IMG/VR virus record: IMGVR_UViG_3300017708_001883
Span: 1-46,451 of that record
From: a virus
DNA: 46,451 bases
Direction: 5' to 3' (one strand)
The notes beneath the pieces are model-generated. The model saw only the letters and a program-made list of their open reading frames with translations. It was not told where the DNA came from and searched no databases. This document shows positions 1-46,451 of the stretch, piece after piece. Position 1 is the first letter of the stretch. Each line of letters begins with the position of its first letter. The position numbers and the translations under genes were made by a program.

Positions 1-227
1 GAAAGTGCTTGTGTGAAATTACTACTTTCTACTTCTTGAAAAATCGTGTCTTTATTGACGTATGTTCTGGGTAGATAATAGATATCTTGACCATAGAGTT
101 CGATACTCTCGATGATTAGATTTCCCATAAACATTTGTTCCTGGGAAGAACCATTTAGATTTAGTCGGCAACTACTAGTGTAGTCCGACTGAATACAATT
201 TTCTGGGGGATCGTTTCTATAAGTCAT
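1..227 (-). CDS. 14: gp14-like neck protein, partial (C-terminus beyond window)
   Basis: Only the first 75 codons are present; the gene runs off the left edge. Reading down from the ATG at 227 gives a product beginning MTYRNDPPENCIQSDYTSSC. It continues with a segment 'QEQMFMGNLIIESIELYGQD' followed by 'YYLPRTYVNKDTIFQEVESS'. That segment resembles the start of cyanophage gp14 neck proteins, where an 'LYG...VYIPRxYVNxxTVxxEV' pattern is typical. In T4, gp14 joins gp13 on the head to form the neck that accepts the tail. The start lies one base after the TGA stop of the gp13 gene, so the two are probably translationally coupled, as their shared role suggests. The first 25 or so residues, with two cysteines, precede the conserved part and may be an extension. 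The assignment rests on this short match plus position after gp13. Confidence 0.8.
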   Translation of the reverse strand, partial: MTYRNDPPENCIQSDYTSSCRLNLNGSSQEQMFMGNLIIESIELYGQDIYYLPRTYVNKDTIFQEVESSNFTQAL

Positions 228-228
228 A

Positions 229-1035
229 TCAACCGATTAAATCCATTGGTGGGAGTTCGTATGTGCTACGAATATTTTCTTCTAGGTCTTTCTTAAACTG
301 ACTACCATCTTCAAGAATCTGGCGACCATTCAGAGTCACACCACCAAGCATTTGAATGCCATCATACTTACTGAGGTTACGACCCCATTGCTGTTGGAAT
401 AATGCTTCTACATAATCCTTCAACCAGGAATCGTTATACATTGCAGTGTAAGTATCTGGGTCTTGACGCATCAATACTTCTACCACAATTTGATTGCCTG
501 CTTGTAAATTTGCCCAATCAAAATCTAGATATAGTCTTCCTTGATATTCATTAAATCTAACCCTACGATTTTTATCCGAGTTAGTCACAAAATCCAGAGT
601 CTCCAGATATTGTGAAGTCATAAAGTAATGTAGGATATGTCCATGCGTCATTGCATAGATATCATTCAAGAAAATCTGATACTTAATATTAAAAATATTA
701 CCAGGAGTTACACTAGAAGCACCAATCTGACTATAGACATGATTGACTGCCAAGACTCCAGGGGGAAGTGATACATATTCATTTCCTTCTGTCCAATCAG
801 TAGAACCTAAAGCACTACCAGTTTTAGCCGCAGTTTTAATGGCATCGGTTACTTCAATTTTGATGAATGCTTTGTAACTGCCGTTATATGCAAACTCTTG
901 AAAGTAATCAATTGCTTCTTCAATTAGGTCATCCAATTGCTCATCGCATACGTTAATATCGATGGCAGGAAAACCTAATCTACGAAGAGCATAGTTTTTT
1001 AGTTCTGTTTTAGTAGCGGGTCTAGTAGCGGACAT
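229..1035 (-). CDS. 13: gp13-like neck protein
   Basis: A 268-residue protein with the gp13 signature near its N-terminus: 'LKNYALRRLGFPAIDINVCD' then 'EQLDDLIEEAIDYFQEFAYN'. Cyanophage and T4 gp13 carry the same pattern of a short helix, an 'LRRLGxPxIxINVxDEQxDD' stretch and an acidic helix ending in 'YFQ'. T4 gp13 is about 309 residues, so the length fits. The known role is to form, with gp14, the neck that closes the filled head and allows tail joining. The gene starts eight bases after the stop of the 1717-aa fibre gene and ends one base before the gp14 start. It is therefore probably expressed from the late promoter in front of the fibre gene. A GGAG sequence lies about 11 bases before the ATG. 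Confidence 0.9.
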   Translation of the reverse strand: MSATRPATKTELKNYALRRLGFPAIDINVCDEQLDDLIEEAIDYFQEFAYNGSYKAFIKIEVTDAIKTAAKTGSALGSTDWTEGNEYVSLPPGVLAVNHVYSQIGASSVTPGNIFNIKYQIFLNDIYAMTHGHILHYFMTSQYLETLDFVTNSDKNRRVRFNEYQGRLYLDFDWANLQAGNQIVVEVLMRQDPDTYTAMYNDSWLKDYVEALFQQQWGRNLSKYDGIQMLGGVTLNGRQILEDGSQFKKDLEENIRSTYELPPMDLIG

Positions 1036-1042
1036 TTGTTAA

Positions 1043-4000
1043 TTAACTCCAGGTAGAAATTGCTGCTCTCTTCCAGGTGTCAGTAGCAACACAGATGTAG
1101 ATATAATCAGCATCGTAACGAATATCACCTGCAGTTCCAGTTGCAGTAGCACTGGCGGGTGCAGCACCCTCTAATGTAACTTCACCAGAAACATTACCAT
1201 CAACATTACCTGTGACATCACCTGTGACATTACCTGTTACATCACCTGTGACATCACCAGTAAGAGTGCCACCGTCGAGTCCAGCAGCAACAATTCTTGC
1301 ATCAGCACGAGCGTTGGTGTAGTAAAGGTTAGTAGAACCTTCACTCAATGCATCAGTGTCAGCAGCAGCAATTCTTGCATCTGCCCTAGCGTCTGTGTAA
1401 TAGAGGTTCGTTCCCTCAGAAAGATCTGTTGTAGATGCAGCAGCGATACGTGCATCAGCGCGAGCATCTGTATAGTAAAGATTGGATCCTTCAGTCAGAT
1501 CACCAGTATCATGGTTGCTGATGTCAGAAGTTTGTCCTGTAACATTACCAGTTACGTTACCAACAACGTCACCCGTTACGCCACCAACCAGATCAGCAGT
1601 GATCTCGTTTGCAGCAAAGTCACCAGATGCATCACGAAGGACAAGGTTATTGGATGCGTTGGTGCTCGTAGAAGCGACGTTAACGGTGATATCGCCAGAT
1701 ACCCCGTCTGCGTTGGTAATAGTGATACCAGAGGACGCTGTGGCGGTCACAGAGCGTTGTGCGTAGGTGTTAGCAGCAGTTCTTGCTACTAGACCAGTGC
1801 CTGCCATAGCGGCGAGTGCAGTGATGTCTGCATCATTGTAAGTAGTGCTAATAGTAACATCAGCAGATCCGTTAAAGGATACACTACCATCAACTACACC
1901 ATCAACAGTGATTGTCCTTGCAGTCCTCAGTGCATCTGCTGATGTAGCATTACCTTGAATACCAGCAGCAGCACCTACACCAGAAGCAACTGTGATGATA
2001 TTTGCAGCAAAGTCTCCACTGCCGTCACGAGCAACAACAGTAGTTGCAGTTGCCGCAGAAGCAGTTGTCATGCTGTCCAGAAGGTCAGCATTGAGGTTGT
2101 TAATCTTAGTCGTGTTAGGAATGACCAGAGCAGCACCAGAAGCAACCTGAGAGATGATTTGACCATCTACAGTCAGAGTGCCGTCAATGTTAGCGTTAGC
2201 ATCAACATCGAGTGCAGTGCCAGCACCAGTAATATTCAAACTACCAGCACGGAGAGCACCATCAGTGCCTGAAAGGACTTCTGATGAGTTAGTTGCGTCT
2301 ACTACGAATGCGAATTGGTTGGCGGATCTATCGTATCCGAAGAAGCCAACTTTCGCAGAGCTGTCGTAATAACGGAACTCAACACCACGATCCTTACCAT
2401 CGTTAGACGCTGGTGCTGTGTCACCACCCACAGTAATAATAGGGTCATCGAGAGTTGTGACCGTAGAATTGACAGTAGTTGTTGTTCCATTAACAGTAAG
2501 ATTTCCAGTAACAGTAAGGTTAGACTCGGCAGTTACGTCACCGCCAACATCCAGGGTGCCACGAATATCAGTATTACCATTGTCGGTATCAACCGTCAAC
2601 TTGTTAGCAGCAGATGCATTTTGAATTGCAAATGTCTTATTGTCTGCAGTAATCGTAACATCGTCATGTGTTACTAGAGCACCAGAGATGTCTGCACTAT
2701 TGTTAAGATCAAGAGTGCCAGTCAATTCAGTGTTACCGTAAACTCTTGCGGCACCGCCAACAGCAAGATTTCTAGCAATACCAGCACCACCAGACAATCG
2801 GAATGCACCGTCTGCACCGTAAGTGCCAGTCAGAGTTTGCTCGGTATTTCTAGTAAAGGTTACAACATCAGATACACCCAAGGTGTCATTAACCTGAGTT
2901 GCATCACCAACAGTCAGTGTACCAATGATGTTTGTGTTGCCATTGTCTGCATCAACACCAAACTTCTCAACAGCAGATCCGTTTCTGACAGAGAAGACTT
3001 CATTAGCAGCATCAACAATCAGTGAATCATTGATAGTTGTTTGACCTTGGACAACCAGTGTGCCGTCAGTTGCAATGTTACCTGAAGAAGAGGCAACGGT
3101 CATCTTATCTGTGCTACCACTTCTAACAGCGAAGTTAGCATCAACATCAACAGTATTATTAAACTCGGTTGTGCCAGTAACTGTTAGTTGAGCACCAAGT
3201 GTGACATTGTTATCAACATTGAGAGTTGAGTTTAACTCAGTATGACCATCAACAGTCAGTGTGCCTTCAATATTTGTATCGCCTGAGGTAGCAGCAACAA
3301 AGAATTTATCAGTGGTGCCCGATCTAACAGCAAAGTCACCGTCTTGATCAAGAGTGCCATTGAAGTTTACATTATCATTAACAGTTAGTGTGCCTTCGAT
3401 TGTTGTATTACCAGATGCACCAAGAACAGAGAACTTCTCAGTATCTCCAGAGTATCTCTTACCAACAAACAGACCTTCACCAGATCCTGTGCCACCAACG
3501 TGCAGAGTTCTTTCAATACCAGCACCACCATGTGCTCTGATGGTTGTAGTATTGTGAGATGCATAGGAAGGAGTTGCCTGATAGGAGTCACCGAAACGAC
3601 CTCTATATCTGACACGCAACCAGTTCAGTCTCGATTCTGCCTCTGTCGCACTATCTTTAACTTCAATAGCACCGTTAACGTGTAGGGTGCCATCAATCAG
3701 TGCATCACCAGCAGCATACACACCACCGTCAACACGAAGAGCACCATAGTCATTATTTTGAATCTCCCATACACCAGTTGTACCATTCTTAGCAATATCA
3801 ATATCGTTGGTGCTCTCCATGTGGAAGTCACCAGCCAACGTCATGTTGGCGTTAGCATCAATATCGTTAGAGAATGTTGCAACATCTGTGACACCTAATG
3901 TGCCAGCAATAGTTGTGTTGCCTGAGGCAGCAACAACATTAAACTTATCGGTATTGACATTGAAGTTTCCAGTTACATCCAGAATACCAGCAAGAGATCC

Positions 4001-6196
4001 GTTACCAGTTGTAGATTGGAATTCAATCTTGGTTGTGCCACTACCATTATTCAGTTGTAAAGTCTTAGAAGCACCTTGTAGAACGATATTATCGTCAAAG
4101 CGAGAAGTACTATTAGCACGGAAAGTACCATCAACATCTAGCAATCCACCGATATTTACATCTTGTGTGATACCAGCACCACCAGCAACTACCAAGTCGC
4201 CAGTTGTATTAGTAGTTGAGTTAGTGCCTGTTGTAAGTTTTACGTTACCTGCAATGATACCAGAATCTGTGCCACTAAAGACTTCAGTAGTATTTGTAGC
4301 AGCATGAAGGAAACGATATCCACCACTATGACCACCCAAATCGGTGTAGTTAGTATCCCAACCATAGAAACCTAAACGTGCTTCGGTATCATAATATCTA
4401 AACTCAATACCACGATCTAAATTGTCATCGGTTGCAGGTGCAGTATCACCACCAAGAGTGATAATAGGATCATCAACTGTAACAGTTGTTGAGTTTACAG
4501 TGGTGGTAGTGCCATCAATCTGAAGGTTACCCCAGACTCTAACTGTTCCTGTAGCAGCACGATCATCACCAGGATCGAGGTTTAATGTCGCGTTTGCTGT
4601 AGCAATATAGTTATCTTGAAATCTTGCATCTTCTACATGGACTTTACCAGTTGCTTCTGATGCATTAATCTGTACAGTATCTTCAGCAGTAATAATAATG
4701 TTGCTGGTTCCAGCTCCAGCATTAGTTGTGAGAATATTAAAGTTTCTATTTGTAGCAGTATTCTGTGTTAACTGGAAAGTAAGGTTACCATCCCCAGTCT
4801 TGTCCAGTGTCTGATTAAGAGCACCGTCAAGAGTAATATCAGCGTCAGAGAAGTACGACCGTACATTAACATCAAGTTCGCCAGCTCCGCTGTCCCCCGT
4901 ATTATTAGCGCCAAACAGAAGATTGCCGCTCGTATCATTAACTTTGAGATAGTTAAGATAATTGAATCCTCTGTATCCAGTGGTTGCAGTAAGTTCCTGA
5001 TCAAGTTCAAAATCTTCTTTTGTATTTCCATCAGCAAAAGAAACTCTATTATTCTGTAGTTGTGTATTATCAACACCAACAGCAGCAATAGTTACATGTC
5101 CGTTGCTGTCAACATCAAAATCTTCTTGTGCAAAAGAAGCAAGTCCTTTCTGTTCTACTGCTGCTGCACCGAGATATCTCCATCCGCCAGTATCAGAAGT
5201 ATCAGTATGAGTTGGAGCACCACCACCTGCAGCAATACCAGTGATTGCTTGATATACTCTATTACTATCTTCAATAATATTATATCTGACATACGTTGTA
5301 CCTGCTGCATATGCCGCATACTTACTACCCTCGGTAGCAGTAGCAATAGGTACATTTGTAGCACTTTGTAAACGACCTCTATCGTCAACTGTAAATTTTG
5401 CAGCGTTTACAGTTTCTGTACCGAATGGTTCGTTGCTAGATCCAAGAGCATCAACTGATGTTAATGATTCAGTGTTATAGTCACCTGCAACTACAGTTGT
5501 AACTGCCAAGTCAACAACTGGATTACCAGTAAGACCGCCACCATTGTTAACAACAATTTGAGATGCTGTACCATTGATTGTTCTGGCAGTGGCATTACCA
5601 GGAGAAGTTCTGGCAACAAGACCAGTGGTATTTAATTGAGCAATCGCCTGAAGATCAGTATCATAAGGTTGTGCGGAAGATCCTTCGACGCTACCATCAA
5701 GACCATAATCAGCAATTGATGTTGGATTAAAACCTCTCTTAATTCTACCTTTTGCGTCTACCTCAACTTGAGTGTATGTTCCTAGAGACGTATTTGTACC
5801 ATCATAATGAGCAAGAGTATCAACAATCGAGAGTTGAGATTGCAGATTGATGTTATCCGAACCGTCAAAGTTATCTGTACCAGTTACATCACCAGTTATC
5901 TGAACCTGTCTTGTAGAAGCAAGGCGACTAGCAGTAGAAGATTGTCCAATCAACGTTGCTGTGATTGTACCTGCAGAAAAATTACCATCAACATCTCTTT
6001 GTACAAGAGTGTTTGAAGTATTTGTCGTAGATTCAAGAGGACGCTCATACCTCAGAGTGTTCCATGCAGTAACACCATCACCAATCTTGAGGCGAGTTGT
6101 ATCGAGTTCGATGCCGATCTCACCTTGTGCAAGAGTTGGATTCGCGTTTGCCCACTCCTGAGCACCACCACGTCTTAATTGAATTCTATTTGCCAT
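1043..6196 (-). CDS. Long tail-fibre-like protein with Mtd-type N-terminal domain
   Basis: A 1717-residue fibrous protein. Residues 1-50 ('MANRIQLRRGGAQEWANANP', then 'LAQGEIGIE...RLKIGDGVTAWN') match the Mtd_N type domain that opens many phage fibres. The rest is low in charged and aromatic residues. It is built from repeating 'GTLxVxxxxxFNxTLxV' and 'KFxVxxxSGNTxIxG' units, as expected for a trimeric beta-helical shaft. A module around 'TTTVNST..DDPIIT.GGDTAP' occurs twice, near residues 555-650 and 1230-1305. Near the C-terminus there are three 'LYYTDARADARI' repeats, then 'GDVTGNV' tetrapeptide repeats, then a tip ending 'DTWKRAAISTWS'. By position it replaces T4 gp12/wac just before gp13. 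It probably acts in adsorption or as a neck whisker, but its exact place in the particle is an inference. It has its own late promoter. Confidence 0.8.
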   Translation of the reverse strand: MANRIQLRRGGAQEWANANPTLAQGEIGIELDTTRLKIGDGVTAWNTLRYERPLESTTNTSNTLVQRDVDGNFSAGTITATLIGQSSTASRLASTRQVQITGDVTGTDNFDGSDNINLQSQLSIVDTLAHYDGTNTSLGTYTQVEVDAKGRIKRGFNPTSIADYGLDGSVEGSSAQPYDTDLQAIAQLNTTGLVARTSPGNATARTINGTASQIVVNNGGGLTGNPVVDLAVTTVVAGDYNTESLTSVDALGSSNEPFGTETVNAAKFTVDDRGRLQSATNVPIATATEGSKYAAYAAGTTYVRYNIIEDSNRVYQAITGIAAGGGAPTHTDTSDTGGWRYLGAAAVEQKGLASFAQEDFDVDSNGHVTIAAVGVDNTQLQNNRVSFADGNTKEDFELDQELTATTGYRGFNYLNYLKVNDTSGNLLFGANNTGDSGAGELDVNVRSYFSDADITLDGALNQTLDKTGDGNLTFQLTQNTATNRNFNILTTNAGAGTSNIIITAEDTVQINASEATGKVHVEDARFQDNYIATANATLNLDPGDDRAATGTVRVWGNLQIDGTTTTVNSTTVTVDDPIITLGGDTAPATDDNLDRGIEFRYYDTEARLGFYGWDTNYTDLGGHSGGYRFLHAATNTTEVFSGTDSGIIAGNVKLTTGTNSTTNTTGDLVVAGGAGITQDVNIGGLLDVDGTFRANSTSRFDDNIVLQGASKTLQLNNGSGTTKIEFQSTTGNGSLAGILDVTGNFNVNTDKFNVVAASGNTTIAGTLGVTDVATFSNDIDANANMTLAGDFHMESTNDIDIAKNGTTGVWEIQNNDYGALRVDGGVYAAGDALIDGTLHVNGAIEVKDSATEAESRLNWLRVRYRGRFGDSYQATPSYASHNTTTIRAHGGAGIERTLHVGGTGSGEGLFVGKRYSGDTEKFSVLGASGNTTIEGTLTVNDNVNFNGTLDQDGDFAVRSGTTDKFFVAATSGDTNIEGTLTVDGHTELNSTLNVDNNVTLGAQLTVTGTTEFNNTVDVDANFAVRSGSTDKMTVASSSGNIATDGTLVVQGQTTINDSLIVDAANEVFSVRNGSAVEKFGVDADNGNTNIIGTLTVGDATQVNDTLGVSDVVTFTRNTEQTLTGTYGADGAFRLSGGAGIARNLAVGGAARVYGNTELTGTLDLNNSADISGALVTHDDVTITADNKTFAIQNASAANKLTVDTDNGNTDIRGTLDVGGDVTAESNLTVTGNLTVNGTTTTVNSTVTTLDDPIITVGGDTAPASNDGKDRGVEFRYYDSSAKVGFFGYDRSANQFAFVVDATNSSEVLSGTDGALRAGSLNITGAGTALDVDANANIDGTLTVDGQIISQVASGAALVIPNTTKINNLNADLLDSMTTASAATATTVVARDGSGDFAANIITVASGVGAAAGIQGNATSADALRTARTITVDGVVDGSVSFNGSADVTISTTYNDADITALAAMAGTGLVARTAANTYAQRSVTATASSGITITNADGVSGDITVNVASTSTNASNNLVLRDASGDFAANEITADLVGGVTGDVVGNVTGNVTGQTSDISNHDTGDLTEGSNLYYTDARADARIAAASTTDLSEGTNLYYTDARADARIAAADTDALSEGSTNLYYTNARADARIVAAGLDGGTLTGDVTGDVTGNVTGDVTGNVDGNVSGEVTLEGAAPASATATGTAGDIRYDADYIYICVATDTWKRAAISTWS
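1178..1272. repeat. Short tandem repeat tract encoding a [x-V-x-G] tetrapeptide run
   Basis: On the plus strand, near-identical 12-base units of the type 'acattacctgtg' / 'acatcacctgtg' follow one another. They encode the 'GDVTGDVTGNVTGDVTGNV' stretch near the C-terminus of the fibre protein. A second, shorter tract of the same type lies near 1525-1590. This is coding repetition and not a separate element. Confidence 0.75.
1286..1506. repeat. Three direct repeats encoding 'LYYTDARADARI' units
   Basis: Three consecutive units of about 75 bases lie in the fibre gene. Each encodes 'LSEG-NLYYTDARADARIAAA' or a close variant. They are diverged at the DNA level but nearly identical in protein, so selection on the protein sequence is likely. 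Confidence 0.8.
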
Positions 6197-6235
6197 TTTT
6201 TTATAGACAACTCGATAGAGATTATGCTTCCAAGT

Positions 6236-6243
6236 TATTTATG
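6236..6243 (-). promoter_or_regulatory. T4-type late promoter box before the fibre gene
   Basis: The minus strand reads CATAAATA, seven of eight matches to the T4 late consensus TATAAATA. It lies 40 bases before the fibre ATG at 6196 and just after the terminator at 6250-6273, so it can restart transcription for fibre-gp13-gp14. The same box sits before three other genes in the window. Confidence 0.7.
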
Positions 6244-6249
6244 CGTAAT

Positions 6250-6273
6250 AAAAAAGGGGCAGTAATGCCCCCT
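6250..6273 (-). terminator. Intrinsic (rho-independent) terminator
   Basis: On the minus strand a perfect 6-bp stem GGGGCA/TGCCCC with loop TTAC is followed directly by a run of six T. It begins a few bases after the stop of the 71-aa gene and precedes the late promoter of the fibre gene. It would end the gp8-DUF4815-small gene transcript. Confidence 0.9.
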
Positions 6274-6276
6274 ACA

Positions 6277-6492
6277 TTATTCTTCAGTTTCGTCAGGAGG
6301 ATGGGAAGCAGTTTCTTCAACTTCCTCTTCACTATAATATTCAAGAGTTTCAATTGCACCCTGAAGTTTCAACGCAGTTGCTTCATTTTCTTTAATCTTT
6401 GCAGCAAATTGTTGATTTTCTGCAATCAATTTTTGAAGACGCTCACGAAATTCTGTGAGCATTTGAGGTTTGGATACCTTATCAATTGTCAT
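6277..6492 (-). CDS. Small acidic coiled-coil protein
   Basis: A 71-residue protein, unknown by name but of a type seen in cyanophages beside tail genes. Residues 5-52 ('VSKPQMLTEFRERLQKLIAE' then 'NQQFAAKIKENEATALKLQG') show a heptad-like pattern that predicts one long amphipathic helix. The last 20 residues are very acidic (EYYSEEEVEE..., DETEE). Its start overlaps the end of the 80-aa gene by 11 bases, and the terminator follows three bases after its stop. It is thus the last gene of the gp8 unit. A role as an assembly chaperone for the adjacent fibre proteins is possible, but nothing in the sequence proves it. Confidence 0.8.
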   Translation of the reverse strand: MTIDKVSKPQMLTEFRERLQKLIAENQQFAAKIKENEATALKLQGAIETLEYYSEEEVEETASHPPDETEE

Positions 6493-6724
6493 GATCTTTT
6501 TCTTGATTTTGGACTAACGTTAGTAAGAGTGATTTGATGTCACTCATATCAGATTTTAACTCAGAAACTTCATTTTGTAAAGTATCTAAGTCCTGTTTTT
6601 TCTTTTGTTCTGCCTTATATGCAGACATGTATTTTTCATATTCATTTCTATCAGAGCACTGGATAGATTTGGTATCTCCATTTCTAAACCAGTTCTCTTT
6701 TCCTTTTACAGGTATACTTTTCAT
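6482..6724 (-). CDS. Small coiled-coil protein of unknown function
   Basis: An 80-residue protein. The N-terminal 30 residues include 'GKENWFRNGDTKSIQCSDRN'. From about residue 36 it becomes a highly charged helix: 'YKAEQKKKQDLDTLQNEVSE' followed by 'LKSDMSDIKSLLLTLVQNQE', with regular leucine spacing typical of a coiled coil. The start codon overlaps the stop of the 2490-aa gene as TAATG, so the two are probably coupled, and its own end overlaps the 71-aa gene. I do not recognise a named family. Position between two very large structural genes suggests a minor virion or assembly factor. Confidence 0.8.
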   Translation of the reverse strand: MKSIPVKGKENWFRNGDTKSIQCSDRNEYEKYMSAYKAEQKKKQDLDTLQNEVSELKSDMSDIKSLLLTLVQNQEKDHDN

Positions 6725-9700
6725 TATACAGCTAAAGCAATTGCACGAATGTCCCTAATAATCGGAGTTAGTGATTGATTAGGCGATACAAATACAACTT
6801 TAATTTGATATTGATCAAAGTTCAATCCAGAAACTTCATACGAATATTCTCTATATACTCGTCTTTCCGTTGTCAGAGGAATATTTGCATCTTCTGTTGG
6901 GAAGAATTCAAAACCATATTGACTAATTGGAGTTGTAGAACCAACAGGTCTTGTTCTATATAGAACTTTAATTTCGGTGTTGGATGGACGGTATCCTGTA
7001 AAGTACAATTTAATTGCACCCGATGGATTTGTCAGTGAAGCAACTCTAGTAATATAGACTGCTTCATGTTCATCACCAACAGAAAGTTTTGCACTATTAG
7101 GATCAGATGGAGTATTGATCCTATTTGAAACTAAAGTGATAGACATTCTATCAGTATCGATAATAGGAGAAACATTAGTTGTCTCACTACCCAATGTTAA
7201 ATCCATACGGAATGATTTAGCACCAGACAATTCAGATGATTCGTTAATAGCAGAGCAAATTAGTGCAGGTTGATACAGGTAGTTATCTTTACTCAAGATA
7301 ATGTCTGAGAACACTCCATCATTAGAGAATGATGCTTGTGAGAGTGTAGATCCATCATTGATAGATGTACCACTAATCGTATTAATTCTAGCAGAAAGCG
7401 TTGTCTTAGAAAGAAGCATTCTTTCAACTTGAGGAACTAAAATATCATATTGAATATTTTGAGTTGCAACAATAGCATTTCCACCAGACCTAATTCCAAG
7501 TCTTGCAATAGAACTTGTGCTCAATTCATAACTATCGAGAGTTGGATTAAGAATTCCTTCATGAGTTTTGTTAATCTCAATCAAAGGAATACCATCAAAA
7601 TTGTAACACTTAACGGCAGATTCATCTATATGAGAAACAGCAGTTGTTCCATCAAGTCCTCTCTCATTAACAGTGATCGTCTTATTATCACTACTAATAG
7701 CAGAGTAAGACATAATTTCACTATTAATCATAATATATCCAACATTACTTGACGAAATTGCAACGCCGTTAATAATCTTATGGAAAGCAGATGCATCATT
7801 AACAGTCACAGTTGTATCTGATGCCGAGATTGCTGCGGTCAAGAAAGTATCAGTAACTTCCGATTTAATCCCTTCAATAACAACATTGTTTGAAAGGTCA
7901 TGCATATTGTGATTGCTATGATTGACCCGAACCTTTCTTTGTGCTGAACTGTATGTGGGAGTGCTAACAGGGAAAGCATTAGCAATCACAGAACTTAGTA
8001 CTGCATCTCCAGAATATGTTGGAGGTGTAACTGTACTGAGATTGGCAGTTACATTGCTAGTTCCACCAGTGATTTGCTCTCCAGAACTGAAAGTTTTTGA
8101 AACATAGCGGAGGGTCAAAGTTTCAGTTCCAGCATCAAAAGTAACAATTTCTGCTGTAGAACCAGAAGTGCCACCTGTGATAGTCTCTCCAACTTCAAAA
8201 AGACCACTTCTTCCTGTAACAACAATTGTAGATAGTGTTTTGGAAGAAACGATACCATTTGAAACAATACCACCAGATTCAGAACCCGATGCCCAAGTTC
8301 CATTAATATCATTAATAGTTAACAGAACACCTGCTGTTGTAGTTTGTACAGTTTTAATTGTCGCTTCTGCCAAAGTAGTCTTTTGATAGACACGAGAACC
8401 TGCAGTGTATGGTAGGATCGTGTTATTCATAGTAAGAATTAACTCTGGTAAGAAAGACTCAATAGCATCATTCCTCAACCTCAACTTGCCTCTGTTACCG
8501 AGACCAAGTGCAGCATTATTAAGAACAAGAGTTGAATTTACCTGATTGTTAAATTCTGCTCTATTGATAATGAACTTAATATCTTCGTACTGGTCAGCAG
8601 TCCAGGTAGATGCGTTCTGTGATTTGAATAGAACACCCGCATAAGGTTGTTCTGAAATTGTTCTATCTCCAGTAATATCAATGTCACCCATTCTAGAGAT
8701 CCAAATTTGGTATTCATTGGAATCTGAAAGGAGAACAAAGCAATGTTCTTGAGACTGTGGAATATAAACAGGTGCTCTAAATGTAAATTTAGTTGCAACT
8801 GCTGCAGTCTCTGATAGTTGAACTTCAGAGGGTTCTAAAGTAATATCCGAGAAAGGAAGAATAGTGGTCGTAGGATAACCATTCTCCATGGTTCTAATCT
8901 GCATTGAGATAGGAATAGCAGAATCCTTGGTAAAGAAGTAAACATCAACCGAAGTTAAGAATACACCACCATCTTGATCGACGATAAATGATTGTGCAAG
9001 AGGGTCATACCAACCAACCTGACGAACTTCAGTTCTTGTAGATTGAATTGTTTGTTCTTGATTTACTGTATCTTGAACAATCTCAGCATTTCTAACTGCA
9101 AGAATATTTTCTTGAACGACATTCAACGTACCTCTTGCTTCATATTCTACCTGAGCAGAAGATGCAACAGCACCTGCAATACGAGAATCACTATCTGATG
9201 TAGTCAATCTAAGTGTTCTAGTACCCGTTGACCAACGAGGATTTGTATCGATTTTAGGTGTTGGAATGAAGAAAGATGTCTTCATCTTACCAAATCTGTC
9301 TGTGATCATTCTGCGGTCTTTGACTACCGCTGTAGCACCAGAAGTTCCGATAAGAACTTCTCCAACTTGCATATTTCCATAGAAATCACCAACTGCTTGC
9401 TTTGCAAGTGCTTCAGTATCAATACTCAAATATGCAGTTGTTGAAGCATATGAAGAAGGTAGTTCCTCATCAGTATATGGATTGAATTCAAATAAATCAT
9501 TAGGTGCTGCAACCTTGAATACACAACCACTTGTTTGACCAGTTACAGTCTCACCAATTACAAAAGGAGTAGAATTTGTTCTGGTATCAACAGCAGGATC
9601 TTTAATGATCTCAATCAATTTTGGAGTCATGTATGCACTGACATTCTGACCATCAAAGAATGAGTAGACTTGTGTTCTTGGCTTCAGACGAGCAACATCA

Positions 9701-12700
9701 AGTTCAATATTCCTAGAACGAATCCAGGGAATAACTGTAGTGGAGATGAGAGCATCACCAAGAGATTCCATCTCAATCCTAGGTACAACCTGAGTTCTAA
9801 TACCTGTTCTAACTTGTTCTCCACTAACCTCAAATGTTTCAACGACGTTGATACGACGCATACCACGACCACCCCATACATCGGGTCTAGGAGATCTACC
9901 AATGTCTTCCTGCAACCAACCAGGATTGTGTACAGTTGAAGATCCAATCGATTCTTCAGATTTCCATGTAGTTGTCCATGAATTCCACTGAATAGGTACA
10001 AAACCATTTTGGTCAACATTCATCTCTGCGGCGACTGATTCAAAATCGCCTTCGATTTGAGTAACATTTGCAGGAAGTCTTTCAGTCTCAATCCAATCAT
10101 CAGATCCAGGTGTCAATACAATACGACCAATGTAAGTAAAGACGTTGAATGGGTTAATGTTCTCAACACGAGAAGCATAAGGTTGATTGATAATTGCAAG
10201 CTCTGTATATGGTAACGTAATAATAGGACCAGTCTGCTGATAATTCTGAGACAGGTTATCGTTAATTTCAAGAGAAACATTAGTCGTATAGTGAGCGGGG
10301 TGACACTCACCTTTTTGGAAATCTAATGCTGCAGCAAAATCTTCATGACCAGTATCTGACTTACTATGATCAGTAAAATCATCTACCATAAAACCATTCT
10401 TAAGACGATTTTTACCATCAGCATCTAAAATTTGAGTATTGAAAGTATCCGCCTCAAGCATATTGAGAGAGGTTTGGTATTCTACCTGGTTCAAACGTCT
10501 CTCAATCGTTCCGATATCACGCATAGTGTATCTTTTATTATCAGAACGACTAATAACAACATCAGATTCAGGATCAAAACCATAGGGTTTGTGACTGATT
10601 GTTGCCAACAGCATTGCATCTTTAAGATTGTCTGGAGATTCAGGTCTTTCTGAAGAATTTCCTTTAACAACTTGGAATTCACCAGATGGAGTAACAAAAC
10701 ACTTATCCGTTCTGGGAAGATACCAATCAAAATCACATCTGAAATTGCTATTCAACTTAGGAATATCAAAAATAGTTGCAGAAGGAGTACCAGAAGTATT
10801 GAATATTCTCGACTTAAAGTCAAAAGTAGAACAATTTACGAAAGCAGGAGAACCTACAGTGCCACTTCCACTGAAAAGATTTTTGACACCAGGACGGAAA
10901 TCTAGATAGTCGGTAAGATACTTAGCTCCAAAGAATGGAATCTCATCATAATTTGTGTTCAGATAGGACTGACCACCAAAATAATCTCCTGTAGAAGAAT
11001 GTGAGTAATAATCAGCAACAACTAAAAGTTTTCTAATTGGAATAGATGTACCTTTTTTACGTACAATTTTAGAAATATCGTAGATAAATCCAGTTTGATT
11101 TAATTCTAAGAAATAATTGTCTGTTACAACTTTAGATCCATTAACAACAGATCCTTCACTATCATTTACAATAGCGGTAATTGGATCTCCATTACTATCA
11201 ACACCATCAATAGTTTCTCCAGAAGTCATTCCACCATCAAGGTAAACCAAACTGAGTTTTAGACTACCAGAATTAAAATCTACAACCTTAGCACGAGCCT
11301 TTGAAGTTCTGCCAGTAACGATAGAACCAGTCTCAAAGAATACAGGTTCAACTAATGTTACTGAAGGAAGTACAGGATCATTCTCATCAAAAGATTCATA
11401 GACAGCGTGCATACGGTAGCAATCTTTTAAACCAAGACTGAGATCTCTATCTTCAATTCTAGTTCCATAGATATTTGAATATGTGAGATTATAATTCTGC
11501 TTATCAATATTTTTAGTAGTTTTATTGACTTTCAGAACAAACATCTGATTTCCAGATTTTGTCTTTCTGACAGTTACGTTCTTAGAAATAGTTGCAGTAA
11601 CTTTAACCGAAGTAACATTTGTCAGATTATCGATTTGTAATGTTGTTCTATCAGTTGAAGTGAAGAAAGAATATCCTATTACTCCAGTATTTGTGGTATC
11701 AATTGTAATTTGATCCCCAACAGGATGAGTAGAATTAGTGCCAGCAAGAACAGTAATGACGTAGTTTTCTTCAGAAATAGATTGGAACTGCTCGTTCTCA
11801 GGAAGTGTGATAGAGATTGAGTTAGAAGCAACTGTTTGAGCATCAAATGTTCTTCTGACAATCATGGATTCGTCAGAAATGCTCTTTACATACTTCTTAG
11901 GCATGGGGCTGATAAGATCAGCATTAGCAACATCAAAAAGTTTAGATCTATAACGTAAGATAGCATTATAAACTCCATCAGAAGGAGATGCAGAACCAGG
12001 ATCTACTTTGACAATTTGATTTGCAAATTCAAAAATGTTTGTAGATGCTGTACCAGTCAAATTATCTTGATCGACCTTATCTACAGTAACAAATTGGGTG
12101 TCGCTGAAATAAATCTGATCTCCAGATCTGAGGTCTAGAGCAAAGTTAGATTGAAGACCTTTAATTGTTGCTCCAACTGTTGCAACATCAAAAGTTAAAT
12201 TAGCACCGCCGCCACCACCAAGTTGAGCATCAGTTACAGTAATTGTTTCATCTACTACGTAACTAAAACCACCTTTGATTATTGTAACAGTAGCGGCACC
12301 AGTATTATCAACTGCAATACTAAATGTTGCACCAGAACCATTTGCATCTGTAGTATAATCAGTTGCACCAATTAAATAAGTACCCTCAGTTCTAGATCCA
12401 TCTGCAGCACTAACAGTGTCTACAGTCAGAATATCAGCAGAGGTAGTGCTATATGTAAATGTAGTTCCTTGAACAATTTGAATATCTTCAAGGATAACGT
12501 CTGCGGTGAATTCTACAGCAGTTGTAGTTTCATCTTTAGCAACAATTTGACGAGTATCTGAGTATTGATATGTGTGTAACGCACTAATAGTATCAAGTTG
12601 CACACCGTCAATTGTGAGCATTTCGTTGACGGAGAAAGTTCCTTCTACTTGATATAAGTTGATGTGATCATCGGAGGATACAGCATCAACCAGATATCCT

Positions 12701-14196
12701 CTAGCACCACTAGAAGATCCAACTACTAAAGATCCTGCAGAAATATCAACACTAGATGCAAGTTCTAAAATAGTAAACATTTGAACATCAAAGACGTTCA
12801 ATCTATACTTATCGTCAGCATTACCATACTCATTGTCAGCACCATCATCTATGTGCTCTAGGGTAGCACCACGAGCATATCCGATAATATCTCCAGCAGA
12901 AGTTCCAGGAGAAGAAGTAAATGTATCACGAAGTTCTAAAGTTTGGTATGCACTTCCAACAGTAGAACCAGATGTATTAAGGAAACCATAGAGATTTTCA
13001 ACATTTGAGAAGTTACCCATCTCAAATGGAATAATAACGTTCTGTGCAGAATCAGTATCTCTGGGTTTATCTAAATCGATATACGCTGGTGCTAATTTCT
13101 TAACTCTATATCCCTTGACATAAGCAACACCAGGACCAAACTCTACAGCATACTTATCCTCAGAAGCAATGTTACCGCTTTGAGTTGTTGCACCAGATTT
13201 ATATACACCGTTATTAAAGTTGTTATCCAATCCTTGACGAACTTTAATTCCAAAATCTTTTACAACATAATTACCAGATTCTTCAAATGTCCTAAGAGCA
13301 ATACTCTTTTCCAGTTCATCGTATGCACTTCGGTCAACAATCTTTTCTACCTTAGAATTGTTAATACGCAACAATTCAATAAAGTTTTTATCTGCATCAT
13401 CCGTCAGAAGTTTCTTGATAAGTCTGGTAGTGATTCTAAATCTATGAGCACCAGGTGCAGCATAGTTAGATGTTCCAGCAGCGTTATCGTTGAGACTAAG
13501 GTCATCTTCTGGAGTGATGATCGATTCTTGAATGTCGAGACCAACACGATAGGAGGGGTTGCTTCCATACTGATCAAGAAGAATATATTGATAATCTACA
13601 TCAACAAAGAAACCTCTGATGAAGTACACACCGCTCTGAACATATGCAACAGAACCAATTTGTAGAGCAGAAGTAGGAAGTAACTGAGCAAAAGGAGAAC
13701 CAATCTCAATCAGAGTTGTACCGAAAGTAATCTCACTATCGGTAACTAACTGCTCATTATTTTGAAATGTTTGCTGAGTATTTTGTTCACCACCAGATTC
13801 AATGTACTTAACATATAATGTAATATAACCCTTATCAGATTCTGTAGAAGAAATACTATAGAGAACCTTTGCCTTAACACCTGTGGTAAGACCTTCGATG
13901 ATCTTACCTGACAATTGACTTCTATACAGTTCAATATCTGCACCCAAGAATGATTCTTGAAGCATGATGGCATCAACTTCTGTATCATATCCCACTTGAC
14001 CTGGGATAACCATTGCACCATCTTTGAACAAGTGAGAACCTACATTCTCAATCTGGTTCTGTATAATACTTTGAGACGTTGTTAATTCCCTCGCCTGAAT
14101 AGGGAAACCAGGACGAAACAATACTCGATAAAAGTTTTTCGCCTTATCGAAATCATCGTAATAAGGTGTGACGTTAAGATTGGTATTTTGTGTCAT
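6724..14196 (-). CDS. DUF4815-containing giant virion structural protein
   Basis: A 2490-residue protein. Residues 10-75 contain 'YYDDFDKAKNFYRVLFRPGF' and 'QARELTTSQSIIQNQIENVG', the hallmark of the DUF4815 family of phage structural proteins. The middle holds beta-rich modules, one with a 'VITVTDAQLGGGGGANLTFD'-like glycine segment. Two 'GETITGGTSG' elements lie near residues 1980-2050. A further conserved-looking block contains 'TSVDVYFFTKDSAIPISMQI' and 'EYQIWISRMGDIDITGDRTI'. It sits where T4 carries genes 9-10-11, between gp8 and the distal fibre genes. It is therefore a likely peripheral baseplate or fibre-attachment protein, though I see no direct similarity to gp9 or gp10. Its ATG overlaps the gp8 stop (TAATG), pointing to coupled translation from the gp8 late promoter. 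Confidence 0.85.
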   Translation of the reverse strand: MTQNTNLNVTPYYDDFDKAKNFYRVLFRPGFPIQARELTTSQSIIQNQIENVGSHLFKDGAMVIPGQVGYDTEVDAIMLQESFLGADIELYRSQLSGKIIEGLTTGVKAKVLYSISSTESDKGYITLYVKYIESGGEQNTQQTFQNNEQLVTDSEITFGTTLIEIGSPFAQLLPTSALQIGSVAYVQSGVYFIRGFFVDVDYQYILLDQYGSNPSYRVGLDIQESIITPEDDLSLNDNAAGTSNYAAPGAHRFRITTRLIKKLLTDDADKNFIELLRINNSKVEKIVDRSAYDELEKSIALRTFEESGNYVVKDFGIKVRQGLDNNFNNGVYKSGATTQSGNIASEDKYAVEFGPGVAYVKGYRVKKLAPAYIDLDKPRDTDSAQNVIIPFEMGNFSNVENLYGFLNTSGSTVGSAYQTLELRDTFTSSPGTSAGDIIGYARGATLEHIDDGADNEYGNADDKYRLNVFDVQMFTILELASSVDISAGSLVVGSSSGARGYLVDAVSSDDHINLYQVEGTFSVNEMLTIDGVQLDTISALHTYQYSDTRQIVAKDETTTAVEFTADVILEDIQIVQGTTFTYSTTSADILTVDTVSAADGSRTEGTYLIGATDYTTDANGSGATFSIAVDNTGAATVTIIKGGFSYVVDETITVTDAQLGGGGGANLTFDVATVGATIKGLQSNFALDLRSGDQIYFSDTQFVTVDKVDQDNLTGTASTNIFEFANQIVKVDPGSASPSDGVYNAILRYRSKLFDVANADLISPMPKKYVKSISDESMIVRRTFDAQTVASNSISITLPENEQFQSISEENYVITVLAGTNSTHPVGDQITIDTTNTGVIGYSFFTSTDRTTLQIDNLTNVTSVKVTATISKNVTVRKTKSGNQMFVLKVNKTTKNIDKQNYNLTYSNIYGTRIEDRDLSLGLKDCYRMHAVYESFDENDPVLPSVTLVEPVFFETGSIVTGRTSKARAKVVDFNSGSLKLSLVYLDGGMTSGETIDGVDSNGDPITAIVNDSEGSVVNGSKVVTDNYFLELNQTGFIYDISKIVRKKGTSIPIRKLLVVADYYSHSSTGDYFGGQSYLNTNYDEIPFFGAKYLTDYLDFRPGVKNLFSGSGTVGSPAFVNCSTFDFKSRIFNTSGTPSATIFDIPKLNSNFRCDFDWYLPRTDKCFVTPSGEFQVVKGNSSERPESPDNLKDAMLLATISHKPYGFDPESDVVISRSDNKRYTMRDIGTIERRLNQVEYQTSLNMLEADTFNTQILDADGKNRLKNGFMVDDFTDHSKSDTGHEDFAAALDFQKGECHPAHYTTNVSLEINDNLSQNYQQTGPIITLPYTELAIINQPYASRVENINPFNVFTYIGRIVLTPGSDDWIETERLPANVTQIEGDFESVAAEMNVDQNGFVPIQWNSWTTTWKSEESIGSSTVHNPGWLQEDIGRSPRPDVWGGRGMRRINVVETFEVSGEQVRTGIRTQVVPRIEMESLGDALISTTVIPWIRSRNIELDVARLKPRTQVYSFFDGQNVSAYMTPKLIEIIKDPAVDTRTNSTPFVIGETVTGQTSGCVFKVAAPNDLFEFNPYTDEELPSSYASTTAYLSIDTEALAKQAVGDFYGNMQVGEVLIGTSGATAVVKDRRMITDRFGKMKTSFFIPTPKIDTNPRWSTGTRTLRLTTSDSDSRIAGAVASSAQVEYEARGTLNVVQENILAVRNAEIVQDTVNQEQTIQSTRTEVRQVGWYDPLAQSFIVDQDGGVFLTSVDVYFFTKDSAIPISMQIRTMENGYPTTTILPFSDITLEPSEVQLSETAAVATKFTFRAPVYIPQSQEHCFVLLSDSNEYQIWISRMGDIDITGDRTISEQPYAGVLFKSQNASTWTADQYEDIKFIINRAEFNNQVNSTLVLNNAALGLGNRGKLRLRNDAIESFLPELILTMNNTILPYTAGSRVYQKTTLAEATIKTVQTTTAGVLLTINDINGTWASGSESGGIVSNGIVSSKTLSTIVVTGRSGLFEVGETITGGTSGSTAEIVTFDAGTETLTLRYVSKTFSSGEQITGGTSNVTANLSTVTPPTYSGDAVLSSVIANAFPVSTPTYSSAQRKVRVNHSNHNMHDLSNNVVIEGIKSEVTDTFLTAAISASDTTVTVNDASAFHKIINGVAISSSNVGYIMINSEIMSYSAISSDNKTITVNERGLDGTTAVSHIDESAVKCYNFDGIPLIEINKTHEGILNPTLDSYELSTSSIARLGIRSGGNAIVATQNIQYDILVPQVERMLLSKTTLSARINTISGTSINDGSTLSQASFSNDGVFSDIILSKDNYLYQPALICSAINESSELSGAKSFRMDLTLGSETTNVSPIIDTDRMSITLVSNRINTPSDPNSAKLSVGDEHEAVYITRVASLTNPSGAIKLYFTGYRPSNTEIKVLYRTRPVGSTTPISQYGFEFFPTEDANIPLTTERRVYREYSYEVSGLNFDQYQIKVVFVSPNQSLTPIIRDIRAIALAV

Positions 14197-15728
14197 TAGA
14201 ATTCGATTACGATTTTGATGTCTTCTACTTGGTCGTTTGCACGACTAATTGCTCGTCTATTATCTATATAAACAACGTCACCGCTGTTTGACTTAATTTC
14301 AGGTTTCGCATATCCATTATTAAATTTCATACCTAAGTCATACTCAGTGTTATTGATAGTTCTGGAAGAAGAGTTTGGAACTGCAGGGAAGTTCACATCA
14401 GGTTGTCCAGCAGCACCAGAAGTGGCACCACTAATTACATTAGAACCGTCAAATTCATTTTGTGTACCAGTAACTTCAGGGAAGATACCGTCAATAGCAT
14501 TTTGATAATACTTCAGAACTTTAGTGGTAGGATTCCAAGAAATAACCCGACCACGAGCAGTAACATTCGTACCACCAACAACTCTTGTTTGAGTGACAAT
14601 TTCATCAGGTACATAGTTACCTTGAAATGTAGGAGAGAAAATAACTGCTTTTGTAGCAGAAACTGTCAAATCAGAAATAAGTTCTTCAGTACCAAATTTT
14701 AAAGGATTAGTAACTAAACCAATTCTACGATAATCGTTATCAACAGGGAAATCTCCAGCACCTTCATCATAAGAAAGTTTGGAGTTTACCATCACACGGA
14801 AAGCACCAAGTTCAATAACAGAATCAGCACCGTGACCGCCTGGAGGTGGGATTACTACATCAACTTCACCAGCAGTTCCAGTACCGATGCCTGTAATAGC
14901 GTCAGTACTAATTTTACCGAAGGTGTATCCAGTACCACCAGAAGTTACAGTTGCAGAAATAATTTTACCACCATCAACAACGATAGAAATACGACCGCCA
15001 GTACCGTCACCATTGATAGCGACATTATCGTAAGTACCATTATTGTAACCAGATCCAGCAGAATTGATTACAACTGTATCAATTTCACCAGCGACTGCGT
15101 TAGTCCTTACCGCATCATTTGTGAATACGGGCATATAATCGTTGGAGAAAAACTTGAGGACTGAAGCAACTGGAATAGTGTACATGTATTTCCAACGATA
15201 CCCATCACTAGTAGTAATGATGGAAGTGGAAGTACCAGTAGGTTCAATTGTAGAAGGTTTCCCGTTGGGATCAGAAGGAGAAGTTCCGTTAAAAATAACT
15301 TTATATACTTGATACTGAGAATTCACGACATAGAAGTCGGAATCATACAGTTTTGTAGCACCAGAAGAAGCAGTCTTACTTGGAGAATAGTCATTACGAT
15401 ACATATCGTAGGTAAAACCAAGTCCACCAGTAGTTTCTTCAGGAGAAACCCAATCAATGCGACGAACAACTTGAACAGTATCCGAAGCAAGAACTCTCTT
15501 CAGAGAGACCATATCATCGAAAGATCCAGAAAACTCTGAGAATGAATCTACTGCCTGGGGAGGAGAGTTCTCATTGTCCCAACTCTGAGGTCTACCAATG
15601 AACAAATAAAGGCGGTCACGAGACGACCCTGCGTCATCATCACTTTGCGTCGCGATCGGACCCTCTAGTGATTTGATGAATTTTCTCGCAGAAAAAATTC
15701 TAAATTGATCAGTAAGTAACGCTGCCAT
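14196..15728 (-). CDS. 8: gp8-like baseplate wedge protein
   Basis: A 510-residue protein. 'LYLFIGRPQSWDNENSPPQA' and the region around 'VVRRIDWVS' correspond to T4 gp8 'IYITFGRSEPW...' and 'VIPRRDWG'. 'DGYRWKYMYTIP' matches 'DGYVWEYLFEIP', and 'RRIGLVTNPLK' matches the T4 'RQISIITNPLE'. The C-terminus 'YIDNRRAISRANDQVEDIKI' matches T4 'YMENRPPIIMAMDQTEEINI'. These ordered matches make the call firm. T4 gp8 has 334 residues. The excess here is two insertions: about residues 215-300, a 'GSGY...GGTGY' beta module, and about 360-442, a 'GxxVTxARG' type module. In T4 gp8 dimers join gp7 and gp10 in the wedge. A late promoter box lies 28 bases upstream. AGGA lies immediately before the ATG. Confidence 0.93.
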   Translation of the reverse strand: MAALLTDQFRIFSARKFIKSLEGPIATQSDDDAGSSRDRLYLFIGRPQSWDNENSPPQAVDSFSEFSGSFDDMVSLKRVLASDTVQVVRRIDWVSPEETTGGLGFTYDMYRNDYSPSKTASSGATKLYDSDFYVVNSQYQVYKVIFNGTSPSDPNGKPSTIEPTGTSTSIITTSDGYRWKYMYTIPVASVLKFFSNDYMPVFTNDAVRTNAVAGEIDTVVINSAGSGYNNGTYDNVAINGDGTGGRISIVVDGGKIISATVTSGGTGYTFGKISTDAITGIGTGTAGEVDVVIPPPGGHGADSVIELGAFRVMVNSKLSYDEGAGDFPVDNDYRRIGLVTNPLKFGTEELISDLTVSATKAVIFSPTFQGNYVPDEIVTQTRVVGGTNVTARGRVISWNPTTKVLKYYQNAIDGIFPEVTGTQNEFDGSNVISGATSGAAGQPDVNFPAVPNSSSRTINNTEYDLGMKFNNGYAKPEIKSNSGDVVYIDNRRAISRANDQVEDIKIVIEF

Positions 15729-15755
15729 TTCCTAAGGGATTATTGTCCTCTTGTT

Positions 15756-15763
15756 TATTTATG
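15756..15763 (-). promoter_or_regulatory. T4-type late promoter box before gp8
   Basis: CATAAATA on the minus strand lies 28 bases before the gp8 ATG and 4 bases after the stop of the 1389-aa gene. It is identical in sequence to the boxes at 6236 and 21182. Confidence 0.7.
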
Positions 15764-15767
15764 AAGG

Positions 15768-18700
15768 TTATGAACGAATACTAGAAGAGTAACTTACTCC
15801 CTTGATTCTATAAGATGCTCCAGCATTACCAACAGCATTTTCTCCACCAAGGATTGCTTGTATGACCGCACCAGAACCCGTAGTATCTCCTACCGCATTT
15901 GTAACTGTAATTATTGGGTGGAGGTTGTATGTCCCATCAATTGTTTGAGCAATACCATATCCACCATTGTTAATGGTGACAGAACTAATTTGATCATTAG
16001 CGGTAGTCATAACAGCAGTTCCAGTCGCTTGAATATCTCCTGTATTTTCAATTGATATAGTAGGAACAGCACTGTAGTTAGTACCAGCATCTTGAATGAT
16101 AAAATCAACAATAGTGCTGTTATATGAGTACTCATAAAGCAATCCAGCAACACCAACGTTAACATTACCAGTATTATACGGAGTAATGCTACTGAGAGTA
16201 AGCAACGAAGTAGTAGAATCCCAAGCAACAACAGTGCCAGTAATACCAGAAACAGAACCAGTTACAACTTCGTTCAAACTAAAGTTTTGACCATTAGAGG
16301 AGTTGGGATCTAACTGAAGATATACAAGTGCTGTATGATCAACACCTTCACTTAAACCTCCTGCTTCAACAACTGTAGCAAATAGTTGAGGAATACTTGC
16401 ATCTTTAATGTTATCACCAACTTGGAAAAGTGTGGTATTTTGTCCACCTTGAGTTTCTTCAATACCATACAAAGAACTGTATATACCACCATCTAAACTA
16501 ATTTGATTTTCAAATGCGGTTCCTGCATTAAACAAATCTGGAATACCATCTCCAATAACATTGCCCTCAGCATCTAAACCACCAATATTATCTTGTAGTT
16601 TTCTATCTTGTAAAGTGCTAATTGGAACAGTTAATGTAACAATAGTTTCTCCATCTTCAACTTCGATAATGTGAGGTAATGCTGCCGATCCTGTAGTATT
16701 TGCAACTCCAGCATCAAACTGAACGATTGCATCTTCAGTAGAAGCAATTCCTGCATCAATGAATGCCAGTTCATCAACTTCAAATGTAACTAAAAGTTCT
16801 CTGGTGTCAGGATCCCAGTCATATACTTTAGCAATCTTATTATTTTCATTCTCAATTCTACGAATTACTCGATCGTTAACATTGAATTTATATAAGGAAG
16901 ATCCTGTTTGATCATTTTGACCAGGATCCAAGATTACACGTTGATCATAGTTAAAATTAACACCTCTGGATAATCCAGTAAATCTATTTCTAGATCTTCC
17001 AGTATATGAAATAGTTTCATCATTAAGTATAAGTTCGCCAGATCCAGGGAATGCATCTGTAGATTGAACAAAAATCTCAATATCATCAGGTTCTACATCT
17101 TTAAGCAAACCTGTAATATAATTTGTAGTGGAGTTGAATGCTTGTCTAGATCTAGTTTTCCTCTTTAAGTTTACTAACTTAGTGAAGATAATATTTGGTG
17201 GAGAGGTATATCCTTCTCCAGGATCTGTTACATTAATAGCAGTAATTTCACCTTGACTAATCACGGCAGTAGCTTTTGCACCGATGCCACCGCCACCAGT
17301 AACAAGAATATAAGGAGGTTCCTGATAAAATTCTCCAGGATCAACAACAGATACAGTAGAAAGTTTACCTAAAGTATCAATCTCTGCAGCACCTTGAGCG
17401 CCGCCACCACCGCCACCTTCAAAGATAAGTGTAGGTGGAGTTGCATAACTACGACCCTCATTCAATAAAGACAGACCAGTCACAGTTTGTACAGTAGGTG
17501 TTCCTACAGCACCTGTACCCTGACCACCTAAAATATATGACTTTGCAGAACCAAAATAATTATCTCCAGTTCTGGTCATCTTAATATATGATACGGTTCC
17601 ATCAGTATTGAGAACAACATCACCTGCAGTTTCAGTTGGAAAATTGCTAGAAATATTTGGGACTACATTACCTTCAAATAAAGGAACGCCATAATATTTT
17701 GGTCCAATTACATATGGATATTGAGGTTCTCCCGATGACGTTTCTGCCATAAAATATGCATATGTGCCATTTGGATATTCTGGTGTTACACCAAACTTAC
17801 CATTGTATTCATCCAGAGTTGCTCCAGAAACACTAGTGTCATAGATATAGTCTTGTGTAAGATCACCAAGTTTATAACCCTGCTGGACAATTCTAATTCC
17901 TAAATCTGCAGTAGAATAACCAAATACATACAACAATCTAGGTGCATCGACAGGAACTTCAAAGCGAACTTCTCTCTGAGATGCAGCAACAAATCCAGAA
18001 ATATAATTAGTATAGGTTACTTCAGAACCATCCAGATAATATGAAACACCTTGACCAGAATATAGATTTGCTACATCCCCAATAATTGAAGGATCTGCAC
18101 CATGCCAACCATCATCAGTCGAAGAAATTAGGATTGCATTATTATCATTAGTAGAATCATCTTGATTAAAGATATAAGTCTTTCCTCTTAATAATTCTAA
18201 AAATTCTACAGACGAAGCATCGAATAAGTATTTTCCTGCAGAAACAGTAACTGCATAAGTTATTGTCGAAGCGGTAACAACTTCTTCCCTACCACCAGAT
18301 AATTCATTAGTAGTTCTTAATCTGTAAGAACTAACCATTCTACCGACAGTTCTATTTGTAGTATATCCATATGGACCATAAATTGGATATCCATCAAAAG
18401 ACATACCCAAAATCTTAGAGTGTCCATCTACATGTCTAGACTTATCGATCGTATTTAGATCATTTTCATCAGACTGATAATAATTCTCAGCATAATAATT
18501 ATTAACTATCTCTTCATTTTCAGTATTGCTACTAAGGATCATATATCCTTCATCACCTTCATATCCAGACATATATCTGTGATAAGCACAATGATAATAA
18601 ATTTTATTACTCTCATCAGCATTCATCACAAATATCGATTGATATTCATTTTCATAATCAGTAGATGGTGCTGCTGAAGACCCTGTACTGTTGTAATAAA

Positions 18701-19937
18701 GAGATCCTCCATTAAGAGTACCATCAGTTGTGGTACTCATACGTAATGGATGTCCCGCACCCAGCTGATTAGACGAATCTGTCTGATTGAAAATAATTAA
18801 ATAATTTCTTTTAACCTGTATATTTTCAGGTGCCAGATAATATTGACCAGGAACAAATGCTCCAAATTTTTCAGCGTATTGCCCAAACTCAATATAATAT
18901 ACATTTAAACTTCTAGGATCATCTGAGATAGTTACATTAAATCCATTAGATCCTAGTAAAACGTCTCCATCAGCAAATGTATTAGTTACATTTCTGAGAT
19001 AAAGTCTTGTAATTTGGTTTTGATCATTTCTTACAATTTTAGCAATCTCTCCAGAAGCATTGCCACCAATTTCATCAATTAATCTACCAATCTCAACACT
19101 ACCCAGTGTCTCATCAACATTAGTAACAAAAATTAAAATATTACCATATTCTACCTTTACATTCCATGTAAATTGTTCTAGTCCACCCCAATCAAAAACC
19201 CCATTCGCCAGAGAAAACTCATTGATGACATTTTTTGATTGATGATAATATATTCCCGCTTCAGTTACAGCGTCATATACATTTGCACTTTTTACGTAAT
19301 CATATTTTACACTATCAATAGAAAATCCAACAGGTGTATTCCCATCAGTTCCCCACTCTGGGGTATGAAGTAAGGTGCCGTTTGAAAAAATTCCTGTTAC
19401 TTTATCATTCTGTTCTGGTCTTGTTGAGGGATTGGGTACATCTTTCCCTCCTCTATAAATGAAAGTCTGATCGAATGTTCTATCTAGAATAGCATCAGAA
19501 CCACCTGGTTGCCTCTCTTCTAAGATATATTGAGATGGTTTAGGATGATTATCAGATACAATACTAAGTCGATCTGTAACGCCACTAAAAGTTCCTGCAG
19601 TTGTAGAATTTGGATGACTTTGCCAAATTCTATTGATATTAAAAGAATTAATAACGTTAGGAGTTTCCGATGTGGGAACAATTTGAAGTCTTAATGGATC
19701 GTACCCCTTCCCCCTATCAAGAACTCTGACGTGTATAATTCTTCCAGAATTAGCATCAACAATTGGATACAATAATGCTTCTCGTTCTGGCGTGCCACAA
19801 CCAGTGATAGTTAAACGTGGTGGATCTGCAGGATCATACCCACTTCCACCATTCGTAACTTTTACTGCACGAACACCGAAAACCTCATCGAAGATGGGCT
19901 CGATGACGGCACCAGATCCAGGAACAGTTCTTGCCAT
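15768..19937 (-). CDS. YHYH-domain virion protein with cupredoxin-like domains
   Basis: A 1389-residue accessory tail protein. Residues 20-90 hold 'GGSGY' and 'RGKGY' beta modules. Residues 366-470 form a plastocyanin-like domain with candidate copper ligands His396 ('AGHPLRM'), Cys450, His453 and Met456 ('YYHCAYHRYM'). A YHYH domain begins near 502 ('HSKILGMSFDGYPIYGPYGY') and resumes near 697-750 ('YNGKFGVTPEYPNGTYAYFM'). Between these parts, residues 567-686 form a second cupredoxin-like domain that has lost the ligands. Residues 800-915 carry glycine-rich 'GGGGIGAKA' modules, and the rest is beta-rich. The gene starts 3 bases after the TGA of the 406-aa gene, with AGG upstream, and so shares its late promoter. 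It lies between gp7 and gp8, suggesting a baseplate decoration. Whether copper is bound is untested. Confidence 0.8.
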   Translation of the reverse strand: MARTVPGSGAVIEPIFDEVFGVRAVKVTNGGSGYDPADPPRLTITGCGTPEREALLYPIVDANSGRIIHVRVLDRGKGYDPLRLQIVPTSETPNVINSFNINRIWQSHPNSTTAGTFSGVTDRLSIVSDNHPKPSQYILEERQPGGSDAILDRTFDQTFIYRGGKDVPNPSTRPEQNDKVTGIFSNGTLLHTPEWGTDGNTPVGFSIDSVKYDYVKSANVYDAVTEAGIYYHQSKNVINEFSLANGVFDWGGLEQFTWNVKVEYGNILIFVTNVDETLGSVEIGRLIDEIGGNASGEIAKIVRNDQNQITRLYLRNVTNTFADGDVLLGSNGFNVTISDDPRSLNVYYIEFGQYAEKFGAFVPGQYYLAPENIQVKRNYLIIFNQTDSSNQLGAGHPLRMSTTTDGTLNGGSLYYNSTGSSAAPSTDYENEYQSIFVMNADESNKIYYHCAYHRYMSGYEGDEGYMILSSNTENEEIVNNYYAENYYQSDENDLNTIDKSRHVDGHSKILGMSFDGYPIYGPYGYTTNRTVGRMVSSYRLRTTNELSGGREEVVTASTITYAVTVSAGKYLFDASSVEFLELLRGKTYIFNQDDSTNDNNAILISSTDDGWHGADPSIIGDVANLYSGQGVSYYLDGSEVTYTNYISGFVAASQREVRFEVPVDAPRLLYVFGYSTADLGIRIVQQGYKLGDLTQDYIYDTSVSGATLDEYNGKFGVTPEYPNGTYAYFMAETSSGEPQYPYVIGPKYYGVPLFEGNVVPNISSNFPTETAGDVVLNTDGTVSYIKMTRTGDNYFGSAKSYILGGQGTGAVGTPTVQTVTGLSLLNEGRSYATPPTLIFEGGGGGGAQGAAEIDTLGKLSTVSVVDPGEFYQEPPYILVTGGGGIGAKATAVISQGEITAINVTDPGEGYTSPPNIIFTKLVNLKRKTRSRQAFNSTTNYITGLLKDVEPDDIEIFVQSTDAFPGSGELILNDETISYTGRSRNRFTGLSRGVNFNYDQRVILDPGQNDQTGSSLYKFNVNDRVIRRIENENNKIAKVYDWDPDTRELLVTFEVDELAFIDAGIASTEDAIVQFDAGVANTTGSAALPHIIEVEDGETIVTLTVPISTLQDRKLQDNIGGLDAEGNVIGDGIPDLFNAGTAFENQISLDGGIYSSLYGIEETQGGQNTTLFQVGDNIKDASIPQLFATVVEAGGLSEGVDHTALVYLQLDPNSSNGQNFSLNEVVTGSVSGITGTVVAWDSTTSLLTLSSITPYNTGNVNVGVAGLLYEYSYNSTIVDFIIQDAGTNYSAVPTISIENTGDIQATGTAVMTTANDQISSVTINNGGYGIAQTIDGTYNLHPIITVTNAVGDTTGSGAVIQAILGGENAVGNAGASYRIKGVSYSSSIRS

Positions 19938-19940
19938 TTA

Positions 19941-21161
19941 TCAACCTAAAACGTTAATTGTGCCTTGCATTGAAGCGTGAATAGTACACTGGTAGTACAG
20001 TGTTGTGCTAGGAGAAAGAGTCATTGGAACTGTCCAATATAAAACTCCAGTAGAACTACCAGACTGACCCTCTGTATATGGAGTTCCAGCTAATCCCTGT
20101 GTACTTTGAATTCTGAAGGGGTGAGCACTTCCCGTATTATTATCAAATGCATATGTCATACCTCTCATGACATACAAAGTAGGATCATTCGCTCCCGAAG
20201 GAAATCCAGGTCCATTAAATACATAATCACTACTACCATTAGCACTGACCTCCCACCAAGTCATGGGACTACGAGTTACTATCCAATCACTGCCATTCCA
20301 ATATAAAGAATCACCTTGAGTGATGCCAGAAACATCAGTGTCGGTAAGAGCAGCAAGTGTTGTGGTCAGTGATCCATTAAAATCAACTGTTACCGTATCA
20401 CCAGATACAGAAGTTGTGATGTTAGTTCCACCAGCAATCGTCAATGTATCAGTTTGAGAATTTGCTGTTGTAGATCCCGTGTCACCAGTAATAGTTGCAA
20501 ACAAATTCAATGAAGAAATCCCTGCTAAATCATCACCAGGAACCCAATTTGTACCGTTCCACTTAAGAACTTGATTATTCGTAGGTGCAGCGGTTGTGGT
20601 ATCAACATCACTCAATAAATCGATACTAGAGTATTCTGTCAGTAACTTTGCTCTAGTATCACCAACACCACCTGCAGTGATGTTCATATTGACATATGGA
20701 TTATCATCACCATCTACGGTGAAGAAATATCCAGGATAAGTTGCTGATGCTGGTGCATTACTAACGGCAGTATACTCGTTTACATACTTTACTTGGGTGG
20801 GAAAATCAATTGTTCCACCACCATCAAATATTGATGTGGTACTACCATGAGTTACCCTAAAATCACCACTACCATTTGGATTGACAACGATATTAGCATT
20901 AGAGGAACTAATAATCTCATTACCATTAACATCCAATGAAGATGTTAATGTAGAGAGATCAGAAGGGGCAAAGGAAGATCCATTATATCTTAAAACCTGT
21001 CCTGTTCCTGCATTGCTCAATGACAATTGGGTATCCGAACCATTGCCAATAGCGGTATAAATTTCACTGAAATTATCATTAATTTTATCACCACCAACAC
21101 GGAGTGTATCACCCGTGTTGTCATTTGCGGCACTGCCAATACCAATAATTTGCTTAGACAT
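19941..21161 (-). CDS. Fibre-like protein with C-terminal plastocyanin-like (cupredoxin) domain
   Basis: A 406-residue protein. The N-terminus 'IGSAANDNTGDTLRVGGDKI' plus 'NDNFSEIYTAIG' is a common opening of phage fibre or structural proteins. Two 'QVLKWNGTNWVPGDDL'-type linker repeats follow (residues 55-68, 197-212, and again near 285-295), typical of trimeric fibres. Residues 302-406 form a compact domain: 'MRGMTYAFDNNTGSAHPFRI' and the C-terminal 'YYQCTIHASMQGTINVLG'. The spacing His347 ... Cys392-x2-His395-x2-Met398 is that of a type-1 copper site, as in plastocyanin and pseudoazurin. There is no signal peptide or membrane segment, so it is a virion component and not an electron carrier in the host lumen. 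The late promoter overlaps the stop of the upstream giant gene, 21 bases before this ATG. Confidence 0.82.
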   Translation of the reverse strand: MSKQIIGIGSAANDNTGDTLRVGGDKINDNFSEIYTAIGNGSDTQLSLSNAGTGQVLRYNGSSFAPSDLSTLTSSLDVNGNEIISSSNANIVVNPNGSGDFRVTHGSTTSIFDGGGTIDFPTQVKYVNEYTAVSNAPASATYPGYFFTVDGDDNPYVNMNITAGGVGDTRAKLLTEYSSIDLLSDVDTTTAAPTNNQVLKWNGTNWVPGDDLAGISSLNLFATITGDTGSTTANSQTDTLTIAGGTNITTSVSGDTVTVDFNGSLTTTLAALTDTDVSGITQGDSLYWNGSDWIVTRSPMTWWEVSANGSSDYVFNGPGFPSGANDPTLYVMRGMTYAFDNNTGSAHPFRIQSTQGLAGTPYTEGQSGSSTGVLYWTVPMTLSPSTTLYYQCTIHASMQGTINVLG

Positions 21162-21181
21162 TACTTACTGGAATTTTTAGT

Positions 21182-21189
21182 TATTTATG
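21182..21189 (-). promoter_or_regulatory. T4-type late promoter box overlapping the gp7-like stop codon
   Basis: The minus strand reads CATAAATA, in which the TAA stop of the giant gp7-like gene is the TAA of the box. The ATG of the 406-aa gene is 21 bases downstream, leaving a leader of about 15 bases. Confidence 0.7.
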
Positions 21190-24100
21190 CAAGTATCTCG
21201 GGATCAATTAACTCCTCACCGTAATCGGCAAGGTTTGGTGCAGTCCAATCATCAGGTACGGATGTTTCAACATCAATTCCAGGATTTTCATATCCAGAAC
21301 CAGCATTATTGAGTTCAACACCAGCAACACCAACCAAAGCACGAATATTCGCGTCAAAACCAGAGATAGAATCAACACGAACTATTGGTCTAGATGTATA
21401 TCCAGAACCTCCTGATGTTACTGAAACTCTATCAATAAATCCAGAAACAAGATTTGATTGTCCGATGGCATTCTGCCCAAATACAGATCCCAAATAATCA
21501 AATGTAATTAATGAATTGGAAGATTCAATAACTGCGACTTCGCGATCCTCAGTTTCACCTTGAATATCAATAAAATCACCAGGTTCAATGGGAGGAACAA
21601 CTTCAGCAGCATCAACGTCTGCTTCAGAACCAACGTAAGAGAATGCGACAAAGGTCGATCCCACGCGAGGAATTTCAGAGAAGATAATTCTAGAACCAAC
21701 GATTTCAAAACCAATTCCAGGTTCCTGAATAACACCGTTGAGAGAAACGATGATATTGTTCTCAGGTCTAATCACACTAGATTGGACACCTTCTGTCAGC
21801 GTGAGCGAGTAGAAAACCTCGTTACGCTTAAGGTTGAAGGACTGACGTAAGGAGTCAAACTCGAAGGAGATATCATCCAGTTGTCTAAGTTTACCGACGT
21901 AGAACCCAGTGAAAGAAGCTCCAAGTTCAGGTGCCTCGGTAAATTGAATTTGATTGGAGAACGCTGTAAATGCGTTTGTTGCACCAGGAGGTTGCAGGAT
22001 ACCATTAACAAAGATGAGCAGGTGACCATCGGGATCTGGGAGGTACTGAGTGCCATTCTCAATACTGAGTTTGAAGTTGGTTTGAGTTCCATCAAATCCT
22101 CTGAAAGAACGCTTAACTCTTGCCTTCAGTTCTTCAATCTCAACAACAATTGATCTATAGTTGTTGACACTCTTAATAGAATCTTGTTTGGTAAAGTTTC
22201 CAACAACTTCAGTTAGATAAAGTCTTTGAAGCAATCCAACAGTCTTAATATCTTGAATTCTAGCAGAACCAGCACCAGCAACTTCTAATTTAGTTGTGAC
22301 TGTGGCAATACCAGCAATATCAAGTCCATCGGATAGTCCGAAATCACCAATAATATCACCACCAGAGAATGTGTCTTCAACTTCAGATACGTAGATAAAG
22401 TTATTATCTAAATCAACATCTGTGATATAACCATATACACTAGTGAGTTTTGTACCACCAACAATCTTATAAATCTTATTTCCAACGGTGAATACATTTG
22501 CATCTCCAGAATTAATGGTGATACCGTACTTGACATGACCTTCAGATGCAATTCTTTGACCAACAGAAGCGTCAAAACCAGCAAACTTATCAACATCAAG
22601 ATATTGTTGAGAAGAAGCAGGATAGACAACTGAGGTGCTCTCAAAAGATCCTTCTAAGCTTTCAGTATCTACAGTCAACTTACCACCAGTATTATCTGTT
22701 ACAGAAGCAACTGTTTTGATGAAACTTGTGGGACTTGCTGATGCAGTGCTGGTATAACCAATGAAAGGAATATCCTCTTCAAATTCACCCTGAAGATCAA
22801 TGATGTGAATTCTATCTTCAATAGCAGAAATTTGTGCAGTTGTAGAATTAGTAGCACCAACAAGAGTGTCAGTGATCACCCAAGGACCTGCGGTTATTTC
22901 AACATCGATATACTTAGCATTTTCATCTTCATAGAAACCATAAACCTTACCAGTAACCGAAGGAGCACCTTGTTTAGCGACAACTTCATTCATAGTGAAA
23001 GGTCCATCGGTAATATCACCATCAATAGTAAAACGTTGATATACTTTTACAATCTTACCTTCGTTTACAGAAACGCTTTCAATTTCAGCATATGCATCAG
23101 AGAAGTTACCGTAGATATAATCTGAGTTGAATACTCTAGAACTAATACCTACAGGGATATCTCTTGTTCCATATGTTTTAGTTTCTAACGTAATACCATT
23201 TGTTGTAGTAAACGTTCTATAGTGAGAATCTACTGCTAGTTGCTGTTCAATAATATTCAATCCATATCGGACAAGTGCTGCATAACTGTTTGCCGTATAA
23301 TTAGAAGCGGCTGCAGTATCATAATATCCATAGAAACTAGAAGTCAGAGAGGGACTATCAAGATCATTAGACAGAGCCTGGACCATAAATTGTCTTAATC
23401 TCTTAACTGCGAAAGTTTTGATATTATATTCGATATCAGAGTAGAAAACTTGTCCACCAACAGCACTGTAAGGATCAAGACCACCAGAATTAAGTTTAAT
23501 ACCCCAAGCATAATATCCATCTGTTCCATTACCTGTGAAGGACGATCCATTATTGGCAAAAATGCTACCTCTAAGAGTAGAGAAACCATATCCAAAACTT
23601 ATAGTAATGTATGCTCTAAACCATTCGTTACCAACAGGAACAGATCCATACTCATCAACTGTAATACCAGTACCCGCTACTCCTTGAGTGAAGATACTAC
23701 CAGCAGTGCCGTCAGTAAGGTTTAAGTTAAATAATACTCTACCTTCATTGCTACCAGGATCTAATGTGGCACGAAGTTGTATAGAAGTAATTTCATCTTT
23801 TTTGAAGAACCCAGAGAATGTATATGTTTGCAGAGACCCAGTAGGAGCACCAGTATCAAACGTCTCGCTTCCACTATCAAATTTAACTGTTCCAGAGTCT
23901 AATGTTTCGTATGCGGTCAACGAATAAGACCTGAAGATATTATGATCTCCACTTGAAGAATCAACTACAATTTTTTCTGCTGTAACTGTTTCATCTGGAG
24001 CAGGTGCTTGATTATCCAAGACACTAGTCCTAGTAGTAGACCAATTGACCCCTAATGCCTCTGGATTAGTCCAGAGATTAGTTCCAGCAATTTGACCCTG

Positions 24101-27100
24101 AATATTTGATGTAATACCTCTTGCAGTGGTCAAAATCTGAACATTTGAGGGGTTGGTAAACCAGTCAAAGGAAGAACTTACTCCACCAGAACTACTGAAT
24201 GCACTTGTTGCTGAAGCAGCAGCATTTCCGAAAGCAGTAACAGCAAAACCAACATTGCTATTATCTGTGATTGGATTGTCACCTTGGCAAGAAAGGAATA
24301 CTGTATTAGGAACATCATTGGCATCGAAAGGAATAGATGGTCTCACGAAGTTGTTAGTGTATACTGCCGTACCCTTCACAATTCTCAGATTAGAAATGAA
24401 ACCATCTGCATAGATATTTCCGCTCAAATTATTGCGACCAACCAAAAGGGTCATACTGCTATAGTAAGTTGCCCATCTTGCAGTTCCCTGCTCAACACCA
24501 TCAAGATACATCTTAGTCTGATTATACCCTGTTCCAGTTCTAACCAATGCAACATGATACCATCTATTAGCGGAAATTGAAGTATTGAAGTTCATGAAGG
24601 ATGAACCATTTCCACCCCAAAAACCAATATTTCCAGAACTAAAGTACCAGTTAAAGTTATCATTAGTAGAACCAGTGATTTGGAAGTTAGTATTATTACC
24701 GTTCCAATAAACCCATGCTTCAACAGTGATTGCATTACTACCGAAAGCAAAATCAGTATTACTGAAACCAGTCCGTAAGTAATCACCACTGCCATCAAAA
24801 GCAACTGATCCAGTTCCACCACCAGTGATAGTAGCAGTACCACCATTTGCACCTGTGAGCGTATCGCCAGCATCCCAAGCAGTGCCAGTGAATGCACCAA
24901 CATAAAGAATAGAATTTACAGTATTGTATTCAAGAACTGTTGCTGTTCCCGTTCCACTAGAAGTTACAACTTCACCAACTGTAAACGTGCCAGTTATATT
25001 TCTAAGAGAAACATTATATGCCGATTGGGTTGTAGAAGTATCAGTAGTGATAATATCATGAACAACGCTATCAGTTAATTCGTTGAGGAAGGGTTCGTAT
25101 ACCCAAGCATTAGAACCAAACTGAGCATTGATCTCACCTCTGATTTCTTCTCTATAATAATTTGCGTTAAACGCGATATTCTTAGTAGCACTTCTAGCAG
25201 CAGTAGAACCAGGAGATAATGTGCTTAAAATAAGATCAATCAAGGTGTTGTATCGAGTTACAACATTTTGAATATTAGAAGGAGTTTCACTGTCTCTGTA
25301 AGAAGCATTTGCACTAAATCTTAATGCATATTGATCTCCAGTAACAGATGTTCCTTGAGTATAGATATTATTTTCAATAGCAAGTTCACCAAACTCTTTC
25401 AGTTTTTCAACAGAAAAGAGGAATGGGAGTAATTCATCTTCAATAGTTAAGATTGCTAAGGAAGAATTCAAATATGCATCAATTTCAGTAAGTATACTAT
25501 TAGTACCACCAGTTTGCAAGTCAGAAATTGCAGCAATTAGGAATTTCTCCATATATGATGCATAATTTGAAGCATTGATAGTATATGCACTATATTGAAC
25601 ATTCTGAAGAATATATGTCAAATATTCGTTGGTAACACCATTGACTTCTGATGTGATAGCATCTCTATTGAAATATAGTCTATCAGCAGCAATATTATAA
25701 TCACTATCGGTTGGTGCGATGATATCGTTAAATGTATCAATAAGATTATCAATTGCAGTTTGAACATCAGCACATCCACCAGCATCATTAGTAATACCCC
25801 AATCACCAACAATGATATTGTCAGTATTGTCATAAGTAAGATCGCCATTGATTGCCTGCTTCATGTAATTGCCGAGGCGTGTATGAGCATAAGCAGACTG
25901 CCATACTTGAAGTCTAATATGGAGCAACTCTTGATTTGAACCTAAGTAGAACTTGGCAGTCTGAACTGTGTTTAAGTTACCGCCATAGCGAATATCCTTA
26001 ATTAATTCAGCAAGAATTAACGTAAGATCAGTCTTACAACGCTCAATACCATCATCAGATACACCATTTTCATTTCTTGGCATATCTTGATAAAGATCAG
26101 GATATCTTTGAAGAAGATCGTAAGAAGTTTTGTCAATGATAACAGCAGAGTTCGCCTCAATCAAATTCGCAGCATCATAGAATCTATCTCTACTCGAAGC
26201 ATCAACTCTATTTGAATACAGAACGTCTGTACTACCATCATGATATGTCGAAGCAAAAGATCTTTCAACATATGCATCGATAGTTCCACCAATGAATTCA
26301 TAAACAGGTTCGACCTTGGTTACTGTTCCTAAATGATCACCATCAACTGTTGCACTAGGAGAATTTGCTTCCGACAATGTATCAGTAAGAAGGTCGATCA
26401 AGTTATTAATTGTGGTATAAACATCAGCACAGTTACTGAGACTTGCTGAACCATTTTCGTAAATGTTAGTTGGATCTGTATTCAGGGTTTGAGTTAGTCC
26501 ATGATCACCTTGAATAGTCCAAGTAACATTAGTGATGATATATTGAAGCATCTCATCAACTTTATTATATGCCCAAATTGTTTCTGCAATTTCAGTTTCA
26601 ACATGATTGAGAGTTACTGGATTTACAGTTCTATCAACATAAAGTGCAGATGAATCCCACATGTGATTATTAGAACCATTGTGGAGGTCTTCAATAATAG
26701 AGTCTAGAATATCACGAATATCATCCTCACAATTCACATTACCACCAGGAATAGTTAAAGAAGGATACTGCTGAAGAAGTAGATAAACAGTTTCTTTAGC
26801 GATAAAGTCTTTGTTCAGTCTGATAGATTCTGCTGCATTATAAACTCTATGAGAGTTGCCAGTAAATCCAACAGGAGCACCAGAAACTCTAGAGGTTGCT
26901 AGGATAGCGTCATTATGGAACTCTTCACCATTGGTGAGAGATTCGACACCAGACCAATCTTCTGTATAAGTCTGAGCATCAGCACCATCAAAATGGAGGA
27001 GAAGTTTAGTATTGGCATCACCTTGGAATATGCCATTACGTGGTGTAAACACTGCGGTATAACGAGCAGTATTAGAAACTCGGACTTCATCGATATGACC

Positions 27101-30100
27101 ATTAAAATTATCTCCATCTGCTTCATTAGCACCAATGTTAATTGGTTGAGATGAACCATAATTATTAGTATCAGTATAATCAGTTCCAATTTGAGCACCA
27201 TCAAGGAACAATCTAGTTGTTGTGCCACTCTTAGCAACCGCAACATGATACCAAGTATCAACCACTAATGTACCACCAGTAATATGATCACTAGTAGCAG
27301 ACCCATAACGAAGTTCGGCACCTTCTAAGTAAATCTTAGGAGTAGTATCACTAGAATTTGAACGCAAATCAATGATGTATTGAGTTCCTGTAACTGATGT
27401 TGGACGAATCCAACACTCAAGTGTAAATGCATTCGTTCCAAATCCAAATTCAGTGGATCCAGCAAGAGAAACATGATCACCAGTGCCATCGAGTAACAGA
27501 GAAGAACTACTAAATTTCTTCTGTGCAGTATCTAATTGTGCATCAGCATTAAAGACTGCTGTATGATAATCTTGACCAGAATTTTTAACCCTACCAATCT
27601 TACCAAGATAAATTGTAGATCTTGCTTGATTATACCCAATAACTTCTGCTTTAGTATCTCTCGTCTTAATTACTTGACCAGCTGCAAAGAAACCTGTTCC
27701 TTGCTTTTGATCAAAAGTAAGTTTTCTGACGGTAATATCTTCTACAGGTAGGAATTCTGCAGTATTATTACCATATTCAATCTGATAATTACGAATATAC
27801 TCATCTTCCAGTAAAGGACCATTAGTTAAATTATCATAAGGAAGTACCAGATTACTGATAGGTTCTGTAGAGGGGAACTTAGAATCATATGCTAAGCTAT
27901 TGTCATCAAAATCGACAATAGATACCTGAGATTTAGAAATATCATCAAGAATGACATTGGGATATGTAGTGGAGGCAATTCTATTGAACAACAAACCAAA
28001 GAATGTAGATCCTTCGGAAATATTAACCTGACCGATGAATTCCTCAGTAACAGGATCTTGATATGTTGCGGTAGAGCTAACACGAGCAACTACCCCAGAT
28101 TGAGCACCAATGATAACATCATCAAGTTGAATATCAAATAGACCAGGAGTAGATTGATACGTTCCAGCAGTCTTACTAAGAGTTAATGTATTTGTAACTT
28201 GAATTTGAGTTCCATAAAGAGGAATGTTCTCTTGCTGAGGTACAATTGCTGTTTGTGACTGTCCTCTAGTGATTGTAAGGATAGTAGAATTTGTTCCTGT
28301 AGTTACAGTATTAACAAGGAAGATTTCAGAACCAAATTGATAGTTTTGACCAGCAACAAAAGTATCTGCAGGAACAGCAGCAGGGGCATTTGTAGTAGAT
28401 CCTACTGTAATAATCTCAACAGAAGTTGTGGCAGCACCGATGGAGTATCTAAGTTTGCCTAAAGGAGTTTCCTGCCCTCTTTCAAGGTTAATTTGCTCAA
28501 CGATTGCAGTATCATTGTCAAAATTAGTAATCTGCTCACCAAAGATGAACAAACCAAGATTATCTACACTAACTTGAGAATCATAAGTCGCAGCAAATCC
28601 TGTAGCACCAACAGTTACAAGTTCATTTGCAACAAATGCACCCTGGGTGATGAAACCTGAAATTGTTTGACCAGCAACTTTAGTTACCGTAAGGCGAGTA
28701 TTGCTAGTTGTACCAACCAACACATTACCAGCAGTAGGGAAGATACCGCTATTATTTGATACAGTTACAGTAATTGTATCAATCTGCTCAATAGTGATAT
28801 TTACATATTTTACACTAGCGGGAGGAGAAGGTGGTTCAGAGAAAACAATGGAGTCTCCTTGAAGTTCAAAAGAAGTATTAGGAGTTTGAACAACACCATT
28901 GAGAATAACCATCAATTGATCAGCACTCGCAACAACATTGTTACCACCAACTGTAATTGGGAACGAAATACGTTCTCCATCAAAGAGAGTTGAAATGTCA
29001 TCAAGACGCTGAACAACTGAAGTCAAGATGTTCTCTGAAGAAGTAAGTCTCTTTTGACGGAAAAGAACTTCGGTGTTATTGAATTCAGAATAAATGGGTT
29101 CAACTAATGCAAAACTTTGAATATTTGGTACAGTTGCTTCTCTTGCCAGTTCGACCGACTTAGTTAACTCAAAGAATGTTTGCTTGTTAGGAATTTGTCC
29201 ATATTCACCAAGACTTAATTCACCAAATACCTTAAAGGATGCAGGGTGAACATTTCTAAGAAGAAGTTCCTTCCACTCATTGATGGACACAGAAGAATTG
29301 ACTGCATAAGAGAAATCTTGATAATAATAGGAATCTTGTACTCTTTGGATGATTTCAGAAGGTTTGCCTACATCATCAATAAACTGACCTGTCGTATTAG
29401 TAATAGAACCAATCTCAAGAACACCTTTAGCAACATTAAGATCACTAATAGTACCAGAAGATTTAGAAATAACACCAGTGACTTGTTGACCTTCGATAAA
29501 TTCTCCAGTGTAATCAACAATCTTAAGAACTCTGGGTCCAATTTGCCAACCATTATTAGTGGACACATAACCAGTTGCGGTTGCAGTATCTAAAGCATCG
29601 CCTTGATAAACAAGTTCACCCTCTAAGAAGGTAGATGTAATAACATTAGCAGTTGCTGCACCACCAAAAGATTCTGTCAGTACAGATTGGCGACCAGTAC
29701 CAGCGTTTACAAACGTAATCGCATCACCAAGTTCTGCGTTAGCAGCGGTAATTGCCAACTTCATTTGATCAGGTTCAAGAGAGTTTGCAGTACCTGCAAT
29801 TGCAAAATATGTTGTAGAGGAGTTTAGTCTACCAAGAGCACCAGATGATAGAGGGAAGTCAGCACCGTCTCCAGTATCAGTAACAATAAGAGATACTTGA
29901 GAACCATTAGGAATACCATGTGGGAATGCAAACTGAAGCAGACCCAAATCGAGGTTAATAACATAGTTAAAGGAAGATCTCAGAGAAACTATAGGAGTAG
30001 AAGAATATCCAGATCCAGGATCTTTTACAATAATTTGATCCAATCGACCATTTCTAATAGTAGATTCTGCAATAGCGCCAGAACCGCCACCACCAGTGAT

Positions 30101-33100
30101 AACAACCGAAGGTGACTGAGAGTACCCAGAACCAGGATCGGTAACTGTGATGCTGTCCAGGATGCTAGTAGAGGTTAACTGAGCGTTGATTGGGAATGTA
30201 ATCTCAGGACGTAGTGTGTAGTCATGAGGATAATCATAACCAAAATTATTATTCTTAAGTTTCTTGATCTTACCAACACTATCTCCTGTAGTGAAGATAG
30301 AAGCACCTGTACCAAAAGCAGGAATAACAACTGTTAGTTCAGCACCAGAACCAGCTAATCCTGGTCCTAGAATACCTTGAACGGATTCAACATCGACAGT
30401 TGCTGTCGTATATCCTTTACCAGGAGAAGTGACTGTTACTGACTGAATTTGACCAGGAATATTATTTCCCTCATCGTCCGATCCATTAGCAACTGAGATA
30501 GAAACAAATCCACCTTCGCCATCACCAGAAATAGGAACACTATTATAAGTACCAACTGCATATTCTGTACCAGGTTCAACAATCTGAACTCTTTCGATTT
30601 GTCTAGTTGATGTGATGCTAGTAACAATTGGCAATCTTGTGTAGAATCCACCAGCATTAGTAATACGAATGTCGGAAATAGATCCTACTGCTCTTCTAGA
30701 ACTTGTACTATAAGATGTTTGACTAATTCCAGCATCACCTTCAGGTTCATCAATTAAGGGGAATTTGACGATATCAGCACCACGAGTAATTGTTGCACCT
30801 GCAAGAGAAGTAATTTCAAAAGTTCCTTGATATGGAGAACCAACTACATCTAGATAACTATTAGGATCAATTGGAGAATCCAAACCTGGTCTTGAAGGAT
30901 CGAAATAGTAGGAAATATTAGTAACAATATCTCTATCAACCTTTAACTTTACAGTAGGATTAGGTTGTCCCTCTCCAGTAACTCCAGGAATACCAACTCT
31001 TTCAATAGAGTTAAACGAGTATTCCAGTTTATACAGATTATCTTTAGAGAATGACAAATTGCCACCCACCATAGATGAGTGCCCAAGATCAAACACATAC
31101 TGATGCCCGTAATACATTTTAAGAACGGGAGATCTAACGAAGATACTGACAGACGAAGCAGAAGTTGCAGGACTGGTTATCGCTGCTTGTGGCAGTTTGT
31201 AAGTAAATTCTAGAGGACTTACTACAGTATCTACTGGGAAGGATCCATCATATTCATCATATACTACAGTATTAACTGTCTCAGAAGGATTACCATCAAC
31301 ATGGATCATTTCACCAGGAGACAGATAATGACTTGTGGAAGTGATTACATAAACCTGATCACTATTAGATACTGCAGTTGCCCTTAAAATCTTGCTGAGA
31401 TTTGCAATAAGAGTAATCTTCAAAACACCTGTTAATCCAGTGATTTGAATTGTAGAGTATGCAGCATTGAAACTTACATCACTTCCTGCTGGTTGAATGA
31501 CAGAACCAACAATAAAATTAGAAGATCCAGACACTTCATCAATTCTAATAGAGTAATCTGCACTCGTAAAAGGTTTGAACTTCGCAAAACTATCCAGATT
31601 ACCAGATCCTACGCTAACAGTTGCATCTAGATTATAATTATTAAGATCAATATCAAAAGTTCCTGGAGTGGTGTTAACTACTTGTGCAAAATTGAACGAT
31701 GCAATCTCATTAACATCATTTGGAATAGGACCAACAATGCCATAGCTGCTTTGCTCATTAAATTGCTCAGTAGAAAGTTCACCGACATTGAGATCATCCG
31801 ACCAAGCATTGTTATTGACTGCAAGATAAATTTTGTTATTTTCAGTATCTTTCTTTACAAGATAACCGCTGTTAACAAAACTACCACCATTATTCAATAC
31901 AACTTTAGAACCAATAGTAAAGTTAAATGACTGATTAATAGTGAGTTCTTGAATATTATCAATCTTAACTGTTGGTGTTACTTTGAAATAATACTTAGGT
32001 TTGACTACAGCACTAACACTAAGTTTTTGTGATCCAGGAGAAGGAACTGTTGCGGTTCTAGAACCCCAAACATCTCTATTATAAGTCAATGTCTCTGTAT
32101 TTTCAGACATTGTAGTAGTGGCATCATCAAAGTCGAGAGATTGAATGCCTGCAGTACCAAGTGCAAAACCATTCGACTGCATAGCAAGTGCAGATCCTGT
32201 TACAGGAGTGACCGCAGTTCTTACAAAACCAACATTAGTATTAGTTTGAAGACCCTTATCTCCCAGTCTAATTGCATCAGCATTCTTATCAACCTTTAAT
32301 CCCCAAGCAACATAATCAATATAATCATAACGATTTAGATTGGTTGTAAACCAAGCATCATCAGTCCAATCAAATGCCAATGCATAAGAAGCAGTGGGAG
32401 GAAGACTTAATACATCACTAGGAACTGTTGGTGTTAAAATTCTATTCCTAAGTCTTAAATTATCCAAATAATACTGACCTTGCTCATTGGAGCGGAAAGT
32501 GCCAGTACTACCATCTCTACCAGGAACATTACCAAAATAAAGATCTTTGTTTCCAAGAGATGTATTTGAAACTGTACCTGTAAATACTTGAATGCCGTTC
32601 ACGTATCCTGTGAAAACATTACCAGACTTGGTGAGTGCAATGAATTGCCAACTATCATCGGCATACATATTTGTCTGAGTTGACTGTAATGAACTACCAG
32701 CAGAATTTACACTAGTGGTATTATTAGTGACTACACACTCAAGATTACCATTGGCAATATCATAGTACATCCAGAGACCGCCAGTAGCGTCTGCAGCGTC
32801 GCCAATTGCGAATAAGGTCTGTTCGGTTTGACTATGAGTTTGAGAGTTTGCTGCGTCCTTATAGAGCATAAACTCAAGAGTCCAATTATCAGCAAGTTTT
32901 GTGCCAAGAGAAGCAGCAGTAAACTTGATCGCTGAATTTTCCCAGTTTGCAGGAGTTCCAACATCTTTAGCAAGTAATTTTGCTACACCATCGCCAGAAA
33001 TAACTAAAGCATCTGTGGCATCGTCGCCAATCAAAGTTGGAGTATAATTTTCAGTCTTATCAGTTGCATCTGTAGCAAATTCTAAGATAAATTCATTTCT

Positions 33101-36100
33101 GTTCCAGGAAGTTTGTCCAAAGACATAAACATCACCAGAGTTGTCTATATTTAAGGCATGTGCAGTAATACCTTCAATTCTATTCAGGTTAAATTTATTA
33201 TTTGTATGATTTAATAATTCACCTTTGTAGTTAAGTTTAAGAATATCAACAGTTTTAAGTGATGTTGTACTATCTGTAGTAGAGAAACCAACATTTAGGT
33301 CACCAAAAATATCAATATGAGATTTATTAATAGCAGTTACTTCTCCACCAGGAGCAACATATCGATAATTCCAAATAAAGTCGCCGTCAGTATCAACTTT
33401 ACCGATCCATACACTATCTTTTGTAGTATCATCAGATTTTAGTCTGAGAGTAGATGTAATGTAATATTCGTCAAATTCATCAACAGTAACACTGCTATCA
33501 AAGAATGAATATAATGAATTACTATATTCTTTAATCCATTCAATATCAATGCTGTTTACATTTACAGTTGCTTTACCAAAAGATACATTAACATCATCTG
33601 AGGTGGTGTCATCGGCAGTTTCCATAGTAAAGAATACATTACTACCAGAAACGCTAATATCTGTAATTTTTTCAGATTTATTTGCAGATGCAACTTTTCT
33701 CTTTAATGCAAAATTACCTGATAAATCAATGGTTGCAAGGAATGAATCATAAGGATTACTAGAGTTTGTATTTGTAAAACCTCCAATAACATATCTGGTG
33801 TCTGACATCTTTTGCAATGAAGTGATGTTGTCAGAACGAGAACTACCAGAGATACCAGAATATGCTTTTTGGAATGTCAGCGTTGCATCAAGACCGTTTT
33901 CGGATTGAGTATATTTTACTAAAATTATGTCTGGGTTGTAATTATTTAAAATTACAGAATTGGGTCTATTGATACCAACAACCCATACATCAGAACCATC
34001 GACATATACTTTTTGGAATTCTGCATATTGTTGACCCGTAGTCAATTCTAAAGTCTTTTCCCATTCTTTTACACCAGTAGCAGAAAGTTTTGCTATAAAT
34101 GCAACTTTGTTGGAAGTACTATCTTCAGTTACACCACAAATAAACGATTCCTTATTAGTATTTACAAATGCGTCATTGATTTTAACATATTCGTTATTCT
34201 CTACAAGAGACACATAGTAGTCTGCTTTTTTAAATACCTGAGGATGACTTAGGATAACTCTAGGATTACTAGTATATCCAAATCCAGCATTAATAATATT
34301 AACAGTGTCAATAGATCCAACAGTAGTAACTGTTGCTTCAAGTTTGCCTGATTTACCATTCCCGTCAATGATGATTTGTGGAGGAATGTCCTCGTTATAT
34401 CCAGATCCAGTTTGATTGACTACAATTTCTTCAATACCTGTAAATTGACGTACACTAAATGTTTTATTTGTGTTATCCATTACAGGAGTGTAATCAACGA
34501 AGATTGTATCTCCAACTTGCAAATTATGGGGATTTTGGGTCTGAAGAACACCAAAATTATTTCCACTAATATTTTCAAAAGAATAAGAACTTGGAGTTTC
34601 TCCCTTAATTCTAGAAACACGAGCAGAAACACCACTACCATCGGTATCAGTATTATCAAAAACAAGTTGGTCATTAACCTGATAACTAACTCCAGGATTT
34701 TCAACAATAAATCCAGTTACAGAAGCATCTTCAAACTTAGTGATTGTTTCAACTTCAATATCAACTCTAGAATCTAGTTTTACTGTTGGGAAGTAATCAA
34801 ATAACTGTAATGGAGATTCCTCAAAAATTTCATCGGGATCATCAGTTTCATCTTGAGAAATGATACCGTCTTTATTTTCATCTTCTACTTCAAATAATAA
34901 AACATCACCATTCTCAGCAGTTATTGAATTAGTAGAGGCATTAGGTGCTCTTTCAACATCAATATCTACATTTTCATAAGGATCTCTATAACGAACAACA
35001 CCCGTAGGAATATTTTGTTGAATAGCATTGGAATTCAAGTTCCAAATGTCAACTACAGAGTTAAAACTAGGACCTAAGACATATGGGAATAGTGAATCTC
35101 CTTGTTCAGTTGCATCAATAGTAACGAAATAGCAATATCTACCTTCGGGGAAATCAGGTGTCTTACAGAATCTACCGTTATACTGATCAAGATCACCTAA
35201 ACTAAAGGTAAACTCATAGTCCTCTACAAATCGTCCAGCTTCCTCTTCAGTCAATAAAGGACCATCAGTTCTTACAGGATATGGATTTGTAATTTCATTG
35301 AAAACTAAATTGGTTTTCAGGCGATAAGAAGTTCTTAGTCTAGCAATTTCAGATCCTTGATCAGTAGGATCTTGATATCCATAAGGACCATAAATTGGAT
35401 TACCATCAAATGCCCAACCAATAATGGGAGAGTGATCTAACTGATCCGCTTGCTCAAGGACAACTCCTTGCTCATTCTCAAATAAGTTATCACCAAGAAT
35501 GTATCTAAGTCTTTGAGGATTGGAAAGGTGGGCATATTCGCCACCATATTGGTTGTTAAATCCTTCAAATACAGAACCTTTAGAACTATCAAAGATAGAT
35601 GTCTCTTGAAGATTATAAGTCCACTCAAATACATTGGCATCAAAAACGGCATCAGAACCAATTGAATTAAGACCAATTACCGTAGTTCCCTGAGTATATC
35701 CGATACCTCTATTAATAATCTCAATACCAGTTACTCTACCAGCATTTTCACCATCAACATCGATACTTGTTCTTGCAACAGCGCCAAAACCGTCGCCTTG
35801 AATGACAATTTCTGGTGCAGTAGTATATCCCTGACCAGCAGAAATAATAGCGATCGAAATAATACGACCATCGTTGACGATTGCTTGTGCAACTGCTCCA
35901 CTACCAGAACTTAGAATAATTTCTGGTTTAGAAGTATATGACTGACCTCCATTATCAATAGAAACGGACTTAATTGGTCCACGTACAGATGCTGTTGCTG
36001 TTGCACCTGTACCTTCTCCACCAACAATAGTAATGGATGGTTGAGAAGTATATCCAGTACCACCATCATTAATAAGAATTCTAGAAACAGACCCTTTAGT

Positions 36101-39100
36101 GATAATTGCAGTAGCAGAAGCACCTGATCCGCCTCCACCAACAATAGAAACAAGAGGAGAGGATGTATACCCAGTACCACCACCTTCTACAGTAATTTCA
36201 CTAACAGAACCATTAACAATGACTGTTGCTTGAGCACCAGTACCATTTCCACCAGAAATAGTTAATGCTGGAGGTGAAGCGGCATCATAACCCTGACCCG
36301 AATTGGTAATATTAATAGCAGTTACTGCACCAAAAGTCTTTTTGGTCGTAGACTTATAAGACCAAATTGAAACACCATTAATCCAAGTACCAATAGGACC
36401 AGGAGTAATTAAATTTTTGGTCGAAATTGTAGAAGGTGTTAAAGGAAATCTATTTAACTTTCTTTGATTACCAGGAAGAAGAGCAGATCCTGGGAAAGGA
36501 CCAATTTTATAGTTAGGAATACCTGTAGACGCAACATACACATATTGTGTATTGAAGAAAGAATTTTGAATATTAGTGGTATAGGGTCCAATAGCACTTA
36601 AAACACCAGTATCATCAGACTTACCCTTATTCAAGTCAACAGATACGAGAATATTACCTTGAGGAATAACACTAGCTGGTTGTGGGAGTTGATATTGGAA
36701 AACAGTTTCACTATCTCTAGAAGTTACTAAGAACGTTCCGTTATAGATGATTGGATTTGCACCATAAACAGTAACTTGATCACCAACAAGCAAACCATGA
36801 GGATTGTTGCATGTTACTGTTGCAGACTGATTATTAATACCGCCAAAGGAAATCGAAGTTACCTCAACAAGTTTTTTAACATTATACAACCAAGTTCTAA
36901 GTTCAGGATCCTCACTAGTTCCGCCAAGTTTGGAAATAGTAAGTTTATCTCCAGGAAGATAATATGACCCAGTATCAGTGAGAGTGGTTTGTTGAGCGTC
37001 AACAATACCAACGATATTCATTACAACTTCTTGTGTAGTGCCTTTGTTGACATACACTTTAAAATTAGAAGTAACTTCTGTAGCAGAATCCCAATCTTCA
37101 ACAACATTATTGATGGATCTAGTACACTCAATAAACTGGTTAAGAGACTTCTCTTTATATCTTACAATTTCTGTGCCACCAATAATAAATTCACCGTTTC
37201 TTTCTGGCCAACCAATAGTAGAGTCAACAGTAATAATACTATCAGTGGTGTTGAGGGGTTCTCCCAACCTAGTTTTATATGGAACAATAAAGTTTCCATT
37301 AATTGTTTCTTCAGATAGAATTAATTCGTAAATTACAGAATCTGATGTTTGAATTGATAAGAAATTTTCAATAAGAGCACTTGCTGCCCTAACTGAAGTA
37401 TCGGCAATATCTGCATCTTGAGTTAACAGACCATCTTTAATATTTGTAGGGTCGCCACTAATAACTGTTGCACGAAGAATTGTGTCAACAGACCAAGTTG
37501 CAGCAGACGGTTTGATAATCTGATCTTTAGGGTATGAAACAGTTACAATTTCCCCATAAAGAAGTTTAAACAAATATGCAATACTGAACGAGGTTCCTTT
37601 TGATGTATAGAAATCCTTAATCGTTTTAATTGCAGTTCTTACATCAATTTTACTGTAATCTAGTTCTGGGACATCAGGTAAGAACTGTTCTGTATACTTG
37701 TCCAGAAGTCTCTTTACAAAAAGTGCATCCAAACATTTAATTTCTGCACCTGCAGTTGCTGCACTAGATGTAGTATTTTGTGAGAATACAGCATTACCAT
37801 CTTCTGTATACGCTGTAATAGCACTAGCAGCTCTAGCACAACCTTCAAATTTAGCTTTACTGTATCCAGATCCAGATTTCTTTACAGAAAAACCAGTTAA
37901 TTCATTTTGACCAACTCCTACAGATGCTTTTGCTGTTGGAGGTTGTTGAATAATAATTTCTGGGGGTTCAGTCTGACTATATCCACTTCCAAAATTATTA
38001 ATATTAATATCAGTAATTCTACCATTGAAAATAGCAGCAGTTGCAGTTGCACCAGTTCCTCTATTTGAAGTACGATGGTCAACAATATAAACTGATGGAA
38101 CATCTTCATATCCAGAACCACCGTCGAGCAAATCAACACGAATTACTCTGCCATCTCCATCGACAGCAACATCTAAAATTTGTGCTCCTACTGGATCAAT
38201 AACTGCAACCCTAGGTGCAGTTTCATATCCTTGACCCGCATTTAAAACAGTAATGGATGTGACGACACCATCAGTAAGAACTGCCTGTAAAGAAGCCTTA
38301 ATACCATTAATACCTGTTGGTTCATCAACATAAACTTCAGGAACCGTAGAATATCCCAAACCACCATTAGTAACTGGAATTGTTCCCGAAACTTGTCCGC
38401 TGACAATAGTTACTGGACCAATTTTTGCTCCACCAGGTTGCTTGAAAGAAAGTCTAGGGGTAAAAGTATATCCACTTCCAGATTCATCAATCGTTACTTC
38501 GGATACAGAACCATTTGTATCAACAACAGCACTTAATTTAGGTATAACTGCCCCATCTTTAGTTGGATGTTCTAAAGTTACAATAGGAGGATTGGTTGAA
38601 CTAAATCCTCTTCCACCTTCAAGAAGAGATACAGATTTAACACCATTAACAAGAGCAGAAACAGAAGATCCAGATCCCTGTGCAGAACTAACAGTTACTT
38701 TAGGAGGATATTCATATCTGTAGTTAGCACCCGTCTTACTAGTAGAAACGCTAGTGATTTGCCCAGAATTATTAACTCTAGAATAACCAACCGCACCAGA
38801 TCCAAATGAAGGGATTGGTGCTTCGATAGAAAACAATCCTAAGAAACGCCCATTCAATGGAGCAGTATTGAAGATAAAAGTATCTCCATCAATAAAGAAA
38901 TCTACTCTAGGTATTAAAAGTCGATTGTCGTAGATAGCAATGATATATTCATCAGTAATAGGTTCATATCTAGAACCAGATACTGTCATGACAAACTCAG
39001 TTTTGTCTTCACCAAAAGCATTTGATAAATTATCAATACCTATAATAGAATTTTCCGAAAAACCCTTCAAATAGGTTACACTAGTTTGCTCGGCAGCATC

Positions 39101-39688
39101 AGAAGGAAGTTTAGTCCTAGGTGCTGTTGTAAAAGTGATATTTGTACCACTGATCTGAAAATCAATTTCAGGTATTAAAATTTCATTATAAAGTTTAACA
39201 ATAAGATGTTTGCTACTAATTGGAGCAACAGGAGTTCCCAGAGAAGTTAAAGGAAATACTGTATTAGACCCATCAAAAAGGTTAAGGATCGATTCTAAAT
39301 CAACCCACTTCAATTTTACCTGGTCATATGATACACCAGGACTTAATGCAATATTTGGAGAAGATACTGTCTTTTCATAGAAAATAACTTCATCACCAAT
39401 TAAAATAGATCCATTCTGTTCTAAAAAACTGTCAACAGTTTCAACAACAATGGTATCAGAAGTTAGGCTAATATCTTCTACTAACTTTGTTTTTCCATCT
39501 AAAATCTGGATATCTAACTTATCGATATCCAGATATCCAAGAAAATTGTTTAGAATATTCTGTCCTAGTCCCGTTTTTTCTTGAGACTTGTAATAGTATT
39601 CTAAAAACTTATTAAACAAAGAATATTCAGACTCGACAAAATCTGGAGTCTGAGATTTGATCGACTGAGAGACCTTATTGATATTCAT
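21185..39688 (-). CDS. 7: Giant gp7-like baseplate wedge protein, multi-module
   Basis: One uninterrupted reading frame of 6167 codons. Two segments resemble the C-terminal core of T4 gp7. Residues about 690-715 ('DFYTSKGTSFSIAYLFKLLY') align with T4 'DFYSTKGIEASYKFLFKVLY'. Residues about 3460-3490 ('INEWKELLLRNVHPASFKVF') align with T4 'SRWKSDVIRFVHPVGFGF'. In T4 these lie about 150 residues apart, here about 2,770. In order I see: 'NGxxQ'-type beta domains (60-290), GSGY modules (300-615), a second GSGY cluster (1117-1333), YHYH (about 1419-1546), an EF-hand-like loop (1603-1614), a beta-propeller-like region (1825-2213), a LamG-like domain (2246-2430), more GSGY (3000-3230), LamG 2 (4043-4248), helical repeats (4273-4886), LamG 3 (4953-5158), a carbohydrate-binding-like module (5201-5420), and 'FVNGILQPPG'-type repeats (5857-6023). 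Position between gp6 and gp8 matches T4 gene 7. The start follows the gp6 stop by four bases. Confidence 0.82.
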   Translation of the reverse strand: MNINKVSQSIKSQTPDFVESEYSLFNKFLEYYYKSQEKTGLGQNILNNFLGYLDIDKLDIQILDGKTKLVEDISLTSDTIVVETVDSFLEQNGSILIGDEVIFYEKTVSSPNIALSPGVSYDQVKLKWVDLESILNLFDGSNTVFPLTSLGTPVAPISSKHLIVKLYNEILIPEIDFQISGTNITFTTAPRTKLPSDAAEQTSVTYLKGFSENSIIGIDNLSNAFGEDKTEFVMTVSGSRYEPITDEYIIAIYDNRLLIPRVDFFIDGDTFIFNTAPLNGRFLGLFSIEAPIPSFGSGAVGYSRVNNSGQITSVSTSKTGANYRYEYPPKVTVSSAQGSGSSVSALVNGVKSVSLLEGGRGFSSTNPPIVTLEHPTKDGAVIPKLSAVVDTNGSVSEVTIDESGSGYTFTPRLSFKQPGGAKIGPVTIVSGQVSGTIPVTNGGLGYSTVPEVYVDEPTGINGIKASLQAVLTDGVVTSITVLNAGQGYETAPRVAVIDPVGAQILDVAVDGDGRVIRVDLLDGGSGYEDVPSVYIVDHRTSNRGTGATATAAIFNGRITDININNFGSGYSQTEPPEIIIQQPPTAKASVGVGQNELTGFSVKKSGSGYSKAKFEGCARAASAITAYTEDGNAVFSQNTTSSAATAGAEIKCLDALFVKRLLDKYTEQFLPDVPELDYSKIDVRTAIKTIKDFYTSKGTSFSIAYLFKLLYGEIVTVSYPKDQIIKPSAATWSVDTILRATVISGDPTNIKDGLLTQDADIADTSVRAASALIENFLSIQTSDSVIYELILSEETINGNFIVPYKTRLGEPLNTTDSIITVDSTIGWPERNGEFIIGGTEIVRYKEKSLNQFIECTRSINNVVEDWDSATEVTSNFKVYVNKGTTQEVVMNIVGIVDAQQTTLTDTGSYYLPGDKLTISKLGGTSEDPELRTWLYNVKKLVEVTSISFGGINNQSATVTCNNPHGLLVGDQVTVYGANPIIYNGTFLVTSRDSETVFQYQLPQPASVIPQGNILVSVDLNKGKSDDTGVLSAIGPYTTNIQNSFFNTQYVYVASTGIPNYKIGPFPGSALLPGNQRKLNRFPLTPSTISTKNLITPGPIGTWINGVSIWSYKSTTKKTFGAVTAINITNSGQGYDAASPPALTISGGNGTGAQATVIVNGSVSEITVEGGGTGYTSSPLVSIVGGGGSGASATAIITKGSVSRILINDGGTGYTSQPSITIVGGEGTGATATASVRGPIKSVSIDNGGQSYTSKPEIILSSGSGAVAQAIVNDGRIISIAIISAGQGYTTAPEIVIQGDGFGAVARTSIDVDGENAGRVTGIEIINRGIGYTQGTTVIGLNSIGSDAVFDANVFEWTYNLQETSIFDSSKGSVFEGFNNQYGGEYAHLSNPQRLRYILGDNLFENEQGVVLEQADQLDHSPIIGWAFDGNPIYGPYGYQDPTDQGSEIARLRTSYRLKTNLVFNEITNPYPVRTDGPLLTEEEAGRFVEDYEFTFSLGDLDQYNGRFCKTPDFPEGRYCYFVTIDATEQGDSLFPYVLGPSFNSVVDIWNLNSNAIQQNIPTGVVRYRDPYENVDIDVERAPNASTNSITAENGDVLLFEVEDENKDGIISQDETDDPDEIFEESPLQLFDYFPTVKLDSRVDIEVETITKFEDASVTGFIVENPGVSYQVNDQLVFDNTDTDGSGVSARVSRIKGETPSSYSFENISGNNFGVLQTQNPHNLQVGDTIFVDYTPVMDNTNKTFSVRQFTGIEEIVVNQTGSGYNEDIPPQIIIDGNGKSGKLEATVTTVGSIDTVNIINAGFGYTSNPRVILSHPQVFKKADYYVSLVENNEYVKINDAFVNTNKESFICGVTEDSTSNKVAFIAKLSATGVKEWEKTLELTTGQQYAEFQKVYVDGSDVWVVGINRPNSVILNNYNPDIILVKYTQSENGLDATLTFQKAYSGISGSSRSDNITSLQKMSDTRYVIGGFTNTNSSNPYDSFLATIDLSGNFALKRKVASANKSEKITDISVSGSNVFFTMETADDTTSDDVNVSFGKATVNVNSIDIEWIKEYSNSLYSFFDSSVTVDEFDEYYITSTLRLKSDDTTKDSVWIGKVDTDGDFIWNYRYVAPGGEVTAINKSHIDIFGDLNVGFSTTDSTTSLKTVDILKLNYKGELLNHTNNKFNLNRIEGITAHALNIDNSGDVYVFGQTSWNRNEFILEFATDATDKTENYTPTLIGDDATDALVISGDGVAKLLAKDVGTPANWENSAIKFTAASLGTKLADNWTLEFMLYKDAANSQTHSQTEQTLFAIGDAADATGGLWMYYDIANGNLECVVTNNTTSVNSAGSSLQSTQTNMYADDSWQFIALTKSGNVFTGYVNGIQVFTGTVSNTSLGNKDLYFGNVPGRDGSTGTFRSNEQGQYYLDNLRLRNRILTPTVPSDVLSLPPTASYALAFDWTDDAWFTTNLNRYDYIDYVAWGLKVDKNADAIRLGDKGLQTNTNVGFVRTAVTPVTGSALAMQSNGFALGTAGIQSLDFDDATTTMSENTETLTYNRDVWGSRTATVPSPGSQKLSVSAVVKPKYYFKVTPTVKIDNIQELTINQSFNFTIGSKVVLNNGGSFVNSGYLVKKDTENNKIYLAVNNNAWSDDLNVGELSTEQFNEQSSYGIVGPIPNDVNEIASFNFAQVVNTTPGTFDIDLNNYNLDATVSVGSGNLDSFAKFKPFTSADYSIRIDEVSGSSNFIVGSVIQPAGSDVSFNAAYSTIQITGLTGVLKITLIANLSKILRATAVSNSDQVYVITSTSHYLSPGEMIHVDGNPSETVNTVVYDEYDGSFPVDTVVSPLEFTYKLPQAAITSPATSASSVSIFVRSPVLKMYYGHQYVFDLGHSSMVGGNLSFSKDNLYKLEYSFNSIERVGIPGVTGEGQPNPTVKLKVDRDIVTNISYYFDPSRPGLDSPIDPNSYLDVVGSPYQGTFEITSLAGATITRGADIVKFPLIDEPEGDAGISQTSYSTSSRRAVGSISDIRITNAGGFYTRLPIVTSITSTRQIERVQIVEPGTEYAVGTYNSVPISGDGEGGFVSISVANGSDDEGNNIPGQIQSVTVTSPGKGYTTATVDVESVQGILGPGLAGSGAELTVVIPAFGTGASIFTTGDSVGKIKKLKNNNFGYDYPHDYTLRPEITFPINAQLTSTSILDSITVTDPGSGYSQSPSVVITGGGGSGAIAESTIRNGRLDQIIVKDPGSGYSSTPIVSLRSSFNYVINLDLGLLQFAFPHGIPNGSQVSLIVTDTGDGADFPLSSGALGRLNSSTTYFAIAGTANSLEPDQMKLAITAANAELGDAITFVNAGTGRQSVLTESFGGAATANVITSTFLEGELVYQGDALDTATATGYVSTNNGWQIGPRVLKIVDYTGEFIEGQQVTGVISKSSGTISDLNVAKGVLEIGSITNTTGQFIDDVGKPSEIIQRVQDSYYYQDFSYAVNSSVSINEWKELLLRNVHPASFKVFGELSLGEYGQIPNKQTFFELTKSVELAREATVPNIQSFALVEPIYSEFNNTEVLFRQKRLTSSENILTSVVQRLDDISTLFDGERISFPITVGGNNVVASADQLMVILNGVVQTPNTSFELQGDSIVFSEPPSPPASVKYVNITIEQIDTITVTVSNNSGIFPTAGNVLVGTTSNTRLTVTKVAGQTISGFITQGAFVANELVTVGATGFAATYDSQVSVDNLGLFIFGEQITNFDNDTAIVEQINLERGQETPLGKLRYSIGAATTSVEIITVGSTTNAPAAVPADTFVAGQNYQFGSEIFLVNTVTTGTNSTILTITRGQSQTAIVPQQENIPLYGTQIQVTNTLTLSKTAGTYQSTPGLFDIQLDDVIIGAQSGVVARVSSTATYQDPVTEEFIGQVNISEGSTFFGLLFNRIASTTYPNVILDDISKSQVSIVDFDDNSLAYDSKFPSTEPISNLVLPYDNLTNGPLLEDEYIRNYQIEYGNNTAEFLPVEDITVRKLTFDQKQGTGFFAAGQVIKTRDTKAEVIGYNQARSTIYLGKIGRVKNSGQDYHTAVFNADAQLDTAQKKFSSSSLLLDGTGDHVSLAGSTEFGFGTNAFTLECWIRPTSVTGTQYIIDLRSNSSDTTPKIYLEGAELRYGSATSDHITGGTLVVDTWYHVAVAKSGTTTRLFLDGAQIGTDYTDTNNYGSSQPINIGANEADGDNFNGHIDEVRVSNTARYTAVFTPRNGIFQGDANTKLLLHFDGADAQTYTEDWSGVESLTNGEEFHNDAILATSRVSGAPVGFTGNSHRVYNAAESIRLNKDFIAKETVYLLLQQYPSLTIPGGNVNCEDDIRDILDSIIEDLHNGSNNHMWDSSALYVDRTVNPVTLNHVETEIAETIWAYNKVDEMLQYIITNVTWTIQGDHGLTQTLNTDPTNIYENGSASLSNCADVYTTINNLIDLLTDTLSEANSPSATVDGDHLGTVTKVEPVYEFIGGTIDAYVERSFASTYHDGSTDVLYSNRVDASSRDRFYDAANLIEANSAVIIDKTSYDLLQRYPDLYQDMPRNENGVSDDGIERCKTDLTLILAELIKDIRYGGNLNTVQTAKFYLGSNQELLHIRLQVWQSAYAHTRLGNYMKQAINGDLTYDNTDNIIVGDWGITNDAGGCADVQTAIDNLIDTFNDIIAPTDSDYNIAADRLYFNRDAITSEVNGVTNEYLTYILQNVQYSAYTINASNYASYMEKFLIAAISDLQTGGTNSILTEIDAYLNSSLAILTIEDELLPFLFSVEKLKEFGELAIENNIYTQGTSVTGDQYALRFSANASYRDSETPSNIQNVVTRYNTLIDLILSTLSPGSTAARSATKNIAFNANYYREEIRGEINAQFGSNAWVYEPFLNELTDSVVHDIITTDTSTTQSAYNVSLRNITGTFTVGEVVTSSGTGTATVLEYNTVNSILYVGAFTGTAWDAGDTLTGANGGTATITGGGTGSVAFDGSGDYLRTGFSNTDFAFGSNAITVEAWVYWNGNNTNFQITGSTNDNFNWYFSSGNIGFWGGNGSSFMNFNTSISANRWYHVALVRTGTGYNQTKMYLDGVEQGTARWATYYSSMTLLVGRNNLSGNIYADGFISNLRIVKGTAVYTNNFVRPSIPFDANDVPNTVFLSCQGDNPITDNSNVGFAVTAFGNAAASATSAFSSSGGVSSSFDWFTNPSNVQILTTARGITSNIQGQIAGTNLWTNPEALGVNWSTTRTSVLDNQAPAPDETVTAEKIVVDSSSGDHNIFRSYSLTAYETLDSGTVKFDSGSETFDTGAPTGSLQTYTFSGFFKKDEITSIQLRATLDPGSNEGRVLFNLNLTDGTAGSIFTQGVAGTGITVDEYGSVPVGNEWFRAYITISFGYGFSTLRGSIFANNGSSFTGNGTDGYYAWGIKLNSGGLDPYSAVGGQVFYSDIEYNIKTFAVKRLRQFMVQALSNDLDSPSLTSSFYGYYDTAAASNYTANSYAALVRYGLNIIEQQLAVDSHYRTFTTTNGITLETKTYGTRDIPVGISSRVFNSDYIYGNFSDAYAEIESVSVNEGKIVKVYQRFTIDGDITDGPFTMNEVVAKQGAPSVTGKVYGFYEDENAKYIDVEITAGPWVITDTLVGATNSTTAQISAIEDRIHIIDLQGEFEEDIPFIGYTSTASASPTSFIKTVASVTDNTGGKLTVDTESLEGSFESTSVVYPASSQQYLDVDKFAGFDASVGQRIASEGHVKYGITINSGDANVFTVGNKIYKIVGGTKLTSVYGYITDVDLDNNFIYVSEVEDTFSGGDIIGDFGLSDGLDIAGIATVTTKLEVAGAGSARIQDIKTVGLLQRLYLTEVVGNFTKQDSIKSVNNYRSIVVEIEELKARVKRSFRGFDGTQTNFKLSIENGTQYLPDPDGHLLIFVNGILQPPGATNAFTAFSNQIQFTEAPELGASFTGFYVGKLRQLDDISFEFDSLRQSFNLKRNEVFYSLTLTEGVQSSVIRPENNIIVSLNGVIQEPGIGFEIVGSRIIFSEIPRVGSTFVAFSYVGSEADVDAAEVVPPIEPGDFIDIQGETEDREVAVIESSNSLITFDYLGSVFGQNAIGQSNLVSGFIDRVSVTSGGSGYTSRPIVRVDSISGFDANIRALVGVAGVELNNAGSGYENPGIDVETSVPDDWTAPNLADYGEELIDPEILA

Positions 39689-39692
39689 CTAT

Positions 39693-41759
39693 TTAAAAAC
39701 AACTAGAGGTGTTGAGAGAACCGTTATTATCGATCGGAGTAATTTCAACCAGAGATGGTTTTTGGTTGAAAACTGCTGGTGTCAAACTATTTAGAGGGAT
39801 GGACGAAGGCAGTGAAGTGCCGATAGGACTTACTGTAACTTCTGGATCGACAACGTTAATAATTGTTCCTGGAGTGGATGCAGGAATAGTTGTAACATTG
39901 TCAGGAATGAATACTACTGGTATGAGTAAATTGCCAGGGAGAAGGTTTTCATCTATAACACTACCAATTCCTGACACACTATCTGTAATAGACAGATTGC
40001 TATCAGGAGTGGTATTAGTGCCTGTACCAATAATAGTGACAGGTCCAAAACAAATTTCACCTGTAGCATAATTTACAGTTCCTGCTGCCTGATTTGTATA
40101 AACCTTTTTCGTACCTGTATTGTAGAACGTTCTCAGATTACCATATCCATCATCTTCAAATTGCTGGTCAACTCCTGGTCTATCTGCAGTTCTAAATGTT
40201 CCTGAAAGTAAAATGGGTTCCTTTTTACATGCATTACTATCATCAGCACCACTACTACCATCACTACCACTACCAGTAGTATCTCTACCAGGAGCACTGT
40301 TATAAAGAGGACCACCAGTTGAAATACAATATGTGTTAGTTTGATTAGTATCGGCGTTAATATACTTTAAAATAGTAGTCTGAATTGAAACATCAATAAG
40401 AGAACTATCTGCCAAACCAATTGCTCTCTGAAAATCATTTGATCTAAATGTAGAGTTGAAATTATTGATTTGTGTTTGACTTGCCCAATCGCTAATTGCA
40501 TTCTGAATAGTTGTTTTTACATCAGAAGCATTTTTTCCACTACCTGTATCATAAATTGTAAACACCTTGGTATAGATGTACATTTCATCAGGATCTATAA
40601 CAATTGGATCAATTGATGCCATAGCATACTGTCGCAAATCGTTAGAAATTTGCTTCTTGGTAACATCATTCAAGATAGTACCAGTTTTTGTTTTAATTAC
40701 AATATATACTTTTCCATAGACTGGTGGATTTAATGTATCACCACCGTAGGCAACTACAGAACTTGCATTTGAATAGATATTTTTTGTGATGGTGGCATAG
40801 TCTTGAGCTGTTACTGCTCTGTATTGACTTGCATAGTACCTAGGAGCATTATATTTGATAGACTCAATGGTTTCTGCAGAATCACCAGTATCAGACGATT
40901 TAAGAATAGTTACAGTAGTATTTGACTGCCCATATGATATGCCATTACTATCAATCAGAGTTCCGATGAAACTCAAGTCATTGACACCATTAGCCTCTCC
41001 TCCAGAGGTCGTCAAATATTCAAAATTAATTACCTCACCATCTTTCATAGATCTACCAAGACTATCATCACCAAAAGTCACGGTATATCTCATGTCTTCT
41101 CCTTCAGACAAGAAATAAACTCTATCAGTAGCAGTCAGATTAGTTACATTAAGAACTCTACTATATGAATCTGACGTTGTAGATGATTCATTTGCCTTTA
41201 CAGTAACTTTTAATGTACTGACATCTGCATCAGCAGAAGGAATAATATATTCTTGCCTAGCAAATGTGCTAACAACATATGAAAAATTAATTAAAGCACC
41301 TTCATATAAGCAAAGATGTGGAAATGTTACTCTCCCTGTGATAGCATCTACGGGAAGAGTAGCACTATTCAGTCTATTCCAAATATAATTGCCACCAGTT
41401 GCTGCAGCACCCTTGTTTAGAGTAATAGTGCTTGGATATGAACCATTTACTGTCTGTGTTTGAACAGTGAGGTCTAAGTGTGCTACAGATGCTGTAACAG
41501 ATCTTGGTGTATAATTTAAAAGTTTCGCAATATTAACAATATTATCTCTAACTGTAGCAGAAGGAATGAATGTTTCATTCATTGCCATGTTAGCATTGAA
41601 TGATGTATAATACGTGTTATACGCTAATACATCAATCAAGTATGACAAGGCAGAACCTTCAAAGTCATAATCTGTAAACTCTTTTCGAGTTCTTAGATAT
41701 GACTTAATTGAAGATTTAATATCTTCAAAGTCTAAAGCTGTTATTTTATTTGGTTGCAT
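39693..41759 (-). CDS. 6: gp6-like baseplate wedge protein
   Basis: A 688-residue protein, close to the 660 of T4 gp6. The N-terminus 'LDFEDIKSSIKSYLRTRKEF' followed by 'YDFEGSALSYLIDVLAYNTY' and 'NANMAMNETFIPSATVRDNI' is the conserved opening of the gp6/baseplate J-like family. Members share the 'GS.L..L.d.lAy.t.Y...N.nm..nE.f..tA..R.nv...A...gY.p' pattern. A central region with 'RYYASQYRAVTAQDYATITK' matches the second conserved block of J-like proteins. In T4 gp6 dimers form the inner ring that holds the wedges together. The ATG overlaps the TAA of gp25 (TAATG), so translation is probably coupled. The C-terminal 100 residues, rich in Pro, Ser and Thr, look less conserved. Confidence 0.93.
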   Translation of the reverse strand: MQPNKITALDFEDIKSSIKSYLRTRKEFTDYDFEGSALSYLIDVLAYNTYYTSFNANMAMNETFIPSATVRDNIVNIAKLLNYTPRSVTASVAHLDLTVQTQTVNGSYPSTITLNKGAAATGGNYIWNRLNSATLPVDAITGRVTFPHLCLYEGALINFSYVVSTFARQEYIIPSADADVSTLKVTVKANESSTTSDSYSRVLNVTNLTATDRVYFLSEGEDMRYTVTFGDDSLGRSMKDGEVINFEYLTTSGGEANGVNDLSFIGTLIDSNGISYGQSNTTVTILKSSDTGDSAETIESIKYNAPRYYASQYRAVTAQDYATITKNIYSNASSVVAYGGDTLNPPVYGKVYIVIKTKTGTILNDVTKKQISNDLRQYAMASIDPIVIDPDEMYIYTKVFTIYDTGSGKNASDVKTTIQNAISDWASQTQINNFNSTFRSNDFQRAIGLADSSLIDVSIQTTILKYINADTNQTNTYCISTGGPLYNSAPGRDTTGSGSDGSSGADDSNACKKEPILLSGTFRTADRPGVDQQFEDDGYGNLRTFYNTGTKKVYTNQAAGTVNYATGEICFGPVTIIGTGTNTTPDSNLSITDSVSGIGSVIDENLLPGNLLIPVVFIPDNVTTIPASTPGTIINVVDPEVTVSPIGTSLPSSIPLNSLTPAVFNQKPSLVEITPIDNNGSLNTSSCF

Positions 41760-42178
41760 TACTCAGGTCTCTGTAAAACAAAAGAAATTGTTTCAACAAT
41801 TGGCATTCCTACAATTCTATACTCAATAGAAACATTTAGTTTGTTACCCTCGTAAATTGGAGTAACAATTACTTCTGTAAGCTGTACCCTAGGTTCATAC
41901 TGATTAATGGTATTTATGATCTCATCCTTGATCGTATCTGCAGTAAATGGATCTAATGGTTCAAACAACAATCTATTTACTTTAGATCCAATCAAGGGAC
42001 TGAAAAGTTTTTCTCCTGGTGCAGTCAAAACTAAATTTTTAATTGCCTGCTTGATTGATGAATCATTCTTCACTACAGAGGCATCCAAAGTGAATGGATT
42101 TTTCTTCATGGAAATTAAAATATCCGTAAAACTACGAGATCTTTTAAAATCCTTATTTGTGATATCCTTTAGTGCCAT
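41759..42178 (-). CDS. 25: gp25-like baseplate wedge protein
   Basis: A 139-residue protein of the GPW/gp25 family. It has the expected length and family landmarks: 'KNLVLTAPGEKLFSPLIGSK' near residues 47-66, and the conserved 'EPRV' at 95-98 followed by a beta-rich end ('LNVSIEYRIVGMPIVETISF'). In T4 gp25 binds the gp6 ring and primes the first tail sheath layer; the EPR motif is the recognised core of the family. The start follows a late promoter box by 27 bases, and the stop overlaps the gp6 start. It is thus the first gene of the 25-6-7 wedge unit. No strong Shine-Dalgarno sequence is visible before the ATG. Confidence 0.95.
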   Translation of the reverse strand: MALKDITNKDFKRSRSFTDILISMKKNPFTLDASVVKNDSSIKQAIKNLVLTAPGEKLFSPLIGSKVNRLLFEPLDPFTADTIKDEIINTINQYEPRVQLTEVIVTPIYEGNKLNVSIEYRIVGMPIVETISFVLQRPE

Positions 42179-42204
42179 CCCAGGAGATTTCTACGCATCA
42201 ATTA

Positions 42205-42212
42205 TATTTATC
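42205..42212 (-). promoter_or_regulatory. T4-type late promoter box before gp25
   Basis: The minus strand reads GATAAATA, seven of eight to the T4 late consensus. It overlaps the TAA stop of the 48-aa gene and lies 27 bases before the gp25 ATG. The layout is the same as the box at 21182, which also shares its TAA with the upstream stop. Confidence 0.65.
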
Positions 42213-42354
42213 GCCCCTGACCCCGATAACGCTTTTTAGCATTATTACGAGAAGATGATGCATATTTTGTATGCTGCCCAGAACCCTGACGACTTTTTTT
42301 GGGTTTGGATTGAATCAGATTACCACCACTGAGTGACTTTGAACGAACTGCCAT
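42208..42354 (-). CDS. Small strongly basic protein
   Basis: A 48-residue protein beginning MAVRSKSLSGGNLIQSKPKK and ending 'SSRNNAKKRYRGQGR'. Lys and Arg make up more than a quarter of it and there is almost no acidic residue. The frame is open 18 codons further upstream, but that part overlaps the PAAR gene. An AGGA with suitable spacing stands before the internal ATG at 42354, so I chose the shorter form. Similar small basic proteins occur between PAAR and gp25 genes in cyanophages as far as I recall, without known function. Binding to nucleic acid or to an acidic virion surface is possible on charge alone. The stop codon is part of the gp25 late promoter. Confidence 0.75.
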   Translation of the reverse strand: MAVRSKSLSGGNLIQSKPKKSRQGSGQHTKYASSSRNNAKKRYRGQGR

Positions 42355-42356
42355 AA

Positions 42357-42914
42357 TTAAATTCCTATGTAAACGTTTGGACTTGCCCCTGCAATCAAAG
42401 ATAAGCAAGGAAAGTTTGTTGTCTTATCCCCAAGAGGATCAGCAAATCTACCTGCTCTCACACCATTGATAAAAACCGTTTTGGTCGATGCAAAGCATTT
42501 ACGAACATGACCAACTGCGGGTTCTCTACCACCTACATTACCAATACCAGTGTAAACATGACAATGATATGCAGGTGTGTTCAATGTTGTGAGGCATTTA
42601 TCACCCGTAGAAGTAGTTGCGTATTGAATTACTGTCGGATGAGGTGATAGTAGATCTTGGTCAACAATAGGTATCTTACCATTGATTATCACATTTGTCG
42701 AGATGGGTTTTTTCAATGGTGTTTGTGGAGTGGGTTTCCAACTTCCATAGACGAGATGTTCTGCCATTGCTTTAGGAACAATATTTTCATGTTTTGGACT
42801 ATGAGGACATGGACTAATTGGACCACCACCAGGACCAGGATGCCAAGATCCTCCAGTTCCTTCACCATGACCACTACAATTGCCCATGAATAATGCTGCT
42901 GCTTGATAAGACAT
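42357..42914 (-). CDS. PAAR-like tail-tip protein
   Basis: A 185-residue protein rich in Gly, Pro, His and Cys. The end is characteristic: 'TKTVFINGVRAGRFADPLGD' (residues 144-163) and 'GASPNVYIGI' at the C-terminus. These match the PAAR pattern of 'V.ING.pAaR.gD' followed by a 'gSpnV.I.G' strand. A Gly/Pro/His-rich segment near residues 20-45 and scattered His/Cys (for example His117, Cys118, His119, His136, Cys140) could hold the metal that stabilises PAAR cones. In T4 the PAAR protein gp5.4 forms the sharp tip on the gp5 spike; in secretion systems PAAR caps VgrG. The gene starts 2 bases after the stop of the 849-aa gene and ends two bases before the 48-aa gene start. It is longer than minimal PAAR proteins (about 95 residues). 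Confidence 0.85.
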   Translation of the reverse strand: MSYQAAALFMGNCSGHGEGTGGSWHPGPGGGPISPCPHSPKHENIVPKAMAEHLVYGSWKPTPQTPLKKPISTNVIINGKIPIVDQDLLSPHPTVIQYATTSTGDKCLTTLNTPAYHCHVYTGIGNVGGREPAVGHVRKCFASTKTVFINGVRAGRFADPLGDKTTNFPCLSLIAGASPNVYIGI

Positions 42915-42916
42915 AT

Positions 42917-45466
42917 TTAAAGATCGAATGGATTACCGTATGCAGCAGCTGCTCTGCTGACATTTGTTGCTGAAGATGTTAAATCATTAAAAATCAGCAT
43001 GTTACCTGTTGCAGACCAGTCCTGACAACCTCCCCCAAGAGGTCCTTGCAGAGGACTGTAGGTAATTGTGGTAGTTGTACCCTCTGCATCGGTTGAACTG
43101 CTTCCTACGGATGGTATAGGCGTACATGGGACATGACTACAACCCTGCTGTGCTACTTCACAACTGAGTGTAATATTTAGAGTGATGTCATTTGATGGAT
43201 CAGCACGATATTGTCGCATCATATACTTGGTATAAGTAGATGCTTTAGGAAGTTGTGATAATGGACCCTGAACAGTCTCAACTAAAACTTCAGGAACAAC
43301 CTGTTGCTCAGGTATTTGCTTCTGCTCAATGCCATCTGCCATACTTGCAACAGAATCAATTTGAAGTTGCCTGTTTTGTTCGGCAAGATCTGATAATCTA
43401 CTGTCAATATCGACTTCACTGTAATCATATTCATACTTAACTCTAGTTATTTCTCGAAATTTGTCAATTTCTTTCGTTGAATACAGTTTTTGCGGCATTT
43501 CTTCGATCCGATTGCGATCTGGATCTAATTTTACATCAAAAGCAGCAGCAAGTTCCTCATAAACGTATTCAGCATCTTGCACATCAAGATTTTCGCGCAG
43601 TTTTTGATACAATTCACCCCTTCCACCGCCAGGAGCGTTCTCTAAAAGAGCAATAATCTTATTGGAACGCTCAGGATCATAAGAAATGTTCTCAATAGTT
43701 GTTGTTTGACCCAATTGTACGTTTTTGACATACGCTTTTGGTGTCATTTCTACCTCAATCAACGGAGGATCTGTAGGATCATTCAATGCATTCGATGATC
43801 CATCATACACTCTACTGATATATCCGTTTCCTTGGTTCAAAATTACGACTGATGTCAACACTCCATTGGTAAAAGCACCTTCAATCACTGCTGAAGTCGC
43901 ATCTATGCCTGGTGGTGACGTGATTACAAGCTCTGGTTCATAACCTAATGTGTTCCATCCAGACCCTCCAGACACAATTGTTGCTCCTATAACCTTACCA
44001 TTGGTTACTGTAAAGTCAACTTCTGGTTGAACTAGCGTGTTAAAGATATCTGGAACATTTTTATTGATACTTGCCGTGGTATATTGTACGGATTTATTTA
44101 AAAATTCATACAATCCAATTAAAATTGCACGGTCTACAATGCCATATCCCGCAACTGCAGTGATAATATGGTTACGATCTGATGTGTATTGCGTGTTTTT
44201 GGTAAAATTGCTACCATTTCCATCTACATAAACGATATGATACGGAAATTTACTTTCATTTTCAGTTGTATTATCAGTATATTGCGTAAATGTATGAAAG
44301 GTTCTAGTAATTTCATGACCATTGATAGTATCACCAACTCTTAAAGCATCAAAACCCGTAGCATCATTGGTTTGAGGTACAGCAGCAACACCAGTAACCT
44401 TTAAATTCATTGTCAATTGGACAACTGTATTATCTGGTTTGGTGTAATCATATGTTAATGGTATGACTTGATTAAGTGTATATCCAGATCCAGGACTCAT
44501 TAACTCAATAATTTTCCATTTTACTCCAGAATACGTTGTTGGAGTTACGGTTTCATCTTGAATTGATTCAATTTGGATCTTAACTCTAAATCCTGAAGCA
44601 TTCCCAATATCTAAATCATAAATTTCAAAGTCCTGTAAAGGATCTTGACCAGATGTAAATGGATTTTGTGATGAAACATACTCAATACCCTCTAACGTAT
44701 TCTCATCCCATACATCAGTATACGTTACACCATCATATGAAAATGATATATCAGTCACACCATCAGGTAGTGTTGATGATAATTGATCATACTGAAATAC
44801 TAATTTATTTGAATCTGTGCCAATACCAAACAATGTTGGATGAGGACAATCAGGATCACCCGTTAAATTATCTGTACCAGAATAAGACATTTTAGTCTTA
44901 CTTGGAGCACAACTAAAACTAAAACAAGGTTTACATATCGTCGTTGAACTCGTTGTTGTAGTACCTGAAACACCTGGTGTATAACCAGGTTGACCCTCTG
45001 TACCTGATGGAGGTGTTCCTGAAGTTGTACTACTACTATTCTCTTGCTCCAGATAATAACACGCAATACCTACATGTCCTGCATTCACTGATGTATCATA
45101 CAAATATGAAAACCAACGATCACTAAACATTAAATCAAATGATAACTCATCTGGTTGATATCCATAAAATACTGTTGTTGCTGGAAAACACGCTGCTAAA
45201 GAACGAGATGCTTTACCACAATTCGCTCCACTACTTGGTGTAACACCACCTGGTTCTTGTACAACACTTACACTTGGATGCATTACAGCAGTGGTTTCGC
45301 GCCTCGGTATCGCATAGTTCGTACCACTATTACGTAAAGGACTTTCAGGATATTCCTCAAACTCTACTGTGGTCGCTTGAGAAGCTGGTAATGGTACACT
45401 ATAATCACAATGATCACTCTGTGAACATGGACTACTATCTGTAATGTAATTGGTTTTACATCCCAT
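42917..45466 (-). CDS. Cys-rich virion structural protein, function unknown
   Basis: An 849-residue protein without a recognisable named family. The first 120 residues are rich in Cys (MGCKTN, 'SSPCSQSDHCDYSVPLPASQ', 'GANCGKASRSLAACFPATTV'). A Cys/Ser/Thr-rich linker of 'GTPPSGTEGQPGYTPG' type follows, then beta-rich sequence. Two 'GGSGW'/'GNGY' modules of the GSGY type lie near residues 497-560. Residues 600-760 become charged and helical ('ELYQKLRENLDVQDAEYVYE'). The last 90 residues contain four more Cys and end 'AAAAYGNPFDL'. It starts inside the end of the 74-aa gene (11-base overlap), with GAGGAG seven bases before the ATG. Its position just before PAAR suggests a tail-tip or hub-associated structural protein. 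No lysozyme or gp27/gp5 signature is visible. Confidence 0.75.
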   Translation of the reverse strand: MGCKTNYITDSSPCSQSDHCDYSVPLPASQATTVEFEEYPESPLRNSGTNYAIPRRETTAVMHPSVSVVQEPGGVTPSSGANCGKASRSLAACFPATTVFYGYQPDELSFDLMFSDRWFSYLYDTSVNAGHVGIACYYLEQENSSSTTSGTPPSGTEGQPGYTPGVSGTTTTSSTTICKPCFSFSCAPSKTKMSYSGTDNLTGDPDCPHPTLFGIGTDSNKLVFQYDQLSSTLPDGVTDISFSYDGVTYTDVWDENTLEGIEYVSSQNPFTSGQDPLQDFEIYDLDIGNASGFRVKIQIESIQDETVTPTTYSGVKWKIIELMSPGSGYTLNQVIPLTYDYTKPDNTVVQLTMNLKVTGVAAVPQTNDATGFDALRVGDTINGHEITRTFHTFTQYTDNTTENESKFPYHIVYVDGNGSNFTKNTQYTSDRNHIITAVAGYGIVDRAILIGLYEFLNKSVQYTTASINKNVPDIFNTLVQPEVDFTVTNGKVIGATIVSGGSGWNTLGYEPELVITSPPGIDATSAVIEGAFTNGVLTSVVILNQGNGYISRVYDGSSNALNDPTDPPLIEVEMTPKAYVKNVQLGQTTTIENISYDPERSNKIIALLENAPGGGRGELYQKLRENLDVQDAEYVYEELAAAFDVKLDPDRNRIEEMPQKLYSTKEIDKFREITRVKYEYDYSEVDIDSRLSDLAEQNRQLQIDSVASMADGIEQKQIPEQQVVPEVLVETVQGPLSQLPKASTYTKYMMRQYRADPSNDITLNITLSCEVAQQGCSHVPCTPIPSVGSSSTDAEGTTTTITYSPLQGPLGGGCQDWSATGNMLIFNDLTSSATNVSRAAAAYGNPFDL

Positions 45467-45680
45467 CTTTTAACTCCTCAATCCTCCGATAGATTTCATC
45501 ATAATTACCCTTCATATCCAAATACTCCTCAACACCCTTTGGTTTGTATAATACCTTATCTGGAGTGGGTAACTCTACCACATACTTCTCTAACGCATCT
45601 AGACGCTCTCCTAAGACCTTTATACATCCATTTAATGCTACTAATGCATCATTTAAACTTTGAACCTCTTCAGGTGTCAT
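45456..45680 (-). CDS. Small coiled-coil protein of unknown function
   Basis: A 74-residue, charged, mostly helical protein. 'MTPEEVQSLNDALVALNGCI' and 'GERLDALEKYVVE' show regular hydrophobic spacing. The C-terminal half has 'YDEIYRRIEELKDGM'. The start overlaps the 57-aa gene by 11 bases and the end overlaps the 849-aa gene by 11 bases, the tight overlap pattern seen elsewhere in the window. This supports a real gene. I do not recognise a family; an adaptor or chaperone for the large virion protein that follows is a guess from position. Confidence 0.75.
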   Translation of the reverse strand: MTPEEVQSLNDALVALNGCIKVLGERLDALEKYVVELPTPDKVLYKPKGVEEYLDMKGNYDEIYRRIEELKDGM

Positions 45681-45843
45681 CCTCTGCTTTCCTCAATGTA
45701 AATGCTGTTCCATCTTCTGTAATATCATACTCTAATTCACTCCCTATATCCCATCCTAACTCCTCACATACCTCATACGGTATTGTAAGCATTAAATCAC
45801 CGAAATCATCTTCTTCCAATCTCGTCGCAAATCTGTGGGACAT
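45670..45843 (-). CDS. AbrB/SpoVT-like small protein
   Basis: A 57-residue reading frame starting MSHRFATRLEEDDFGDLMLT and ending 'AFTLRKAEDDT'. The core 'LMLTIPYEVCEELGWDIGSE' then 'LEYDITEDGTAFTLRK' follows the swapped-hairpin AbrB pattern of 'v.iP.evl..lgwk.Gd.l.....dg.i.l.k'. Such domains usually bind DNA as dimers and act as transition-state regulators or antitoxins. In cyanophages small proteins of this pattern occur without known targets. It begins five bases after the stop of the 72-aa gene and overlaps the 74-aa gene start. The domain is very acidic for a DNA-binding protein, so regulation is uncertain. No toxin-like partner is visible next to it. Confidence 0.7.
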   Translation of the reverse strand: MSHRFATRLEEDDFGDLMLTIPYEVCEELGWDIGSELEYDITEDGTAFTLRKAEDDT

Positions 45844-45848
45844 AACTG

Positions 45849-46067
45849 TTACATACGATTAATTACCTGAGGGTTATCTGACAGATGTTCTGCTTTCCAC
45901 TCAACCCATAGTGTATATAGATCTTCTACAACTTGAGATGCATACGCAGATGCATAATAGTCTGCACACTCATACATCCTAGGATCTAGAAATGCCTCTA
46001 ACCTTATTAGTTGCTCTAATGCCCATACACGAGTGTCTTGTCTCTCTACACGGGTCTTAGCATCCAT
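45849..46067 (-). CDS. Small protein of unknown function
   Basis: A 72-residue, mainly helical protein. 'TRVWALEQLIRLEAFLDPRM' and 'YYASAYASQVVEDLYTLWVE' are alternating hydrophobic and charged and have several Trp and Tyr. No family is recognised. A clear Shine-Dalgarno sequence (GAGG seven bases before the ATG at 46067) supports the start. It is the first gene after the noncoding stretch and the sigma70-like promoter, and it leads directly into the 57-aa AbrB-like gene. The two may form a small unit of early or constitutive expression, separate from the late structural genes downstream. Confidence 0.75.
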   Translation of the reverse strand: MDAKTRVERQDTRVWALEQLIRLEAFLDPRMYECADYYASAYASQVVEDLYTLWVEWKAEHLSDNPQVINRM

Positions 46068-46253
46068 TTTTTACCTCAGAAATTTTTTTAGTTTGACGTT
46101 AAAGTATTATTGAATAATATCTCAAGCGCCTGGGAACCTTTGTAGGTTAGGTTATGGCCCTTTTTTATATTTAAGGGGCCCAATAAACTGCCTATATGAC
46201 ATTTAGCAACTGTCGCTAAGTGTTACTCAAAGGACCTCAGAATACCTCTGCTA
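46068..46253. other. Noncoding stretch between a promoter and the small-gene cluster
   Basis: These 186 bases carry no reading frame I can support. They contain several short inverted repeats: TTAGC/GCTAA around 46204-46220, GGCCC/GGGCC at 46156-46180 with a T/A-rich loop, and a palindrome TATTATTGAATAATA at 46105-46119. A direct repeat AACCTAACCT lies near 46144-46153. A weak late-promoter-like CTTAAATA lies at 46168-46175 on the minus strand. No tRNA is visible. It may be a structured leader for the 72-aa gene or a small RNA gene. Confidence 0.5.
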
Positions 46254-46282
46254 TTATACACTAACCTCTGCTGTTTTGTCAA
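46253..46282 (-). promoter_or_regulatory. Perfect-consensus sigma70-type promoter
   Basis: On the minus strand TTGACA (46277-46282) and TATAAT (46253-46258) are both exact matches to the bacterial housekeeping consensus, with an 18-base spacer. The bases before TATAAT read GTG, and not the TGN of an extended -10. It overlaps the stop codon of the gene at the right edge and points toward the small genes. Host-type promoters of this kind drive early genes in T4-like cyanophages. Confidence 0.7.
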
Positions 46283-46451
46283 TAACCTCCCAGTACCATC
46301 CGATAGACTTGATGTAATCAAAGGTAGACATTCTCGGAGTATTTGGGTAACTATCTCCCCGAGAGTTTCTAACACCATCGATAAACTTCTCAAGGTCGTA
46401 GACACTTACGAAGGTTGCTCTAAGTGTCTCTGTGTTGTCGTAGATAATGTA
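46254..46451 (-). CDS. Unknown protein, partial (N-terminus beyond window)
   Basis: The last 65 codons of a gene that enters from the right edge; TAA is at 46254-46256 and is followed at once by TAG. The product reads 'YIIYDNTETLRATFVSVYDL' then 'EKFIDGVRNSRGDSYPNTPR' and ends 'YWEVIDKTAEVSV'. It looks like a folded, soluble domain with several aromatic residues. I do not recognise a family. The frame was preferred over an overlapping open frame at 46223-46405 because it stays open to the window edge, and its composition looks like a normal protein. The downstream promoter lies inside its last codons. Confidence 0.65.
   Translation of the reverse strand, partial: YIIYDNTETLRATFVSVYDLEKFIDGVRNSRGDSYPNTPRMSTFDYIKSIGWYWEVIDKTAEVSV

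Follow-up and report, generated by a model that had tools for sequence, protein, structure and literature searches.

The C-terminal domain of P0001, a 406-aa protein encoded among the baseplate genes of a T4-like cyanophage, appears to be a genuine cupredoxin that belongs to the amicyanin/plastocyanin superfamily. In our favored explanation, which we regard as fairly likely, this domain would hold a type-1 copper through His347, Cys392, His395 and Met398, a second site would lie in the product of the next gene, P0002, and the domain would serve as a structural module for docking or contact. The explanation is based on the predicted fold, homology, a ligand set that is conserved as a unit and the genomic context, and virions of this kind probably bear copper where they make contact with the host. 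The fold and the site are of known kinds, while virion baseplates that employ them, here in two adjacent genes, seem not to have been described; no account of a phage-tail cupredoxin emerged from a literature search, with most subscription journals outside its scope.

Genomic context of the gp9-like protein

The window, that is, the whole stretch of 46,451 nucleotides analyzed here from an IMG/VR virus record, covers a structural gene region. A run of genes on the minus strand encodes a gp6-like protein, a 6167-aa protein, P0001, the 1389-aa wedge protein P0002 and a gp8-like protein, as follows.

39693-41759, minus strand: gp6-like baseplate gene (Pfam and PHROG neighbor matches)
21185-39688, minus strand: gene of the 6167-aa protein
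19941..21161, minus strand: P0001, gp9-like baseplate wedge / tail-fiber connector, 406 aa (phrog_677)
20880..21155, minus strand: T4 gp9/gp10-like N-terminal domain of P0001, residues 3-94 (PF07880)
19944..20258, minus strand: predicted C-terminal cupredoxin domain of P0001, residues 302-406 (AlphaFold2, Foldseek, profiles)
15768..19937, minus strand: P0002, the next gene, 1389-aa baseplate wedge protein (phrog_708, full length)
14196-15728, minus strand: gp8-like baseplate gene

In addition, 1043-6196 encodes a protein of 1717 aa that carries an Mtd_N domain (N-terminal domain of the major tropism determinant).

P0001 is 98.5% identical to a protein of Synechococcus phage S-CAM8, and phrog_677 ('baseplate wedge tail fiber protein connector') spans its residues 1-405 with an E-value of 2.5e-191. 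At its N-terminus, residues 3-94 match PF07880 above the Pfam cut-off (E 1.4e-8), and T4 gp10 and gp9 were matched in the PDB by phmmer through the N-terminal part only. By these sequence matches, P0001 is a gp9-like baseplate wedge/tail-fiber connector of a T4-like cyanophage. An initial annotation of this DNA had placed a copper site at the tip of a phage fiber protein, fused to a fiber-type N-terminus in a structural operon; the fiber/baseplate-type N-terminus and the structural gene context are borne out by PF07880 and phrog_677, whereas the protein proves to be a gp9-like connector and the word 'tip' goes beyond these matches.

A predicted cupredoxin fold at the C-terminus of P0001

For residues 302-406, the Greek-key beta-sandwich fold of cupredoxins is a high-confidence prediction. 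The AlphaFold2 model of this region (30 rows) has a mean pLDDT of 96.8, and in a Foldseek search against the PDB known copper proteins, including rusticyanin, amicyanin, plastocyanin, AcoP, nitrite reductase and laccase, made up 49 of the 50 matches listed. The remaining match is factor VIII, whose A domains also have the cupredoxin fold. The best matches reached a probability of 1.00 and E-values from 2e-5 to 1e-3, with modest TM-scores of about 0.45-0.57 between the model and solved cupredoxins. These results support the interpretation of residues 302-406 as a cupredoxin in the initial annotation, in which the 406-aa open reading frame and the positions of His347, Cys392, His395 and Met398 were also correctly described.

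The P0001 sequence alone found no match in the PDB, and only profiles reached known cupredoxins. A 16-member viral profile matched Chlamydomonas plastocyanin (2plt, E=1.1e-4) and amicyanin (1.7e-3), and a broader 17-member profile matched a nitrite-reductase-fused cupredoxin (~1e-4) and amicyanin (1.1e-4). The NCBIfam amicyanin model TIGR02657 matched 8 of the 17 viral members (best E 1e-4), the P0001 domain itself being absent among the matches listed; in Pfam, its own match falls below the curated cut-off. Global alignment of the P0001 domain with amicyanin scored 61.5, compared with 18.5 +/- 6.4 for shuffled sequences, none of 2000 of which reached that score. Judged by profile matches in the PDB with E-values of about 1e-4, the P0001 domain is homologous to members of the cupredoxin superfamily. 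The distance from His to Cys is 45 residues, equal to that in 2plt, and optimal pairwise alignments matched the first His with the ligand His of plastocyanin for no more than 54 of the 152 members. The site had been called plastocyanin-like, which holds for the superfamily and for the His-to-Cys distance but not for the ligand loop, the spacing of which is that of amicyanin.

The ligand set and its conservation

The four proposed ligands of P0001 are located as follows.

20121..20123, minus strand: His347, proposed copper ligand (96.6%, top-conserved of the 85 columns assessed)
19986..19988, minus strand: Cys392, proposed copper ligand, the sole Cys of P0001
19977..19979, minus strand: His395, proposed copper ligand
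19968..19970, minus strand: Met398, proposed axial ligand (Met in 93% of 406 domains)

Besides its one Cys, P0001 contains three His residues (105, 347 and 395), two of them in the site, and a single Cys within the last 420 residues is found in 130 of 144 gp9-type proteins. An iterated profile search collected 406 distinct viral domains. One of the scans that fed this set had searched with the ligand loop itself, and counts built on that scan, including those of the 406-domain set, are thus biased towards ligand-bearing copies. Within this set His-Cys-His-Met was kept in 368 domains, and in 10 others Gln replaced Met with the other three ligands kept. Viral cupredoxins with Cys-x2-His-x2-Gln include L169 ORF +0, L150 ORF +1 and L265 ORF +1. 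All four ligand columns rank within the top six of the 85 for conservation, and the remaining two adjoin them. A less biased count comes from the first-scan loci that could not have been found by the ligand loop, in which the site was kept in 26 of 26. The type-1 ligands His, Cys and His, with Met or Gln, are thus present and conserved in the aligned viral domains, and the conservation of the ligands in homologues, named as a check in the initial annotation, is seen in both close and distant relatives.

Copies that depart from this pattern include the ligandless viral copy L003. Cys is absent in 26 of the 406 copies, none of which retains the second His. On a tree built with the ligand columns masked, there were only about four changes of Cys, so the joint loss of the two residues is not significant and may be taken as suggestive. 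As to the metal, Met is a poor zinc ligand, and Gln serves as the axial ligand in stellacyanin. That Met is retained here, and is replaced chiefly by Gln where it is not, therefore argues for copper over zinc at the site.

Additional cupredoxin-like domains in the adjacent wedge protein

The next gene, P0002, contains two further domains of this kind, which the initial annotation had not mentioned, and the third cupredoxin-like domain in the series interrupts a YHYH domain.

18528..18863, minus strand: second cupredoxin-like domain, at about residues 359-470 of P0002 (profile search of the window: E 2.6e-6, match 18564-18821)
18363-18398, minus strand: 'FDGYPIYGPYGY' part of the YHYH domain of P0002 (PF14240)
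17880..18275, minus strand: third cupredoxin-like domain, P0002 about residues 555-686 (weak profile matches within 17901-18251)
17739..17876, minus strand: C-terminal portion of the P0002 YHYH domain (PF14240 matched in two stretches, E 1e-15)

The putative ligands of the second domain are His396, Cys450, His453 and Met456. Counterparts of this protein were gathered only by their adjacency to a gp9-type gene, regardless of their own sequence, and all four ligands were present in 99 of 100 distinct ones (one of the 99 read by eye); the exception reads HCHS. The model of the second domain has pLDDT values mostly of 80-90. In the third domain, the modeled strands have pLDDT values mostly of 75-96, and no Cys-x2-His-x2-Met was found in the alignment; from the alignment and the model, it is a cupredoxin-like domain that has lost its copper ligands. 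A 420-residue model of P0002 reached a pLDDT of 71.9 overall, good for the cupredoxin regions only, and its Foldseek result was mixed.

The ligandless third domain is inserted between the two YHYH stretches of P0002 (17739-18398), while the 6167-aa protein carries an uninterrupted YHYH domain (35108-35623, Pfam E 1.2e-31). The YHYH domain has been predicted elsewhere to be a zinc-dependent tail-associated hydrolase (PMC7824862).

The ligandless copies, i.e., the third domain of P0002 and L003, keep the fold family, which implies that the fold does not need metal. It could be supposed on this ground that the viral domains are cupredoxin folds without functional copper, whose ligand residues are retained for folding alone or bind a different metal, for instance zinc. 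However, all four ligands including Met are specifically retained over a large divergence, with Gln as the main alternative, and the second His is lost whenever Cys is lost; we consider a copper-free role unlikely.

Distribution among viruses

By tblastn, the gp9 domain of P0001 was found in 340 phage records, nearly all of marine cyanophages, and the P0002 cupredoxin domain in 217 phage records. More distant copies occur in tail fiber proteins of Pelagibacter and Methylophilales phages and of other cyanophages, and relatives at the level of the fold include proximal tail fiber proteins, S8- and S74-peptidase proteins and giant-virus 'beta-sandwich' proteins. Judging from these sequence and model comparisons, the cupredoxin domain family is widespread in tail proteins of marine phages, a spread that the initial annotation had not noticed. 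The 'beta-sandwich proteins' of Pithovirus and Marseillevirus (BFVD A0A481Z6J5, A0A481YWX9 and others) share the fold with TM-scores of about 0.63-0.69. A gp9 domain with 67% identity was also found on a contig binned as Rhodopirellula (L364; single-sequence scan, one contig found), which is probably cyanophage DNA within that bin.

Cyanophages do carry petE genes of their own, as the initial annotation had noted, and one relative of the P0001 domain is annotated as PetE, so the recent fusion of a host-derived free plastocyanin gene to a fiber protein was considered as a source of the domain. However, petE forms a gene cluster (T4-GC 225) separate from that of the gp9-like gene (T4-GC 398), the ligand loop is of the amicyanin type, and the domain is found in hundreds of phages with great divergence and with relatives in non-cyanophages. 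On these grounds a recent petE fusion was rejected, and we give it almost no credence.

The relative in question, a protein of Synechococcus phage S-SCSM2R annotated 'PetE' (L001:5794-6300), carries the cupredoxin domain, and over its first 38 residues it shares 82% identity with S-SSM7 gp9. Both genes lie after a gene with an S8-peptidase domain. This identity and the shared neighbor indicate that the S-SCSM2R 'PetE' is a gp9-like virion protein and not a plastocyanin. Cupredoxin domains of tail proteins can thus be mistaken for photosynthesis genes in virus surveys and, with one case found here, could inflate counts of petE in viromes.

Possible roles of the proposed baseplate copper site

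Most likely, the P0001 domain would act as a small, rigid beta-sandwich module for docking or contact at the fiber-bearing edge of the baseplate, and bound copper would lock the loops of ligands at one end of the domain. Because P0001 lacks a signal peptide and is synthesized in the cytoplasm, where copper is scarce, the site would probably be loaded with copper after lysis. Copper occupancy, the position in the virion, the structural or contact role and this late filling are the parts of the explanation that reach beyond fold and homology. Should copper indeed occupy these sites, the infection apparatus of T4-like cyanophage virions would incorporate type-1 copper. Phage assembly or adsorption would then be tied to copper, a scarce and toxic trace metal in the sea, and a possible reason why cyanophages adsorb in a light-dependent manner would become simply testable.

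A more active part for the metal can also be envisaged, in which copper in the baseplate would exchange electrons with the surface of a photosynthesizing host, or sense the redox state of that surface, and in this way adjust adsorption or the triggering of the baseplate. Sites with His-Cys-His-Met are of the kind used for electron transfer, and the set was kept here and not swapped for a simpler structural one. Several cyanomyoviruses adsorb in a light-dependent manner (PMC2984593), and model fits on the light-dependent adsorption of P-HM2 were reported (PMC7112961), which offers a hint in the same direction, but light dependence may have many causes. Moreover, no redox partner is known, and related domains also turn up in phages whose hosts, Pelagibacter and Methylophilales, do not carry out oxygenic photosynthesis, which argues against a special link to photosynthesis. 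We regard such a redox-active site as quite unlikely. The broader proposition, that the baseplates of marine phages carry working redox-active copper centers, one per gp9 and one per neighboring wedge protein, which react to the surface or the photosynthetic state of the host and act in adsorption or the triggering of infection, is slightly more doubtful still.

By analogy with what was proposed for the iron of tail fibers, the copper-loaded domain might instead work as a metal Trojan horse that docks on a copper-uptake receptor of the host. T4 gp9 bears the long tail fibers, and iron sites in tail fibers and a related hypothesis have been published. However, the connector of T4 does not form the tip that binds the receptor, and type-1 copper, in contrast to siderophore cargo, is shielded and bound tightly; this possibility appears very improbable to us.

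Comparison with known systems

The structural copper module that we favor for P0001 resembles amicyanin (TIGR02657, PDB 1aac and 1sf3) in its cupredoxin fold and in a Cys-x2-His-x2-Met loop of equal spacing, and among curated families amicyanin is the best represented and also ranks with the top PDB profile matches of the viral domains. The two differ in sequence, with about 20-26% identity, and in the distance from His to Cys, which is 45 residues in P0001 and 39 in amicyanin. Moreover, amicyanin is a secreted, periplasmic, single-domain electron carrier for methylamine dehydrogenase, whereas the P0001 domain is fused C-terminally in a phage baseplate protein. With plastocyanin and cyanophage PetE, the viral domain shares the superfamily (profile E 1e-4) and the His-to-Cys distance of 2plt, but plastocyanin is a soluble lumenal carrier with the loop Cys-x2-His-x4-Met, in contrast to the shorter loop of the fused P0001 domain.

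Among phage proteins, T4 gp9 and gp10 share with P0001 the N-terminal domain and the place among baseplate wedge genes; their matches are limited to the N-terminal part of P0001, and no T4 match to the cupredoxin domain was seen. The HxH iron sites of gp37-type tail fibers of T4 are similar in that a metal is built into a phage tail protein, which for P0001 is putative. However, gp37-type fibers hold octahedral iron through paired His residues, whereas P0001 and P0002 would each have one predicted copper-type site inside a folded domain.
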